A DNA stretch of 60,127 bases, from contig JAGAMF010000002.1 of the NCBI GenBank assembly GCA_017624855.1, positions 131,866-191,992 on the forward strand, written 5' to 3'. Position numbers and translations under genes: made by a program. This document shows, one piece after another, positions 1 through 60,127 of the stretch; the stretch's first letter is position 1; each line of letters starts with the position of its first letter. A model generated the notes under the pieces. It did no database searches, was not told where the DNA came from, and was given only the letters and a program-made list of their open reading frames with translations. Source of the DNA: Lachnospiraceae bacterium (GTDB taxonomy: Bacteria; Bacillota; Clostridia; Lachnospirales; Lachnospiraceae).

Positions 1-21
1 CTGTTTACAGTTATCTCTATC

Positions 22-249
22 TTATTCTTCTGTAGATTCTTCTGCGGGAAGTGCTACCTGAATGCATAACTCTTCCAACTGCTTGGGATCAACCACATTC
101 GGTGCCTCAGACATTAAGCAGGAAGCATCTTTTACCTTAGGGAAGGCCATTACATCACGGATGGACTCTGCTTTTACCATAAGCATAATCATACGGTCAA
201 GACCGTAAGCCAAACCTGCATGAGGAGGTACGCCGTACTTGAATGATTT
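22..249 (-). pseudogene. aspS: 3' remnant of bacterial-type aspartyl-tRNA synthetase gene
   Basis: The last ~75 codons encode the C-terminal catalytic end of a bacterial Asp[19 protein letters not shown] carries class II motif 3, and a typical tail follows ([17 protein letters not shown]). Upstream of about 249 the reading frame continues only into unrelated A+T-rich sequence. The anticodon-binding, insertion and most catalytic regions (roughly 500 residues in the family) are missing. hisS lies upstream on the same strand; hisS-aspS is a common Firmicute gene order, so the 5' part appears to have been displaced by the island at 344-8034. No ribosome site is visible and the fragment cannot be a working synthetase. 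Whether a full bacterial aspS exists elsewhere cannot be seen. Confidence 0.85.
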
Positions 250-343
250 ATAGATACTGTTGTTCGCTATACTATAAATCAACTCAAAAAACCTATCATT
301 ACATATATCACTTATTCGTACATGATTGAATCACTTAAAAACA

Positions 344-1681
344 TTATGGTGTTAAACGAATGGGGCTACGGAACAAGAACATTGCATCCTTAATCGATAA
401 ATTAAAAATTAACATTGTTAAACGATCAATTCCCAGTCCAAAACCACCATGCGGAGGACAACCATACTTAAAAAACTCCAAATAAAATTTAACATCTTCC
501 GCAAGACCCTTTTCATCTGCTTGCGCTTTTAATATATCGTAGCGATGTTCTCTTTGTGCACCCGTTGTTATTTCAACACCCTTCCAAATCAAGTCATATC
601 CCTGAGGAACACCATTTTCATCTCTCATATGATAAAAGGCTCTTTTCTCAGCATCAAAATCTGTTACAAATAAAAACTCATGTCCATAATGTTTCTTAAC
701 CCATTCGTAACTAAGTTTCTCAGCTTCTGTAGTCATATCGCCCTTCTCAGAATCATCAATTGCATATCCGAATTCGTTTTCTAGTGCAACATATAAATCT
801 TTTAATTTAATTCTTGGAAATGGAGTGGACGGAACTACAATTTCTACATCAAACAACTCTTTAAGTTTCTCACCATATTTCTCCTTAACTGCAGATAAAC
901 CAGCAACTAATACATCTTCTTCCATCTGCATAACATCTTCCATACCTGTAATATAACTAAACTCTAAATCAAAGCAAGAAAATTCGGTTGCGTGTTTACT
1001 TGTAAATGATTTCTCAGCTCTGAATACAGGACCAACTTCATAAATACGTTCAAACCCCGATGCCATTGCCATCTGTTTATAAAATTGAGGGCTCTGTGCA
1101 AGATATGCATTTGTGTCGAAATATTTTACTTCAAATACCTCTGAACCACTTTCGCTAGCAGCAGCAATTAATTTAGGAGTATGAATTTCAATAAATTCAT
1201 TCTTCAACAAATAATCTCTTATCGCTGCTACAAAACAAGTCTGAATCTGGAACATGAGCTGATTTTCATCTGTACGAAGATCAATCCAACGATAATCAAT
1301 TCTCTGATCAATACCACTTCTCTCAACTGCCGCCTGTTTCTTTGTGGCCGCAATCGCCTTTCTTACAATTGGAAGTGCCGTCGCAAGGCTCTCGATCTTG
1401 ATTGCTGTTGGAAGCAACTCCACGCCTCCCATCTTAACATAATCATTCTCAACAACTTTTCCTTCAATTGTAACAACTGAATCTGCCGTAAGCTTTTCAA
1501 AATCTTCAACCAAATCTAATTGAGCAGACTTTTCCAAAGTAATCTGAAGTTTTCCTGTAATATCCTTTAAAACAAGAAACAACATAGCCTTACTATTTCT
1601 AACATTTTCAACAAACCCTTGTACTTTTACAACTTGTCCATTATACTGTTTTATATCACGAATTTTAACTCTATTCATCAT
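344..1681 (-). CDS. aspS: Aspartyl-tRNA synthetase, archaeal/eukaryotic-type (AspRS2)
   Basis: Class II synthetase that charges tRNA with aspartate. The 445 residues match the archaeal-type AspRS size (about 430-450), against about 590 for the bacterial type. An N-terminal OB-fold anticodon domain (~15-100) precedes the catalytic core. Motif 1 is near 160-170, motif 2 contains GPVFRAE (217-223), motif 3 is GFGLGIDRL (~413-421), and the end FLFRSPIRLTP resembles the family's ...RLTP terminus. Catalytic residues look intact. AGGAG lies just upstream of ATG-ATG. Bacterial AspRS2 proteins are often non-discriminating, also making Asp-tRNA(Asn). It is the last gene of the island operon, immediately before the broken bacterial aspS, so it may supply the cell's Asp-tRNA or act as an inhibitor-resistant copy. 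Confidence 0.9.
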   Translation of the reverse strand: MMNRVKIRDIKQYNGQVVKVQGFVENVRNSKAMLFLVLKDITGKLQITLEKSAQLDLVEDFEKLTADSVVTIEGKVVENDYVKMGGVELLPTAIKIESLATALPIVRKAIAATKKQAAVERSGIDQRIDYRWIDLRTDENQLMFQIQTCFVAAIRDYLLKNEFIEIHTPKLIAAASESGSEVFEVKYFDTNAYLAQSPQFYKQMAMASGFERIYEVGPVFRAEKSFTSKHATEFSCFDLEFSYITGMEDVMQMEEDVLVAGLSAVKEKYGEKLKELFDVEIVVPSTPFPRIKLKDLYVALENEFGYAIDDSEKGDMTTEAEKLSYEWVKKHYGHEFLFVTDFDAEKRAFYHMRDENGVPQGYDLIWKGVEITTGAQREHRYDILKAQADEKGLAEDVKFYLEFFKYGCPPHGGFGLGIDRLTMLIFNLSIKDAMFLFRSPIRLTP

Positions 1682-1716
1682 CTTTCTCCTTACTTAAACA
1701 CATTACTAGTTTTTGA

Positions 1717-2205
1717 TTATATCTCACATCTATTAGCATAGTCAATCAATTTTTTTGCAGTATTAGTAGATAACAAATCTGGATTCACTATTTTATTATT
1801 AAATCTAACAAGTGATAAACGGTCTGCATCCCATATACATCCAGAAATCAAATGATTAGTTATTTTACCTTTGTCATGAATACGTACTGCTTCTATTATT
1901 TCCTCGAAAACTGTTTCACTTATATCATATTTTTTTAAATACATAAAAATTTCTTCTTTATGCGAAAGGCAATATTGGTAACCAGCTTCTCCATGTGATT
2001 GACCTTTTTTTTCTCTACCCCTACCAATATCATGAAGATAACAGCCAATTACAACCGGATCTATCACATCTATGTTTTCTCCTGCTGCAATCATTATTCC
2101 GAAATGAACTGTTTGCAAAATGTGTTTCCACCCATCAATACCAGTCTTAACAATATATCTATCGTATATATATTTTCCAATTTCTTCAATATCACGCTTT
2201 GTCAA
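1717..2205 (-). CDS. HD-domain phosphohydrolase
   Basis: A small HD-superfamily metal-dependent phosphohydrolase of about 162 residues. Likely metal ligands are H28/H34, the HD pair H58-D59 (YLHDIGRG), H71 in SHGEAG, and an aspartate in WDADRL (~126-128). Related stand-alone HD proteins hydrolyse nucleotides or other small phosphoesters; the substrate here is unknown. The start is a TTG eight bases after the kinase gene's stop, preceded by a GAGG motif, which suggests translational coupling. Its place between a P-loop kinase and AspRS suggests a phosphate-removal step or a housecleaning role in the island pathway. It resembles the HD protein at 56174-56656 only in general fold. Confidence 0.75.
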   Translation of the reverse strand: MTKRDIEEIGKYIYDRYIVKTGIDGWKHILQTVHFGIMIAAGENIDVIDPVVIGCYLHDIGRGREKKGQSHGEAGYQYCLSHKEEIFMYLKKYDISETVFEEIIEAVRIHDKGKITNHLISGCIWDADRLSLVRFNNKIVNPDLLSTNTAKKLIDYANRCEI

Positions 2206-2212
2206 ATCTTTA

Positions 2213-2794
2213 TTATCCTCTTTTCATCCCATTCTCTATGTATGACATAATAATATTAACTTGTTCTTGTTGATCTAATGGTAAATAAACAATATTCTTA
2301 TATTCAGAAGTCAAACTATTGTATCTTATACAAATTTGCTCTACATATTCGGGATTTTTATCTTTAGTTCCATATTTTTCTAGGATTTCATAATTTGCCG
2401 GTAATACAAATACTTGGTCATATGGAAACTTATAACAATAAAAATTTACATAATCACGAATATATTTGCTATTTTCCTTACTCATTAACACATCTGAATA
2501 TACAATCTGATCCAAAACACATCTGTCGTAAATATGGAGTCCGCCAATATCTAAAGCAAAATCACATTCTCGCTCAATAAGTTTTGATAACATCCAATAA
2601 GTTAATAATAATTCACGATTGCTTTCATTTTTCAAGCTTTGTGCACTAGAATAATCTATAGGAGATGATTTTCCAGAAAACGAATGAAACACAACTTCCT
2701 CTAATCGCCCATATTTCTGAACCAGCTTTTCTTCTACTTTTTTAAGGACCGTCGATTTCCCACAACAATGTGGACCTGTAACTGCAATTTTCAT
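2213..2794 (-). CDS. P-loop nucleoside/nucleotide kinase-like protein (AAA_28/NadR-like)
   Basis: 193 residues with a Walker A loop GPHCCGKST at 7-15 and a DR signature at 90-91 followed by D95 (IYDRCVLDQ). This layout occurs in thymidylate-kinase-like, deoxynucleoside-kinase-like and NadR-like P-loop kinases. It probably phosphorylates a nucleoside, nucleotide or related small molecule in the cytoplasm; the substrate is not recognisable. Start ATG with AAGGATGG upstream. An 84-base gap separates it from the ThrRS-like gene, the largest break after the first gene pair, and may hold a weak internal promoter. It is followed almost directly by the HD hydrolase. Confidence 0.7.
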   Translation of the reverse strand: MKIAVTGPHCCGKSTVLKKVEEKLVQKYGRLEEVVFHSFSGKSSPIDYSSAQSLKNESNRELLLTYWMLSKLIERECDFALDIGGLHIYDRCVLDQIVYSDVLMSKENSKYIRDYVNFYCYKFPYDQVFVLPANYEILEKYGTKDKNPEYVEQICIRYNSLTSEYKNIVYLPLDQQEQVNIIMSYIENGMKRG

Positions 2795-2878
2795 ATTAAT
2801 TTACCATCCTTCTGCAAAAAATCCCGTGTTGTATAAAACAATTTCTTGCTCGTTTGACTTTATATTTTTCTTCTAACA

Positions 2879-3760
2879 TTATTTTAATTTAAATTCGATA
2901 TCTTTAAGCACATAAATAAGTCTCTCTATACTACCAGGAGTAGAATGAATAATGCAATCAACACCTTCCATTAAAAATAATATAGGTGAGCTATAATCTA
3001 TTTGAACTGTCGCAAGCTGAATAAAGTTTTTGTTTCGATCTAAATAGATATATTTCATTTTAGCTTCCCAATATCGAATTGTTCTGTCATACACATTAAC
3101 CACAATTGGCATATTCATCGAAACTGAAATTTTCATTAAAAAATTCTCGTATTTCTTATATTCCTCTTTTGTTATTCGTATTGCGAAAAAAAATGGAATC
3201 TCTAATGAGCTAAGAATTTCATAATGAAACTGCAACATCTCTTTAAACTCAAGTTCTATTTTTTGTGTTTTCAAAAAAGAATGAAAATCTGGCAAATGAA
3301 AGACCTTTCTTCTCTTCATTCCAATCACTTCTTCTTCTTTACGAAAACAGTGTGTATACTCATAAAATCTAACCAAATCACAAGAATTCTTCTTATTTGC
3401 CATCATGGAAAAAACACCAAAATCACTTGCTGGTGGTAATAAATAACCATCCTCTGTTCGAAATGGTTCTAATCCGAAACGTTTCTGCAACTCCAAAAGT
3501 GTATCGGTTTCAGCGAATAATTGTTGAGTTCTTACTTTAGAAACATCAAGTTTTTTTTCTGCTACTTTTTTATCAATGACATCCAAAAGATAACTCTCAT
3601 AAGCTGCAAATTCTATTTCTGACACAGTCACATGCTTTTTTAGTAAAAACTCCTCTTTCGATTTTTTAGTATATAAAACTATGTTTTCGTCGATGCAATT
3701 TGTAAGTTCATTAATTTGATATATCTTTTTATCATATATTACAAACTGTTCTTCAGACAT
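2879..3760 (-). CDS. ThrRS-like class II synthetase core, stand-alone
   Basis: 293 residues resembling only the catalytic domain of threonyl-tRNA synthetase; TGS, editing and C-terminal anticodon domains are absent. Visible signatures are motif 2 arginine-glutamate in HCFRKE (137-142), PDFHSF (157-162) corresponding to the QDDAHIF region, an ATVQIDY strand (250-256) like ThrRS's TVQLDF, and motif 3 GSIER (276-280) after the H272 position. Two of the three ThrRS zinc-ligand histidines seem kept, but the Cys of MNCP is replaced (PASDFG). The start is set at M6 of the longer frame because GGAGG lies five bases before it. Inference: it activates an amino acid without charging tRNA, or acts on another acceptor. 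It sits 16 bases after the HAD-kinase gene. Confidence 0.7.
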   Translation of the reverse strand: MSEEQFVIYDKKIYQINELTNCIDENIVLYTKKSKEEFLLKKHVTVSEIEFAAYESYLLDVIDKKVAEKKLDVSKVRTQQLFAETDTLLELQKRFGLEPFRTEDGYLLPPASDFGVFSMMANKKNSCDLVRFYEYTHCFRKEEEVIGMKRRKVFHLPDFHSFLKTQKIELEFKEMLQFHYEILSSLEIPFFFAIRITKEEYKKYENFLMKISVSMNMPIVVNVYDRTIRYWEAKMKYIYLDRNKNFIQLATVQIDYSSPILFLMEGVDCIIHSTPGSIERLIYVLKDIEFKLK

Positions 3761-3776
3761 AAATTCCTCCATCATA

Positions 3777-5198
3777 TTATATCGATTGAACGAAAGTCAA
3801 ATGTTCTTCTAACAATTGAGAAAATGTTTTATCATTTCCATAAGGGCATTTCTCGTCTGGATTACTACATCCATTTCTCACTAAAAACGCCATAATATTT
3901 AATAATGAAAAAATTGAAAATGTTCTGATTTTTTTTTCAACTTCTCTATCCACACCAAGCTTTTCTATTAATATCGGATACAATATTGTACCATATGCAT
4001 GTGCTACAAATTCCCCATACCCCATTTCAATTGGTGCTGATAAAACAGCACCCGGATCGATAAACACAACCCTCGTATCACTAACCATAATGTTTCGAAA
4101 ATTATTATCCATGGGCACAACCCCATTATTACCAGCCCCCAGGAAATTGATAGATTCATTACAGATTTTGTTTGCAATACAAACCCATTTTTTCATTTCA
4201 TCACAAGTATTCAAAGCTTCTAATGTTGGTGTAATGTATGCACGAAAAAAATCAGAAAAACTAACAAATCCCCCTTCTCTATTCTCGTTTATACTTCCAT
4301 ATCCTATAGTATTTAAATGATGTAAAGTATTTATTAACTCAACAAATGCATCAACAACTCGCTCAGCCACCACTTCTTGCAATGCGTGCTTTGATAATAA
4401 ATCTGCCAACAAAATGCCTTCTACCTCTTCAAATACTGCGTATGATTTACCTATTTTTTCCTCAAATAATAATCTTTTGAAGAAATTATGTTCAGAACTT
4501 TCAATCCAATGATACAACAATAATTCATTATCCTTTTGTCTTTTTATATCATCCACATAAAACTTTATATAAAACTTTTTTTTACCTATGGACAAACAAA
4601 AAACAATATTTGCCGCATCAGATACAATCTTTACCGCAATTTCTTTAAAGCAATTTGATATTTCACAATTACAATTAATGTTCAATAAGCTTCTCTCTAC
4701 GACATAGAATGGATCAAATAACACCGGCATCGGAATTGCCCCATCCAGTCCATTAATCACTTCAATTCTATCATCAAAAAAACAATGCAAATTTAATTCT
4801 TTGATTGTATTCAGCTTCATTTCTTCTGTTTCACAAAAAAAACACCCTTTAAAAAATTTTTTTATATCGAGATTTTCAATTGATTTATTCGCATTTATGA
4901 CTCCCAAATCTGATTTACCCCGTCTACTCACTAGATAGAGTTCACATCCCGCATCAATCAGCCTTTGAAAACAATCCACACAATCTGCATCAACAAATTG
5001 ATCATTTGTTGATGTACCAGCTAATCGCCCCAAATGATGACGAATATCCACATTTGTTATATAGTCATCGATTAAATTTGAATTCAATTTCCATTCTTCT
5101 AACTCTATTCCATATATCTCTTTTAACTTCTGTGTCTTAAAATAGGTATTATTTAATATTACTCCATCCAAATCAAATCCAATTTTTAACATTCCCAT
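3777..5198 (-). CDS. HAD phosphatase-like / APH-type kinase-like fusion
   Basis: 473 residues. The N-terminal ~155 residues are HAD-like: FDLDGVI (8-14) supplies the nucleophile and general-acid aspartates, an SRRG serine lies near 91, and acidic motif IV is FFDDR (140-144). The C-terminal ~300 residues resemble aminoglycoside/choline-kinase-like folds: FYIKFY may hold the ATP lysine, and VPMDNNFRN (361-369) with VVFIDPG (377-383) resembles the catalytic loop and DFG-like motif, although the usual HGD histidine is absent. One chain may therefore join phosphate removal and phosphate transfer. It overlaps the PurD-like gene by 13 bases, implying coupled translation. The substrate is unknown. 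Confidence 0.65.
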   Translation of the reverse strand: MGMLKIGFDLDGVILNNTYFKTQKLKEIYGIELEEWKLNSNLIDDYITNVDIRHHLGRLAGTSTNDQFVDADCVDCFQRLIDAGCELYLVSRRGKSDLGVINANKSIENLDIKKFFKGCFFCETEEMKLNTIKELNLHCFFDDRIEVINGLDGAIPMPVLFDPFYVVERSLLNINCNCEISNCFKEIAVKIVSDAANIVFCLSIGKKKFYIKFYVDDIKRQKDNELLLYHWIESSEHNFFKRLLFEEKIGKSYAVFEEVEGILLADLLSKHALQEVVAERVVDAFVELINTLHHLNTIGYGSINENREGGFVSFSDFFRAYITPTLEALNTCDEMKKWVCIANKICNESINFLGAGNNGVVPMDNNFRNIMVSDTRVVFIDPGAVLSAPIEMGYGEFVAHAYGTILYPILIEKLGVDREVEKKIRTFSIFSLLNIMAFLVRNGCSNPDEKCPYGNDKTFSQLLEEHLTFVQSI

Positions 5199-6460
5199 AA
5201 TCCAATATCCGTCCTATAGTGAATTTTTCCTTCTATCTTCTGCAACTCTGAGTAAACTTTTTCTCTTGTTTCGTTAATTGTATCCCCTACTGCGCAAACT
5301 GCAAGCGCCCTTGAATTTTTTAATATGCATCGTCCATCTCTATATGCAACATTACCAACATACAACAACTCTGAATCTACTCTTGAAAAATCCAAATCTG
5401 TCCCTACATATTCCTTATCTAACATATATTTCTCTGGAACAATGTATGCAGAAATGCACACACGATTTGACCATACATTATTTAATTTATCAATTGTGCC
5501 TTCTAAAATATGCTCACATATTTCAGAAAAATTCACATTCATGATTGCGAGCATATTAATTGATGACGGATTTCCAAAACGACAATTGTATTCGATAACT
5601 TTTATATCATTGCCACAAACTAAAAATTCCCCATATAAACTACCTATAAACAAATCATCTGTTGATTTATTGCATTCTTCTAAGATCATCTCGGTAATCG
5701 CATGTAGCTTTTTAATAATTTCCTCAGTCATATAAGAAAAATCACAGATAATAGTTCCCATTCCTGATGTATTTTCACCAACATTTCCATTATTAATTCT
5801 TTTATGATTTTTAAAAGGTGGTGTATGCAAAAGATGTACACCATCTGAAAAACTCATAATTGCAATTTCATGGCCTTTAATATATTCTTCAACGATAATG
5901 TGTCCATAATCCTTTATCCATCGTTCTGCATTTCTTACAGCCTCCTCTAACTGTTCAGGTAATTCATAAATTCTAACACGCGGTCCAGCTATTACTCCAT
6001 CACATTTTATTACCACCTTATCATCAAATGTTTGTATGTAATTTTTTATTTTATCTGAATATTTAAAAAAATCTTTGTATTTTGGATTTAAATCAGGTGC
6101 TTTTTGACTTAATAAATCTCGGAGATAAGTTTTAGAACCTTCAATCTTTGCAGCTTCCTTTGTAGGCGCAATACACTTAATTCCCACGCGATTAAGCATA
6201 TTCTTTAATCCTCGCTGTATCACTTCACCTTGGCCAACAATAACATAATCTGGCAATATCTCCATAATCTTGTTAAATACTCTATCTATATCATTTAAAT
6301 CGATAACATGATATTCTCCATTGCATAAATCTCGAACAAATAAATTCTCTGCCCATAAAATTACAGACAATCGATATTTCTTTGTTCTTGCAAAATGCTT
6401 TGCAATTGCATGCTCTCTTCCAGTTGCTCCTCCTATTAACACTACATGTCTCACTGCCAA
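5186..6460 (-). CDS. PurD-like ATP-grasp ligase
   Basis: 424 residues, co-linear with phosphoribosylamine-glycine ligase (GAR synthetase). The N-terminal motif is LIGGATGREHAIA (8-20), followed by APTKEAAKIEGSK (98-110), EEYIKGHEI (191-199), HKRINNGNVGENTSGMGT (219-236) and YNCRFGNPS (291-299). Family members join an amine to an ATP-activated carboxylate. Two normally conserved spots differ: the GLAAGKGV-type loop reads GVIAGPRV (155-162), and RFGDPE reads RFGNPS. This argues for a paralog with a different amine or acid rather than purine synthesis. The start is TTG six bases after AAGGAG, with an alternative GTG two codons later. It lies between the AsnRS-like gene and the HAD-kinase fusion in the island operon. 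Confidence 0.8.
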   Translation of the reverse strand: MAVRHVVLIGGATGREHAIAKHFARTKKYRLSVILWAENLFVRDLCNGEYHVIDLNDIDRVFNKIMEILPDYVIVGQGEVIQRGLKNMLNRVGIKCIAPTKEAAKIEGSKTYLRDLLSQKAPDLNPKYKDFFKYSDKIKNYIQTFDDKVVIKCDGVIAGPRVRIYELPEQLEEAVRNAERWIKDYGHIIVEEYIKGHEIAIMSFSDGVHLLHTPPFKNHKRINNGNVGENTSGMGTIICDFSYMTEEIIKKLHAITEMILEECNKSTDDLFIGSLYGEFLVCGNDIKVIEYNCRFGNPSSINMLAIMNVNFSEICEHILEGTIDKLNNVWSNRVCISAYIVPEKYMLDKEYVGTDLDFSRVDSELLYVGNVAYRDGRCILKNSRALAVCAVGDTINETREKVYSELQKIEGKIHYRTDIGLWEC

Positions 6461-6546
6461 ACACTCTCCTTCTGAATTAATTCATTACAATATTATTTCC
6501 AAATTCATATATGTTTTCAAACAAACAGAGGATCCAATTAGCTATT

Positions 6547-7854
6547 TTAGGGGTAAATTTTCTGATTAATTCTCCTAGGAAACGGAATTACATCCTTAAC
6601 ATGATTCATATTAAACAACCATCGGATATATCGTTCTAATCCCATTCCTAACCCACAATGTTGAACAGTACCATATTCTCGAATATCACAAAACCACTTA
6701 TATTCATCATATAATTTACCTTTTTCTTCTAATCTCTTCCTAAGTTCATCAATATCTGTAATCTTTTCTGCAATTCCAAGTATTTCCCCTAAACCTTTTG
6801 AAGCAATTAAGTCTGCCGTCATAGTCAAATTACTATTATCCTTACATTCTCGATATGGAAATCCTTCAATTCCCTTTGGTTTATATGTAATCCAAAATGG
6901 TTTACCGAAATATTCGGAAAGGAATTTCTCCGACTTATCATTCAAACTTTTCCCATATTGAAATCCAATGCCTTTTTCATTCAACAAAAGAACAACATCA
7001 TCATAACTGATTCTTGGAAATGGAGTTTGCATTCCATCATCACAAAATGTCGTTCCAATCATAGTTGCTAACTCTTCACCACCATGTTCCTTAATGTATT
7101 TTGTTGTATAACAAATCAAATCTTCTACCACATCAAAATATTCTTCAAAGCCACAAAACGCCAATTCTGATTTTATGTGCCAATACTCCATCAAATGTCT
7201 TTTACTTACACTTTCAGCACCACGAAAGCTTGGTCCAATATTATATACTTTTTCCAAAGAATGTACCGCACTTTCTAAGTAAAATCCTACACATTGCGTT
7301 AAAAATACATTCTGATTTTTAATAGAGACTTCAATTCCTGTTTCTTTTTCGTATAATAATATGGGGGTTAAAATTGGTGCTGTCACATCACAATATCCGT
7401 TCTCATGGAACCAGCTTCTAACAGCTTCAATTACTAAATTACGCGCTTTTAAAATGCCTACAAAACTTTGATTTCTAATATATAAGTGTTTATTTTTTAC
7501 TATTTTATTTGCATTTTTCTCCGAAAACACATCAATATTTGATCTTGCACCCGGGGATAACTCACAATTCACATCGCCAATAAGCTTTATCATCCCTACT
7601 TCAACTAACTTATTCCCCTTTAAATCATCAGACAATACTCCTGTGCAATAAACAGACTGCTCGTTATTTAACTGAAATGACACAAGATTATTATTGACAA
7701 CTAAGTCTATTCTTCCGGTAGAATCTTCCACTTTAAAAAAAGTAACATCCTTATGTTTCCTATTTGCACAAATCCATCCATATATTTCTATATTTTTAAT
7801 GTTTGGAACATTGTTATTTAAAATATCTGCAATATAATACTTCTTCATTTTCAC
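6547..7854 (-). CDS. AsnRS/AspRS-like class II synthetase paralog
   Basis: 435 residues. An N-terminal OB-fold (~20-95, IEIYGWICANRK) is followed by a class II core with motif 2 GPSFRGAE (207-214), R219-H220, and motif 3 GLGMGLERY (401-409). The end VIPFPRR is close to the AsnRS terminus (VIPFPR). The adenylate-forming arginines are present, so amino-acid activation is plausible. It may be a diverged asparaginyl-tRNA synthetase or an enzyme moving aspartate/asparagine to a non-tRNA acceptor, as seen for other AsxRS paralogs. The start is a weak GTG at 7854 or ATG at 7848. It is the first full-length gene after the operon promoter, 15 bases after the 21-codon frame. Confidence 0.75.
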   Translation of the reverse strand: MKMKKYYIADILNNNVPNIKNIEIYGWICANRKHKDVTFFKVEDSTGRIDLVVNNNLVSFQLNNEQSVYCTGVLSDDLKGNKLVEVGMIKLIGDVNCELSPGARSNIDVFSEKNANKIVKNKHLYIRNQSFVGILKARNLVIEAVRSWFHENGYCDVTAPILTPILLYEKETGIEVSIKNQNVFLTQCVGFYLESAVHSLEKVYNIGPSFRGAESVSKRHLMEYWHIKSELAFCGFEEYFDVVEDLICYTTKYIKEHGGEELATMIGTTFCDDGMQTPFPRISYDDVVLLLNEKGIGFQYGKSLNDKSEKFLSEYFGKPFWITYKPKGIEGFPYRECKDNSNLTMTADLIASKGLGEILGIAEKITDIDELRKRLEEKGKLYDEYKWFCDIREYGTVQHCGLGMGLERYIRWLFNMNHVKDVIPFPRRINQKIYP

Positions 7855-7869
7855 TCAAACGGCTTACAT

Positions 7870-7935
7870 CTAATCTAAAACCGGACTTCCTCCCTGCTTA
7901 ATAATAATTTTATGAATTACTTTTGACATGTCCAT
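7870..7935 (-). CDS. Candidate 21-residue peptide at head of island operon
   Basis: A short frame begins ATGGACATG, starting MDMSKVIHK and ending KQGGSPVLD with a TAG stop. An AAGGGC ribosome-binding motif lies six bases before the ATG. It follows a strong promoter by about 65 bases of leader and precedes the AsnRS-like gene by 15 bases. The C-terminal residue is aspartate and there is an internal Gly-Gly. It could be a precursor peptide modified at its C-terminus, a regulatory leader peptide, or chance. An overlapping 22-codon frame (7917-7985) starts right after GGGGTG, with poorer spacing. No homolog is recognised. Confidence 0.35.
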   Translation of the reverse strand: MDMSKVIHKIIIKQGGSPVLD

Positions 7936-8005
7936 TTTATTGCCCTTTTTATAGGAGCATAGGCAAATATTTTCTCTAAATCCATCACCCCAAAATATAA
8001 TTGTT

Positions 8006-8034
8006 AGTATAACATTAGATTTTAATTTCAACAA
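8006..8034 (-). promoter_or_regulatory. Sigma-A promoter of the island operon
   Basis: -35 TTGTTG (8034-8029), a 17-base spacer, and -10 TATACT (8011-8006) with an extended TGT just before it. Transcription would start near 8000, giving a leader of about 65 bases before the 21-codon frame. The hisS terminator lies upstream, so the island is probably transcribed independently of hisS. Confidence 0.7.
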
Positions 8035-8269
8035 CAATTTATTTAATGTTAAATGTATAAATTTATCATAAACATTTAATAAACAGTGCACTCCACAACC
8101 AATAATATAAATATAATTTTATTTACCATATATTACAGTATTTTTACATGTTTCAATATTCTTGCCTTACAATAAAATAGAATTTTATCTCTATCGCATA
8201 ATAATCATTAATTCTTTATATCCCTTCCCTTAGCTTTAACTATAAAGTAAGTCCTCAAACAATAGAAAA

Positions 8270-8296
8270 AGGACATCTTTCTTTAAAAAATGTCCT
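8270..8296 (-). terminator. hisS: Rho-independent terminator of hisS
   Basis: The 7-bp stem AGGACAT/ATGTCCT encloses a 13-base A+T-rich loop and is followed on the minus strand by TTTTTC. It lies about 80 bases after the hisS stop. It separates hisS from the downstream island. The remaining sequence from 8035 to 8269 is A+T-rich with no gene I can support. Confidence 0.7.
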
Positions 8297-8378
8297 CCAA
8301 ACCTATTCAACCGCTCAATTCAGACAGAACGGAATGCCAAAATAAAATTAATAAAATTTTCTCTTATTTATATAAAAC

Positions 8379-9641
8379 TTAGTTCTTTAATGCTTCTCTG
8401 TAGAAGTCCTTAAATTCGGTATAACCGTCCTTCATCAGCTGTTCCTTCTGGAACTTCTTATTCTTGTTCATCTTGGCTACCAGAACAATTTTACCTTCTT
8501 CACGAAGTGCCTGAGCCTCTGCGATGATTTCACCGGTTCTTGCAGCATCCATGCCCTTCTCTAAAAGGAATGCAATCTTATTATCGGCGTTGGGAACCTT
8601 AAATCCTCTTTCTAAAAGAATCGTGATAATTCTTTCAAAACCAATGGAGAATCCGCATGCGGGAGTATCGTTGCCGGTGAATTTACCAATCATCTTGTCA
8701 TATCTTCCACCGCCTGCTACGCTGCAGTTCAATTCCTTCATTTCGATTTCGAAAATGGTGCCGGTGTAGTAGCTCATACCGCGCACAAGTGTAGGGTCAA
8801 ACATAATCTCGCAGTCAGCCTTCTTAGCCGCTTCCACGGTTGCAAAAATCTCCGCAAGATTGTCAGCAACACCTTCTTCCAAGCAATCGCCAAGCTCCTC
8901 TTTTAAGAATGCAAGCTTATCTTCTGCCGCATTCATTTTATCAAAGAGGGTCATATACTTCTCAACGCATTCCGGTGCAAATTCGCATCCTAAAAGTGCT
9001 TCCTTCACGCCGTCAATGCCGATTTTGTCCATTTTATCCAACTGAATGAATACCTGGTCGTAATCTTCCTCGGCAAAACCGCTGTACGCTGCCATGGCTT
9101 TTAAGATTCTTCTTTCATTGATGTGCACTTTGAAATTCTCGAATCCAAGCTTACCTAAAAGAGTTGTGGTTGCCAACACCAACTCGATTTCTGCCAAGTT
9201 GGAAGGCTCGCCTAAGATATCAATGTCACACTGTACGAACTGACGGAAGCGTCCCTTCTGAGGTCTGTCCGCACGCCATACATTACCCATCTGCAACGCC
9301 TTAAAAGGCTGGTTTAAATTTGCTGCGTTGTTGGCATAGAATCTTGCCAAGGGCACGGTTAAATCGTAGCGCAAACCGCTGTCCACCAAATCGTTTTCTT
9401 CCTTTGCGGTTTCAAGGCTTAACTTCTCGCCTCTTTTTAATACCTTAAAAATCAGCTTCTCGTTCTCACCGCCCTGCTTACTGCACAGGTTCTCTATATG
9501 CTCCACGCAAGGGGTTTCAATGTGTGAAAAACCGAACTTTGCGTAAGTATTCTTGATTTCGTCCATTACATAATCCCTGATTTGCATTTCTTCAGGGAGC
9601 ATGTCCTTCATGCCGGTAACCGGCTTCTTAATTAAGCTCAT
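8379..9641 (-). CDS. hisS: Histidyl-tRNA synthetase
   Basis: 420 residues of a standard class II HisRS: an N-terminal catalytic core beginning PVTGMKDMLPEE, motif 2 in the VWRADRPQKGRFRQF region (~115-130), the HisRS-specific LVRGMSYYTGTIFE motif (~260), motif 3 around CGFSIGFERI (~312-321), and a C-terminal anticodon domain. It charges tRNA-His in the cytoplasm. AAGGAG lies nine bases before the ATG. It has its own promoter, and its terminator precedes the island, so the usual hisS-aspS co-transcription appears interrupted here. Base composition is clearly richer in G+C than the downstream island. Confidence 0.97.
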   Translation of the reverse strand: MSLIKKPVTGMKDMLPEEMQIRDYVMDEIKNTYAKFGFSHIETPCVEHIENLCSKQGGENEKLIFKVLKRGEKLSLETAKEENDLVDSGLRYDLTVPLARFYANNAANLNQPFKALQMGNVWRADRPQKGRFRQFVQCDIDILGEPSNLAEIELVLATTTLLGKLGFENFKVHINERRILKAMAAYSGFAEEDYDQVFIQLDKMDKIGIDGVKEALLGCEFAPECVEKYMTLFDKMNAAEDKLAFLKEELGDCLEEGVADNLAEIFATVEAAKKADCEIMFDPTLVRGMSYYTGTIFEIEMKELNCSVAGGGRYDKMIGKFTGNDTPACGFSIGFERIITILLERGFKVPNADNKIAFLLEKGMDAARTGEIIAEAQALREEGKIVLVAKMNKNKKFQKEQLMKDGYTEFKDFYREALKN

Positions 9642-9697
9642 GTTATTTCTCCTTAAAAAATACTGGTACGCTTATAAGCGTAATCTACCAAATATCA

Positions 9698-9726
9698 ATT
9701 TTACACATTTTATGCGGAAATAACAA
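9698..9726 (-). promoter_or_regulatory. hisS: Predicted hisS promoter with leader hairpin
   Basis: TTGTTA (9726-9721), 17 bases, TAAAAT (9703-9698). The leader holds the palindrome ACGCTTATAAGCGT inside flanking TGGTA/TACCA arms, followed by a six-T run just before the AAGGAG site. This could be a weak attenuator, but no T-box motif is present. Confidence 0.5.
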
Positions 9727-9755
9727 GGTTTTTATGCTTTTTTTGCGTAATATTT

Positions 9756-11192
9756 TCAGATATTAACCGAATAATCTTTTTTATAACCGTGTGCACCGAA
9801 AATTTGCCACTCCCCAACTCCCAAACGCTGAAGAATCGCTTTTCTTTCATCGGCGCAAAGTGTTGGATTGGTATCCACCGATGTCATCAGAATCGGTGCA
9901 TACCGGTTATATTCTGCCTGTTCCGGCGTCATCCCCCGCATGTTAATATAAATATCACCGGTAAACGCAATGTGATGCGCATAGTCAATTAACACGATTT
10001 CGCCGGGAAGATGTCCGCCTTTGCCTTCGTATACCTCAAAATGTAAATCTGCAAAGTCGAAGAAACCTATTTGCGTCAAAGGCTCTGATAACATCTCTTT
10101 ATTGTCCCAGGGCACTATAATTTTTTCGGGGTCTACCGGCGCATAGGATGTTAAAATTTTACAAATATTTATATACGGTTTATGCAAAGGATTCTGCTCT
10201 CTGTAACCGCTGACTCCCTCATATTCATTGGTTAAACACAAAGCAGATTTGTGACCGGTAATCACTTCATCAAACAAAGGCAAAAGACCGCAATGATCCA
10301 CATCCGCATGGGTTAAAAGCACACGTTTTTTCATATGATCAAAGTTTGGAAGAATTTTGTAAAATAATTTAAGCATTTCCTCCCGATAGCAGGCATAGCC
10401 GGTATCTACAAACAGCACTTCGTCTTTGCTTTTCATAATGACGACATTGCTGCCGCAAGGCGGCTCTATCAAAATAAGATCCGTAACATCCGTTATTTTA
10501 TGATTCGTAATTCTTGGTAAGAACGCCTCGCCCTTAGAGACCGCCAATAATTCCGCAAATTTACTGATGCTGTCAAATGTACGATACGGCGACAACCCCT
10601 GCTCATCCAGAGTTTGCATGGCAAGGTTTACATGCACAAGAAGCTCCTGCTTTACTTCTTCCGAAAGTCCCATCATTCCGGCGAGCCCAGCTACATAATT
10701 ATGATAAAAGATGCTGTTGTCGTAAATTTTTTCAGTACTGTTATAATCAATTACCCTCACTTTACACAACTTTCTTGCCGCGTCAAGAAAACGGGTAATT
10801 TTATCCGGCTCATCCACATAAAGCCCCATCTTAAAAAGCTGATAATCCGTGCCGTTTTCCTGGGAGCTGATGTAAGAAATATTAAAATTAAAATCGTTAA
10901 TAAGCATAAGAATTGCCGTTACGCTTCCGGGTATGTCTTTTAACTTAAATTCCAATAAAACAATGCTGTTCTTTTCCTTATCATTCTGCAAATAACCGAT
11001 TTTATCAAGCTCTGCATCTGCCTTTCTTAATTGTTCTTCGCTGCCCTCCGCATCAATAAATAGGGTATGTGAATCCACTGCCTTATTGTAACTCACTCTG
11101 GTAATATTAATGCCCAAAGCCGAAAAACATTTACTTGCTTTTAAGAACGCACCGATATGGTTCGGCATGGATGTTACATAGGTCTTTTTCAT
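9756..11192 (-). CDS. Tandem ACT domain / metallo-beta-lactamase-fold protein
   Basis: 478 residues from the chosen ATG. GGGAGG lies nine bases before it, while the in-frame GTG at 11201 overlaps that ribosome site. The first ~145 residues look like two ACT domains, which usually bind amino acids. The rest is a metallo-beta-lactamase fold whose metal motif THADVDHCG replaces the usual THxHxDH second histidine with Asp; later ligands may include FTGDIY and GAHGY. Function unknown. The upstream leader is a T-box that best fits tRNA-Ile, so expression should rise when isoleucine is short, and the ACT pair may sense a branched-chain amino acid. hisS lies downstream with its own promoter. Confidence 0.8.
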   Translation of the reverse strand: MKKTYVTSMPNHIGAFLKASKCFSALGINITRVSYNKAVDSHTLFIDAEGSEEQLRKADAELDKIGYLQNDKEKNSIVLLEFKLKDIPGSVTAILMLINDFNFNISYISSQENGTDYQLFKMGLYVDEPDKITRFLDAARKLCKVRVIDYNSTEKIYDNSIFYHNYVAGLAGMMGLSEEVKQELLVHVNLAMQTLDEQGLSPYRTFDSISKFAELLAVSKGEAFLPRITNHKITDVTDLILIEPPCGSNVVIMKSKDEVLFVDTGYACYREEMLKLFYKILPNFDHMKKRVLLTHADVDHCGLLPLFDEVITGHKSALCLTNEYEGVSGYREQNPLHKPYINICKILTSYAPVDPEKIIVPWDNKEMLSEPLTQIGFFDFADLHFEVYEGKGGHLPGEIVLIDYAHHIAFTGDIYINMRGMTPEQAEYNRYAPILMTSVDTNPTLCADERKAILQRLGVGEWQIFGAHGYKKDYSVNI

Positions 11193-11302
11193 TGCTGACA
11201 CCTCCCAAATTCAATCTGTTTTGTATGTTTAAATTAGTATTTCTTATAACATAAATCTTATATATGAGATTTTTCTTTTATACTTTATAGTTCCGATAAA
11301 AC

Positions 11303-11581
11303 AAAAAACCCGTCTCAAATTCCTTTGAGACGAGTTCAAAACCCGCGGTACCACTCAAATTGCGAAATATACATTTCGCCACTTATCAGACTCCATCAAG
11401 TCCTTTGCCTTCACGCAGCATCACGGGAAGAGTCTACTTGCATAGCTTTCGGTCTTCCGACTCGGAAGTGATAGGTTTCTGCATTATTTCACCATTGGCT
11501 CGCACCAAACGCCAACTCTCTGAAGATTCCACAATACAACCGTCTTCGTCACAGTCTTTACTCATTTGAATTATTTAATTT
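11303..11581 (-). promoter_or_regulatory. T-box riboswitch, predicted Ile-specific
   Basis: The leader shows a T-box stem I, the GAGTGGTACCGCGGGT antiterminator motif (~11341-11356), and a terminator stem CGTCTCAAA/TTTGAGACG ending in a T run (11303-11334). In stem I the helix GAAG/CTTC closes the specifier loop; the triplet one base before it is ATC (11472-11470), an Ile codon, followed by a purine. The bulge reads TGGT, matching a tRNA with A73 (Ile), not C73 (His) or G73 (Asp). It controls the ACT-MBL gene. Specifier assignment is by hand. Confidence 0.85.
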
Positions 11582-11587
11582 AACTGT

Positions 11588-11616
11588 AATATACGCTTGC
11601 AAAAATAATTTGTCAA
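11588..11616 (-). promoter_or_regulatory. Sigma-A promoter of the T-box leader
   Basis: A perfect -35 TTGACA (11616-11611), 17 bases, and -10 TATATT (11593-11588). Transcription would begin near 11581, at the foot of stem I. Confidence 0.8.
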
Positions 11617-11628
11617 GTAATAAAAAGA

Positions 11629-11657
11629 TTGATAGAAAAAGCGGCGCATGTTATTAT
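11629..11657 (+). promoter_or_regulatory. Promoter of the small membrane protein gene
   Basis: TTGATA (11629-11634), 17 bases, TATTAT (11652-11657) with an extended TG element. It is divergent from the T-box promoter. Confidence 0.6.
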
Positions 11658-11683
11658 TGTAAAAAAGCAAAAGGAGCATTATC

Positions 11684-12118
11684 ATGAGCCTACTTCTCAT
11701 TGCATTGGGCATTTTTTGTTCTATCGTACTCATTAACCGCCCTAAAAAGAATCCCTGCTATGTAGGACAGATCGTGGATATCAGTGCAAGACCTCGCTCT
11801 CACGGCAAGCACAGCACAAGGCATCCTCTTATTGTGCGCGTAATTATCAATAATCAGCCAATTGTTACAAGCACATTGTCTACCGTAAATTGCTTCTGGG
11901 GAATAAATGGTATTTTAGAATCCAAGAAAAAAGAATATGTAGGCAGAATCGTACATGTGTATTTCGATCATCAGGCCCCCCGTAGAAGTATAATTAAAGA
12001 ATGCCAAGGCAAAAACATTGCCGGCATTATTACTCTTTTTGTAGTTGGCCTCATGTCTATGTTTGCGGAATTTATTCTTCTTTTAACACTTATATATTTT
12101 ATCTCACAAAAAATGTAA
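11684..12118 (+). CDS. Small membrane protein, unknown function
   Basis: 144 residues with AAAGGAG eight bases before the ATG. A hydrophobic helix spans residues 1-17 and a longer hydrophobic stretch ~110-142 would give one or two more segments. Between them is a basic, probably extramembrane domain with beta-like character (~25-105). I do not recognise a family with confidence; the membrane/beta layout is loosely like DUF3592 proteins. It is monocistronic, with its own promoter and a bidirectional terminator, and is flanked by minus-strand genes. Confidence 0.65.
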   Translation: MSLLLIALGIFCSIVLINRPKKNPCYVGQIVDISARPRSHGKHSTRHPLIVRVIINNQPIVTSTLSTVNCFWGINGILESKKKEYVGRIVHVYFDHQAPRRSIIKECQGKNIAGIITLFVVGLMSMFAEFILLLTLIYFISQKM

Positions 12119-12130
12119 TATAAAACATAA

Positions 12131-12167
12131 AAACAGCTATGTTGTATCTGATACCTCATAGCTGTTT
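12131..12167. terminator. Bidirectional terminator
   Basis: An 11-bp stem AAACAGCTATG/CATAGCTGTTT with a 15-base loop. T-rich sequence follows on the plus strand (CTTTTATT) and on the minus strand (TTTTTATG). It lies between the convergent membrane protein and YjbR genes and can serve both. Confidence 0.8.
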
Positions 12168-12188
12168 CTTTTATTACTGCGGTCATTA

Positions 12189-12518
12189 TTATTTCTGCAC
12201 CAAATCATAACTTTCCGCAATCATTCTTTTTAACTCTTCCGTCGGTACCGTCCCGTCCAGAATCACGGTATTCCAGTGCTCCTTGTTTTGATGATATCCG
12301 GGTTGTACCGCAGGATATAAGGAACGCCACACATCTCTCCACTCAGGGTCTGCTTTAATATTGATGCACAATTGCCCATTTCGCTCATAGCTCCATAAAA
12401 AGGCCTTTTTACTGCCTTGAATACGAATCAACTGCCAGTTTGGATCGCGAAAAGGAGCGTCCTGATATGTATTCGGAAAGGATAGTCCGTATGCTAAAAT
12501 TTCTTGTCTCGTCTGCAT
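12189..12518 (-). CDS. MmcQ/YjbR family protein
   Basis: 109 residues, the usual length of the MmcQ/YjbR (CyaY-like fold) family. Characteristic stretches are LSFPNTYQDAPF near the N-terminus, LCINIKADPEW in the middle and HWNTVILDGTVP toward the C-terminus. Members are proposed to bind DNA but their role is unclear. It ends the minus-strand series before the bidirectional terminator; a 70-base gap separates it from the DinB-like gene. Confidence 0.8.
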   Translation of the reverse strand: MQTRQEILAYGLSFPNTYQDAPFRDPNWQLIRIQGSKKAFLWSYERNGQLCINIKADPEWRDVWRSLYPAVQPGYHQNKEHWNTVILDGTVPTEELKRMIAESYDLVQK

Positions 12519-12588
12519 AAAAATACCTGCTTTTATTTTAATAAAATAGTATGTAAAATATGTATTAGATTATTTGTAAAACTGAAAT

Positions 12589-13251
12589 TTATCTCTTACT
12601 TAACTGCTTATCTCTAATCTTAATACAAGCCTCGATGTGCATAATCCAATGTCGTGAAAACGGCATCTGTATCAATCCTCTTACATCTTTTCCGCACCAA
12701 TAATCAATTAACCAATGAGCATTTTCATCCTCACTTACTACATTGAGCGTTTCCAACTGTTTTCTTCTTTCATCGGATATTTTTCCCTTCATATCTTTAT
12801 ATGTAAGTGTCTTTAAAATCCGTGTTGTAGATTCATCAACATCAACAATATAATTATATAGTTCTTCAATAGACAACTTCTTTGAGAACTCTCCGATTTC
12901 TTCTTTTTCAAGTTCATTTGCAGTCGTAATAATCGGCGATTTTATGCGACTTTGATAATCGCCTACAAACAAAATTTGCTCATCTTTTGCAATAAGTGAA
13001 TGCGCTACAATATCCTCTATACGAAAGATATGCCACAAGGAATATGCAATTGTTTTGCTATGATAACCTTTAGCATTTATATAAGGCATAGCACAAAAAT
13101 CAGTATCCGACAGTTCATTCTTAAACTGCATAATTAGTTCCATAAGAGTTCTGCGAAGCTCTAATAATGTATCTATACCCATTGCAAAAGTATCTTTTTT
13201 CTTAATTTGCAACTGTAATGTCTTATTCATTTCTGCCCATTCTTTATTCAT
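12589..13251 (-). CDS. DinB-like four-helix protein
   Basis: 220 residues with a DinB/YfiT-like pattern: a long N-terminal helix, a histidine in SLWHIFRIEDI (~75-85) and a C-terminal HWIMHIEA helix with further histidines. The family forms metal-binding four-helix bundles, sometimes acting as thiol-dependent transferases; the substrate cannot be told. The first ATG (MNKEWAEMNK) lies seven bases after GGAGG. It is next to the MmcQ/YjbR gene and downstream of a terminated AraC-type regulator gene. Confidence 0.65.
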   Translation of the reverse strand: MNKEWAEMNKTLQLQIKKKDTFAMGIDTLLELRRTLMELIMQFKNELSDTDFCAMPYINAKGYHSKTIAYSLWHIFRIEDIVAHSLIAKDEQILFVGDYQSRIKSPIITTANELEKEEIGEFSKKLSIEELYNYIVDVDESTTRILKTLTYKDMKGKISDERRKQLETLNVVSEDENAHWLIDYWCGKDVRGLIQMPFSRHWIMHIEACIKIRDKQLSKR

Positions 13252-13320
13252 AAAAACCTCCGTCAGTTTCCATATTCATACCCAATTATCATTGCTATTT
13301 TTAAGTAGCATCATCTTGAA

Positions 13321-13349
13321 AAAGAGTAAGTCCACTGAACCTACTCTTT
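13321..13349 (-). terminator. Terminator of the AraC-type regulator gene
   Basis: The stem AAAGAGTAGGT/ACTTACTCTTT (one imperfection) with a short loop is followed by TTTTTC on the minus strand, 17 bases after the stop codon. Confidence 0.65.
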
Positions 13350-13365
13350 CCCTAACATCTCAGAA

Positions 13366-14265
13366 TTACCTTCTTTTTACTGGAATCCAGATAGCACTGT
13401 GATAATCAGCATCTGTCGTTTCTCCATTTATACAGTCATACCATTCCACATTCGCATTACCACTTAACTCATAATCAGGATTTCCCGGTAACCATTCCTT
13501 AAATATCCTGGTATTTAGTGATTGAAGAGCCTCCGGGATTGCTCCTACACAGTCAAACACAGCCCATTCACCCTTTTCAAACTCATATAACATCATTCCT
13601 TCCGGAACTTCTCCACCAGTATATTTACCTGCAATCAGATAGGTAAATTTACCTTTGCTCGATGCTTTTTCGTCATCAATACAAATACCGAGCTCCCCTA
13701 TACAGTTATCCATCAATGCTTTTTCCTGTGGATTGGCAGGTGGATTGCCTGCATATACATTAGCCGCATACTTCTCACAGATTTCATCCCAATATTTCGG
13801 AATTTCCTCATATGCCGTATCAAAAGAAAACTCTCTTGCAAAGCCTATCACTTTAAAACCAAACATCTTTGTAATCTTGTAGTCCATTTTATCTCCTCCT
13901 TGAACTGTAACTTTAACACTCAACGGAAGAAAGGTTCTAATATCACCGCCCTGTTTTACCTGCATAGGCGAAATACCATGAAATCTGGTAAATGCTTTCG
14001 CAAAGCTATCCGGTGTATCATATCCATAATCAAGTGCCACATCTATTACTTTTCTGTCAGCCTTTTTCAGCTCAAGTGCCGCCAGATATAGCTTACGATT
14101 ACGAATATACTCTGATACTGAGTAGCCGGTCATAATCAAAAAACCTCTTTGAAAATGTAGAGGGGATACATACACTTGCTCTGCCACATCCTGCGCACTG
14201 ATGTTATCATTCAAATGTCCCTCTATAAAATCAATTGATTCTCTGACTGCAGTTAGCCATTCCAT
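13366..14265 (-). CDS. AraC-family regulator with GyrI-like effector domain
   Basis: 299 residues from the ATG preceded by AAAGGAAGTG; a longer frame starts 25 codons upstream without a ribosome site. An N-terminal AraC DNA-binding pair of helix-turn-helices (~8-105; ALDYGYDTPDSFAKAFTRFHGISP is split by the typical FxKxFxxxxGxSP) is joined to a C-terminal GyrI/effector-binding domain (~130-298). That layout is typical of regulators that sense small hydrophobic or cationic compounds. The target is unknown; neighbouring single genes include CatA-like and VOC proteins often linked to drug protection. Confidence 0.85.
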   Translation of the reverse strand: MEWLTAVRESIDFIEGHLNDNISAQDVAEQVYVSPLHFQRGFLIMTGYSVSEYIRNRKLYLAALELKKADRKVIDVALDYGYDTPDSFAKAFTRFHGISPMQVKQGGDIRTFLPLSVKVTVQGGDKMDYKITKMFGFKVIGFAREFSFDTAYEEIPKYWDEICEKYAANVYAGNPPANPQEKALMDNCIGELGICIDDEKASSKGKFTYLIAGKYTGGEVPEGMMLYEFEKGEWAVFDCVGAIPEALQSLNTRIFKEWLPGNPDYELSGNANVEWYDCINGETTDADYHSAIWIPVKRR

Positions 14266-14390
14266 ACATTCACTTCCTTTCTTCTGTATGGTTAAATGAT
14301 ACGCATCTTGAAGAATTATTTCTTGCCATTTAGAATTCAATTTTGTCCGTTCGCTAAAACTAAGTTTCGCACACGCTTATAAGTAACAGA

Positions 14391-14435
14391 AAATTCAAAT
14401 TCATGCCTGCTTTCAATCTCTCCACAAGACTGAAA
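14391..14435 (-). repeat. Boundary repeat copy A (box plus hairpin)
   Basis: Read on the minus strand: the hairpin TTTCAGTCT/AGATTGAAA (9 bp, one G-T wobble) with loop TGTGGAG, then GCAGGCATG, then GAATTTGAATTT. It lies 54 bases after the CatA-like gene. The loop and most of the stem match copies at 15550 and 22251. Confidence 0.75.
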
Positions 14436-14488
14436 GTTTCATGTGTTCGACAAATTGGAATTTATCTTTCCAACAGCTTAAAAACTTA

Positions 14489-15112
14489 TTATTTCAAACT
14501 GTTAATTTCCTCTTGTAAATTTGCCAAAAATCTACCTGCATGAGCACCATCCATCTGTGTATGATGAAATTGAAAAGAAAGTGTTAGATAATATCGGAAC
14601 CATTTCTTTTTATATCTACCCCAAATGATAAATGGATTATTGAAAATACCACTGTTCATTCCAACAGCTCCATCAATTTCTGTATCTATAATTGCTGATG
14701 TCCCTATTACCATACTATCAGTGGATAAGTCTCTATCTTGACAGCTTTCTGCAACCTGAGAAGTATATTTTAGATATTCCTTATTGTATGTATCTAAATC
14801 TTCTACATACAAAATGTCACAAGAACTAACCTCTCCATCTTTATTCTTTACAATCGTATTAACAGCAATCGTATCATATTGCATAAGTTTGTCTCCGACA
14901 GGAAGTATATAAAACTCTTTTATGCTTACAGCAGCTTTTCCTATACAATAATCCAAAAGCATATTAAACTTCATATTTTTTCTTTTATTGACTTTAATTA
15001 GATTTGTTACATCTAAAGTCTTAAAAAAAGTTACCATAGGGTTTGGTGCTTTCATCCAAAATTCATATGCCATAGCTCTTGATGTATCTTTAGGTTGTAT
15101 TTCTTTTGCCAT
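14489..15112 (-). CDS. CatA-like acetyltransferase
   Basis: 207 residues from the ATG preceded by GGAGG; the longer frame overlaps the VOC gene. It resembles type A chloramphenicol acetyltransferases (about 210-220 residues): the catalytic FQFHHTQMDGAHAGRF motif holds the active-site histidine and the DG turn near the C-terminus, and the trimer core strands are recognisable. CatA enzymes move acetyl from acetyl-CoA to chloramphenicol; many clostridial relatives have untested substrates, so resistance is not proved. A boundary box (15123-15138) lies directly before its ribosome site. Confidence 0.8.
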   Translation of the reverse strand: MAKEIQPKDTSRAMAYEFWMKAPNPMVTFFKTLDVTNLIKVNKRKNMKFNMLLDYCIGKAAVSIKEFYILPVGDKLMQYDTIAVNTIVKNKDGEVSSCDILYVEDLDTYNKEYLKYTSQVAESCQDRDLSTDSMVIGTSAIIDTEIDGAVGMNSGIFNNPFIIWGRYKKKWFRYYLTLSFQFHHTQMDGAHAGRFLANLQEEINSLK

Positions 15113-15122
15113 TATGTCCTCC

Positions 15123-15138
15123 ACAAATTCAAATTTGT
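15123..15138 (-). repeat. Boundary box upstream of CatA-like gene
   Basis: The perfect palindrome ACAAATTTGAATTTGT is followed on the minus strand by GGAGG and the CatA-like start. It matches the box part of the 14391, 15550 and 22251 repeats, but no hairpin is present at this junction. Confidence 0.6.
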
Positions 15139-15150
15139 TTAACAGAGAAG

Positions 15151-15531
15151 TTAGTCTTTTATCTTCAATCCAAATGCTAACCAACGTCCATCTATATCTT
15201 CAATAACAAACTCACTATTCTGATAATCGGTTGTGTGCAGATGTTTAATGAATATAACTTCTTTTTCGATAAGTTCTTTTTCAAGTAACTCTTGATTTCC
15301 TGTATATAAATAGGCATCATAACCATATCCGTACAAGGTTCTATTCGGTAAAATGTTATTTGTATTTGCTTGCAACAAAATGATTTCTATATCGTCTCTA
15401 TAAAGGCAGATATGCGGTTCTGTACTCTTCAGATATTCAACTGCTCTGAAGCCCAGCTTTGATACATAAAATCCCGCTGTTTTCTTTATGTCTGGAGAAG
15501 GGAAAATACAGCTTAATCCACTTATACTCAT
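15151..15531 (-). CDS. VOC-superfamily (glyoxalase/bleomycin-resistance-like) protein
   Basis: 126 residues with the paired beta-alpha-beta-beta-beta modules of vicinal oxygen chelate proteins: the start MSISGLSCIFPSPDIKKTAGFY and the C-terminal VIEDIDGRWLAFG are typical. Members are lyases, dioxygenases or drug-binding proteins; here no substrate can be assigned. GGAGG lies ten bases before the ATG and directly follows boundary repeat C. The CatA-like start lies 38 bases after its stop, so the two could be co-transcribed. Confidence 0.75.
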   Translation of the reverse strand: MSISGLSCIFPSPDIKKTAGFYVSKLGFRAVEYLKSTEPHICLYRDDIEIILLQANTNNILPNRTLYGYGYDAYLYTGNQELLEKELIEKEVIFIKHLHTTDYQNSEFVIEDIDGRWLAFGLKIKD

Positions 15532-15549
15532 ATGATATATACCTCCGCC

Positions 15550-15594
15550 AAATTCGAATTCATGCGTGCTTTCAGGCTCTCCACAAGCCTGAAA
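15550..15594 (-). repeat. Boundary repeat copy C (box plus hairpin)
   Basis: On the minus strand: TTTCAGGCT/AGCCTGAAA (9 bp, all Watson-Crick) with loop TGTGGAG, then GCACGCATG and GAATTCGAATTT. Relative to copies A and E, the stem shows a compensatory double change (T-A to G-C) and a wobble repaired to G-C. It starts two bases after the methyltransferase stop and runs into the VOC ribosome site. Confidence 0.8.
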
Positions 15595-15596
15595 TT

Positions 15597-16355
15597 TTAC
15601 GCTTTTCTTGCCACTACAATAGGTTGATAAAACTCTGTTTCATCAGGAAACTTCCACTCAACCTTACTACAACCATGAGCAAGTAATAATTTTGTCATTT
15701 CTTCTCTTCGTGTAGCCCTATACTCACACTCAAATTTACTTACTTGTAATGTTTCTTCATCATCAATGATATACTGTGTAAGTTTATACGTATCATCATT
15801 CCACACCCATGTTTGAAATGAAACTCTTTGTCCTTTATCAGTTTTATGGATATATGGTGGCGAATATGGTGGTTTTTCCATCAACAAACTATCATAATCT
15901 CTAATACTTGCAACAAATATTCCATTTTCCTTAATCTGATTAACAATGCTTTTAATTGCTGATTCCAAATCATTACTTGTCAGCATATGTGGTAGTGCAT
16001 TATCCATAGCAATAACAATATCAAACTTCTCTGTAAATGTATCTGATAATGAACAGAAATTAGCCTGCTTAAAGCAAATTTCTACATTATTCGCTTTTGC
16101 TCTTTTTTCTGCTTCGATAAGTTCTCCAACGCTTAAATCAGAAGCCGTAACATTATATCCAAGTGAAGCAATACCGATAGCCTGCGTTCCAATTCCGCAA
16201 GCACAGTCAAGAATTTTGGCTGTATTATCAAATCCATTATTTTGATATATACGATTTAGAATTTCTGCTTGTTCCTTTGTTGTAGCTTGCCAATCCAGAA
16301 ATAATTTATCATATTGAGTTGCTAAATTATCATAAAAAGTTTGTATTATGCTCAT
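15597..16355 (-). CDS. Class I SAM-dependent methyltransferase
   Basis: 252 residues from the ATG preceded by ACGGAG; a longer frame reads through the boundary box. Motif I is ILDCACGIGTQAIG (~48-61), followed by an acidic strand ASDLS and the AMDNALPH region, typical of Rossmann-fold methyltransferases that use S-adenosylmethionine. The acceptor is unknown. It lies between boundary repeat C and the left end of the mobile element, with no shared promoter visible. Confidence 0.8.
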   Translation of the reverse strand: MSIIQTFYDNLATQYDKLFLDWQATTKEQAEILNRIYQNNGFDNTAKILDCACGIGTQAIGIASLGYNVTASDLSVGELIEAEKRAKANNVEICFKQANFCSLSDTFTEKFDIVIAMDNALPHMLTSNDLESAIKSIVNQIKENGIFVASIRDYDSLLMEKPPYSPPYIHKTDKGQRVSFQTWVWNDDTYKLTQYIIDDEETLQVSKFECEYRATRREEMTKLLLAHGCSKVEWKFPDETEFYQPIVVARKA

Positions 16356-16370
16356 ATCATTCACTCCGTC

Positions 16371-16383
16371 AAATTCAAAATTT
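16371..16383 (-). repeat. Boundary box upstream of methyltransferase
   Basis: AAATTTTGAATTT on the minus strand, followed by GACGGAG and the methyltransferase start. Two small inverted repeats (GGCTggaaAGCC and TTGAGaaaataCTCAA) lie just upstream in place of the standard hairpin. Confidence 0.5.
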
Positions 16384-16453
16384 CTTGAGTATTTTCTCAA
16401 CTTTCCTTTATTTTCGGGCTTTCCAGCCTCCAAACATCTATGTAATTTTCACT

Positions 16454-16479
16454 TTTCCCTTATTTTTTCCCTTATGGGG
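16454..16479. repeat. Left attachment site candidate (attL)
   Basis: A 26-base sequence beginning TTTCCCTTATTTTTTCCC, 24/26 identical to the site at 22079. Together with the adjoining TATAAGGGAAAAAGTG it forms inverted repeats that may also terminate int transcription. Confidence 0.7.
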
Positions 16480-16510
16480 AATCTATAAGGGAAAAAGTGT
16501 TATTATCGTG

Positions 16511-17809
16511 TTAATCGTTTCCTGCCACTTTATCAAGAAGCCGTGCAGAACTCTTTTTGGCTTCCCTTGTAGCATGAGCGTAGATATTCATTGTTGTACT
16601 TACTGCGGAATGCCCCAACAGCTCCTGCACATCCTTCGGCGGTGCGCCGCTTGCTAACAGATTACTCGTATAAGTGTGTCTCAATGAATGGAAGTGGAAG
16701 TTTTCAAAGCCTTTCAGATGTTTTCTGATTGACCTGCACATCCAATCCAGTGCTTCCCTTCCCAAATACATTCCGTCCTGTCTGACACATACCAGCGAAA
16801 TTTCTGTATAATCTTCCGGTACATCCTGCGTTCCGTCCAATGAATATAATTCGTAGTAAACTCTGTTCTTCTCCCTGACTTCCCTGTAGTAATTCTTCTG
16901 ATAGAGCTGTCCGTACTGTAAACGCTGCTTTAACTGTTCCTTTTTAGCCTTTCGTAAGATTTCAGCAAGTGTATCACCAAAATCCACGATTCTGACCTTT
17001 TTACGCTTTGTTGGTCCAAGCTCCAGCTTATGCCTTGCATTGTTCCGGCTTAAGCTCCTACGCACCGTCAGATACTGTTCATCAAGATTGATGTCATCCC
17101 AAGATAATCCGGTTACCTCACCCATTCTTAAGCCTGCATAATATGCTATCTGAATTGCCAGTAATGAAGAGCTTTTCTTTTTGGTAAGATAAGCAATAAT
17201 TTCTTCATACTGCTTGTGAGTTATGGTTTTCTCTTGTGAGAAATCCTCATCATCCGTAGCGAACAAATCCACTTCCTGCGTTGGTCTTCTGATTACTACA
17301 TACTGCATAGGATTGAAACTGATATACTGCTTTGGGAACACCGCAAATCTGAATGCCCTCTGTAACACTGCTGAGAAAGAATGGATACGGTCAATGCTTA
17401 ATGCCTTTGCTTCCGTTCCATCGGGAGCAGTGCCGCCAAAGCTTAAATAATCCATATATTCCTGCATGTGTTCACTTGTGACTGTCCGAAGCCTTCTTTT
17501 GCTTAAAGGGTGTCTTTTCATAATCTTAACCACTCCAAGATAGAGAGTTACCGTATTATTGCTAAGGGAACTGACTTTCAGTTCTTCCTCCACCCACACA
17601 TCCAAAAGTTCTCCCAGTGTGATGTTCTCCGTCTTAGCTACGACCTTTTTACTTTCGTAATCTTCCATAGCCTTACGGAGCAGTTTTTCCGTTTCTGTTT
17701 TACTTTCTGTTCCTACACATTCCTTCTGAACAAGATTACCACTGGCATCCTCCACATAAAAGCGGTAATACCATTTCTTTCCTTTTCTCCTTACAGAACC
17801 TTTTGCCAT
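16511..17809 (-). CDS. int: Tyrosine recombinase/integrase, Tn916 type
   Basis: 432 residues from the ATG preceded by AAAGGAG; the longer frame adds nine unsupported residues. The N-terminal arm-binding domain begins AKGSVRRKGKKWYYRFYV, a core-binding domain spans ~65-175, and the catalytic domain (~205-425) has the arginine in AGLRMGE, HSLRHTY, LGHS and the nucleophile tyrosine in MNIYAH. It catalyses site-specific integration and excision of the element. It reads toward the left attachment site, as is typical of integrase genes lying at element ends. The XRE regulator ends 83 bases upstream. Confidence 0.95.
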   Translation of the reverse strand: MAKGSVRRKGKKWYYRFYVEDASGNLVQKECVGTESKTETEKLLRKAMEDYESKKVVAKTENITLGELLDVWVEEELKVSSLSNNTVTLYLGVVKIMKRHPLSKRRLRTVTSEHMQEYMDYLSFGGTAPDGTEAKALSIDRIHSFSAVLQRAFRFAVFPKQYISFNPMQYVVIRRPTQEVDLFATDDEDFSQEKTITHKQYEEIIAYLTKKKSSSLLAIQIAYYAGLRMGEVTGLSWDDINLDEQYLTVRRSLSRNNARHKLELGPTKRKKVRIVDFGDTLAEILRKAKKEQLKQRLQYGQLYQKNYYREVREKNRVYYELYSLDGTQDVPEDYTEISLVCVRQDGMYLGREALDWMCRSIRKHLKGFENFHFHSLRHTYTSNLLASGAPPKDVQELLGHSAVSTTMNIYAHATREAKKSSARLLDKVAGND

Positions 17810-17892
17810 AATCGTTACTCCTTTCGATACAGACAATCGGAACTGATGAAATGCTTCTTGCGTGTAAGTATATCATAACTCCGGTTGTCCTA

Positions 17893-18513
17893 TTATACCG
17901 ATTCGGAGTCTCCTTCTGAAAGAAGATTTGCAAGCCTTTGTGCGGCTGTCTCCGGTTTCTTGGAATACATCCTTACAATATCGCCCATATCATTCAGTGC
18001 ATTTACTGTGTGGGTGATTTCTCTAAGGAACATGATTTCATTGTATTCCTTATCTGATTCAAACCCCATTGTTTTGGCGAGTGTTGTATTTTCCGGATTG
18101 CCTTTGAAGTTCTTACAGGCAAACTGGAAAGAATCCACGAACAACTCATACTCCCGTAACATTAGTAGCAGTAAGTCTTTGGAAAATCCCGCCTCCTCAT
18201 CCCTCATATCGTAAGGAAGTTTAGAGAGAATGGAACTCATGGTGTCACGAATCAAGATTTCTCTTTTATCCGTAATGTCACTATTTTGTTCTTCTGTTTC
18301 TCCCTTCAACCATTCCACAGATACATGGAGTGCTTCGGAAAGACCTTCCAGCACAAGCTTCTTGGTGTTGTCGATTGTTCCGGCTTCATATCTCTGAATA
18401 GTGGAAGGTGTCACTCCCATCTGTTCAGCGACATACGGCTGTTTCAATCCCAACTCCAATCTTCGCTGTTTCGCTCTGCTACCGATTAACTTGCGTAATT
18501 CCTTATCTTTCAT
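17893..18513 (-). CDS. XRE-family transcriptional regulator of the mobile element
   Basis: 206 residues from the ATG preceded by AAGGAGG; the longer frame adds 15 residues without support. An N-terminal Cro/CI-type helix-turn-helix (~10-65, LGLKQPYVAEQMGVTPSTIQ) is followed by a helical C-terminal region of no recognised family. It is divergent from the excisionase gene, and two TTGCAnnnTGCAA palindromes lie in the intervening DNA, one in each promoter region. It is probably the repressor that balances int against xis and transfer functions. Confidence 0.85.
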   Translation of the reverse strand: MKDKELRKLIGSRAKQRRLELGLKQPYVAEQMGVTPSTIQRYEAGTIDNTKKLVLEGLSEALHVSVEWLKGETEEQNSDITDKREILIRDTMSSILSKLPYDMRDEEAGFSKDLLLLMLREYELFVDSFQFACKNFKGNPENTTLAKTMGFESDKEYNEIMFLREITHTVNALNDMGDIVRMYSKKPETAAQRLANLLSEGDSESV

Positions 18514-18544
18514 ATTGATACGCCTCCTTTTTCGGTATGGTATT

Positions 18545-18580
18545 ACTATAACACACATCTTTTATAATTGCAATATGCAA
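18545..18580 (-). promoter_or_regulatory. Promoter and operator of the XRE-int transcription unit
   Basis: TTGCAA (18573-18568), 17 bases, TATAGT (18550-18545). The -35 is the right arm of the palindrome TTGCATATTGCAA (18568-18580), so a bound repressor would occlude it. Confidence 0.65.
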
Positions 18581-18611
18581 GTTAATAATTATTTTTAAAA
18601 TTTCGTAACGC

Positions 18612-18669
18612 TTGACAAAACGATATAAAAGGGTTATAGTATGCTTGACGAAGAAATTGCATAATGCAA
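18612..18669 (+). promoter_or_regulatory. Promoter and operator of the excisionase gene
   Basis: TTGACA (18612-18617), 17 bases, TATAGT (18635-18640). The palindrome TTGCATAATGCAA (18657-18669) lies just past the expected start site and before the ribosome site, positioned for repression. Confidence 0.7.
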
Positions 18670-18688
18670 TTTATAAGGAGGTGATTTG

Positions 18689-18922
18689 ATGACAGAATTG
18701 AAGATTGCCTTATCCATTGAGGAAGCAGCCGACTATACCGGAATCGGAAGAAACACACTCCGAGACCTGATAAAGTGGAAGAAGCTCCCGGTACTTCAGG
18801 TAGGACGAAAGGTTCTTATAAAGACTGATATACTGGAGCAATTCATGGAAGCCAACGAGGGCAGGGACTTGAGGGATAAGAATACTGTCAAAGCAGTTTG
18901 TAGAAAAGCTGCCGTAACTTAA
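18689..18922 (+). CDS. xis: Excisionase-like helix-turn-helix protein
   Basis: 77 residues. The ATG is chosen because AAGGAGG lies eight bases before it; an in-frame TTG precedes it directly. The winged-helix pattern SIEEAADYTGIGRNTLRDLIK followed by LPVLQVGRKVLIKTDILEQF (split here at the turn) matches Tn916 Xis-type DNA-binding excisionases. It should bend attachment-site DNA and steer the integrase toward excision. It is separated from int by the XRE gene and a divergent regulatory region. Confidence 0.85.
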   Translation: MTELKIALSIEEAADYTGIGRNTLRDLIKWKKLPVLQVGRKVLIKTDILEQFMEANEGRDLRDKNTVKAVCRKAAVT

Positions 18923-18951
18923 AAGGGTGGCTTCCTACGAAACCACCCTTT
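18922..18951 (+). terminator. Hairpin after excisionase gene
   Basis: AAAGGGTGG/CCACCCTTT with a 12-base loop begins in the stop codon of xis; only the stem's own TTT supplies the U run, so termination may be partial. Farther on, CATGATATA/TATATCATG (18972-19006) is another inverted repeat of unknown role. Confidence 0.5.
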
Positions 18952-19056
18952 GGTATGTATCAGACCGAAGTCATGATATACCTACACGCAAATAGATTAT
19001 ATCATGTGCTTCCTCTGGTATCAACCAAAACTTTCAGGGAAGGAGGATAAATTCAA

Positions 19057-19080
19057 ATGATAAGTGAGAGATTTTCATAA
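19057..19080 (+). CDS. Seven-codon frame with consensus ribosome site
   Basis: AAGGAGG lies nine bases before ATGATAAGTGAG, and the frame stops after seven codons (MISERFS). The ribosome site is far better than that of the relaxase gene 250 bases on. It may be a leader peptide tied to the hairpins that follow, the ruined start of an older gene, or chance. Confidence 0.25.
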   Translation: MISERFS

Positions 19081-19100
19081 TTTATACGAGCCCCAAACAA

Positions 19101-19250
19101 GCCCTCGTGCATTTATGCGAGGGCTAAGCCTCGCAGAGCGAAATACACCCTTCGCACAAATCTTCGATTTGTACTCTGGGTATTTCGCCCTTGCAGGGAG
19201 CTTCTACTGCCGAAAGGCAGATGTGTTCGTAACCGGACACCTAAGTGTCC
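19101..19250 (+). other. Palindrome-rich region, oriT candidate
   Basis: In 150 bases there are GCCCTCG/CGAGGGC (19101-19124), the competing GCGAGG/CCTCGC (19117-19134), GCGAAATAC/GTATTTCGC (19138-19188) enclosing ACAAATC/GATTTGT, CTGCC/GGCAG (19207-19220), and GGACAC/GTGTCC (19235-19250). Such clusters upstream of a relaxase gene are typical of transfer origins. No nic site can be assigned. The rest of 18952-19334 shows no gene I can support apart from the seven-codon frame. Confidence 0.5.
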
Positions 19251-19334
19251 ACTCACTTATAATCCTTCCACCTCTTTCCCTAAGTAACATTTACGAGAGG
19301 AGGAAGCACTATCGAAAGAAATTCATTTATTCAG

Positions 19335-20921
19335 ATGAGTAAGCTCCACAATGTCCGTGGCAGGATTACCTATATATCCAGTCACGCCAAGCAGGAAAAT
19401 CTGTATGCGGTCTATGAAACCACAGACCGCCACTACTGGACGGAGCTTGCACGATTTAATCAGCAGGAATTTCTAAAAAGCGGTACGGAAGGGAAATGTA
19501 TCGAAGCAAGGGAACTGATTATAGCATTGCCGGAATCGTTTCCCGATTTGTATGACCCTGACAGGCTGTTACAGATGTTTACCAACCGCTTTAAGGAAAA
19601 GTATGGTGTGGAGTGTGTATCAGCCCTGCACCACAACAAACGCAAGACCAACTATCATATCCATCTCATCTTTTCCGAAAGGGAGCTGTTACCGGAACCC
19701 ATAGAAAAGATTGCCACACGAAATATGTTCTATAACGAACAGAAAAAGCATGTACGCACCAAGAAAGAGATAACGGATGATAGTGGAAATGTCCGTAAGG
19801 GCTGTAAAATAATCAAAAAAGGCGAGGTCTATGAGCGAACCTTATTTACTGCCAAAAACAAGCTGTTCAAGCAAGAGCATTATCTGGACGAGGCAAAACA
19901 CTTCTATACCGACCTTATCAATCTTCTAATAGAGGACGATAAGAATAAGCTCCATGTATTCGATAAAAACGGATTGTATCTTGCCACCAAGAAAATCGGT
20001 AAGAATAATCCCAAAGCGGAACAGATAAAGGAAAATAATGAGGTGCGTATGATGTGGAATCACGAAGTAGACCGAGCCTTAGTCAGCCAAGTGCCGGAGG
20101 ATGAAATACGGCAGATAAAGAAAGAATTTATCACAGACCGTATCCGTAATTCCATCAAAGCATGGGGCAACTGTCCGGAACTGCTTGCCAATATCATACG
20201 AGGAGCAACCAACCGACTGGCACTTCTGATCCACGATGTACTGACCGCCGCAAGGGAACTGAAAAACAAGCTGTTCTACGAAGCTCTTGAAAAAGAATAT
20301 GGTAGCAAGGCTGTTACAAAAGCAGAGGACAAAGCAAGTGTTGTTACCGCTCCGGCTGCAGAAGAATTGACCGAGCCTGAGCCACCAGTGACCACAATTA
20401 CCGAAACTGTACTTGAAACAGAGGTTACAGAACCTCCCAAGCCACAGATACCTCCAAGACCGGTTATGCCACCGGAAGCAGCCGCCTTCCCAATGCTTCT
20501 AAAAATCAAGATTACGCTTGATAAACAAAATCATCTTATCTTTGAAGCAGAACGTGAACGGAGTCAACTGGAAATTGAATTAAGCGATTTAAAGGGACTT
20601 GCAAGGCTTACCAAGAAAAAGGAGCTTGAAAGCAGGATTGCCACCAAAAACGAGGAAATCCGAACCCTCAAAGCCGGATTGTCCGGTATCGTCAGACAGC
20701 ATGGATTTGCAACGGTACAGGATTTCTACACAGCCTTCTATACCGCAAAGCGTGCCACAGACGCATATCAGATAGAATGTGCCAAGTGGGAAGAAGCCTA
20801 CGGAGAGAAAGCCACTCCAAAAGCCGAAACCATGCACGGAAAGATACAGCGGTATAAAGAAAAAGTTGACAGACAATATGCCAACCAACCTTACCGAAGC
20901 AGAGATAAAGGGGCGAGATAA
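19335..20921 (+). CDS. MobA/MobL-family relaxase
   Basis: 528 residues. The N-terminal relaxase domain (~1-250) has an acidic strand CIEAREL IIALPES (~55-68) and the HxH metal motif in TNYHIHLIFSER (~105-116), as in MobA/MobL nickases that cut and attach to the transfer origin. A middle helical region precedes a Pro/Glu/Val-rich linker (~345-385) and a C-terminal coiled coil (~395-450). Only a poor ribosome site precedes the ATG. Its length is within the family range. It points to mobilisation rather than self-transfer because no coupling protein or secretion genes accompany it. Confidence 0.85.
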   Translation: MSKLHNVRGRITYISSHAKQENLYAVYETTDRHYWTELARFNQQEFLKSGTEGKCIEARELIIALPESFPDLYDPDRLLQMFTNRFKEKYGVECVSALHHNKRKTNYHIHLIFSERELLPEPIEKIATRNMFYNEQKKHVRTKKEITDDSGNVRKGCKIIKKGEVYERTLFTAKNKLFKQEHYLDEAKHFYTDLINLLIEDDKNKLHVFDKNGLYLATKKIGKNNPKAEQIKENNEVRMMWNHEVDRALVSQVPEDEIRQIKKEFITDRIRNSIKAWGNCPELLANIIRGATNRLALLIHDVLTAARELKNKLFYEALEKEYGSKAVTKAEDKASVVTAPAAEELTEPEPPVTTITETVLETEVTEPPKPQIPPRPVMPPEAAAFPMLLKIKITLDKQNHLIFEAERERSQLEIELSDLKGLARLTKKKELESRIATKNEEIRTLKAGLSGIVRQHGFATVQDFYTAFYTAKRATDAYQIECAKWEEAYGEKATPKAETMHGKIQRYKEKVDRQYANQPYRSRDKGAR

Positions 20922-20937
20922 TCGCCCCTTAACCACA

Positions 20938-20979
20938 AAATAGCCCTATCCATACACACAATGGATAAGGCTATTTTTA
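20938..20979 (+). terminator. Terminator after relaxase gene
   Basis: A long stem AAATAGCC-TATCCAT pairs with ATGGATA-GGCTATTT (one mismatch), 7-base loop, then TTAA. A smaller GGGGCGA/TCGCCCC hairpin overlaps the stop codon just upstream. Confidence 0.8.
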
Positions 20980-21040
20980 AATACATAGTATGCGTAGAAC
21001 TGAAATTTTCTAGTGTCTTACAAGTATTTCTACAATACAA

Positions 21041-21646
21041 TTATTGTTTACTGGCTTTTTTTATGATATTCAATACAATCATCAATGTTGTAATCACAAT
21101 CCCAACAGTAAAACCAAAAACATGTGTCAAAAAAGAACTTTGATTATCATTAGCAAAAACAAAAAAGATTAAAACCACTAGTAAATCAAATCTAAACTTT
21201 TTCAAATCAAACATATCTGGGAAACGCAGATAGCATACCAGAAATGCCGCTATCAATGCATATATTCCGCCTGATGAACCACCCCCATAATTTACTTCAC
21301 CATAGTGAACAATGAGAGAGAATGGAATTTCTGCAACAGCTCCACCAATTATAAATATTAACAGAGTTTTCCATTTACCAATAAACGGACTCAATAATGA
21401 GCCTACACATATTAGCGCAAGCGAATTGAAAAAAATATGTATAAAATTATAATGATAAAAAATGCATGTTATCCATCTGTAAAATTCATTATTCAGATAC
21501 TCGATAGAAGTTGTTCCTATATAGTTCACTGCTTTACTATTACTTTGCGTTAATATAAATATTGGAATAAAAGTAATAACAATTATTATCGCAACGATAT
21601 TTTCTTCAATCCATTTTTTCATCTTCTTCATTCTTGATTTCTCCAT
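21041..21646 (-). CDS. Rhomboid-family intramembrane serine protease
   Basis: 201 residues with about six hydrophobic segments. Rhomboid signatures are HIFFNSLAL in an early helix, the catalytic serine in GGGSSGGIYAL (~118-128) and the catalytic histidine in THVFGFTVG (~174-182). Rhomboids cut transmembrane substrates; none is evident nearby. The start could be this ATG or one five codons in, which has GGAG upstream. It faces the relaxase gene and is divergent in origin from the element's core; it is probably cargo. Confidence 0.8.
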   Translation of the reverse strand: MEKSRMKKMKKWIEENIVAIIIVITFIPIFILTQSNSKAVNYIGTTSIEYLNNEFYRWITCIFYHYNFIHIFFNSLALICVGSLLSPFIGKWKTLLIFIIGGAVAEIPFSLIVHYGEVNYGGGSSGGIYALIAAFLVCYLRFPDMFDLKKFRFDLLVVLIFFVFANDNQSSFLTHVFGFTVGIVITTLMIVLNIIKKASKQ

Positions 21647-21745
21647 TTCTATTACAAAATAATCTGCGTAAAATTCGAGTTTTTCTTTTATCTTTTTTTA
21701 TCTTACCACACCAAGTCTGGATAATCCACCAGCATTTATCAAAAA

Positions 21746-21985
21746 TTACCATACTTCCAAACTATCAATCGCATCCACCCACGCTTGCATTTCGCCGTCT
21801 AAAGCAAGTCGAGCATACTCAAGCGGCTCATCTATCGCCAAAGCATTCAGCGAATTATGTGAACAAGGAGTGGTTCTTAATCCATCCTCAGCCTTATTAC
21901 AGTCAATCCGTAATATATAATTTTCAAATGTGGTTACATCAATACTGTTCGTTTGAGGGTTATAGTCTGCATATATCAATTTCAT
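21746..21985 (-). CDS. Small conserved protein, possibly DUF6061-like
   Basis: 79 residues from the ATG preceded by AAAGGAC; the longer frame has no ribosome site. The sequence MKLIYADYNPQTNSIDVTT with later EYARLALDGEMQAW resembles short Firmicute proteins of unknown function that accompany mobile elements; the DUF6061 label is from memory and unchecked. It is the last gene before the right attachment site. A TATAAT hexamer lies 25 bases upstream of the start. Confidence 0.55.
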   Translation of the reverse strand: MKLIYADYNPQTNSIDVTTFENYILRIDCNKAEDGLRTTPCSHNSLNALAIDEPLEYARLALDGEMQAWVDAIDSLEVW

Positions 21986-22078
21986 TTTATCAGTCCTTTC
22001 TTGGAAATGTATTATAAGCATTCCATCTAGTCCCAACTGCCATTTTTATAATTTGTTATAAGTTGTTACTAGATTTTC

Positions 22079-22104
22079 TTTCCCTTGTTTTTTCCCTTAT
22101 GAGG
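22079..22104. repeat. Right attachment site candidate (attR)
   Basis: 24/26 identical to the left site; both share TTTTTTCCCTTATG. The sequence from here to 22250 contains no gene I can support; it holds a short hairpin (CTTTAGTGTTTTCAAGGG region) and A+T-rich DNA. Confidence 0.7.
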
Positions 22105-22250
22105 GTTTGTAAACAAGGGTAGAACGATATAACACGATACAAGATGTGACGGAGAGGACACCCACGAAAACTTTAGTGTTTTCAAGGGTTTGCCGAGATT
22201 TCTATAACAAGATATAACAGTTATTAATTCCCTAAAAATACCTCAAGTGA

Positions 22251-22297
22251 GAATTCAAATTTGTACCTGCTTTCAATCTCTCCACAAGACTGAAATT
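22251..22297 (-). repeat. Boundary repeat copy E (box plus hairpin)
   Basis: On the minus strand: TTTCAGTCT/AGATTGAAA with loop TGTGGAG, GCAGGTACA, then AATTTGAATTC. The 11-base direct repeat GGTACAAATTT flanks the hairpin. It lies 15 bases after the XRE-DUF5680 stop codon. Confidence 0.75.
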
Positions 22298-22311
22298 TGT
22301 ACCTTTATCAG

Positions 22312-22983
22312 TTATTTCATCAAACCTCCATGAAAGTAACACTCGTAAACTTTTATGCTTCTACAGTATATTTCTTCATAACCTTGAAACCAAACAAAAT
22401 CTCCTGTCACTTTATTCTTATAAATATATTCTCCTGACTGGTAAAACTCCGGTCCTCTGTAAGGATATTCCGCTGTTGCCATACGAAGAGCTTCTTTCAA
22501 GAAATCCCCGCTAAAATTATCACCTAACACCCTGCCCAAATAATTCATTGCATATACGGCAGTACCGTTTTTCCATATACCTTCTTCGCCGGCAAACTGT
22601 TCTCCACCAAGATAAGTATCGTGATAAGTAAATTCGCCTTCTTCATACTTATAATCGTGAGAATCGTATCTGGTAGAATCCGTCTCATTCATAAAAGCTG
22701 CATAGGTATTAACATTGGCTTTCAGGCGAAATTGAATAATTTTATCCATGTCTCCCACAGTCGTTTCTATCGGCTTTCTGCTGCATTCTTGGTCTCTTAC
22801 CAAATAGTCAACCGTAACATTCATCAAATCACTGATTTGAATCAAATTGGCAATATCGGGAAAAGACTGTCCTGATTCCCACTTTGCAATTGCCTGCCGC
22901 GATACGCAAAGCTTTTCTGCCAATTCTTCCTGCGTATATCCTTTATTTTTTCTTAATAAATATAATTTTTCGGAAAATATCAT
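22312..22983 (-). CDS. XRE regulator with C-terminal DUF5680 domain
   Basis: 223 residues from the ATG preceded by GGAGGTG. An N-terminal Cro/CI-type helix-turn-helix (~1-62, GYTQEELAEKLCVSRQAIAKW) is joined to a C-terminal ~130-residue domain (NTYAAFMNET..., GEFTYHDTYLGGEQF, EIYCRSIKVYEC) of the DUF5680 kind, whose role is unknown. Such fusions may sense a ligand or metabolise it. It is separated from the mobile element by boundary repeat E and has about 200 bases of gene-free DNA upstream. Confidence 0.8.
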   Translation of the reverse strand: MIFSEKLYLLRKNKGYTQEELAEKLCVSRQAIAKWESGQSFPDIANLIQISDLMNVTVDYLVRDQECSRKPIETTVGDMDKIIQFRLKANVNTYAAFMNETDSTRYDSHDYKYEEGEFTYHDTYLGGEQFAGEEGIWKNGTAVYAMNYLGRVLGDNFSGDFLKEALRMATAEYPYRGPEFYQSGEYIYKNKVTGDFVWFQGYEEIYCRSIKVYECYFHGGLMK

Positions 22984-23198
22984 AATATCCACCTCCAAAA
23001 TAAAGAATAGCAGAAGTCAGGCTGATTTACACTCAACTTGCGGTAGCATTTTTGCTACTTTTGGTTGCAAACAATTATAAAAAATTTGTGTGATACTCAT
23101 AAAACCGGCTACTTCTTTTCAATTCAGCCAACGCCGCGACAACGAACATTCATCAGCTTGCGAGTGTCGGCATGACGAATACTCGTAAAACCTGAAAT

Positions 23199-23654
23199 TT
23201 ATTTTTCTAAAACAAATCGTGCTACTTTAACATTTCCATCCATCTCCATAGACACTATATCAAATCCACATTTTTCTGTATAAAACTTAACATTTTCCTT
23301 TTTGTCTATGGGTGTGATTAAAGTAAATTTATCCCAATCCTCGTAGTGTGATGTTATAAATTTTATTGCTTGTGTTCCTATTCCTTTTCCTTGAAACTCT
23401 GGAACAACACACAAACAGCCAACTTCATATACTCCCACTTCTACCTTTTTACAAGAAACACAACCAACTGGTTTGTTATTGAATACAATAATAAACTTGG
23501 GATAATTTATTATGGATTTCTTCATCATTTCTTTCGTCTGTCCGTACGCAGGACATTCACCATATTTAATATAATCACTATAAAATGCAGAATTATATAT
23601 ATTTATTAGCAATTCTGCATCTGCAATATCCGCTTTTCTATATTCAATCTTCAT
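23199..23654 (-). CDS. GNAT-family N-acetyltransferase
   Basis: 151 residues from the ATG preceded by GGAGGTG. The acetyl-CoA loop is VVPEFQGKGIGTQAI (~87-101, Q/RxxGxG/A). Substrates in this family range from drugs to amino acids and proteins; none can be named here. It follows the GNAT gene upstream by 32 bases across a boundary box. Its stop codon runs into ATTTCAGG, the same bases that open the boundary hairpins. Confidence 0.85.
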   Translation of the reverse strand: MKIEYRKADIADAELLINIYNSAFYSDYIKYGECPAYGQTKEMMKKSIINYPKFIIVFNNKPVGCVSCKKVEVGVYEVGCLCVVPEFQGKGIGTQAIKFITSHYEDWDKFTLITPIDKKENVKFYTEKCGFDIVSMEMDGNVKVARFVLEK

Positions 23655-23667
23655 AAATAACACCTCC

Positions 23668-23681
23668 AAAAATTCAAATTT
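23668..23681 (-). repeat. Boundary box upstream of GNAT gene
   Basis: AAAATTTGAATTTTT on the minus strand, between the stop of one GNAT gene and the GGAGG of the next. No hairpin. Confidence 0.5.
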
Positions 23682-23686
23682 TTCCC

Positions 23687-24139
23687 TTAAATTTTTTCCA
23701 AATATACAAATTGAAGTTCTTCAGATACTGCCTCTTCCTTATATTTTTTATACCCTAATTTCTCATATAATCTTATATTACTAATACTTTTGGTGCTGGT
23801 AAATAACTCATATCTTTGATTCGGATATTCCTGCTCCATTGCCAAAAGAAGTTTTGTGCCAAGGCCCTGATTCTGCATACTGGGGTGAACCATCAATTTA
23901 CCGATATAAACCGTTTCGTTCTCTCGGTATGCTCTCACAGAACCTATAATAGTTCCTGCTCCATCTACTGATTTTAAAACAGTTCCTTTTTCATATTCAT
24001 CAAAGACTTCTTCAATGGTCTGCTTTAAAGGCGGAATGTCCATACTCCCAAAGAGTTTCGCTTCACTTTGGTAAGCCAGATATTGTAATGCCAGTATCTC
24101 TTTTAAATCTTTTTTCTCTGCTTTTTTTATTGTAATCAT
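23687..24139 (-). CDS. GNAT-family N-acetyltransferase
   Basis: 150 residues. It begins MITIKKAEKKDLKEI; the acetyl-CoA-binding MVHPSMQNQGLGTKLL (~83-98) and a C-terminal NIRLYEKLGYKK motif (~121-132) are typical GNAT features. The substrate is unknown. It lies seven bases after the membrane protein gene and is likely the third gene of a TetR-membrane protein-GNAT operon. Confidence 0.85.
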   Translation of the reverse strand: MITIKKAEKKDLKEILALQYLAYQSEAKLFGSMDIPPLKQTIEEVFDEYEKGTVLKSVDGAGTIIGSVRAYRENETVYIGKLMVHPSMQNQGLGTKLLLAMEQEYPNQRYELFTSTKSISNIRLYEKLGYKKYKEEAVSEELQFVYLEKI

Positions 24140-24146
24140 ATAAAAT

Positions 24147-24623
24147 CTACTTCCCTTTCAATCTCCTAAGCAATCCAATACCTAAAATAAACACACATCC
24201 ACCAAGAACAATAAAGAATATCCAAATAATATTCCAATACGGTGAATTTGTATCAAACATCATTTCAAGTAGTCTGCTCCAAAACTCCATTCCGATTGCA
24301 ATTGCAAACAAATCAAACAATACATAGCTACCGCCGAATATGTATATCCATCGCCACCAATAATTACTTTTGCGATTTTTGATAAATGTAATAATTCCCA
24401 AAACACACAAACCGGCGAGTATTCCCATAATCAGAAAATACACAACACCTTTATTCTCCATGATCCCCATCCAAAATGATGCATAGGATTCTCTATCGAA
24501 CAATGCCCATATTCTATGTAAATGAAATAATCCGAAAAACAGAAAGAACCACGGTTCCCATAGGTATATTTTCTTTATTTCCTTCACTTTTTTATCTGTA
24601 AAAATCTCTGCCATATATTTCAT
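24147..24623 (-). CDS. Four-helix membrane protein, unknown
   Basis: 158 residues with about four hydrophobic helices (near 22-45, 60-80, 92-110 and 130-152), ending in basic RRLKGK. No family is recognised. AAAGGAG lies upstream of the start. It is 25 bases after the TetR gene and probably controlled by it, in the arrangement common for regulators with the membrane protein they control. Confidence 0.7.
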   Translation of the reverse strand: MKYMAEIFTDKKVKEIKKIYLWEPWFFLFFGLFHLHRIWALFDRESYASFWMGIMENKGVVYFLIMGILAGLCVLGIITFIKNRKSNYWWRWIYIFGGSYVLFDLFAIAIGMEFWSRLLEMMFDTNSPYWNIIWIFFIVLGGCVFILGIGLLRRLKGK

Positions 24624-24648
24624 CTCCTTTATGCCATTTGGCGAAATC

Positions 24649-25272
24649 TTACCCTACTAACTGCAAAACAATTCCCTTAATTGCAATGCGCATACTGTCC
24701 TTCCAGTTTTCTTCGCCAATTTCTCTCTTGTACATTCCACCCAGAATAATCATCATAAAAGTACCCGACAAAGCCTGCACATTTAGATTCCTTTTCACAG
24801 CAAGTTCCTTAAAAATTCCTGCACCTATATCACCGTCATCTTCTCTATGCTTTGCAAGAACATCATCAGGAAGTTTCGATAAAACCAAAGCCATAGACTC
24901 CGGTTCAAGAAGAACTTTCAAACAAGAATTATAAGTAATCTCCATGGCTCCAAAAATCAAATCCGTAACTTCTTCCACACAATTTGAAAAATCCAGTGAA
25001 TCCATAGACATATTCTTATCTTGCATAATCTTATAAGCACCGGTTGTCATATGCTCGTCAATCTGTTCGTGAAAGTCTTGCGCCACATCAAAAAGCAATA
25101 ACTCTTTACTGGGATAAAACAGATAAAATGTCCCTTTGGGGATTCCTACTCTTTTTACCAGTTCATCCACAGTGGTTTTCTTCACGCCCTTCTCCTGCAT
25201 AAGGATATTGGCTTCCGCTTTTAACCTTTGAATAATCTGCTTTTTTTCTTCTTCAGAATATATCTTAGGCAT
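24649..25272 (-). CDS. TetR/AcrR-family regulator
   Basis: 207 residues. The N-terminal helix-turn-helix (~25-60) reads KTTVDELVKRVGIPKGTFYLFYPSKE, shown here only for its TetR hallmarks (GIPKGTFY.F). A helical ligand-binding domain fills the rest. Its own promoter contains a TGACTA/TAGTCA inverted repeat across the -10 and start region, fitting autorepression. Likely targets are itself and the downstream membrane protein and GNAT genes. Confidence 0.9.
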   Translation of the reverse strand: MPKIYSEEEKKQIIQRLKAEANILMQEKGVKKTTVDELVKRVGIPKGTFYLFYPSKELLLFDVAQDFHEQIDEHMTTGAYKIMQDKNMSMDSLDFSNCVEEVTDLIFGAMEITYNSCLKVLLEPESMALVLSKLPDDVLAKHREDDGDIGAGIFKELAVKRNLNVQALSGTFMMIILGGMYKREIGEENWKDSMRIAIKGIVLQLVG

Positions 25273-25286
25273 TTCCTGCTCCTTTT

Positions 25287-25338
25287 TGACTATTTTTATC
25301 TTTTTAGTCAGAATAGGCCATTTTTACCAATTTGTCAA
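25287..25338 (-). promoter_or_regulatory. TetR operon promoter and operator
   Basis: TTGACA (25338-25333), 17 bases, TATTCT (25315-25310). The inverted repeat TGACTA/TAGTCA with a 12-base centre (25287-25310) begins at the -10, a classic place for a repressor site. Confidence 0.65.
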
Positions 25339-25352
25339 TATATATCACGAAA

Positions 25353-25385
25353 AAAGGACTGCCACACCAATGTGTACAATCCTTT
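25353..25385 (-). terminator. Terminator of the isochorismatase-like gene
   Basis: AAAGGA ... TCCTTT with additional GTACACA/TGTGG pairing inside, followed by TTTTC on the minus strand, 34 bases after the stop codon. Confidence 0.6.
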
Positions 25386-25418
25386 GTTATAATTTATTAC
25401 AAAATCATCATTCATAAT

Positions 25419-25928
25419 CTAAATATACTCCACTCCTATCTCCTTCAGCTGTTCTCTCATTTTTCGAACTTTCTTCTCAGGAAATCTCCTTCCTATACAG
25501 TCCTCCAGCATAGTAACTTTAACACCTGTCGCAACGGCACCCTTTGCAGTAGCACCCACACAACCACATTCATCAAGCCCGCAAAGAACAACTTCTTTAT
25601 ATCCCTGCATTTCCATATGTTCTCGAAATGATTTTGCAGTATATGTATCAGAGTGACTCTTCTCAAAACACAAATCAGAAACAATATTCAATCCGCTATA
25701 TAACTCGGCTCCTTCCGTCCCTATAATTGAAAAACCGACACCCCATAAAAGCTTAGATAAAACATGCTTAATGTATATAACATCGTATCCTTTTTCTTTA
25801 TACGAATCTATAGCTTTGTTTACACTATTGACAAGTTTATCCGCATCATAAGAAAACATAGACTTTCTTTTATCCCACAGGTAATCATTCTGCATATCAA
25901 TTACAAGTAATGCTTTTTTATCTGACAT
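25419..25928 (-). CDS. Isochorismatase-family cysteine hydrolase
   Basis: 169 residues. The catalytic triad appears as Asp in LLVIDMQNDYL (~11), Lys in CFEKSHSDTY (~89) and Cys in GLDECGCVGATA (~121). Relatives hydrolyse isochorismate, nicotinamide or N-carbamoyl compounds; the lack of nearby pathway genes prevents a choice. A weak GGGGA lies before the ATG. It has a terminator of its own and lies 45 bases after the glycosyltransferase gene. Confidence 0.85.
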   Translation of the reverse strand: MSDKKALLVIDMQNDYLWDKRKSMFSYDADKLVNSVNKAIDSYKEKGYDVIYIKHVLSKLLWGVGFSIIGTEGAELYSGLNIVSDLCFEKSHSDTYTAKSFREHMEMQGYKEVVLCGLDECGCVGATAKGAVATGVKVTMLEDCIGRRFPEKKVRKMREQLKEIGVEYI

Positions 25929-25973
25929 ATTATTTTCCCCGTTCTCGTAACAACTTAATATCCTTCTCGAAAA

Positions 25974-26720
25974 TCAGTCATTGTATTCATAAAACATCTC
26001 ATCCAACAACTTATCCATCCCGGATTTGTCGCCCATTGCAGCTTTTAAAAACATGCCAATATTTTGGAACACTAATTTAAAATATAACCAATCCCCCAAA
26101 TCATCATATTTTCTCGTTGAATTAATCAAATAATTGCTTCGAAGCGTAGTATATTTTTTACCCTGATTTTTTCCATATTTCTTCAGCAGTTTTGCAGTGG
26201 CCACATCTTCCATGGCTTTTTGTTCCACAAAACCACCAATTGCATCAAAACTATCTTTTTTTGCCCAGAAAATACCGCTATATAATCCTGTTAATCCAAA
26301 TGATATCCTGCATAGAATATCATTACACCATAGCGGAAATGAATATCTTTCAAAACGTATCGGTGCACCTCCGCCAATGTATTTCCCGGTTCTAAGAAGT
26401 TTATACACTTCCGATAATGTGCCTTTCGTCATTCGATTATCCGCATCTATCGTAACGATTATCTTGCCGGAAGCAGCCGCAATTCCGTCATTCCGAACCT
26501 TTGCAATACATCTGTCCTCATTAAAAATAACCTTTGCACCGTTATTTTGGGCAATTTCAGCCGTTTTGTCGGTACATCTGTTGCACACAACAATAATCTC
26601 TGTCTTCCCACGAAACTGCTTTGCAGATTTTCTTATTGATTTTATACATCTTGCTATGTACTTTTCTTCATTATGCGCCGGTATTATTACCGAAATATGT
26701 ACCTTCATTTTCCACCCCAT
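25974..26720 (-). CDS. Family 2 glycosyltransferase
   Basis: 248 residues. The GT-A fold begins VHISVIIPAHNEEKYIARC (~7-25); VTIDADNRM (~88-96) holds the metal-binding DxD-like motif, and FVEQKAMEDVATAKLLKKYG (split by chance at the ED motif ~165) holds the acidic catalytic region. It probably moves a sugar from a nucleotide donor to a lipid, wall or polysaccharide acceptor on the cytoplasmic face. The start may be this ATG or the one four codons on. It starts eight bases after the preceding flavin-type gene. Confidence 0.8.
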   Translation of the reverse strand: MGWKMKVHISVIIPAHNEEKYIARCIKSIRKSAKQFRGKTEIIVVCNRCTDKTAEIAQNNGAKVIFNEDRCIAKVRNDGIAAASGKIIVTIDADNRMTKGTLSEVYKLLRTGKYIGGGAPIRFERYSFPLWCNDILCRISFGLTGLYSGIFWAKKDSFDAIGGFVEQKAMEDVATAKLLKKYGKNQGKKYTTLRSNYLINSTRKYDDLGDWLYFKLVFQNIGMFLKAAMGDKSGMDKLLDEMFYEYND

Positions 26721-26728
26721 GTCTAAAG

Positions 26729-27193
26729 CTACTTCGCCTTACACGATAACTTATCAACATCCAACTTAAAAACCGCAACCGCCTCTAACATTTCATTGCT
26801 GTAATGCCAGTCATTTTTAGATGTTGTTTGCTTCATAATTGCATTAAGCCCTATAATCTTTTCTGCACTATCTTCTACCAACGAAAGAATTCCGGTGCCG
26901 GTTACGCTTTGAAAAGTCGCAGAATAATCACATGCCTCCTGCCCTTCGATCAGCGAATAATTGCCGTCAATCTCAAATCCCACGTTCGGCATCTTTTTCG
27001 CAAGTTCGTATTTGCGTCCCGCCTTTGCACCATGGAAATAAAATGTATAGTTCTCGTCGTATGAATATCCATAATTTACAGGCACAATATAGATATCGCC
27101 TTCATCATAAAAAGCAATTCGTAAAATCTGCTCTTTTTTAATAAAATCTTCGATTACTTTTTTATCGGTAATTTCCCGGTCTTTTCTTCTCAT
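26729..27193 (-). CDS. Pyridoxamine 5'-phosphate oxidase-like flavin-binding protein
   Basis: 154 residues with the split-barrel pattern: MRRKDREITDKKVIEDFI, VPVNYGYSYDE (~36-46), YFHGAKAGRKYELAKK (~52-67) and the ~WHYS region. This is the NimA-like subgroup, which binds FMN or F420 and may reduce nitro compounds; activity here is unknown. AGGAG lies seven bases before the ATG. It forms a close pair with the downstream glycosyltransferase. Confidence 0.8.
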   Translation of the reverse strand: MRRKDREITDKKVIEDFIKKEQILRIAFYDEGDIYIVPVNYGYSYDENYTFYFHGAKAGRKYELAKKMPNVGFEIDGNYSLIEGQEACDYSATFQSVTGTGILSLVEDSAEKIIGLNAIMKQTTSKNDWHYSNEMLEAVAVFKLDVDKLSCKAK

Positions 27194-27223
27194 ATTGGTA
27201 CTCCTGTAAAACTTTCCCTTCCG

Positions 27224-27832
27224 CTACTTCTCCAACGCAACAAGATCTGCTTTTTCATAGCAATTATGTCCCTGCATACTCTTTTTATATTTCCAACAGA
27301 CGATAGCCTCATCCAAACTTTTTCCCTGATTATCCTCAAAGAAATCACGAATGTAAGTATTATACTCAAATTGCTTATCTATCGTTGTTTTACCTTTTTT
27401 CTTTTCTTCTAAAATCTGATAATATGCATCTATTGCCTCGCCATAAGTCTTGCCGGCATTGCTTTTAAGCCATTTCTGAAATAAAACATTAAAAGAAAAG
27501 GATTTTCCGATTTTCTCCGCAAAAAATGCTCTATGCTTTTCGGAACATACTATATTGGGTTCTATTTTTGTATCTTCTGTAATTGAACCAATACCGGAAG
27601 TGGTTGCTCTCCTTTGGGAAGAAGTTTCTAATACTTTGCCGGTATCAAGAAAATAGGCAATCCGTTCAGCAAGTTCCAATTTTCCACCCGAAACAGGCAA
27701 ATTGTTTTCTCTACAAAAAACAACCAATTCTTCCTTTAGATAATAAAAACTTCGAAAGGTTTTGCTATCCAATTCTTTGTTCAAATCCGGTCTTTCGTTC
27801 ATTGATTTTTCTCTCCAAACTTGCTCATACAC
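27224..27832 (-). CDS. SAP-domain protein (DUF6434-like)
   Basis: 202 residues. A SAP-like helix pair lies at ~28-70 (YYLKEELVVFCRENNLPVSGGKLELAERIAYFL is the region; hallmark LPVSGGKLELAERI), often DNA-binding, followed by a C-terminal helical domain (~90-195) like DUF6434. Role unknown; possibly nucleic-acid associated. The GTG start overlaps the end of hemZ and follows GAGG by five bases; an alternative ATG lies ten codons on after GGAG. It is probably co-transcribed with hemZ. Confidence 0.6.
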   Translation of the reverse strand: MYEQVWREKSMNERPDLNKELDSKTFRSFYYLKEELVVFCRENNLPVSGGKLELAERIAYFLDTGKVLETSSQRRATTSGIGSITEDTKIEPNIVCSEKHRAFFAEKIGKSFSFNVLFQKWLKSNAGKTYGEAIDAYYQILEEKKKGKTTIDKQFEYNTYIRDFFEDNQGKSLDEAIVCWKYKKSMQGHNCYEKADLVALEK

Positions 27833-29320
27833 CTACACCTCTCTCTCAAGCTCCAATAATTTCTTCCTTCTCTCCACCATTTCATCAATACGTGCAAGAT
27901 ACTGCTCCACATCCTTGACATTATCGGAACGCTCAATACGATTGTCAGGTAACACAAGCTTCGTAATACTGCCGGCACCAACTGCCGCAATGGTCTGCTT
28001 CTCTTCCATGATCAGCACATTGTAGATGCCGTCTTTACCTTCCTTGGCAAAACCCACATTTTCTAAATTGCCTGCCATATTTTTCTGCCGATAGAGATAA
28101 TAGGGCTCCATATCCAACGATTTCGCACAGGATAAAGTCAAATCCATCATATCACCGGTATCGTTTAAGGCTTCGCGACCGTTCTTTTCAATCCACTCAC
28201 CCAATTTGGAAGCGCGCTTAATCGCCAATGAGTGAGCAGTTAAACTGTCCGGATTCATAGCTTTTATCTCTTCCAAAGTTTTTGCAACCATATCTGCATC
28301 TTCGCCGGGAAGGCCGAGAATAATATCCATATTGATATTCTCAAATCCCACTTCACGGGCCAACGCATAAGCTTCCTTTGTCTGCTCAATGCTGTGACAC
28401 CTGCCAATCAAGTCCAAAGTCTCCTGATTCATAGTCTGAGGATTTACGGAGATTCTACCAATCCCATGCTTATGCAAAACTTCCAGTTTTTCTCTTGTGA
28501 TGCTGTCAGGCCGCCCTGCTTCCGCGGTAAATTCCAGCAAATGCGAAAAGTTAAATTTACATTTTACATATGAAATCAACTCGTCCAGTTGTTCTGCTGA
28601 CAAGGATGTGGGCGTACCGCCACCGATATATATGGTATTTAAAGGTCTGTCTTTATATGCTTCGCTCCAGAAATCCAACTCCTTTTTCATGGCATCGATA
28701 TATTCCTGCATACGATTCTTCCACTTAAAAATCGGATTCGATGTAAAAGAACAATACAGGCAGGTCGTGGGACAAAAAGGAATTCCTATGTAGAGGCTGT
28801 AACCTCTTTTACAATCCAATCGATCTAAAATTGCTTTTTCGCGTTTGGCAATTCCAATGCCCAACTCACACTTTTCATCGCTAACCAGATGCGTTTCCTG
28901 TAAAAAAACCTTGATTTCATCGTCAGACTTCTCCTGCTCCAACATCATCATGGCAAGTTTTGTAGGTCGGATACCGGTTAAGTTGCCCCAGGGCAATTCT
29001 TTTCCCGTAATCGCAGAAAGACGCTTATACAAGCAAATCTTAAATCTATTTTTAACTTCTGATTTATCCCCTACAAGACTGATTTTATCTTCTGTACATA
29101 CCTCATCATCAAAACATTTTAAAATAAGTTCGTTATTTACCGACTCAATCCAAATATCCCAAGGATTTACTTTGCCTTCGAGCGACTCCTTACATTCTGT
29201 TTCTTCTGTGTCTGTTTCACTTTCCCGCACAAATTCCAATTCTTCTGCCGGATAAAAGGCTTTCACCAGGGAATGTACATCATATTCATAATCAGGTTTT
29301 TTACATACTATTTTTATCAT
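27833..29320 (-). CDS. hemZ: HemZ-type coproporphyrinogen dehydrogenase-like radical SAM protein
   Basis: 495 residues from the ATG; a TTG three codons earlier is possible but lies in the terminator's T run. An N-terminal clostridial domain (~1-155) precedes a radical SAM domain with the cluster motif IPFCPTTCLYCSF (~172-184), GGGTPTS and a HemN-like C-terminal region. HemZ proteins are related to oxygen-independent coproporphyrinogen III oxidases; some HemN relatives instead handle heme or methyl transfer. A terminator precedes it, so it may be only partly expressed with rel and the MBL gene. No other heme genes are in the window. Confidence 0.85.
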   Translation of the reverse strand: MIKIVCKKPDYEYDVHSLVKAFYPAEELEFVRESETDTEETECKESLEGKVNPWDIWIESVNNELILKCFDDEVCTEDKISLVGDKSEVKNRFKICLYKRLSAITGKELPWGNLTGIRPTKLAMMMLEQEKSDDEIKVFLQETHLVSDEKCELGIGIAKREKAILDRLDCKRGYSLYIGIPFCPTTCLYCSFTSNPIFKWKNRMQEYIDAMKKELDFWSEAYKDRPLNTIYIGGGTPTSLSAEQLDELISYVKCKFNFSHLLEFTAEAGRPDSITREKLEVLHKHGIGRISVNPQTMNQETLDLIGRCHSIEQTKEAYALAREVGFENINMDIILGLPGEDADMVAKTLEEIKAMNPDSLTAHSLAIKRASKLGEWIEKNGREALNDTGDMMDLTLSCAKSLDMEPYYLYRQKNMAGNLENVGFAKEGKDGIYNVLIMEEKQTIAAVGAGSITKLVLPDNRIERSDNVKDVEQYLARIDEMVERRKKLLELEREV

Positions 29321-29333
29321 TTTTATCAAAAAA

Positions 29334-29354
29334 GGGATTATTTCACATAATCCC
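29334..29354 (-). terminator. Terminator between MBL hydrolase and hemZ
   Basis: GGGATTA/TAATCCC with a 7-base loop followed by TTTTTTGAT on the minus strand. Confidence 0.7.
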
Positions 29355-29374
29355 TTCTCCTTCCTCTTAAAATA

Positions 29375-30016
29375 TTACACGATGCAGCAAAAAGGGTTGT
29401 AAACCTTTTCATGACCGATGCTTGTCGCATCACCGTGTCCCGGATACACGCTTGTATTGTCAGGAAGTTTATATAACTTCTCTGTAATGGACATGCGCAA
29501 TTCTCCCGCATTTCCGGTAGGAAAATCGGTTCTGCCCACTGATTCAAAAAACAATGTATCTCCACTGATTAATACATCATCTTCTTCAAAGTAATAGCAC
29601 ACACCGCCTACGGAATGGCCCGGAGTTTCAATTACCTTACATTTCATGGAGCCCACTGTGATTTCATCCCCATCTTTTACCGGCACATCTGTTTTTACCA
29701 CATAGGGCTTACCGATTAAAATTGAGTGATTCATGGAAGGGTCTTCCAATAACACAGATTCTTTGGCACCTGCATATACGGTAACACCTTCAAACATTTC
29801 TTTTAACTCATTTACCGCCATAAAATGGTCGAAATGACCGTGGGTAATCAGAATTGCTTTTAAGGTTAATCCCTTTTCTTTTAAAGTATCATAAATCACA
29901 TTGGCTTTGGTGGAAGGGTCCACCATAATTGCCTCTGTTTCTCCTTCCTTATGGAGATAATAACAATTATTCTCCAATCTTCCTAAAACCATATGTTCTA
30001 CAATCAATTTGCTCAT
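29375..30016 (-). CDS. Metallo-beta-lactamase-fold hydrolase (glyoxalase II-like)
   Basis: 213 residues. The metal motif is ITHGHFDHF (~56-64; HxHxDH), followed by TPGHSVGG (~132-139), SGDTLF (~152-157) and the last histidine in YPGHGD (~191-196). The length and motifs match the short glyoxalase II-like group that cleaves thioesters. Its start codon overlaps the rel stop, so it is co-translated with rel, an arrangement I recall as common in clostridia. Confidence 0.9.
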   Translation of the reverse strand: MSKLIVEHMVLGRLENNCYYLHKEGETEAIMVDPSTKANVIYDTLKEKGLTLKAILITHGHFDHFMAVNELKEMFEGVTVYAGAKESVLLEDPSMNHSILIGKPYVVKTDVPVKDGDEITVGSMKCKVIETPGHSVGGVCYYFEEDDVLISGDTLFFESVGRTDFPTGNAGELRMSITEKLYKLPDNTSVYPGHGDATSIGHEKVYNPFCCIV

Positions 30017-32325
30017 TAGTTACTCTTCCTTGCAACATCCACCACATTTTCAATGGTCATAATTTTGGTAAGGATACGCTCCAATTCATTTTTTCCTGCG
30101 ATTTCGAAAGAAATTAAAATTGTGGTCAATCCCTGCTTGTTAATTTGTGTATTTAAGGCGTTGATATCAATACCTTTCTCCGTCAATGCTCCGGTAATAT
30201 CTGCCAATAAACCGTTTCTGTTATATGCGTAAATGGTAATCTCAGCAGGATATTTTGTATTTTCTCCCTTATCCAAGCTATCATGCAGCCAACGAACACT
30301 CATGATACGCTCTTTCTCGGATTCCGGCATATTAAGGAGATTCACACAATCCACACGATGAATCGAAACGCCTCGCCCTCTGGTAACAAAACCAACGATA
30401 TCATCACCGGGAATCGGACTGCAACACTTGCTCATACGGGTTGCAACTCCTTCCATACCTTCCACAATAACACCATTCTGTGCTTTTTTCGTGATTTTCT
30501 TTTCCGCAATTTCTCGAACTTCTTCCAGAACCTGCTCGTTGGTAATTTCTTTTTTATGGTCGTTTTCGTACAACTCACATAACTTATTGATAATCTGGCC
30601 TTCTTTTAAGGCACCGTGACCGATAGCCGCCAACAGGGCATCCCAATCACCAAAGCCAAATTTCTTTAAAACCACTTCTTTGTATACAGGTTTCGATATG
30701 TCGGGGTAATTGATCGTTCTTCCTTTACAATATCCCAAAAGCATTTCACGGCCTTTGGCAATATTCTCATCCTTGAACTCAGTCTTAAACCACTGATTGA
30801 TTTTATTCTTGGCAACGGTACTTTTTACCTTATTCAACCAATCCCTGCTGGGTCCCTTGGAATTGTTGGAGGTAATAATCTGGATAATATCACCGTTTTT
30901 AATCTCATACTCCATGGAAACCAATTTATCATTGACCTTAGCGCCAACCATACGATTACCTACGGCACTGTGAATGGCATAAGCAAAATCAATGGTGTTG
31001 GAGCCCATAGGCAGACGTTTTACCTCTCCCGTAGGAGTAAAGCAATACACATCATCCGAGAATAAATCCAAGTCACTCTTTAACAGGTTCATGAATTCTT
31101 TGTTATCGGTCTCTTTCTGCCACTCAAGAATCTGACGAAGCCATGATAACTTTTCTTCTTCGCCGGAATTAACCTTCTTGCCATCAGACATTTCTTTGTA
31201 CTTCCAATGCGCAGCAATACCGTATTCAGCAGTTTTGTGCATTTCGTAAGTTCTAATCTGTATTTCAAAAGGTCTTGCATCCGAGTTTTTCGGATCCATC
31301 AATGTTGTGTGCAGGGACTGATACATATTATCCTTAGGAGTAGCAATATAATCCTTAAAACGTGCTGTAATCGGCTTATAAATCGAATGAATCACCCCCA
31401 AAGCCGCATAACAGGTCTTTACATCTTCTACAATAATACGCACAGCAAATAAATCATAAATTTGGTCAAGGGTTTTACCCTGATTCTTCATCTTTTTATA
31501 TATACTGAAAAAGTGCTTCACGCGACCGTCAATCTGTGCATCAATGCCCGCCGCACGAATGTGAGAACCGACTTCTTCTACGATACTCTGCACATATTTC
31601 TCGCGTTCGGCCTTTTTAACCGCAATTTTATCTACCAAGTCATAATATACTTCCGGTTCAAGGTATTTCAATGACAAGTCATCCAACTCTACCTTAATCT
31701 TGGAAATACCGAGACGCTGTGCAATAGGTGCATAAATATCCAGCGTTTCACGGGCTTTCTCCTGCTGCTTCTCCGGTCTCATATGCTTTAAGGTACGCAT
31801 ATTGTGAAGACGGTCAGCCAGCTTAATCATAATGACACGAATATCCTTTGCCATGGCAAGGAACATCTTACGCAAATTCTCCGCCTGTTCTTCCAACTTA
31901 TCGCCACCGGCAAATTCCAAGCGTCCCAATTTCGTTACGCCATCAACCAAATTGGCAACATCCTCGCCGAACATATCCTTCAATTCTTCATAAGTCATAA
32001 TGGTATCTTCCACTACATCATGAAGAATACCTGCTGCAATGGTCTCCTTATCCATCTCCAAATCCGCAAGGATAATTGCCACATAAAGAGGATGAATAAT
32101 GTAAGGCTCTCCGGACTTACGCTTCTGCTCCTTGTGTGCTTCATAGGCAACATTATAAGCCTTTTCAATTAGGCTAAAATCATCCGAGGGATGATATTTG
32201 CCCACACGAACAATAAGGTCATTATAGAGCTGTTCCGGTGTCAAAAACTCCTCTAACGACTCAATGCGCCCGTCATCAATGATAAATTCATTTTGAATTG
32301 TGCTTTTTTTGTCTTCTACTTCCAT
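30016..32325 (-). CDS. rel: Bifunctional (p)ppGpp synthetase/hydrolase
   Basis: 769 residues, full length for Rel/SpoT. It has an N-terminal hydrolase HD domain (AAGILHDVVEDT, ~83-94), a synthetase domain (DLFAVRIIVEDV ~285-296, TTLMDPKNSDARPFEIQIRT region ~340), TGS (~405-465), the zinc-finger CCSPIPGDDIVG region (~640) and a C-terminal ACT (~695-768). It makes and destroys the stringent-response alarmone. AAAGGG precedes the ATG. Together with two Ile T-boxes the window is rich in amino-acid starvation control. Confidence 0.96.
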   Translation of the reverse strand: MEVEDKKSTIQNEFIIDDGRIESLEEFLTPEQLYNDLIVRVGKYHPSDDFSLIEKAYNVAYEAHKEQKRKSGEPYIIHPLYVAIILADLEMDKETIAAGILHDVVEDTIMTYEELKDMFGEDVANLVDGVTKLGRLEFAGGDKLEEQAENLRKMFLAMAKDIRVIMIKLADRLHNMRTLKHMRPEKQQEKARETLDIYAPIAQRLGISKIKVELDDLSLKYLEPEVYYDLVDKIAVKKAEREKYVQSIVEEVGSHIRAAGIDAQIDGRVKHFFSIYKKMKNQGKTLDQIYDLFAVRIIVEDVKTCYAALGVIHSIYKPITARFKDYIATPKDNMYQSLHTTLMDPKNSDARPFEIQIRTYEMHKTAEYGIAAHWKYKEMSDGKKVNSGEEEKLSWLRQILEWQKETDNKEFMNLLKSDLDLFSDDVYCFTPTGEVKRLPMGSNTIDFAYAIHSAVGNRMVGAKVNDKLVSMEYEIKNGDIIQIITSNNSKGPSRDWLNKVKSTVAKNKINQWFKTEFKDENIAKGREMLLGYCKGRTINYPDISKPVYKEVVLKKFGFGDWDALLAAIGHGALKEGQIINKLCELYENDHKKEITNEQVLEEVREIAEKKITKKAQNGVIVEGMEGVATRMSKCCSPIPGDDIVGFVTRGRGVSIHRVDCVNLLNMPESEKERIMSVRWLHDSLDKGENTKYPAEITIYAYNRNGLLADITGALTEKGIDINALNTQINKQGLTTILISFEIAGKNELERILTKIMTIENVVDVARKSN

Positions 32326-32429
32326 ATGCAGATTCCCTTTCGGTAATTTTTCCAGTCGGATACTACATTATGCTTATTCCGTGCTGTATCTTATTAGGAT
32401 TTCTCTTACAATAAAATATATTCCTATTT

Positions 32430-33311
32430 TTACCAATTCGTCAACTGAACCACCGGTTTAAAACCTGTAGTTTTTCCGAATTTCATGTTGTATTCAAAGT
32501 TACTGAGTGAATCGGACGGATCGATTGCATCCAAATTAATCTTATTAAAAGTTTCTCTGTCAAATATAACAGATACATATGTAACTTCTTCTTTGTTTCC
32601 GGTAGCTGTATTCACGGCATCATCCACCGCATGAACAATTACCTTATCAACAGGAAGCAACGCAAATAAATCTCTTGCCATACGAATCATAACGCTGCAC
32701 ACATAATCCTGAAGCATTTCATAATAGGCCGTCTTGGTCATCTGCTTCTCGGATACTTTTCCGGTAGAAGTCAATGTGACCATGGTATCGGGAATTACAT
32801 TCTCTTCCTTAATATTAAATTCCGCCACTATGCAAGCAGGGTCTTCCGTTCCGATTTCAAACTCACTACCGAAATCAACCAACTCATCAAAAGGCTGTGC
32901 CTGTTCGATTACTTCATAATATGCATCAATATCTCCCTGCAAAACCCTCTCTTGTAATTTTGCAAGCTTACGAGGAATGGTTTCCACGCGATTCCAGTCA
33001 ATAGCATCCACTCCGGTTCTGTGAATTCCGATTACTTCATCCACCTGCTCTTGGTAATCCTGCACGATTTCCTGATTTTTCTCCAATTCTTTTTTCTTGG
33101 CTCTGTCGTTCTTCTTATTGTTCTTGTTGCCAAATGTCTTGGTATAGGAAATTCCGGTACCCGGAATACCGATAGTTGCTCTTCTGTCACCGTTGGTATT
33201 GATGGAGTACCTTGCACCTTTTACACCGAAGCTTAAACCGGCACTCTTTTTATTTAAATTTAATTTAATACCTTTTCCTAAAGATATACTTTTTCTAAAA
33301 TTTAATCCCAT
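32430..33311 (-). CDS. DUF4236-domain protein
   Basis: 293 residues from the ATG four bases after GGGAGGGG; the longer frame lacks a ribosome site. The N-terminal ~55 residues (MGLNFRKSISLGKGIKLNLN, then GTGISYTKTFG) are the DUF4236 signature, a short beta-rich domain. A basic, probably coiled linker (~60-95) precedes an unrecognised C-terminal domain (~110-290). Function unknown. Transcribed on its own upstream of rel. Confidence 0.7.
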   Translation of the reverse strand: MGLNFRKSISLGKGIKLNLNKKSAGLSFGVKGARYSINTNGDRRATIGIPGTGISYTKTFGNKNNKKNDRAKKKELEKNQEIVQDYQEQVDEVIGIHRTGVDAIDWNRVETIPRKLAKLQERVLQGDIDAYYEVIEQAQPFDELVDFGSEFEIGTEDPACIVAEFNIKEENVIPDTMVTLTSTGKVSEKQMTKTAYYEMLQDYVCSVMIRMARDLFALLPVDKVIVHAVDDAVNTATGNKEEVTYVSVIFDRETFNKINLDAIDPSDSLSNFEYNMKFGKTTGFKPVVQLTNW

Positions 33312-33496
33312 AAAACCCCTCCCTTTTTGTAACAAATCAAACCATATATACATTGTTTTAAAAAAAGCTACCAATGTAAAGTATACCACAAATTGTGCCG
33401 TTATAAAAGTATCTAATCACAACATGTTGCCTTAATTTACTAAAGTTTTTATAAAAACAGCACAGTTTTTACTTTTATATCCGCTTCAAATAAAAA

Positions 33497-33523
33497 CAGG
33501 TTCCGCAAAACTTGCAGAACCTG
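33497..33523 (-). terminator. Terminator of the acyl-CoA ligase fusion gene
   Basis: CAGGTTCTGCAAG/TTTGCGGAACCTG hairpin followed by TTTTTATTTG on the minus strand, close to the stop codon. Confidence 0.8.
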
Positions 33524-33536
33524 CTTATCATTTTTC

Positions 33537-35840
33537 TTATTTATTTCTTAATTCCACACGGCGTACCTTACCACTGATTGTCTTAGGCAATTCTTCCATG
33601 AATTCTACGATTCTGGGGTATTTGTAAGGTGCTGTACGATTCTTAACATATACCTGGATTTCCTTCTTTAATTCATCGGAAGGCTGTGTTCCCTTGGTAA
33701 GAACGATATTGGCTTTTACAACCTGACCTCTGATTTCATCGGGTGCAGCAACAACAGCACACTCAAGAACATAAGGTAATTCCATGATAACACTTTCGAT
33801 TTCGAAGGGTCCGATACGATAACCGGAAGACTTGATTAAGTCATCCACACGGCCTACATACCAGAAGAAACCATCCTCATCTTTCCATGCGGTATCACCG
33901 GTATGATAATATCCGTCATGCCATGCTTCTTTGGTCTTTTCTTCATCAAGATAATAACCTTCGTAAAGACCGTTGGGCACTGCTTCTTCCGTACGGATTA
34001 CGATTTCACCGACTTCACCTACGCCGGCAGGCTTACCGTCTGCAAGCTGAATATCCACATCATAAAGAGGACTGGGTTTACCCATGGAACCGATTTTGTT
34101 ATTTTCACCTACAAAGTTTGCAATGGTAAGTGTAGTTTCGGTCTGGCCGAAACCTTCCATAATACGGATACCGGTTGCTTTTAAGAACTGGTTATAAACC
34201 TCAGGGTTCATAGCCTCACCTGCAACGGTTGCATATTTTATAGAGCTTAAATCATAGTTCTTTAAGTCTTCTTTGATGAAGAAACGATACATGGTAGTAG
34301 GTGCGCAGAAAGTTGTTATCTTATATTCCGCAAACATAGGTAAAATATCGTTTGCATCAAAACGATCGAAGTCATATACAAAAGTAGCCGCTTCACACAA
34401 CCACTGTCCGTATAATTTACCCCAAAGAGCCTTACCCCAACCGGTATCGGAAATGGTAAAGTGTAAACCGTTGGGATCTACATTGTGCCAATACTTAGCA
34501 GTTAAGAAATGTCCCAAAGGATACTTGTGATTGTGCGCTGCAATTCTGGGATATCCTGTTGTTCCCGATGTAAAGAGCATTAACATGGTATCTGTACCAC
34601 AAGCAGCATCTGCAGGTCTTTCAAATACAGTATCGTACTTAGGAAGACTTTCATCAAAATTATCCCAACCTTCCTTAGAACGGCCACAGATAATCTTAGT
34701 CTTGATGGTAGGTGACTTCGCAAGAGACTTTTCAACCTCTTCCGCCACATCTCCGTCACCGGTACATACGATTGCACTTATGCCTGCCGCATTGAAACGA
34801 TATTCAAAATCGTGATCTTTTAACTGGTTGGTTGCAGGAATAACGATTGCTCCAAGCTTATGTAATGCAAGGATTGAGAACCAGAACTGATAATGTCTCT
34901 TCAAAACAAGCATTACGCGGTCACCCTTTTTGATTCCCATATCCGCAAAGTAGTTTGCAGTCTGTGCAGAGTAACGGCTTAAATCCGCAAAAGTAAATCT
35001 TCTGCTCTTTTTATCGTTGGTTACATGAATCATGGCTGTCTTGCTGGGTGCTTTTCTTGCCATTTCATCCACAACATCGAATGCAAAGTTAAAAGTATCG
35101 TCATTTTTAAATTTAACAGAGTTAACAACACCTTTTTCATCTACGGTTGTTTCAACATATTTCTCGTATACGGGAGCTTTTAACTTCGCCAAATCCACAT
35201 TGGTGGTAGTGAAAGTTTTTACCTTCTCCTTATACTCAGCCACGCCGCCTTCTTCGGGATTCATAACGATTGCGTAGATTTCACAATCTTCGCCGCCGAG
35301 AGCGATTTCGTTATGAGGTGTGGAACTGTCATAGTAGATACAGTCACCTTCGTGAAGAATCTCGGTACGCTCACCGATCATCATTTTAAGGCTACCTTTG
35401 ATAACGATATCCATTTCCTGGCCGGTATGTGTAGAGAAACTGTAAGGAGGATTCAATGCTTCCTCCGAATAAGGAATCTTTACATAAAAGGGTTCTGCCA
35501 ATTTATTCTTGAATTTTGCAGCAAGTCGGTTGTATACAAAGCCTTCTCTTCTTACGATAGGCATTTCTTCACCCTTACGGGTTACGGTATACTCGGTAAG
35601 ACTGGGGCTTTCACCTTCCATAATTTCAGTCATTTCCACGCCGCAGACATGAGCGATTTTGTAAATAAAAGTAAAGCTGAAATCCTTCTGTCCGGATTCG
35701 TACTGAAGGTACTCCTCTTCGCTTAAACCGATTTTCTCCGCCAATTCTGCTGCGCTTAAGTTCATGTCTTCGCGCAATGCCTGAATTCGTCTTCCGACCT
35801 CCTGAATTTTGTCTTCCAACATGTTAGGGTTTTGTGTCAT
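33537..35840 (-). CDS. XRE-cupin-acyl-CoA ligase fusion
   Basis: 767 residues from the ATG six bases after GGAGGAC (the first in-frame ATG overlaps that site). An XRE helix-turn-helix (~15-70), a cupin (~100-180, TPHNEIALGG) and an AMP-forming ligase (~225-765) follow in order. Ligase motifs are MLFTSGTTGYPRI (the usual Lys is Arg), SDTGWGKALWG, EGFGQTETT, YHTGDTAW and the catalytic lysine in TISGKVRR. The WGKALWG stretch resembles medium-chain acyl-CoA synthetases. The N-terminal half looks like a cupin-type regulator, so the protein may couple sensing to acid activation. The Ile T-box upstream hints at branched-chain acids. Confidence 0.85.
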   Translation of the reverse strand: MTQNPNMLEDKIQEVGRRIQALREDMNLSAAELAEKIGLSEEEYLQYESGQKDFSFTFIYKIAHVCGVEMTEIMEGESPSLTEYTVTRKGEEMPIVRREGFVYNRLAAKFKNKLAEPFYVKIPYSEEALNPPYSFSTHTGQEMDIVIKGSLKMMIGERTEILHEGDCIYYDSSTPHNEIALGGEDCEIYAIVMNPEEGGVAEYKEKVKTFTTTNVDLAKLKAPVYEKYVETTVDEKGVVNSVKFKNDDTFNFAFDVVDEMARKAPSKTAMIHVTNDKKSRRFTFADLSRYSAQTANYFADMGIKKGDRVMLVLKRHYQFWFSILALHKLGAIVIPATNQLKDHDFEYRFNAAGISAIVCTGDGDVAEEVEKSLAKSPTIKTKIICGRSKEGWDNFDESLPKYDTVFERPADAACGTDTMLMLFTSGTTGYPRIAAHNHKYPLGHFLTAKYWHNVDPNGLHFTISDTGWGKALWGKLYGQWLCEAATFVYDFDRFDANDILPMFAEYKITTFCAPTTMYRFFIKEDLKNYDLSSIKYATVAGEAMNPEVYNQFLKATGIRIMEGFGQTETTLTIANFVGENNKIGSMGKPSPLYDVDIQLADGKPAGVGEVGEIVIRTEEAVPNGLYEGYYLDEEKTKEAWHDGYYHTGDTAWKDEDGFFWYVGRVDDLIKSSGYRIGPFEIESVIMELPYVLECAVVAAPDEIRGQVVKANIVLTKGTQPSDELKKEIQVYVKNRTAPYKYPRIVEFMEELPKTISGKVRRVELRNK

Positions 35841-35924
35841 TTTTTTGTCCTCCATTTAATTAAAATAAATGGTCTGCATGTTTGAGTAGCAATCATGTTT
35901 AGAATAAGAATTTGCTTGCAAATA

Positions 35925-36188
35925 CAAAAAACTCGCCTCAAAGCTTCCTTTGAGACGAGTAATATTCTACCCGCGGTACCACTCAAATTGTGTTCATAAC
36001 ACCTCTCGCAGACTCCATCAAGTCTTTTGTCTTAACGCGACATCACGGGAATCGTCTACTTACGGTTACGCTTTCGGGATTCCGGCTCAGAAGGGATAAC
36101 CACTTGGACACTTGACTGTCATCTCACACCAACCGATGACTCTCTGAAAATCAGCACTTCCGGGTCTTCTTCGTCGTTGCCTTTTACA
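35925..36188 (-). promoter_or_regulatory. T-box riboswitch, predicted Ile-specific (second copy)
   Basis: Same architecture as the leader at 11303. The T-box motif is GAGTGGTACCGCGGGT (~35971-35986). The terminator stem ACTCGTCTCAAAG/CTTTGAGGCGAGT (35931-35960) ends in a T run. The GAAG/CTTC helix sets the specifier at ATC (36097-36095), and the TGGT bulge matches A73. Here the base after the specifier is C, not the usual purine. It governs the XRE-cupin-acyl-CoA ligase gene. Confidence 0.85.
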
Positions 36189-36194
36189 AAACAT

Positions 36195-36223
36195 AAAATA
36201 CCACTTTCATTTTTTGTTGTCAA
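36195..36223 (-). promoter_or_regulatory. Sigma-A promoter of the second T-box leader
   Basis: TTGACA (36223-36218), 17 bases, TATTTT (36200-36195). Confidence 0.75.
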
Positions 36224-36264
36224 TGACTTTTTTATAAATTTTTATAAAAAGGACATTAATCTTT

Positions 36265-37236
36265 TTAGTTATTTACAACTTCATCGTATATTTTTATAAA
36301 TAAATCTCTCTTATTTAATGTATTGGCAGCCTCTACCGTTGCCTCATCATAGCTCACAAACGCTATGGAATCTACCATGATTTGGTAGGGCACATCCACA
36401 TTCATTTTCTCCCCGTACTGTCTTTCCAATACATTAACTTCCATATAACAATCTTCATATATCCAGCCCAATGTATAATAAAATTCAATGTATTTATCTT
36501 CAATAACATAATCTTCATCTGTAAAATTACTGATTTTTTCCTTTAAAGTTTCTTCATCATAATTGAAATTGATATAGTTAGGCTTTCCGTAATAATCAAT
36601 AATTTCGGTTAATGCAATGCCGCTCACACATTCTTCGTCATTTCCCACCACAGAATTATCAACAAATACAAGTCGAAAAACACTGTTATCTATATATTCC
36701 GCATTCGAAGTTAAAGTTCCTGTATCTATTTCTCTGACCGGAAAATCAAATGTTAACAATGCAATATGTTTATCAGCATTATGAACATCTGCGGTATCCG
36801 GCGCATGAAGTTCAAAACCAACAGATGCGTCTACACCGTATTTATCCCCAAATACAAGTTTTGATACAGGATGATTATTCACATAAATATCTTCCCAAGT
36901 GCACTGTTCGAAGTCTTTATTCAGAAATTCTTTTACCTGATAATCATTAAAATCACTGAAATCCTTTGAAATGGGTAAAGTTATTTCCGTATTCAATACT
37001 TTTTCCGGTCTGTTCGCAACAATTGCATCGGTTGAAAGTAAATCACTGCTAAAATAGAAAGATGTTGATTTTATTTCATTCTCATCATCCATATTTTCGG
37101 TTTCGTTTTCTGCAACATCCGTGCTTTCTTCAATTACCCCTTCATTGGTACCCGTTGTTGTTTCGTTATTACAACCTGTCATGCATGCCATAATTGTAAT
37201 AAGACACAATGAAGTTACTAAAATTCTCTTTAACAT
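36265..37236 (-). CDS. Predicted lipoprotein, unknown function
   Basis: 323 residues. The signal peptide MLKRILVTSLCLITIM ends in a lipobox-like ACMTGC (cysteine ~22), so it is probably lipid-anchored outside the cell membrane. An acidic Thr/Glu-rich linker (~25-55) precedes a ~265-residue domain without recognised motifs. AAAGGAG lies upstream of the ATG. It stands between the second T-box and the ABC importer, with no obvious operon partner. Confidence 0.75.
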   Translation of the reverse strand: MLKRILVTSLCLITIMACMTGCNNETTTGTNEGVIEESTDVAENETENMDDENEIKSTSFYFSSDLLSTDAIVANRPEKVLNTEITLPISKDFSDFNDYQVKEFLNKDFEQCTWEDIYVNNHPVSKLVFGDKYGVDASVGFELHAPDTADVHNADKHIALLTFDFPVREIDTGTLTSNAEYIDNSVFRLVFVDNSVVGNDEECVSGIALTEIIDYYGKPNYINFNYDEETLKEKISNFTDEDYVIEDKYIEFYYTLGWIYEDCYMEVNVLERQYGEKMNVDVPYQIMVDSIAFVSYDEATVEAANTLNKRDLFIKIYDEVVNN

Positions 37237-37462
37237 ATTTCAGTCTCCTTTTCATCGCTCGAAGCTATTGTTTTATTGACATAAAAAGCATCTGCTTTCC
37301 TGTTATTGCAAAACAAAACGCAGAATCACTTTTATGCTCCTACATTCTAACACATTTCATTTATTGTGATTGTAAAATGAGATGTGCGGTTGAAAATATG
37401 CGACAAACGGTATAGACACGCCTACAATTACCGCACTGAAATCTCGCAAAACATAATACAAA

Positions 37463-37495
37463 ACCCTCTTTACCGAAACATTCAGCAAAGAGGGT
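37463..37495 (-). terminator. Terminator of the amino-acid ABC importer operon
   Basis: ACCCTCTTT/AAAGAGGGT with a 15-base loop followed by TTG on the minus strand. The rest of 37237-37547 shows no gene I can support. Confidence 0.65.
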
Positions 37496-37547
37496 ACCTA
37501 TCCGTTTGTCAAAATTTTATAATAACTTCCTTTATCTTCTGCTTATT

Positions 37548-38333
37548 TTACAATACCTTTGCCAGGAAATTCTGCAATCTCTCGGTCTTGGGATGTTCAA
37601 AGAACTCATCCGGAGCTGCTTCTTCCACGATTTTACCGTCAGCCATAAAAATCACGCGGCTGGCAACTTCTTTGGCAAATGCCATTTCGTGGGTAACAAC
37701 CACCATGGTCATCTTCTCTTCGGCCAAGTCACGCATAACCGCAAGAACTTCACCGACCATTTCGGGATCAAGGGCTGAGGTAGGCTCATCGAAAAGCATT
37801 ACATCCGGTTTCATGCAAAGAGCACGAACAATGGCAATACGCTGTTTCTGACCGCCTGACAACTGGTTGGGATATGCATCCGCTCTGTCGGAAAGACCCA
37901 CTCGTTCAAGGAGTCTTTTTGCCTCTGCTTCCGCTTCTTCCTTTGACTTACCCTGAAGTTTCATCGGTCCCAAGGTGAGATTCTTCATAATACTCATATG
38001 AGGGAATAAATTAAACTGCTGGAACACCATTCCCATCTTCTGACGATGAAGATTGATATCGGTTTTCGGATCCGTAATATCCACACCTTCAAAAAGAATC
38101 TGTCCTTCCGTAGGTTCTTCCAAGCGATTTAAACAACGAAGAAAGGTACTTTTACCGGAACCGGAAGGTCCTACCACAAATACCACATCTCCTTTGTTGA
38201 TATCCACGGATACACCATCTAACGCATCCAATTCCTTAAAACTTTTCTTTAAATCTTTTACCTGAATCAGAGGTGAGCCCGAAACCGCCCAAGCTTCTTT
38301 CAGCGCAGCATTTACACTTTTCTTATCTTTCAC
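37548..38333 (-). CDS. Polar amino-acid ABC transporter ATPase
   Basis: 261 residues. Walker A is [13 protein letters not shown] (~54-66), the Q-loop FQQFNLFPH (~105), the signature [10 protein letters not shown] (~155) and Walker [13 protein letters not shown] (~178). It belongs to the GlnQ/HisP group that powers import of polar amino acids. A GTG start ten bases after AAAGGAGG overlaps the permease gene end, implying coupled translation. An unusual ~20-residue N-terminal extension precedes the ATPase fold. The substrate is not determined. Confidence 0.9.
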
Positions 38334-39021
38334 TGTTGCGCAACCTCCTTTCCAGTACTTTAATCAACCAGCTAAGCATCATAACAAACGCCAGATAAAT
38401 TGCCGCCACGGCCAATAAAGGCATCATGGGCGAAAATGTCTGACTTCGAATAATATCCGCACCCTTTGTTAAATCTTCCAATGCAATATAGCCGGCAACG
38501 GAAGTCTCTTTTAAAAGCACAATAAACTCATTACCCAAGGCAGGAAGTACATTCTTCAACGCCTGGGGCAAAATAATGTGAATCATGGTCTGGGTATAGT
38601 TAAAACCAAGGCTTCGCCCCGCTTCAAACTGGCCTGCATCAATGGACATAATACCGCCACGCACAATCTCTGCCACATAGGCACCGGAATTGATACCGAA
38701 TGCAATAACTGCCACCAACACCTTGTCAACACGGACACTTCCGAAAATGACAAAGTAGATAATCAACAACTGCACCAATACCGGTGTACCTCTGATTACC
38801 GTAAGGTAGATATTACATAACCAGTTAAGGAATTTCATCTTACCGGTTTTATCATGGGTAGAGCGAATAATCGCCACAATAAATCCCAAAGCAATACCAA
38901 TCAAAACGGCGAAGAGAGTTACTTCCAAAGTAACTCCCAATCCGTCTACAATGTATTTCCAACGGTCTTCTTTTATGAAATTCAAATAAAAATCATTTGT
39001 AAAATCCGTAATAAAATTCAT
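38323..39021 (-). CDS. Polar amino-acid ABC transporter permease
   Basis: 232 residues with about five membrane helices. The EAA loop [25 protein letters not shown] (hallmark EAGRSLG...ILPQA, ~130-155) docks the ATPase. It belongs to the HisMQ/GlnP group and forms the membrane channel of the importer. It lies between the binding protein (18-base gap) and the ATPase (11-base overlap). Confidence 0.92.
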
Positions 39022-39038
39022 GTAACTCTCCGTCTAAA

Positions 39039-39764
39039 TTATTCAGCCGCAATGTACTTGTCGATGATTGCCTGAAGTTCTCCCGATTCCTCAAGCTTCG
39101 CGATTGCCGCGTTGATCTCTTCAAGAAGCTCTGTATTGTCCTTAGCGACTGCAATTGCATACTCTTCATAAGTAAATGCTTCATCAATTACATAGATGCC
39201 TTCGTTCTGCTCAACGAACACGTTTGCAGGCTGTGAGTCAATCATAACCGCATCAACCTTATCCTGAAGAAGGGCCTGAACTGCTTCGTAACCCTTGTTG
39301 TAACGCTCAACGGTTGCGCCTTCAATATCACCTGCGTAGATATCGCCTGTTGTACCAAGCTGAACACCTACGGTTCTGCCTTCCAAATCCTCGGGACCGG
39401 TAATGTCACTGCCTTCTTTTACAATAATTACCTGAGCTGCGGTTGTATAAGGTGTAGAGAAATTAACCGACTCTAAACGGTCTTCGCTGATGGTAAGACC
39501 TGCAACACCCATATCAGCCTTGCCGGTAGATACTGCCATAATGATAGAATCAAATGCCATATCTTCGATTACAAGTTCTCTGCCCATTTCATCTGCGATT
39601 GCCTGTGCAATCTCCACATCGATACCTACAATTTCATCACCTTCATGATATTCATAAGGCGGGAACTCCGCATTGGTTGCCATTACAAGTTCATTGTTTG
39701 AACCGCATGCGCAAAGTGTCATCATCATTGCTACTGCACATAAAACAGTTAAAAATTTCTTCAT
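39039..39764 (-). CDS. Polar amino-acid ABC transporter substrate-binding lipoprotein
   Basis: 241 residues from the ATG five bases after GGAGGAG; the longer frame runs into the groL terminator. Signal peptide MKKFLTVLCAVAMMMTL with lipobox LCACG (cysteine ~20). The family-3 binding-protein fold is clear from ATNAEFPPYEYHEGD (~30-44), GIDVEIAQAIADEMG and the AKDNTELLEEINAAI end. It captures an amino acid outside the membrane for the adjoining permease and ATPase. It is separated from groL by a terminator. Confidence 0.92.
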   Translation of the reverse strand: MKKFLTVLCAVAMMMTLCACGSNNELVMATNAEFPPYEYHEGDEIVGIDVEIAQAIADEMGRELVIEDMAFDSIIMAVSTGKADMGVAGLTISEDRLESVNFSTPYTTAAQVIIVKEGSDITGPEDLEGRTVGVQLGTTGDIYAGDIEGATVERYNKGYEAVQALLQDKVDAVMIDSQPANVFVEQNEGIYVIDEAFTYEEYAIAVAKDNTELLEEINAAIAKLEESGELQAIIDKYIAAE

Positions 39765-39824
39765 TTTATCTCCTCCGATATAATACGATTTACTTTCTGC
39801 CATTTTTACATAAATAAAAGAAAA

Positions 39825-39856
39825 TGGTATGCAAGCGTCATTGCTTAGCATACCAC
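39825..39856 (-). terminator. Terminator of the groSL operon
   Basis: TGGTATGC/GCATACCA with a 15-base centre followed by TTTTCTTTTATT on the minus strand, 45 bases past the groL stop. Confidence 0.8.
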
Positions 39857-39901
39857 TTTCTAAGACTTTCGTCAAACTTTTCCTTAAAAATCGGGGCTTT
39901 T

Positions 39902-41557
<1,656 letters not shown>

Positions 41558-41609
41558 CTACATTCTCTCAAAAAGGAATTTTCCATTCTTATTATAAAAG
41601 AATTGCAAA

Positions 41610-41894
41610 TTATTCCACGATTGCAAGAATATCGGACTGCTTTACGAGAATGAATTCTTCTCCGTCCATTTTTACTTCTGTGCCGGCATATTTGGTATAG
41701 ATTACCTTATCTCCTGCCTTAACGCTCATTTTAATCTCTTTTCCGTCAGGAAGGATTCCGGGGCCTACTGCCACAACCTCTGCCTCCTGAGGTTTTTCCT
41801 TAGTCTGCCCGGGTAATACAATACCGGACTTGGTTGTTTCTTCCGCTACAAGCTGCTTTAATACAACTCTGTCTCCTAAAGGTACTAATTTCAT
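41610..41894 (-). CDS. groS: GroES co-chaperonin
   Basis: 94 residues: MKLVPLGDRVVLKQL at the N-terminus, a mobile loop near TTKSGIVLPGQ (~20-30) and the C-terminal KQSDILAIVE. It caps GroEL. AGGAGG lies before the ATG. The first gene of the heat-shock operon. Confidence 0.98.
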   Translation of the reverse strand: MKLVPLGDRVVLKQLVAEETTKSGIVLPGQTKEKPQEAEVVAVGPGILPDGKEIKMSVKAGDKVIYTKYAGTEVKMDGEEFILVKQSDILAIVE

Positions 41895-41944
41895 GTTTTA
41901 AGCCTCCTTTTATATTGCTGAAATTGTAATTCTTTCGTTCTCTG

Positions 41945-41971
41945 TTAGCACTCTCGCCTTACGAGTGCTAA
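41945..41971. promoter_or_regulatory. CIRCE element (HrcA operator)
   Basis: A perfect inverted repeat TTAGCACTC-N9-GAGTGCTAA between the promoter and groS. HrcA bound here represses groSL until heat shock. Confidence 0.97.
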
Positions 41972-41982
41972 TCACGAGTTTT

Positions 41983-42011
41983 ATCATATCTTTTTGCGGT
42001 TCTCTTTGCAA
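41983..42011 (-). promoter_or_regulatory. Sigma-A promoter of groSL
   Basis: TTGCAA (42011-42006), 17 bases, TATGAT (41988-41983), ending 12 bases before the CIRCE element. Confidence 0.75.
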
Positions 42012-42135
42012 TCTGTATCAGAAAAGTTTATCTTTCTTTTTCTCAATTTTCCTCATTTTTGCTCCCTTTTTCTCTCATTTTCTCATTTATAGCGTTTTGA
42101 AGTGAAAAAAATGTGTTTTTTTAACAACATAAATA

Positions 42136-42144
42136 TGATATAAT
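42136..42144 (+). promoter_or_regulatory. Extended -10 of the diguanylate cyclase gene
   Basis: TGATATAAT is a perfect extended -10. The region expected to hold the -35 is a T run, so strength is uncertain. The leader to the ATG would be about 100 bases. Confidence 0.5.
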
Positions 42145-42250
42145 TGTCATGTATTTGGAATTTATTTCTTTTCTTATTGGCAAAGAAGTGTTATTCTAGT
42201 AATATGAATAAATATTAGATATTGTTCAACTATAAATTGAGGTGATTTGT

Positions 42251-43366
42251 ATGTCAACCTTTTTTAAAAATTTGGTGACTTATGTCAAAAACTTAATAAA
42301 CGGTGACGAATATATTTCCGACCGGACCAAGTTAAGCTATACCATTACGGCAATTTCCATTATACATGTGTTGATTGCGGTATTTTTTGCCCTTAACAAT
42401 AATATTTTGCTTACCCTTTACAATGTAGGCTCTTTCTTCCTTTATCAGGGAACTATGGAATTGGTTAAGAAGAAAAAGTACATAGCAACCACCATCATTA
42501 CTTGCGTGGAAATTATCGTGTTTGTACTGGTAACTTCGTTCTGTATCGGCACCATAATGCGATTTAATTTATACTGTCTGGCAGTTGTGCCCGGTATCTT
42601 TTACATTGCATCCACAATTAAGGATTTTAAAGGAAGAACCTTATTCCCCTTCTTGTTTTCCATATGTTCCATGTTGACTTTCGTTACATCCCTGTTGTTC
42701 GAGCTTATCCATGAACCTTTGTATGTTTTCGAACCTTCCGTAATAACACAGCTTGTGGAAATTTTTAATGTTATTGTTGTTTATGTCATGATGATTATCT
42801 TCTCCCTTCTGTTTACTTGGGAGATGAAAAACAACAGTGCCGCATTGGAGAAGCGAAATCAGCAGTTGCAGCAGTTTGCCAACCGCGACCCTTTAACCAA
42901 GCTTCCCAACCGACGCAGTATGATGCAGGTGTTGAATGTGTCCATGCATGAATTACAGCGAGACAATGCTCCGTTTAGCGTTATCCTCGGTGATATTGAT
43001 GACTTTAAGAAGGTAAACGACAATTACGGTCATGATGCCGGCGACAAAGTACTTGTTATGGTGGCTAACACCATTACCTCTCAGTTAAGAGACTGCGACT
43101 CCGTATGTCGTTGGGGCGGTGAAGAAATCCTGATTATCATAAAGGGTGATTTGGAAGCAGCCAAGAACATCGCAGAGCGAATCCGTCTTAACATCTCCTC
43201 TTCGAAGGTCGAGCACGGTGGTCAGCAGATTCGCGTTACCATGACCTTCGGTGTTGCTCAGGCCAAAGCAGGCGACCGTATCGAACATCTGATTCAGCAG
43301 GCGGATAACCGTTTATACTACGGAAAAGGCCACGGCAAAAATCAGGTTGTAGACCAGAATGTATAA
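42251..43366 (+). CDS. Membrane diguanylate cyclase (GGDEF)
   Basis: 371 residues from the ATG preceded by GAGGTG. About six membrane helices fill residues 1-195, a short coiled linker (~198-215) leads to the GGDEF domain (~215-370). The active site reads WGGEEI (GGEEF variant, functional in many enzymes), with an upstream RDCD inhibitory site, so feedback by its product is likely. It makes cyclic di-GMP at the membrane. A PilZ receptor gene lies 5 kb away. It is divergent from groSL with its own terminator. Confidence 0.93.
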   Translation: MSTFFKNLVTYVKNLINGDEYISDRTKLSYTITAISIIHVLIAVFFALNNNILLTLYNVGSFFLYQGTMELVKKKKYIATTIITCVEIIVFVLVTSFCIGTIMRFNLYCLAVVPGIFYIASTIKDFKGRTLFPFLFSICSMLTFVTSLLFELIHEPLYVFEPSVITQLVEIFNVIVVYVMMIIFSLLFTWEMKNNSAALEKRNQQLQQFANRDPLTKLPNRRSMMQVLNVSMHELQRDNAPFSVILGDIDDFKKVNDNYGHDAGDKVLVMVANTITSQLRDCDSVCRWGGEEILIIIKGDLEAAKNIAERIRLNISSSKVEHGGQQIRVTMTFGVAQAKAGDRIEHLIQQADNRLYYGKGHGKNQVVDQNV

Positions 43367-43383
43367 TCTTTATAAGTAAAATT

Positions 43384-43412
43384 AAGAGCATCCTTTTGCG
43401 GTGCTCTTTTTC
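43384..43412 (+). terminator. Terminator of diguanylate cyclase gene
   Basis: AAGAGCA/TGCTCTT with an 11-base loop followed by TTTCTTT. Confidence 0.8.
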
Positions 43413-43537
43413 TTTGCCCGTATCTTCTTATTCTTTTTATAGAAATAAGGAAACTTTCTTGCTTTTTTTATAAAAGTATGTACAATAAGTAATGGTGCGC
43501 AAATTTAGCATTTATAGAAAGAAATGGAGTTTTTAGA

Positions 43538-45169
43538 ATGATTAGTGCAAACAATGTATCATTGCGCTTTGGTAAAAAAGCGTTATTCGAAGAAGTAAAC
43601 ATTAAATTTACCGAAGGAAACTGCTACGGCCTTATCGGTGCCAACGGTGCAGGAAAGTCTACTTTCCTGAAACTGCTTTCCGGTGAATTGGAAACCACCA
43701 CAGGTGACATTACCATTACTCCCGGCCAGCGTCTTTCCGTTTTAGAGCAGGACCACTTTAAATATGACAGCTATACCGTAATGGATACGGTAATTATGGG
43801 TAATCCCCGTCTCTACGAAGTTATGAAAGAGAAAGAGGCTATTTATGCAAAAGAAGACTTTACCGACGAAGACGGTATCCGTGCCAGCGAACTGGAAGGC
43901 GAATTTGCCGAAATGGACGGTTGGGAAGCCGAATCCAACGCTGCCAACCTTTTAAACGGTCTTGGTATCGAAACCGATATCCACTACTCTCTTATGAGCG
44001 ATTTGGGTGGTAACGAAAAGGTTAAAATCCTTCTTGCCAAGGCACTGTTCGGTAATCCGGACATCCTTTTATTGGACGAACCTACCAACCACTTGGATTT
44101 GGATGCCATTGCATGGTTGGAAGAATTCTTAATCAACTTTGAGAATACCGTAATCGTGGTATCCCACGACCGTTATTTCTTAAATAAGGTATGTACACAT
44201 ACCGCCGACATTGACTACGGTAAAATTCAGTTGTACGCCGGAAACTACGATTTCTGGTATGAATCCAGCCAGCTGTTGATTAAGCAGATGAAAGAAGCCA
44301 ACAAGAAGAAGGAAGAAAAGATCAAGGAATTGCAGGAATTTATCTCCCGCTTCTCCGCAAACGCTTCCAAATCAAAGCAGGCAACTTCCAGAAAGAAAGC
44401 TTTGGAAAAAATCGAGTTGGATACCATTAAACCTTCCAGCCGTAAGTACCCTTACATTGATTTCCGCCCCGAACGCGAAATCGGCAACGAAGTACTTTCC
44501 GTTGAAGGCATCAGCAAGACCATTAACGGCGAAAAAGTTCTGGACAATATTACCTTTATTTTAGGTCGTGAAGACAAGGTTGCCTTTGTAGGTAGCAATG
44601 AAATTGCCAAAACAACATTGTTTAAAATTCTTACCGGCGAAATGGAACCGGATGAAGGAACTTACAAATGGGGTGTAACCACATCACAGGCTTACTTCCC
44701 CAAGGATAACACCAAAGAATTTGACTGCGACTTAACCATTGCAGACTGGTTAATGGGCTACTCTCCCGTAAAAGACATTACTTATGTCCGCGGTTTCTTG
44801 GGCAGAATGCTTTTTGCCGGCGAAGACGGTGTTAAGAAAGTCCGTGTCCTTTCCGGTGGTGAAAAGGTGCGTTGTCTTTTAAGTAAAATGATGATTAGCG
44901 GCGCAAACTGCCTAATCCTTGACGAACCCACCAACCACTTGGACATGGAATCCATTACCGCATTAAACAACGGTTTAATGAAATTCAGCGGCGTAGAACT
45001 CTTCTCCTGCCATGACCACCAGTTTGTGCAGACTACCGCAAACCGTATTATGGAAATCCTTCCCAACGGCACCTTAATCGATAAGATTACCACTTACGAC
45101 GAATACCTGGAAAGCGATGCAATGGCAAGAAAGCGTACCATCTATTCCGTAAACAAGAGCGAAGACTAA
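43538..45169 (+). CDS. ABC-F family ATPase
   Basis: 543 residues with two ABC domains and no membrane segment. The first Walker A is IGANGAGKSTFL (~31-42) with LLLDEPTNHLDLDA (~176-189); the linker (~240-290) is basic and helical; the second site has a degenerate loop GSNEIAKTTL and LILDEPTNHLDME. ABC-F proteins act on ribosomes, some giving antibiotic protection, others in translation control; the YbiT/EttA-like length favours a housekeeping role. TGGAG precedes the ATG, and it has its own terminator. Confidence 0.93.
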   Translation: MISANNVSLRFGKKALFEEVNIKFTEGNCYGLIGANGAGKSTFLKLLSGELETTTGDITITPGQRLSVLEQDHFKYDSYTVMDTVIMGNPRLYEVMKEKEAIYAKEDFTDEDGIRASELEGEFAEMDGWEAESNAANLLNGLGIETDIHYSLMSDLGGNEKVKILLAKALFGNPDILLLDEPTNHLDLDAIAWLEEFLINFENTVIVVSHDRYFLNKVCTHTADIDYGKIQLYAGNYDFWYESSQLLIKQMKEANKKKEEKIKELQEFISRFSANASKSKQATSRKKALEKIELDTIKPSSRKYPYIDFRPEREIGNEVLSVEGISKTINGEKVLDNITFILGREDKVAFVGSNEIAKTTLFKILTGEMEPDEGTYKWGVTTSQAYFPKDNTKEFDCDLTIADWLMGYSPVKDITYVRGFLGRMLFAGEDGVKKVRVLSGGEKVRCLLSKMMISGANCLILDEPTNHLDMESITALNNGLMKFSGVELFSCHDHQFVQTTANRIMEILPNGTLIDKITTYDEYLESDAMARKRTIYSVNKSED

Positions 45170-45176
45170 TATATAA

Positions 45177-45216
45177 AAAATTGCAGATGTTGCGTTGTGG
45201 CGTCTGCAATTTTTAT
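45177..45216 (+). terminator. Terminator of ABC-F gene
   Basis: AAATTGCAGA/TCTGCAATTT with a 16-base loop followed by TTATT. Confidence 0.85.
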
Positions 45217-45289
45217 TATGCTATCTTTTTAATCGATATTTGGTTAAAATATAAATATCTTAACTACATTAAAAAAACGGAGGTAACAC

Positions 45290-46966
45290 ATGCAGGCAAT
45301 CGACTTACATGTACATTCCAAACATTCCGACGGCACCTTTACCACCAAAGAACTGGTGGATTTGGCCGTTTATAAGGGCTTAAAAGCCATAGCCTTAACC
45401 GATCACGATACCGTTGCCGGTCTGGAAGAAATCATGGCTTACGCCAAGGACAAGGACATTGAAATTGTTCCCGGCATTGAGTTGTCAACCGAATATAACG
45501 GCAAAGACATTCACATTTTAGGTTTATACATTAACCCTTATAAGCCGCAGTTTCATGCTCATTTAAAAACATTTCAGGAATCCAGAATAAACCGTAATCG
45601 TAAAATGTGTGAAAACTTAGCCGAACAGGGCATAGATATCACTTACGAAGATTTGATGAATACTTTTAAGGGTGCAGTGGTAACCCGTGCCCATTACGCA
45701 AGATATCTTTTAGACAAGGGATATGTAAAAAGCATGAAGGAAGCCTTCGAACGCTATGTAGGCGATCATTGCAAAGCCTTTGTGCCCAGAGAAAAAATCA
45801 CCCCTGAGCAGGCGGTAGACTTAATTCTGCAAGCCGGCGGCATCCCTGTGCTTGCCCATCCCATCCTCTACCGCATGTCGGATGCCAACCTGGACAAACT
45901 GGTAGCTTCCTTAAAAGAAGCCGGCCTTATGGGCATTGAAGCGGTTTACAGCACCTATGCGCCTTCCGAGGAGCGCTATGTAAAACGCCTTGCGGCAAAA
46001 TATGATTTACTCCTTACCGGTGGCTCCGATTTTCATGGAAGCAACAAAAAGGACATTGATTTGGGCAACGGTCGCGGCAGACTTTTCGTACCCGAAGAAC
46101 TGCTGGACAAATTAAAACAGGCCTATTTGGACCGCTTTGTTCCCGCAGAAAAGAATGTGAAAAAGGTACTGCTCTTCGACTTGGACGGCACCCTTTTAAA
46201 CGATGAAAAGACCATTTCTCCCCGCACAAGAAAGGCTTTGGAAGCCTGCGTCAAGCAGGGACATATATTTGCCATTTCTTCCGGTCGTGCATACAGCAGC
46301 ATTGTAAAAATTGTGGAGCGCTTAGGTTTGGAAGACTGCTCTCCCATAATCTCTGCCTACAACGGCAGCCAGATTTATGACTGGAAAACAAAAAAGATGC
46401 TTCACAGCGCCAAACTCTCCACAGATATCATTGCAACCGTAAGAGACATTGCCAGGGAAATGGGCGTACACTTACAGTCTTATTCCGAGACCGAAGTTTT
46501 AAGCGAAGCCGTAAATAAGCAGGTTACCTTTTATTGCGATTATGTAAAAATGAATTATAAAATTCTGCCGGATATAGCCGCAGAAGGTTTAGACAGCTAT
46601 AAATTACTTGCCATTGATTTGGACAATCACAGCTTACTGGAAGCCTTTCAGCAGCGTATTGAAGAAAAATGCCAAGGCCGGATTCAATGTTTCTTCTCCA
46701 ATAATTGGTTTTTAGAGATTTTGCCTTACGGCACCACCAAGGGCACAGCCTTAAAATTTATATGTGAGCACACAGGGGTAAATCCTGCCTTCTCTTACGC
46801 TTTTGCCGATGCGGAAAACGATTTGGCAATGTTGCAGGCCGCCGCATATCCCGTCGCATTGTTGAATGCCATTCCCGTTGCAAAAGCCGCGGCCGGTTTT
46901 GTTACTTTTACAAATAACAATCATGATGGCTTAGCTCCTTTTCTCGAAAAACTCGCCGATAATTAA
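45290..46966 (+). CDS. PHP phosphoesterase-HAD phosphatase fusion
   Basis: 558 residues. The N-terminal PHP domain (~1-275) has the metal motifs DLHVHSKHSDG (4-14), LTDHDTVAG and GIELS, as in YciV-like 3',5'-nucleotide phosphatases. The C-terminal Cof-type HAD domain (~285-555) has LLFDLDGTLL (nucleophile Asp), SSGRAYS and FADAENDLAM. Both act on phosphoesters, so sequential dephosphorylation of a nucleotide or sugar phosphate is possible. GGAGG lies before the ATG. It is monocistronic between ABC-F and purC. Confidence 0.88.
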   Translation: MQAIDLHVHSKHSDGTFTTKELVDLAVYKGLKAIALTDHDTVAGLEEIMAYAKDKDIEIVPGIELSTEYNGKDIHILGLYINPYKPQFHAHLKTFQESRINRNRKMCENLAEQGIDITYEDLMNTFKGAVVTRAHYARYLLDKGYVKSMKEAFERYVGDHCKAFVPREKITPEQAVDLILQAGGIPVLAHPILYRMSDANLDKLVASLKEAGLMGIEAVYSTYAPSEERYVKRLAAKYDLLLTGGSDFHGSNKKDIDLGNGRGRLFVPEELLDKLKQAYLDRFVPAEKNVKKVLLFDLDGTLLNDEKTISPRTRKALEACVKQGHIFAISSGRAYSSIVKIVERLGLEDCSPIISAYNGSQIYDWKTKKMLHSAKLSTDIIATVRDIAREMGVHLQSYSETEVLSEAVNKQVTFYCDYVKMNYKILPDIAAEGLDSYKLLAIDLDNHSLLEAFQQRIEEKCQGRIQCFFSNNWFLEILPYGTTKGTALKFICEHTGVNPAFSYAFADAENDLAMLQAAAYPVALLNAIPVAKAAAGFVTFTNNNHDGLAPFLEKLADN

Positions 46967-47094
46967 CTCAATAATTAGCATATAAAAAATTTTTTTAATT
47001 TTCTGATAAAAAAAAATTGTAAATGTGCGAAGTTTGTGATAAATTGTCTATGTTAAAAGATTTTTTAAATTTTAAAAGAAGGGACGACTTAAAG

Positions 47095-47778
47095 ATGAAA
47101 AAAATCTATGAAGGTAAAACAAAAGATGTTTACAGCCTTGAAAATGGCAATGTTATGTTGAAGTTCAAAGACGACTGTACAGGAAAAGACGGCGTTTTTG
47201 ATCCCGGCGAGAACTCTGTAGGCCTTACAATCGAAGGTATCGGTAAAGCTAATTTACAGACTTCTATCCACTATTTTGAACTTTTAAAAGAAGCAGGCAT
47301 TAAGACACACTATGTAAGTGCTAACCTTGACGAAGCTACTATGGAAGTTCTTCCCGCAACCGTATTCGGCCATGGTCTTGAAGTTATCTGCCGTTTAGTG
47401 GCAACAGGAAGCTTTATTCGCAGATATGGTGAGTACATTGAAAACGGTACCGTTTTAGAAGGCGGTTATGTAGAATGTACCTTCAAGAACGATGCTTTGG
47501 GCGATCCCCTTGTAACAAGCGAAGGTCTTGCTGCATTAGGCATCATGACTCCCGCAATGTTTGAAAGCATGAAGGAGCAGACCTTAAAGATTACCAAGAT
47601 TGTTGCTGATGACTTAAAGACATTAGGCCTTGACCTTTGGGATATTAAGTTTGAATTCGGTTACAACAACGACGAAGTTATCTTAATCGACGAAATCGCT
47701 TCCGGAAACATGCGTGTATACAAGGACGGCAAGATTGTTGATCCCGTTGAATTAACCAAGATTATCAACAACAGATAA
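47095..47778 (+). CDS. purC: SAICAR synthase (phosphoribosylaminoimidazole-succinocarboxamide synthase)
   Basis: 227 residues from [13 protein letters not shown]; the longer frame adds 24 atypical residues. Family signatures include GKTKDVY (6-12), [12 protein letters not shown] (~99-110) and LWDIKFEFG (~177-185) with [11 protein letters not shown]. It ligates aspartate to CAIR in purine synthesis. AAGGGA lies about 12 bases before the ATG, a loose spacing. It stands apart from other pur genes. No purine riboswitch is seen in the 128-base A+T-rich leader. Confidence 0.95.
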
Positions 47779-47800
47779 TTATACTGTTTAAAACAAAAAT

Positions 47801-47830
47801 AAGCTGTGGTGTAATGATGCACCACAGCTT
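47801..47830. terminator. Bidirectional terminator after purC
   Basis: AAGCTGTGGTG/CACCACAGCTT with an 8-base loop; TTATTTTATT follows on the plus strand and ATTTTTG on the minus strand. It serves the convergent purC and PilZ genes. Confidence 0.85.
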
Positions 47831-47855
47831 TTATTTTATTGCTCTTCTGTCATAT

Positions 47856-48506
47856 TTATTTTCCTTTTTTGCTGGTGTTTACTCTATGCTCCAACTGTTT
47901 GTTGGCAATATACTTTCGAACCAGCGGACTGTCCTTTAGCAAACGACAACCATAGAGAATGTTTTTCTCGGTAACCTCAGCTCGCACCACGCGACCGGTC
48001 AAATTGAAACGCTCATCCAATCCCTTATCATAAAAATCAATCATGACTGCTTCATTTTTATTGATTTTCACTTCCGAATTGGCATCCAATAAAATCGCAA
48101 AGCCGCTTTCACTGATATCTTTTATCAGAACATCAAAAGGCACTTCTTTACCCAGAATCGTTGCTTTACCATCAATACCGATAAACACTCGAAAATTCTC
48201 CCGGCGATTGATTTTTACGCCGCTTACTTCACTGGTAATCACATGATAAGTAACACCATCAATAAATTCCCTGTTTATATGTACAATTTTCCAAAGATAA
48301 GGTGTTTTTTCTTCCTCATATGCAATCATAGAAATTGCGACAGCACCGGAATTAAAATTCAGTATTACTCCATTATGCTCAAAGGGCATAACATAGAGCT
48401 TATCCCCCTCAACAAAAGCAATATCGGAATTGAGTGTCATACTGGACTGCTGATTAGAGATGGTTATACTCATTTTAAAATTGGGTGTAATCTCTCTTAT
48501 TTCCAT
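47856..48506 (-). CDS. PilZ-domain cyclic di-GMP receptor (YcgR-like)
   Basis: 216 residues. An N-terminal YcgR-like barrel (~1-95) precedes a PilZ domain (~97-215) with the cyclic di-GMP motifs RRENFR (~101-106) and DISESGF (~132-138). It probably adjusts motility or surface functions in answer to cyclic di-GMP, made for example by the cyclase at 42251. No motility genes are in the window. It has no close operon partner. Confidence 0.88.
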   Translation of the reverse strand: MEIREITPNFKMSITISNQQSSMTLNSDIAFVEGDKLYVMPFEHNGVILNFNSGAVAISMIAYEEEKTPYLWKIVHINREFIDGVTYHVITSEVSGVKINRRENFRVFIGIDGKATILGKEVPFDVLIKDISESGFAILLDANSEVKINKNEAVMIDFYDKGLDERFNLTGRVVRAEVTEKNILYGCRLLKDSPLVRKYIANKQLEHRVNTSKKGK

Positions 48507-48614
48507 ACAATTAATCCTTTTTTAATTTTATAAAGACATTGGCTTTCAACAGTAAAATCTAAAATCTTTACCATATCTTAATTATATCATACTACAAAAA
48601 TAAATGCGAACATT

Positions 48615-48875
48615 TTATGCTTCAATAATCAAAAATCTTCCGTCACCGATTTCAAAAACTTCTTCGGCCTCAAGAATGCTGGATTCATCATAATCCTCTA
48701 CATCCAATCCTGCCTCATCAAAATATTCCCACACTTCTTTTACGGAATTCACCACAACAGCCATGCAATCATCCAAAAAATCCGCCGCTTCTTCTTCCGT
48801 TTCCGCTACTTTTTCAGGGAAGAGCTGTAACTGCTTCTCTAAAAATGCCTGTAATACAATTTTATCGTAATCCAT
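48615..48875 (-). CDS. Small acidic protein, unknown
   Basis: 86 residues from the ATG eight bases after GGAGG. Strongly acidic, helical in the first half (AETEEEAADFLDDCMAVVV region), ending EIGDGRFLIIEA. I do not recognise a family. It precedes no partner but follows maf by 47 bases downstream, so it may be the last gene of the ppx-ppk-maf unit. Confidence 0.6.
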   Translation of the reverse strand: MDYDKIVLQAFLEKQLQLFPEKVAETEEEAADFLDDCMAVVVNSVKEVWEYFDEAGLDVEDYDESSILEAEEVFEIGDGRFLIIEA

Positions 48876-48922
48876 AATCATAACCTCCATTTTCTCTTAT
48901 ATCACGAATAGCTTCATGCTAT

Positions 48923-49555
48923 TTACGAACAAACATCCGATGCCGCGTTTTTATTCCATTCGATACCAAACCCGGCAAGCTCTTGACAAATATGAGCCAC
49001 CGGCAAGCCAACCACACTGAAATAATCTCCGTTAATACCTTTTATATAAGCGCTACATAAGCCTTGGATGGCATAAGAACCTGCCTTATCATAAGGTTCA
49101 GATGTATTGCAGTATGCCTCGATTTGCGCCTTGCTCATCTCATAGAAAGTCACATCCGTCTTCTCATAAAAGGTTCTGCAATGCATACGCTCATCTTTAA
49201 AAATCATCAGCGTCACTCCGGTATATACCTGATGGGTCTTTCCCGAAAGCATGGTAATCATCCGAATGGCATCTTCCTTATCCTTGGGCTTTCCTAAAAT
49301 TTGCCCCTCTGCCGCTACCACGGTATCGGAACCGATTACCACAAAATCCTGATTAATCCCTCTTGCATCGTACATAACAGGAATTTTGCCGGCCACATCT
49401 TCTGCTTTAAGATGCGACAACTCCATAACATATTCTCCGGGTTCTGTGGCCTGTGTGACTTCCTCCGCCTCACTTACCCGCACCTCAAATTCCATTCCAA
49501 TCTGTTCAAGCAGCTCCTTGCGTCTGGGAGATGCCGATGCCAGAATAAACTTCAT
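48923..49555 (-). CDS. maf: Maf-family nucleotide pyrophosphatase
   Basis: 210 residues. ILASASPRRKELL (4-16), SDTVVAAEGQILGKP (~75-89) and the KAGSYAIQG motif (~157-165) are classic. Maf removes non-canonical or excess NTPs (dTTP/UTP type) and is linked to septation control. Its ATG directly follows the ppk stop, indicating one operon with ppk and ppx. Confidence 0.95.
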   Translation of the reverse strand: MKFILASASPRRKELLEQIGMEFEVRVSEAEEVTQATEPGEYVMELSHLKAEDVAGKIPVMYDARGINQDFVVIGSDTVVAAEGQILGKPKDKEDAIRMITMLSGKTHQVYTGVTLMIFKDERMHCRTFYEKTDVTFYEMSKAQIEAYCNTSEPYDKAGSYAIQGLCSAYIKGINGDYFSVVGLPVAHICQELAGFGIEWNKNAASDVCS

Positions 49556-51700
49556 CTATTCTTCCTCCGTTGTTTCAGGCTTGGTCTCCGGTATAAAAAC
49601 TCTCGTATCTTTTACCTGCTTTTTGGCTGCTTTCGCCGTTTTTACGGCTTCTTCCGCAAAGAAACTCTGTGAACCAAATAAAACCTTACCTCTTTTATCA
49701 ATTTTATCATAAGTGCCATCCGGCTGTAAAAGCTGTGCTTTTAAGGTATCCTTCAACTGACACTCTAAAATATGTGCCACCTTCTCCTGCAAATTCTTTT
49801 CCAGAATCGGGAAGAGAATTTCAACACGGCGTTCCAGGTTTCTGGGCATCCAGTCTGCGGAACTTAAATAATATTCCTCGTTCCCGCCGTTTTCAAAATA
49901 ATAAATACGGCTGTGCTCCAAGAAATTTCCTACAATGGAGCGTACGGTAATATTATCGCTCACGCCGGGAATACCCACCTTTAAACAGCAAATACCGCGC
50001 ACAATCAAATCAATTTTTACTCCGGCACTGCTTGCCTCATATAAGGCCACAATAATGTCTCTGTCGCACAGCGAATTCATTTTGGCAATAATATGAGCAT
50101 TCTCTCCTGCCAAAGCATGCTTTTTCTCCCGCTCTATCAGGTATAAAAATCTGTCCTTCATCCAAAGAGGCGCCAAAGACAAACGATTCCAGCTTAAAGG
50201 TTCGGAATATCCGGACAACATATTAAATACCGCCGTTGCGTCCTCGCCAATGGCCTCATTACAGGTAAAAAGACCTAAATCCGTATAAAGTTTTGCGGTA
50301 GCATCATTATAATTACCGGTAGCCAAATGCACATATCGGCGAATACCATCATTTTCACGGCGTACCACCAAAGTAATTTTACTATGAGTCTTTAAACCTA
50401 CCAAACCGTAGATTACATGACAGCCTGCTTTTTCAAGTTTCTTTGCCCAAACGATATTGTTCTCTTCATCAAAACGAGCCTTTAATTCCACTAAAACAGA
50501 AACCTGCTTACCATTCTCCGCCGCCTGAGCCAAAGCCGCAATGATCGGCGAATTACCGCTGACACGGTACAAAGTCTGCTTAATGGCCAATACATCCTTA
50601 TCCTTTGCCGCCTGACGAATAAAATCCACCACCGGTTCAAAACTCTGGTAAGGATGATGCATCAGAATATCCCCGCGACGAATGGCGGTAAATACATCTT
50701 CATCTTTATTAAATTCCGTAACCTCAGCCGGCTCATGAGGCGGATTTTTTAAATGTGTAAAACCATCCAAGCCATATACTTTCATGAGTACGGTCAAATC
50801 CAGAGGACCGTTGATTTTAAAAACATCATCTTCCTCAACTTCCAACTCCTTCTTCAGGATATTCAAAAGCTTTTTATTTACGCCGTCTTCCACTTCCAGT
50901 CGGATTGCTTTACCCCACTGACGCTTCTTTACCTGACGCTCAATTTCTTTTAAAAGATCTTCTGCTTCATCCTCATCAATGGACAAATCCGCATTACGCA
51001 TAATACGAAAAGGATGAGCACACAACACATCATAATTCAAAAACAATTTCTGAATGTTTCGCTCAATCACTTCTTCCAAAAGAATAATCGTCTGCTCTCC
51101 GTTTTCGGAAGGCAAGGTAATGACACGGCTTAACACGCTGGGTACCTGTACCGTGGCAAATTCCTCTTCTTTTTTGTCACCCTTTTTACACAATAAAGCT
51201 CCGATATTTAAGGACTTATTTCGAATCAAAGGAAAAGGTCTGGAAGAATCCACGGCCATAGGCGTTAATACCGGATAAATATTTTCTTCAAAATACCGGT
51301 CTGCATATTCAGCCTGGGCCTCCGTTAAGTCCTCATGCTTTTCGATGATTATAAGACCGTTTTGCTCCAACTGAGGAAGCAAAGAACGGTTATAGGTGGA
51401 ATACTGAAGGCTCACCAATTCATGTGTTGCCTTGTTCAACTTCTTTAACTGTTCCTTCGGCGACATTCCCGCAATATCCGGCTTGGAATATCCCGCATCC
51501 ACCATATCCTTTAAGGATGCCACGCGCACCATAAAGAACTCATCCAAATTGGATGCCGTAATACTTAAAAATTTCAATCTTTCAAACAAAGGTAAGTTTT
51601 TATCTCTTGCCTCACCTAAAATTCTTTCATTAAAAGCCATCCATGACAATTCCCTGTTAAAGAAATTCTCAGGAGCGGTTAAATCTTTTTTTCCCTGCAT
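49556..51700 (-). CDS. ppk1: Polyphosphate kinase 1
   Basis: 714 residues with the full N-terminal, head and two PLD-like domains: FFNRELSWMAFNERIL near the start, the catalytic-histidine region HLATGNYNDATAKLY (~456-470) and THSKITLVV. It polymerises the terminal phosphate of ATP into polyphosphate at the membrane. The C-terminus carries a ~30-residue basic/acidic tail (KTAKAAKKQVK). It lies between ppx (20-base gap) and maf (no gap). Confidence 0.96.
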   Translation of the reverse strand: MQGKKDLTAPENFFNRELSWMAFNERILGEARDKNLPLFERLKFLSITASNLDEFFMVRVASLKDMVDAGYSKPDIAGMSPKEQLKKLNKATHELVSLQYSTYNRSLLPQLEQNGLIIIEKHEDLTEAQAEYADRYFEENIYPVLTPMAVDSSRPFPLIRNKSLNIGALLCKKGDKKEEEFATVQVPSVLSRVITLPSENGEQTIILLEEVIERNIQKLFLNYDVLCAHPFRIMRNADLSIDEDEAEDLLKEIERQVKKRQWGKAIRLEVEDGVNKKLLNILKKELEVEEDDVFKINGPLDLTVLMKVYGLDGFTHLKNPPHEPAEVTEFNKDEDVFTAIRRGDILMHHPYQSFEPVVDFIRQAAKDKDVLAIKQTLYRVSGNSPIIAALAQAAENGKQVSVLVELKARFDEENNIVWAKKLEKAGCHVIYGLVGLKTHSKITLVVRRENDGIRRYVHLATGNYNDATAKLYTDLGLFTCNEAIGEDATAVFNMLSGYSEPLSWNRLSLAPLWMKDRFLYLIEREKKHALAGENAHIIAKMNSLCDRDIIVALYEASSAGVKIDLIVRGICCLKVGIPGVSDNITVRSIVGNFLEHSRIYYFENGGNEEYYLSSADWMPRNLERRVEILFPILEKNLQEKVAHILECQLKDTLKAQLLQPDGTYDKIDKRGKVLFGSQSFFAEEAVKTAKAAKKQVKDTRVFIPETKPETTEEE

Positions 51701-51720
51701 TTCCCTTACCCCTTTTATAA

Positions 51721-53265
51721 TTAAACCGTACGCTTCTGTCTGATTACCGGTTTAATGTTATATACTTCTTCGAAAAATCTTGCCGCATTCCAGAAAAGAC
51801 CCTTTTCCAATGCGATATTCTCTGCGGTATCTACCTGAATCCACAATTCATTCTCATGAATGGTAGTTTTAATATCTTTAAATTTCTGCTTGTGTGTTTT
51901 ATCCAAACCGTTTGCCACGCGAAGAATCGAAGTCAGCTTGGCCACCACCAGGTATGCGTCTTTATCTATGCCGCCGTCTTTGGCAATTTCATCATAATAA
52001 GCAAAGTCTTCATGATTGTATTTTACGATGTTGGCTACCATCTCTCTTTCCAAATGAGACAAACCGATAATTTCCGTATTCATCACAATATGGTAAGAAC
52101 ATTCTCCCACGGATACCATGTTTACATATTTGCCGCAATCATGAAGCAATGTGGCAATTTGAAGTAAAAGGCGTTCTCTTTTACCCAAACCGTGAATCTT
52201 TTTCATGCTGTCAAAAACAGTAAGGCAGATTTTTTCCAAGGTCTCCCCTCTGCGCTTGCTGCCCTGGTATCTTTTACTGATATTCTTTGCACAGGCAATA
52301 ATATCTTCTTCAAAATCATGGGTGGGTTTAATCCATTTGTTCCGCTCCGCATAGTCGTATCCGATACCGTCACAAAGAGTCACACCGGGAACCCAAAGGC
52401 AATCGGCCCCCATGAATTCCAATGTGCTTTTAATCAGCTGGGATGAAATATGCAACAGAGGCACATTTTCTTCCGCCATGTTTAACTGTCCCGCCACTTC
52501 CATGTCATTCTTGTTTTGGAACAATTTTACATTCTCCAAGAACTTCTTACGCTCAATATAACCTTTTTTGTAAACTTCGGGATAAACCTGCTTCACCACC
52601 GCAGACACATAATCGTCTACAACGATTAAATTCTTGATTTCCCGATCTTTTAAATACAACTTCTTAAACACTGCCAGCTGCGTATCGATCAACTCTGCCA
52701 GAACCGTCTGATACTGACTGGGTTTTACATCGATATAACGCATCTTTTCATACAATCGTAACACACCGAGACGAATATTCTGTGTTGCCACCAACGCATC
52801 CTTATCGAAAAGTGACACCTGAATACTTCCGCCACCGATATCAAGAATCGCAGTACCGCTTGAAATAATTTTATAAAAGTCTTCTCCCTGAGCCGCAATG
52901 GATTTATAATCCAGAAAACGCTGCTCCGAATTACTCAAATACTGCACCTTAATTCCGGTCTTTTTCTCAATCTGATCAAGTACAATGATGGTATTGTCCA
53001 ACTCACGAATTGCACTGGTTCCGTATGCACAATAATCCTCCACCTTGTAAGAACGCATCACCAAAGTAAACTCACGAAGCACATGGCACAATTCCTCCAT
53101 ATGTTCGTAAGACAACTTACCTGTTTTATAGGATTCGGTACCGATATCCAGACTGTGTCTGACATGGTCTATTACCTTCAGTCCCGTCTGAGGCGATACT
53201 TCGAATATTTTCATGGCAAGTTCGTGGGAACCCACATCAATTGCCGCAAATGTTTTCTTTTTCAT
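51721..53265 (-). CDS. ppx: Exopolyphosphatase / guanosine pentaphosphatase
   Basis: 514 residues. An actin-like ASKHA fold opens with FAAIDVGSHELAMKIFEV (5-22); AILDIGGGSIQVSLF (~137-151) is the second phosphate loop; the C-terminal ~190 residues are an HD-like domain (LLHDCGKYVNM). It breaks down polyphosphate and perhaps pppGpp. Paired with ppk it sets polyphosphate level, and it links to rel's alarmone. It has its own promoter and heads the ppx-ppk-maf operon. Confidence 0.93.
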   Translation of the reverse strand: MKKKTFAAIDVGSHELAMKIFEVSPQTGLKVIDHVRHSLDIGTESYKTGKLSYEHMEELCHVLREFTLVMRSYKVEDYCAYGTSAIRELDNTIIVLDQIEKKTGIKVQYLSNSEQRFLDYKSIAAQGEDFYKIISSGTAILDIGGGSIQVSLFDKDALVATQNIRLGVLRLYEKMRYIDVKPSQYQTVLAELIDTQLAVFKKLYLKDREIKNLIVVDDYVSAVVKQVYPEVYKKGYIERKKFLENVKLFQNKNDMEVAGQLNMAEENVPLLHISSQLIKSTLEFMGADCLWVPGVTLCDGIGYDYAERNKWIKPTHDFEEDIIACAKNISKRYQGSKRRGETLEKICLTVFDSMKKIHGLGKRERLLLQIATLLHDCGKYVNMVSVGECSYHIVMNTEIIGLSHLEREMVANIVKYNHEDFAYYDEIAKDGGIDKDAYLVVAKLTSILRVANGLDKTHKQKFKDIKTTIHENELWIQVDTAENIALEKGLFWNAARFFEEVYNIKPVIRQKRTV

Positions 53266-53296
53266 AGTTGTTTTCCTTTACCCAATACTTACTTCT

Positions 53297-53325
53297 ATTG
53301 TACTTCAAAACCCGCGGATGTACAA
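53297..53325 (-). promoter_or_regulatory. Promoter of ppx-ppk-maf operon
   Basis: TTGTAC (53325-53320), 17 bases, TACAAT (53302-53297), about 25 bases before the ATG. Confidence 0.65.
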
Positions 53326-53380
53326 CTTAATTTACGCAGATTTAACCTACTCTTTACTTCTTTCCAGGCAACACTTTTGA

Positions 53381-53409
53381 TTGCTATTTTCCCTTTCGTG
53401 AAGTATACT
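53381..53409 (+). promoter_or_regulatory. Promoter of the DUF5050 gene
   Basis: TTGCTA (53381-53386), 17 bases, TATACT (53404-53409). Confidence 0.65.
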
Positions 53410-53460
53410 GAAATTGTAAAAAAGAGAATTTATTCATTGATTATGAAGGGACGAATTCTT

Positions 53461-54492
53461 ATGAATCAGAAAGTAAAATTATTCCTTATTTTAGGCGGAA
53501 TCGCTCTTGCATTTGCCCTACTGTTCGTAATAGATATCTTTGCGGGCCGTATTCCCGAAAACCCTGCCGGCACCGTAGGCAACACGGCCGGTAATCTTTA
53601 TAACGGCGGATACTTTTGCGAGGATTCAGAGGGCCGGGTATTCTTTTCCAATTCCTACGATCACGGTTCCCTATATGTTATGAATGCCGACGAAAGCAAT
53701 GTAGAGAAACTTTCCGCAAACACGGTAAAATCCATCAATACCGGTGGCGATTACATTTACTACTATATGAGCGACTCCAGCGCGTCTAGCGGCTTAGGCT
53801 TTGTGCGCCGCGTCATCGGTGTATACCGCTCCGATAAGGAAGGTAAGGATATAACCACTCTCAGCCGTTTTCCTGCGGGCACACTGCTTTTGGTAGATAA
53901 CTCACTCTATGTGCAAAGCATTCCCGACGAAGGCGGCGTGAATTTACTGAAACTCAGCCTGGACGGCAAAGAAGAGACCGTTTTATCAACAGACAAAATT
54001 TATCCCGCCAGCGTATACAACGGACGCATTTATTACAATGACAATGCAAACTCTCACTTTTTATATCAGTGGGACACTTACACCGATGCAAATGCAGTGG
54101 TTGTAAAATATAACATGTGGAATCCCATCCGCCAAGGGGATTACATCTATTTTATGGACATTCTGGAAAATTATCGCTTATGTCGCTACAGCTTAAGCGA
54201 AGATATCATTGAAGTATTAAGCTCCGACCGGGTAGATAGTTTTAATGTTACCGACAATTATGTCTTTTATCAAAAATCCTCCGACACACAGCCCGGACTT
54301 ATGCGCATAAGCCTTGACGGTTCGGAGGAAATCATGCTTGCGGAAGGTGTCTATAATAACATTAACGCCACATCCCATTATGTTTATTTTCAGGAATTCG
54401 GTGATACAATCACCACCTATCGCGTACCTCTTAGCGGTACCGAAGTCTCAGAATTCTACGCTGCTGCCAATGCAGTAACTACTTCTGAGTAA
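53461..54492 (+). CDS. Membrane-anchored DUF5050 protein
   Basis: 343 residues from the ATG nine bases after AAGGGAC; the much longer frame upstream overlaps the ppx gene on the other strand and is not supported. An N-terminal membrane anchor (~8-30) is followed by repeated YYM, YRSDKEGKD and LMRISLDG-type units typical of the beta-propeller DUF5050 region, exposed outside the cell. Role unknown; such proteins may bind wall or sugar ligands. Its 3' end overlaps folBK by 14 bases tail to tail. Confidence 0.8.
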   Translation: MNQKVKLFLILGGIALAFALLFVIDIFAGRIPENPAGTVGNTAGNLYNGGYFCEDSEGRVFFSNSYDHGSLYVMNADESNVEKLSANTVKSINTGGDYIYYYMSDSSASSGLGFVRRVIGVYRSDKEGKDITTLSRFPAGTLLLVDNSLYVQSIPDEGGVNLLKLSLDGKEETVLSTDKIYPASVYNGRIYYNDNANSHFLYQWDTYTDANAVVVKYNMWNPIRQGDYIYFMDILENYRLCRYSLSEDIIEVLSSDRVDSFNVTDNYVFYQKSSDTQPGLMRISLDGSEEIMLAEGVYNNINATSHYVYFQEFGDTITTYRVPLSGTEVSEFYAAANAVTTSE

Positions 54493-55312
54493 CATAAGAA
54501 TCTTTTAACTTACGAAGCATCTCCTTAGTGGTCAAACCAATAAGGGGATGTCTTTTATATGGAGCAATTTCGTTCAAAGGTACAAGTACAAAATCGCGAT
54601 ACTGCATATCGACATGAGGAATCGTAAGGGAATCCGTTTCGATTACCATATCATCAAAATATAAAATATCCAAATCCAAGGTTCTGGGCCCCCAATGCTC
54701 CTTGCGAACGCGACCTGCGTGTTTCTCTTCCGCCTGTAAGAATTCCAGTAATTCCTTCGGCTCCAACAAAGTTCTCAATTCCAAAACTCCGTTGTAGAAA
54801 TTGTCCTGTTCCACACCGCCATAGGGCTTGCTCTCCACGAACTTGGATACTTTCTTCACCTCACAACGCATATCCGCTTTTAAATTGGCGATGGCATCAT
54901 TGATATAGGCCATTCTGTCACCCATATTGGAACCAAAGGCAATGAAGGCAGTATGCCAGCTGCGGTGGATTTTTACCGAAACATTATCGAAAGGTAAAGG
55001 AATGGGCGCCTGAGGCTTCTCAATTTCCAAAGTAACTGCTTCCAGTTCCGGATATGCCATAAGAATCTTTCTTGCAAGACGGTTTGCAATGGTCTCCAAA
55101 AGGTTCATTCTGTACTGCGTCATAAAATCATTGATTAACTGACAGACTTTACCGTAATCCACGGAATCTGTCAACTCATCCGATCTTCCGGCTTTGGCAG
55201 TATCAAAATAAAGAGTGGCATTTACAAGAAACTTCTGTCCCTTCTCCTGCTCTTCCTTGTATACCCCATGGTTCGCAAATACTTCTAATCCTTTAATAAA
55301 AATCTGATCCAT
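54479..55312 (-). CDS. folBK: Dihydroneopterin aldolase-HPPK fusion (FolB-FolK)
   Basis: 277 residues. FolB (~1-118: IKGLEVFANHGVYKEEQEKGQ) is fused to HPPK (~122-275: AFIAFGSNMGDRMAYINDA, GPRTLDLDILYFDD). These do two consecutive steps of dihydrofolate synthesis: cleavage of dihydroneopterin and pyrophosphorylation of hydroxymethyl-dihydropterin. The last gene of the fol operon, 14 bases after folP. Confidence 0.96.
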   Translation of the reverse strand: MDQIFIKGLEVFANHGVYKEEQEKGQKFLVNATLYFDTAKAGRSDELTDSVDYGKVCQLINDFMTQYRMNLLETIANRLARKILMAYPELEAVTLEIEKPQAPIPLPFDNVSVKIHRSWHTAFIAFGSNMGDRMAYINDAIANLKADMRCEVKKVSKFVESKPYGGVEQDNFYNGVLELRTLLEPKELLEFLQAEEKHAGRVRKEHWGPRTLDLDILYFDDMVIETDSLTIPHVDMQYRDFVLVPLNEIAPYKRHPLIGLTTKEMLRKLKDSYVTQK

Positions 55313-55326
55313 ATTAACCCCACCTT

Positions 55327-56136
55327 TTACTGTTTTCCGAGAATTGCCTCCGTCATACGAATCGCTCTTACATTCTCTTTAATATCATGAACCCTTACAA
55401 ATGAACAGCCTTTCATAACTGCCATAACCGTAGTAACCAAAGTACCTTCCACCCGTTCAAACACAGGCAGATCCAAGGTTAATCCGATTACGGATTTTCT
55501 TGATGTTCCCAAAAGAATCGGATATCCAAAGCAATGTAACTGCTCCAAATGATTAATGATTTCCAAATTCTGTTCATGGGTTTTGGCAAAACCAACGCCC
55601 GGGTCAATGATAATTTTATCATCTGCTATTCCTGCTTTTCTTGCCGATTCAATATATGCCGACAAATCATTTTGCATATCGGTCCAAAAATTATTGTAAT
55701 TCATAAAATCCCGATTATGCATAATTGCACAGGCAACCTTATTCTCTGCGATAAGTGACGCCATATCGGCGCTACCCTGCAAACTTTTTACATCGTTAAT
55801 CAAATCAGCGCCGGCTAAAATTCCGGCCTTGGCAACTTCGGATTTCGATGTGTCCAGAGAAACCGGTATATCCAAGCTTGCTTTTATTCTCTCAATTACG
55901 GGTACTACTCTTTCAATCTCTTCCTGCGCACTTACCGGTGCATACCCCGGTCTTGTGGATTCTCCGCCCACATCAATGATGTCCGCTCCATCATGAAGCA
56001 TTTCTTCCGCTTTTTTTAAAGCCGAATCCACACTGATATATTTACCGCCGTCCGAAAAAGAATCCGGCGTTACATTCAATATTCCCATTACATAGGTTCT
56101 GTTTGCCGTATCAAATTCTCTAGTGCCTATTTTCAT
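55327..56136 (-). CDS. folP: Dihydropteroate synthase
   Basis: 269 residues. MGILNVTPDSFSDGG (~17-31), DVGGESTRPG (~55-64) and VSLDTSKSEVAKAG are standard; KSVIGLTL and RVHDIKEN close the barrel. It joins p-aminobenzoate with hydroxymethyl-dihydropterin pyrophosphate and is the sulfonamide target. It lies between the HD gene and folBK. Confidence 0.97.
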   Translation of the reverse strand: MKIGTREFDTANRTYVMGILNVTPDSFSDGGKYISVDSALKKAEEMLHDGADIIDVGGESTRPGYAPVSAQEEIERVVPVIERIKASLDIPVSLDTSKSEVAKAGILAGADLINDVKSLQGSADMASLIAENKVACAIMHNRDFMNYNNFWTDMQNDLSAYIESARKAGIADDKIIIDPGVGFAKTHEQNLEIINHLEQLHCFGYPILLGTSRKSVIGLTLDLPVFERVEGTLVTTVMAVMKGCSFVRVHDIKENVRAIRMTEAILGKQ

Positions 56137-56173
56137 ATTTTATGCTCCCAATACAAGTCCCATCATATAATTC

Positions 56174-56656
56174 TTAATAATTCAGTTCTTTGTTTTTCTT
56201 GCCCTTCTTCCAGTCACATAGCTCGCTTGCCTTGCAAAAATAACACTCTCTGCTTAATTTATCCGCACGATAAATCACATCTGCCAGATCGTGCTTCTTT
56301 GACTCTTTCTGACTCCGATGTAAAAGAATTGCCTGCAAAATCTGCTGAATTTCTTTTTTACGAAAACCGCAGTCTTTTAAAATAGGTTCCGCAATCTCCG
56401 CACTGGCAATTTCATGAGGTGTTTTGTCATCATACTGAATATGCCTTCCGATGTCGTGCAACAATGCCGTAGCATAAATTAAATCCTTATCAACATCCTT
56501 GTGTTCTTCCAAATTAAGAATCATGGCAATGCGGGCCACATTCATAAAATGATCCGTATCGTGCTTACAAAAAATTCTGTTTTCTTCTCTGATTGCAATC
56601 TCTGCCAAAGCCTCTTTATAGGCAGGATGCTCAATGATTCGATTCACCTGTTTCAT
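56174..56656 (-). CDS. HD-domain phosphohydrolase in folate operon
   Basis: 160 residues. Metal motif residues are in CKHDTDHFMNVARI (~28-41), ALLHDIGRHI (~67-76) and IYRADKLSRECYF (~131-143); three cysteines follow in CYFCKASELC, possibly a metal site. Stand-alone HD enzymes cleave phosphoesters. Placed between folE and folP it could carry out the poorly defined removal of phosphates from dihydroneopterin triphosphate, an analogy to the archaeal HD enzyme MptB; this is inference. It is 37 bases upstream of folP. Confidence 0.8.
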   Translation of the reverse strand: MKQVNRIIEHPAYKEALAEIAIREENRIFCKHDTDHFMNVARIAMILNLEEHKDVDKDLIYATALLHDIGRHIQYDDKTPHEIASAEIAEPILKDCGFRKKEIQQILQAILLHRSQKESKKHDLADVIYRADKLSRECYFCKASELCDWKKGKKNKELNY

Positions 56657-56731
56657 CCGCTACACATCCGTACTTTACATTTATTTTACCGTGTTTTAAA
56701 TCCTTGGTTACGCCCACATGGCCGCATTTTA

Positions 56732-57292
56732 CTACCGGCAGTTTAACATCTGAAAAAACATATTCTTCAGTTCTTCGTTTTCTTCAAAAGCACCTCTTGC
56801 CACCATGGTAACAGTTTTGCTTCCGGGTTTCTTCACGCCTCGCATTGTCATGCAAAGGTGCTCCGCTTCCAGAACCACCATTACGCCCTGGGGCTTTAAC
56901 TCTTCCATCATGGCATCCGCAATCTGCGCTGTCATCTGCTCCTGAATCTGTAACCTTCTTGCAAATACTTCAACGGTTCTTGCAAGCTTGCTTAAACCTA
57001 CCACTTCACCGTTGGGAATGTATGCAATATGTGCCTTACCGTAAAAGGGCATCATATGATGCTCGCACATGGAGTAAAATACAATATCCTTTTCCAACAC
57101 CATCTCGTTATTCTCTACATGAAAACGCTTCGCCAAATGCACTCCGGCATCCTCATCGTTTCCTGCAAGAATCTCTGTATACATACGGGCGATACGGTCG
57201 GGAGTTTCCCGAAGTCCTTCTCTGTTTACATCCTCACCGATACCTTCCAAGAGAAGTGTAATCGCCTCTTTTACTTTCTTTTCATCTACCAT
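56732..57292 (-). CDS. folE: GTP cyclohydrolase I
   Basis: 186 residues. [20 protein letters not shown] (~71-90) includes the zinc cysteine and histidines; [14 protein letters not shown] (~25-38) and [12 protein letters not shown] (~147-158) are also typical. It opens GTP to form dihydroneopterin triphosphate, the first step of folate synthesis. It follows folC by 26 bases. Confidence 0.97.
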
Positions 57293-57318
57293 TGTAAGCC
57301 TCCGTATAACGACTTCCG

Positions 57319-58608
57319 TTATTTCTTCCCCGCAAAGCAGGCTCTCAGTTTGCCCATATAGGACAGTGAACCGAATGCCAGCACCACGCCGTCATCACCG
57401 GCCATAAGCCTTGCAAGTTCAAGCGCCTCTTCCACAGAATCCGTAGCCGTAACATTGGGATTATATTCCCGAATCGCTTTTGCCAGTTCAAATGCCGGCA
57501 AAGCGCGCTCTCTGTTTGGCGGTGTTACCGTAAAAATGAATTCCGCCATGGGAACCGCTTCCTGAATCATAGGGGTATAATCTTTATCCTTTAATACTCC
57601 CATTATATAGATAATCCGCTGATTTGTAAAATGAAAACGCATGGTTTCCATGAGTTTTTTTACCGCATCCTCATTATGTGCCCCGTCTGCGATTATATAA
57701 GGCTTTTTTGACAGAATTTCAAACCTGCCGGGCCATTGAGATCCCATAAAACCTTTGCGGATTTTCTCTTCTTTTAATGATACGCCGCAGCTTTTTAAAC
57801 ATTCCAACGCCTCCAGCGCCAAAGCGGCATTCTCCGTCTGATAACTTCCAAGCAAAGGAAGTTCCACTTGCTTATAGGCACCATAGGATATTTTCTGACC
57901 CCTAAGGCTCTGTCGACCTACTTTTATGTCTTCGCTACGGACGCAGACAAATGAAATATTATGCTTGTCGCATTCCTGCTGCAAAACCTGTTTTACCGCT
58001 TCTTCCTGAGGCGCGGATACCGCCTTACAACCTGCCTTTAAAATACCGGCCTTATTTGCTGCAATCTCCGCCAAAGTATCTCCCAAAAACGCCATGTGGT
58101 CCTTGCTGATGGATGTAAAAACACAAAGCATGGTGTTTTCAACAATATTGGTTGCATCCAGAGTGCCTCCCATGCCGGTTTCCAGCACTACAAAATCACA
58201 TTTTTTATCCGTAAAATACCGAAATCCCAAGGCAGTCTCAACTTCAAACGCAGTAGGATGCGTAAGGCCCTCTCCTTCCATTGCTGTACAGATATCAAAA
58301 ATCTCTGTCATACCTTCTGCCACCGCAGTTTTGGAAATCATGCGGTTATTCACCTGAATACGCTCCCGGTAATCATTAATCACCGGGGAAATATAGCGAC
58401 CCACTTTATATCCGTTGGCCGTCAGTGCGTTGGCAATCAATGTAGATACGGAACCCTTACCGTTGGTTCCCGCCACATGTATAAAAGTTAATTTCTCCTG
58501 GGGATTCCCCATACGCTTCAACAATTCACGAATGGAATCCAAGCCGGGAACGCTGCCTAACTTATTCACTTTTAATTCCATGTAATCCATTACTTCTTCG
58601 TATTTCAT
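57319..58608 (-). CDS. folC: Folylpolyglutamate/dihydrofolate synthase
   Basis: 429 residues with a Mur-ligase-type fold: [11 protein letters not shown] (~45-55), [14 protein letters not shown] (~141-154) and DGAHNEDAV (~304-312). It adds glutamate to dihydropteroate and folates. It is the first gene of the folate operon (folC-folE-HD-folP-folBK). No tetrahydrofolate riboswitch fits in the short leader. Confidence 0.95.
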
Positions 58609-58630
58609 AGATAATTCCTTTTCATAAAAT

Positions 58631-58653
58631 CAGGCAGACCTAACGCCTGCCTG
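58631..58653. terminator. Terminator of PH-domain gene
   Basis: CAGGCAG/CTGCCTG with a 9-base loop; ATTTTAT follows on the minus strand and TTCTTTT on the plus strand. It separates the PH gene from the fol operon. Confidence 0.7.
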
Positions 58654-58658
58654 TTCTT

Positions 58659-59045
58659 TTATATCGTATCTACATCATCCATTTCACCGGTACCGATGTT
58701 TAAGGTATTTACGGTTCTTCTCTTAAGTCTGGCCTCTTCGGAATATCTTAAAATAAAATCCTTTACATCCTGAGAATGCTTGATATTCTTAAGAATCAGT
58801 GAAGGATGGGTATTGTCGCCCGTATAGCAAACTACATTTCCCAGCTTAAACCATCTCTGGAAAAATCCCCGTTCCAAAGTAACATCCTGAATTTTATACA
58901 TGTAACAGTCATTCTGCACTTTTTTGAAAAATCCGCTGTCAATGGTAAGCACATCTTCTTTTATCACATATGTGGTAAAAGTAAAAGGTAATCCAAAAAA
59001 TCCCCAACGCTTCTTTTCAATCATCTGATTCATTTCGGTTTCCAT
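58659..59045 (-). CDS. Bacterial PH-domain protein
   Basis: 128 residues. YVIKEDVLTIDSGFFKKV (~27-44) and IQDVTLERGFFQRWF (~52-66) resemble YdbT/YdbS-type bacterial PH domains; here no membrane helix is present. Role unknown. GGAGG lies before the ATG. It is divergent from pyrB and has its own terminator. Confidence 0.75.
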   Translation of the reverse strand: METEMNQMIEKKRWGFFGLPFTFTTYVIKEDVLTIDSGFFKKVQNDCYMYKIQDVTLERGFFQRWFKLGNVVCYTGDNTHPSLILKNIKHSQDVKDFILRYSEEARLKRRTVNTLNIGTGEMDDVDTI

Positions 59046-59153
59046 ATTTCAACCTCCTTACAAGAAAAAATTCAGGTATTATATCATCTTTTATATTATA
59101 ATCCTTAATGCAAAAAACTGCAATTTAAAATAGCATTTTTTTGTCGGTTTATC

Positions 59154-59182
59154 TTGAATGAACACCTCTGTTGTGGTAATAT
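59154..59182 (+). promoter_or_regulatory. Promoter of pyrB
   Basis: TTGAAT (59154-59159), 17 bases, TAATAT (59177-59182). No pyrimidine attenuator hairpin is obvious in the short leader. Confidence 0.6.
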
Positions 59183-59218
59183 TATTCAAGTTGAAAACAT
59201 ACATGAAAGGAGTCAATT

Positions 59219-60127
59219 ATGAGACATTTAATGAGTCCTCTCGATTTTACCGTTGAAGAATTGGAGAACCTCTTCAATCTTGCAAACGATATAGAGACAA
59301 ACCGTAAAAAGTACGCTCATGCTTGCGACGGCAAGACTCTTGCCACCTGCTTTTATGAGCCCAGTACCAGAACTCGTTTGAGTTTTGAAGCTGCAATGAT
59401 TAACTTAGGAGGAAGTGTTCTCGGTTTCTCAGATGCCAACAGTTGTTCCGCATCCAAAGGCGAAAGCGTTTCCGACACCATTCGCATGATTTCCTGCTAT
59501 GCAGACATCTGTGCAATGCGTCATCCCAAGGAAGGTGCTCCCATGGTAGCCGCTTCCAAATCACGCATTCCCGTTGTAAATGCCGGCGACGGCGGTCATC
59601 AGCATCCCACCCAGACACTTACCGATTTACTTACCATTCGTTCCTTAAAAGGACGCCTTAACAATTTTACCATCGGTTTGTGCGGCGACTTAAAATTCGG
59701 TCGTACCGTTCATTCATTGATTAACGCTCTCGTGCGTTATGACAATATTTCTTTTGTATTCATTTCTCCGGAAGAATTAAAAATTCCCGAATATATCATC
59801 GAAATGTTAAAAGAAAAGAACATTCCCTTCAAGGAAGTCATTCGCTTGGAAGATGTTATGCCCGATTTGGACATCCTCTACATGACCCGTGTTCAGAGAG
59901 AACGTTTCTTCAACGAAGAAGATTATGTTCGTTTAAAAGACTTCTACATTTTGAACAAAGAGAAAATGGCATTGGGCAAAGAAGATATGCTGGTACTTCA
60001 TCCTCTTCCCCGTGTAAACGAAATTTCCGTAGAAGTAGATGACGATCCCAGAGCCGCATACTTTAAACAGGTTCAGTATGGTGTATACGCAAGAATGGCG
60101 TTGATTTTAACACTGCTTGAAGTTGAT
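59219..60127 (+). CDS. pyrB: Aspartate carbamoyltransferase, catalytic chain (runs off window)
   Basis: 303 codons to the window edge with no stop; the family is about 305-310 residues, so only a few codons are missing. [15 protein letters not shown] (~44-58) binds carbamoyl phosphate; MRHPKEGA (~101-108), [12 protein letters not shown] and HPLPRVNE are conserved. It makes carbamoyl-aspartate, the first committed step of pyrimidine synthesis. AAAGGAG lies eight bases before the ATG. A regulatory pyrI may follow outside the window. Confidence 0.96.

Follow-up and report, generated by a model that had tools for sequence, protein, structure and literature searches.

For agrocin 84, the cluster carries AgnB2, a non-essential immune LeuRS, and AgnA, a truncated AsnRS without the anticodon domain; the host keeps its own LeuRS (PMC5059758, PMC4392301). 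AgnB2 is nevertheless inhibited by the simple sulfamoyl mimic. In the ascamycin pathway the AlaRS AcmD gives both immunity and aminoacyl-tRNA, and a degenerate AlaRS-like protein, AcmF, forms an amide on the nucleoside; SbzA is the extra immunity synthetase of SB-203208 (PMC12945691 for both). Microcin C is an aspartyl-nucleotide phosphoramidate that inhibits AspRS (PMC6429109).

The locus described here lies in a 60,127-nt stretch (the window) of a Lachnospiraceae bacterium (GCA_017624855.1, JAGAMF010000002.1, positions 131,866-191,992, forward strand). An inserted island carries seven minus-strand genes (operon 344-7854) listed in Table 1.

Table 1. Features of the island and its borders (window positions).
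Feature	Position	Strand	Basis
AsnRS-like: OB-fold and class II core, altered activation motifs	6547..7854	-	tRNA-synt_2, OB-fold
PurD-like ATP-grasp ligase, altered PurD-invariant positions	5186..6460	-	GARS_A, TIGR00877
HAD phosphatase-like and APH-like kinase fusion	3777..5198	-	motifs kept in L061; weak HAD/NT5C/APH matches
ThrRS-like stand-alone class II catalytic core, without editing or anticodon domain	2879..3775	-	PRK03991, PF00587
P-loop nucleoside/nucleotide-kinase-like protein	2213..2794	-	AAA_28
HD-domain phosphohydrolase	1717..2205	-	PF01966 8.9e-8
Complete AspRS of archaeal type (AspRS2), predicted to be an immune replacement	344..1681	-	NF003483
Whole inserted island (8.1 kb)	about 246..8378	-	between hisS and aspS remnant
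Native bacterial aspS remnant, last ~70 codons; host, not island	22..245	-	NF001750
Terminator-like hairpin between hisS and island genes	8268..8298	-	hairpin scan

The island appears analogous to the agrocin 84 and ascamycin clusters, with a different gene set. As in pAgK84, one mobile unit combines a putative biosynthetic paralogue of the AsnRS family with an additional immunity synthetase of full length (here AspRS2, kept in a sister island, L061, and predicted to give resistance). The AsnRS-like protein matches the pAgK84 asparagine synthetase A gene, taken as AgnA, at 1.4e-24 (blastp). However, the target of agrocin 84 is the class I enzyme LeuRS, whereas AspRS is proposed here; AgnA is described without an anticodon domain, whereas the AsnRS-like proteins of both islands have an OB-fold and different motifs; and the agrocin host retains its LeuRS, whereas no second AspRS was found in either island genome (G000, the window's host, 74.5% complete; G708, a MAG). 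The agn annotation lists genes for a methyltransferase, a radical SAM protein and PEP enzymes but neither a PurD-like nor a ThrRS-like one; in the seven island proteins Pfam detected neither a methyltransferase nor a radical SAM domain.

With the ascamycin cluster the island may share the pairing of a full synthetase (AspRS2) with a paralogue whose activation motifs are altered (AsnRS-like), although the amino acids may not match. The ascamycin cluster differs, as does SB-203208, in coming from Streptomyces and in using AlaRS or IleRS instead of AspRS and AsnRS; the comparison with acm is drawn from its published description. Two uncharacterised plasmid clusters (gene names as annotated) are also comparable: that of Peribacillus (L051) has AsnA-like, AlaRS, AlaRS-related and ATP-grasp genes, and that of Exiguobacterium (L052) has these and, in addition, dNK (deoxynucleoside kinase) and APH genes. 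The likeness lies in two class II paralogues, ATP-grasp and a full synthetase, and for L052 also in the deoxynucleoside kinase and APH; but of the 11 L052 and 6 L051 proteins compared by blastp, only the AsnA-like ones have an island counterpart below E 0.1, and methyltransferase and MFS transporter genes are present in the plasmid clusters. AspRS, the target proposed for the island product, is also that of microcin C. Microcin C itself depends on a ribosomal peptide and the ThiF-type MccB; among the seven island proteins Pfam found no ThiF domain, and the short ORFs upstream of each island include none common to both as a precursor (by eye). No system with a matching gene set was found in the literature searched, a limited collection.

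Insertion site and operon layout

In relatives of the host, hisS and aspS are adjacent with no island between them at 12 of 19 aspS loci (L012-L030). DNA comparison with 12 relative loci shows that similarity to the aspS tail ends at 243-245 and that similarity to hisS resumes at 8375-8381. The aspS remnant covers profile positions 520-587 of 590 in NF001750 and is 83-87% identical in DNA to the tails of intact aspS in L012, L016, L017 and L020. Native aspS was destroyed by the insertion; its 3' end alone is left. The initial annotation had missed the broken aspS, the empty site in relatives and the replacement of native aspS by AspRS2.

The island has a GC content of 0.315 versus 0.398 in the remainder of the window; the lowest value among 437 overlapping 8.1-kb segments outside it is 0.362. 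GC3 of its genes is 0.18-0.26 versus 0.52 for hisS, in agreement with the A+T rise reported initially. The island is a foreign, horizontally transferred block. No exact direct or inverted repeats of at least 9 bp were found between the stretches at its two ends, which therefore bear no classical transposition mark.

The genes are as tightly packed as first described: the PurD-like gene shares 13 bp with HAD-kinase (an overlap retained in L061), 1 bp separates HAD-kinase from ThrRS-like, and the remaining gaps are 7-86 bp. The 'one strong promoter' assigned to them was not recovered, with 44 promoter-like sites versus 47.8 expected and none at about 8034. The terminator-like hairpin is a weak candidate because positions 1-8500 hold two such hairpins versus 2.3 expected by chance. 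Neither a conserved leader peptide nor a known RNA was found upstream of the operon (L061 has one sub-threshold Rfam match), and neither island has an exporter- or regulator-like gene in its set of seven.

Proteins encoded by the island

Profile searches (Pfam/NCBIfam) bear out most protein families named in the initial annotation. The AsnRS-like protein matches tRNA-synt_2 (1.3e-53) and the OB-fold (2e-8) but stays below both asnS equivalog cut-offs (285.6 of 414 and 255 of 342.6 bits), and its motif 2 and GGSQR are not intact: in both islands FRAE is changed to FRGA and GGSQR to GIAEK. It is 72% identical to the L061 copy and 52% to a stand-alone copy in G1610, the one additional genome of 396 to match at 1e-80; the family thus also occurs outside islands. 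One OB-fold position, which we take to be the U35 reader, is Gln in the host AsnRS and G1610 and Asp in both islands.

The class II core that makes up the ThrRS-like protein is closest to ThrRS (PF00587 2.3e-9; PRK03991 1.1e-26, profile positions 242-479 of 613 only). Its motif 2 Arg145 and motif 3 Arg285 are kept in L061, no recognisable tRNA-binding domain was found with Pfam/NCBIfam profiles, and the best solved structure for the pair is a ThrRS (E 0.00026). The PurD-like protein belongs to the PurD family and shares with PurD (GAR synthetase) the full-length GARS_N/A/C architecture (GARS_A 3.2e-35). However, its TIGR00877 score of 268.3 bits is under the purD equivalog cut-off of 288 and, compared with three canonical PurDs, invariant positions are changed in both islands (RFGDPE to RFGNPS, GPNTGGMG to GENTSGMG, QDHKR to KNHKR). 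By sequence, neither AsnRS-like and ThrRS-like nor PurD-like are ordinary enzymes of tRNA charging or purine synthesis.

The assigned P-loop kinase is confirmed by AAA_28 (5.8e-13) and a phrog thymidylate kinase (4.1e-15) and is 50% identical in L061; the HD hydrolase (48% identical) has conserved LHDIGRGR and SHGEAGY motifs. The HAD-kinase fusion is assigned mainly from motifs. Both copies have FDLDGV and DDR as well as KFY, PMDNNF.N and FIDPG (read by eye); profile matches are weak (APH E 0.14 for the window protein; HAD 0.003 and NT5C 0.07 for the L061 relative), and solved structures gave nothing better than E 0.97.

AspRS2 and the distribution of the island

AspRS2 is a complete archaeal-type AspRS, as the initial annotation had it (NF003483 433.5 bits, cut-off 353, residues 1-445, full length; TIGR00458 350.7 bits, slightly under 368.4), and is the sole AspRS found in the host genome. 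In an 89-row tree a single clade (support 100/99) holds the AspRS2 proteins of both islands together with the free-standing L055 and L056 copies, separate from eight same-genus archaeal-type AspRSs; the L061 copy is on a long branch. Clade-specific positions are few, four by the criterion chosen; two of these, I425 and F426, are conservative substitutions within the helix of motif 3. The genomes of the free-standing pair also retain intact hisS-aspS, so the lineage occurs as an accessory gene too, as would be expected of a resistance enzyme. From sequence, AspRS2 looks like a substitute for the destroyed aspS and resembles an immunity gene. However, 8 of 31 genus genomes have an archaeal-type AspRS and no bacterial one over cut-off, with no island genes beside it in the 4 inspected of the 8; archaeal type alone is therefore no proof of resistance. 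None of three control genomes with other archaeal-type AspRSs (L057, L062, L069) has a bacterial AspRS over cut-off, and a genome scan confirmed 578 archaeal-type stretches across gut Clostridia.

The sister island was the one locus among the best 80 AspRS matches of the genome scan to have all seven genes. It lies in a roe-deer gut Clostridia MAG and keeps the same order at 42-73% identity; the island is therefore a conserved, transferred unit. This diverged relative lends support to the linked biosynthetic set proposed initially, the homologues being found together and not apart. The islands found number two. A HAD-kinase scan of genome contigs gave 48 pattern stretches, none confirmed, and missed L061, which is in the collection; the scan is therefore insensitive and does not establish that the island is rare. 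HAD-kinase was detected in 2/299 family genomes (its own and one weak 24% match), 1/31 genus genomes and, at 1e-12, 1/398 phylum genomes (its own in both); in the family of G708 there were 27/309, one being G708 and the other 26 having matches confined to the initial ~205 of the 501 positions in the profile. ThrRS-like occurs in 1/391 class genomes at 1e-15 (its own). Plasmids and viral contigs gave no relatives of HAD-kinase or ThrRS-like, nor did phages of HAD-kinase. PurD-like and AsnRS-like were not found in viral contigs with single proteins or query A4; with query A3 the sole match was a weak one at 24% (L172). The PHROG library gave nothing decisive for the island proteins.

Proposed function and alternatives

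We see about an even chance that the island is a transferred operon for an undescribed antibiotic pathway, whose product, an aminoacyl nucleotide or phosphoribosyl-amide (ribotide), poisons AspRS, with AspRS2 as the immunity gene. We infer every reaction, the product, AspRS as the target and the resistance of AspRS2. PurD-like would use ATP to couple an amino acid with an amine group carried by a phosphosugar or nucleotide, and ThrRS-like would convert an amino acid to its adenylate. AsnRS-like would attach an aspartyl or asparaginyl unit, taken from its own adenylate or, in the manner of AcmF in the ascamycin pathway, from tRNA that AspRS2 has charged. The phosphorylation state may be set by the kinases together with the HAD phosphatase and the HD hydrolase. 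Being archaeal in type and so unlike the bacterial target, AspRS2 would maintain tRNA-Asp charging, as the cell's only AspRS once the insertion had destroyed aspS. We speculate further, as a doubtful extension, that the island is a self-locking 'target-swap' element: it would delete host aspS on arrival and supply the sole AspRS, and therefore could not be lost; the product would kill neighbours with bacterial AspRS, AsnRS-like would transfer aminoacyl groups from tRNA charged by AspRS2, and PurD-like, as a ligase, would divert phosphoribosylamine chemistry into the antibiotic.

It is rather unlikely that the other six genes form a biosynthetic operon with a product unrelated to AspRS and that AspRS2 is a hitch-hiking housekeeping enzyme repairing the damage to aspS. 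The genus and control genomes, the abundance of the archaeal type in gut Clostridia and the single AspRS of both island genomes are consistent with such a role, but AspRS2 comes last in the gene order of each island and overlaps HD in that of L061, the island copies cluster together despite different hosts, and the two free-standing members of the clade are extra copies beside intact hisS-aspS.

An intracellular product (a nucleotide signal, an anti-phage nucleotide or a modified cofactor) that AspRS2 tolerates or supplies is unlikely. The absence of an exporter fits it, as do kinase, HD and HAD genes suited to nucleotide handling and a P-loop protein whose nearest phage families are thymidylate kinases. 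However, PADLOC models gave one weak match in 1 of 7 proteins (VakA, E 0.0044) and no known anti-phage system, and no relative of HAD-kinase was found in plasmids, phages or viral contigs. Modification or repair of tRNA, with AspRS2 and AsnRS-like acting on tRNA-Asp/Asn in a GluQRS-like use of paralogues, is very improbable: the OB-fold is recognisable and AspRS2 complete, but Gln is replaced by Asp in the OB-fold and ThrRS-like has no recognisable tRNA-binding domain. We know of no tRNA modification route in which PurD-like, HAD-kinase or HD would take part.

If the antibiotic reading is true, bacteria of the animal gut would have a non-ribosomal pathway to a natural AspRS inhibitor, and the island would be a case of an immunity synthetase taking over at the very locus of the native one. 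PurD-like and AsnRS-like are concrete enzymes for assay, and the AspRS2 clade would be a marker for further such clusters. In that case, the scattered occurrence of archaeal-type AspRSs in gut Clostridia might in part be a trace of earlier exposure to such inhibitors.

An insertion in place of aspS

The seven-gene minus-strand set of the initial annotation was recovered as ORFs with profile family matches (see table below), as was the A+T rise: the island block has a GC content of 0.315 versus 0.398 for the remainder of the window, below all 437 overlapping windows of the same size elsewhere in it (minimum 0.362). The strong promoter proposed at the same time could not be upheld, as promoter-like sites are not commoner than in shuffled sequence.

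The island is an insertion that destroyed aspS. For junction comparison, the surroundings of bacterial aspS were taken from relatives in the genus at 19 loci (L012–L030). Twelve of these contain hisS as well as the aspS tail, and in all 12 similarity to the window ends at 243–245 and restarts at 8375–8381. Some of the remaining seven are broken by contig ends; diverged ones match the aspS tail alone or nothing (blastn). G303 has a HisS of 99% identity, and an intact aspS begins there about 100 bp past hisS. No bacterial AspRS over the cut-off was found in the island's own genome (74.5% complete, 14 contigs), where the AspRS profile matches AspRS2 (the archaeal-type AspRS of the island), the aspS remnant, the island AsnRS-like protein and two further proteins that resemble class II synthetases; we read one of the two as AsnRS. 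Since aspS follows hisS in relatives, the insertion may have removed AspRS from T-box control.

Features of the island and its surroundings (positions in the window)
Feature	Position	Strand	Remarks
Bacterial aspS remnant	22–245		last ~70 codons only (profile positions 520–587 of 590); downstream of island
Island genes, 5' to 3': AsnRS-like, PurD-like, HAD-kinase fusion, ThrRS-like core, P-loop kinase, HD hydrolase, AspRS2	7854–344	minus	
hisS	8379–9641		upstream of island
T-box leader (RF00230)	11323–11561	minus	105.9 bits; upstream of genes running into hisS
Second insertion, relative to G303	12536–22312		about 9.8 kb; about 4 kb past hisS on the side away from the island; also holds an HTH gene (named by eye)
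Tyrosine-integrase-like ORF	16511–17836		in second insertion; named by eye
Relaxase-like gene	19335–20921		in second insertion; named by eye

A sister island and the putative active sites

Scanning the genome collection (84,980 species) for the AspRS2 pattern gave at least 592 stretches, of which at least 578 were confirmed. Among the best 80 of these confirmed loci, some on short contigs, only L061 (JAFTMY010000086.1, a Clostridia MAG from roe deer cecum) has the remaining six island genes as well, all in the same order as in the window. Identities between the two islands (tblastn) are 72% for the AsnRS-like, 61% for the PurD-like, 42% for the HAD-kinase, 44% for the ThrRS-like, 50% for the P-loop and 48% for the HD protein; AspRS2, the sole AspRS found in the L061 genome, is 73% identical. 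The PurD-like and HAD-kinase genes overlap by 13 bp in both islands, and in L061 the HD gene overlaps AspRS2. Such divergence with frames and motifs intact argues for selection on the entire gene set. No third island was seen in the genomes, plasmids, phages and viral contigs searched; because a single-protein scan of the collection with the HAD-kinase missed L061 itself, further islands may exist.

The AsnRS-like protein retains the motif 2 and motif 3 arginines, and has FRGAES (motif 2) and GEILGIAEK in both islands versus FRAENS and GEIIGGSQR in the host AsnRS. At one OB-fold strand position both islands have Asp, while the host AsnRS and the protein of genome G1610 have Gln, presumably the reader of anticodon U35. 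The AsnRS-like gene of G1610 (L167, 12490–13779), whose product shares 52% identity with the island's, stands alone beside a 762-aa ORF, with no other island gene. The PurD-like protein retains the ATP-grasp E-x-N and is altered at positions that do not vary among three canonical PurDs (RFGDPE to RFGNPS, GPNTGGMG to GENTSGMG, QDHKR to KNHKR), which we infer to shape the acceptor pocket. No canonical purD was found in the own assembly, only the PurD-like gene, a gap that the incompleteness of the assembly may explain. The ThrRS-like protein retains two histidines and the arginines of motifs 2 and 3, and Asp118 seems, as assigned by eye, to occupy what we take to be the zinc cysteine position of ThrRS. 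It matches the ThrRS profile at positions 242–479 of 613 only, so that editing and anticodon domains are missing. In both islands the two halves of the HAD-kinase keep their catalytic-looking Asp residues.

AspRS2 as a candidate immunity gene

In an 89-row AspRS tree, AspRS2 of the window, L061 and two further loci (L055, L056) form one clade with support 100/99, but the L061 branch is long (0.41) and its exact position is therefore less certain than this support implies. L055 and L056 carry an 82% identical AspRS2 and no other island gene; each of the two genomes holds a bacterial aspS of 875 bits beside hisS and an additional bacterial AspRS (735–742 bits). Their contigs are syntenic at 85–93% DNA identity, so AspRS2 there is not a stray contig. 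Because these genomes retain bacterial aspS, the AspRS2 lineage is also present as an accessory gene, as expected for a resistance role. Three genomes carrying a different archaeal-type AspRS served as controls (L057, L062, L069); none has a bacterial AspRS over the cut-off, the pattern expected for a housekeeping archaeal-type AspRS. AspRS2 in this respect resembles an immunity gene. Against this, our own criterion yields only four clade-specific AspRS2 positions, of which two, in the motif 3 helix, are conservative substitutions, and an archaeal-type AspRS often occurs where there is no island.

Within the genus, a bacterial AspRS over the cut-off is found in 17 of 31 genomes, and eight (own genome excluded) have instead an archaeal-type AspRS, 72–73% identical to AspRS2; the other five give partial or weak AspRS matches only. 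No other island gene lies near this AspRS in the four of the eight genomes inspected (L042–L044, L048). Because the archaeal-type AspRS of these eight species falls in a separate clade from that of the island, the tree indicates a second, independent AspRS replacement inside one genus. Genome G302, like the L055 and L056 genomes, has a second bacterial-type AspRS gene of 735–742 bits (L045, 7943–10021); judged by eye, the ORFs next to it are GatB-like and asparaginase/GatD-like.

Relation to known clusters and proposed product

Plasmid clusters of Exiguobacterium (L052) and Peribacillus (L051) encode an AsnA-like enzyme, an AlaRS-related protein, an ATP-grasp protein and AlaRS, the former with dNK and APH genes and the latter with an S66 peptidase. 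We know of no product for either; they are perhaps AlaRS-directed antibiotic clusters. Agrocin 84 employs a truncated AsnRS (AgnA) in biosynthesis and an immune LeuRS, AgnB2 (PMC4392301, PMC5059758), while in ascamycin the extra AlaRS AcmD gives immunity and supplies Ala-tRNA, the degenerate AlaRS-like AcmF forms an amide on the nucleoside, and SbzA is a comparable IleRS case (PMC12945691). The island resembles all of these in plan but departs from them in gene set, lineage and target amino acid, and its AsnRS-like and PurD-like proteins fall outside AgnA and PurD, respectively. We therefore file it as a variant of the synthetase-paralog antibiotic clusters and place it in no named one; no paper describing it was found in the literature searched.

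Doubt arises from the gene set, as none of the seven genes looks like one for an exporter, from the number of known islands (two, both in draft MAGs) and from the genomes that carry them, in which no second AspRS was found that would show AspRS2 to be dispensable. The chances seem evenly balanced that the island would make a small AspRS-targeting aminoacyl nucleotide or ribotide, for which AspRS2 would serve as the immune replacement.
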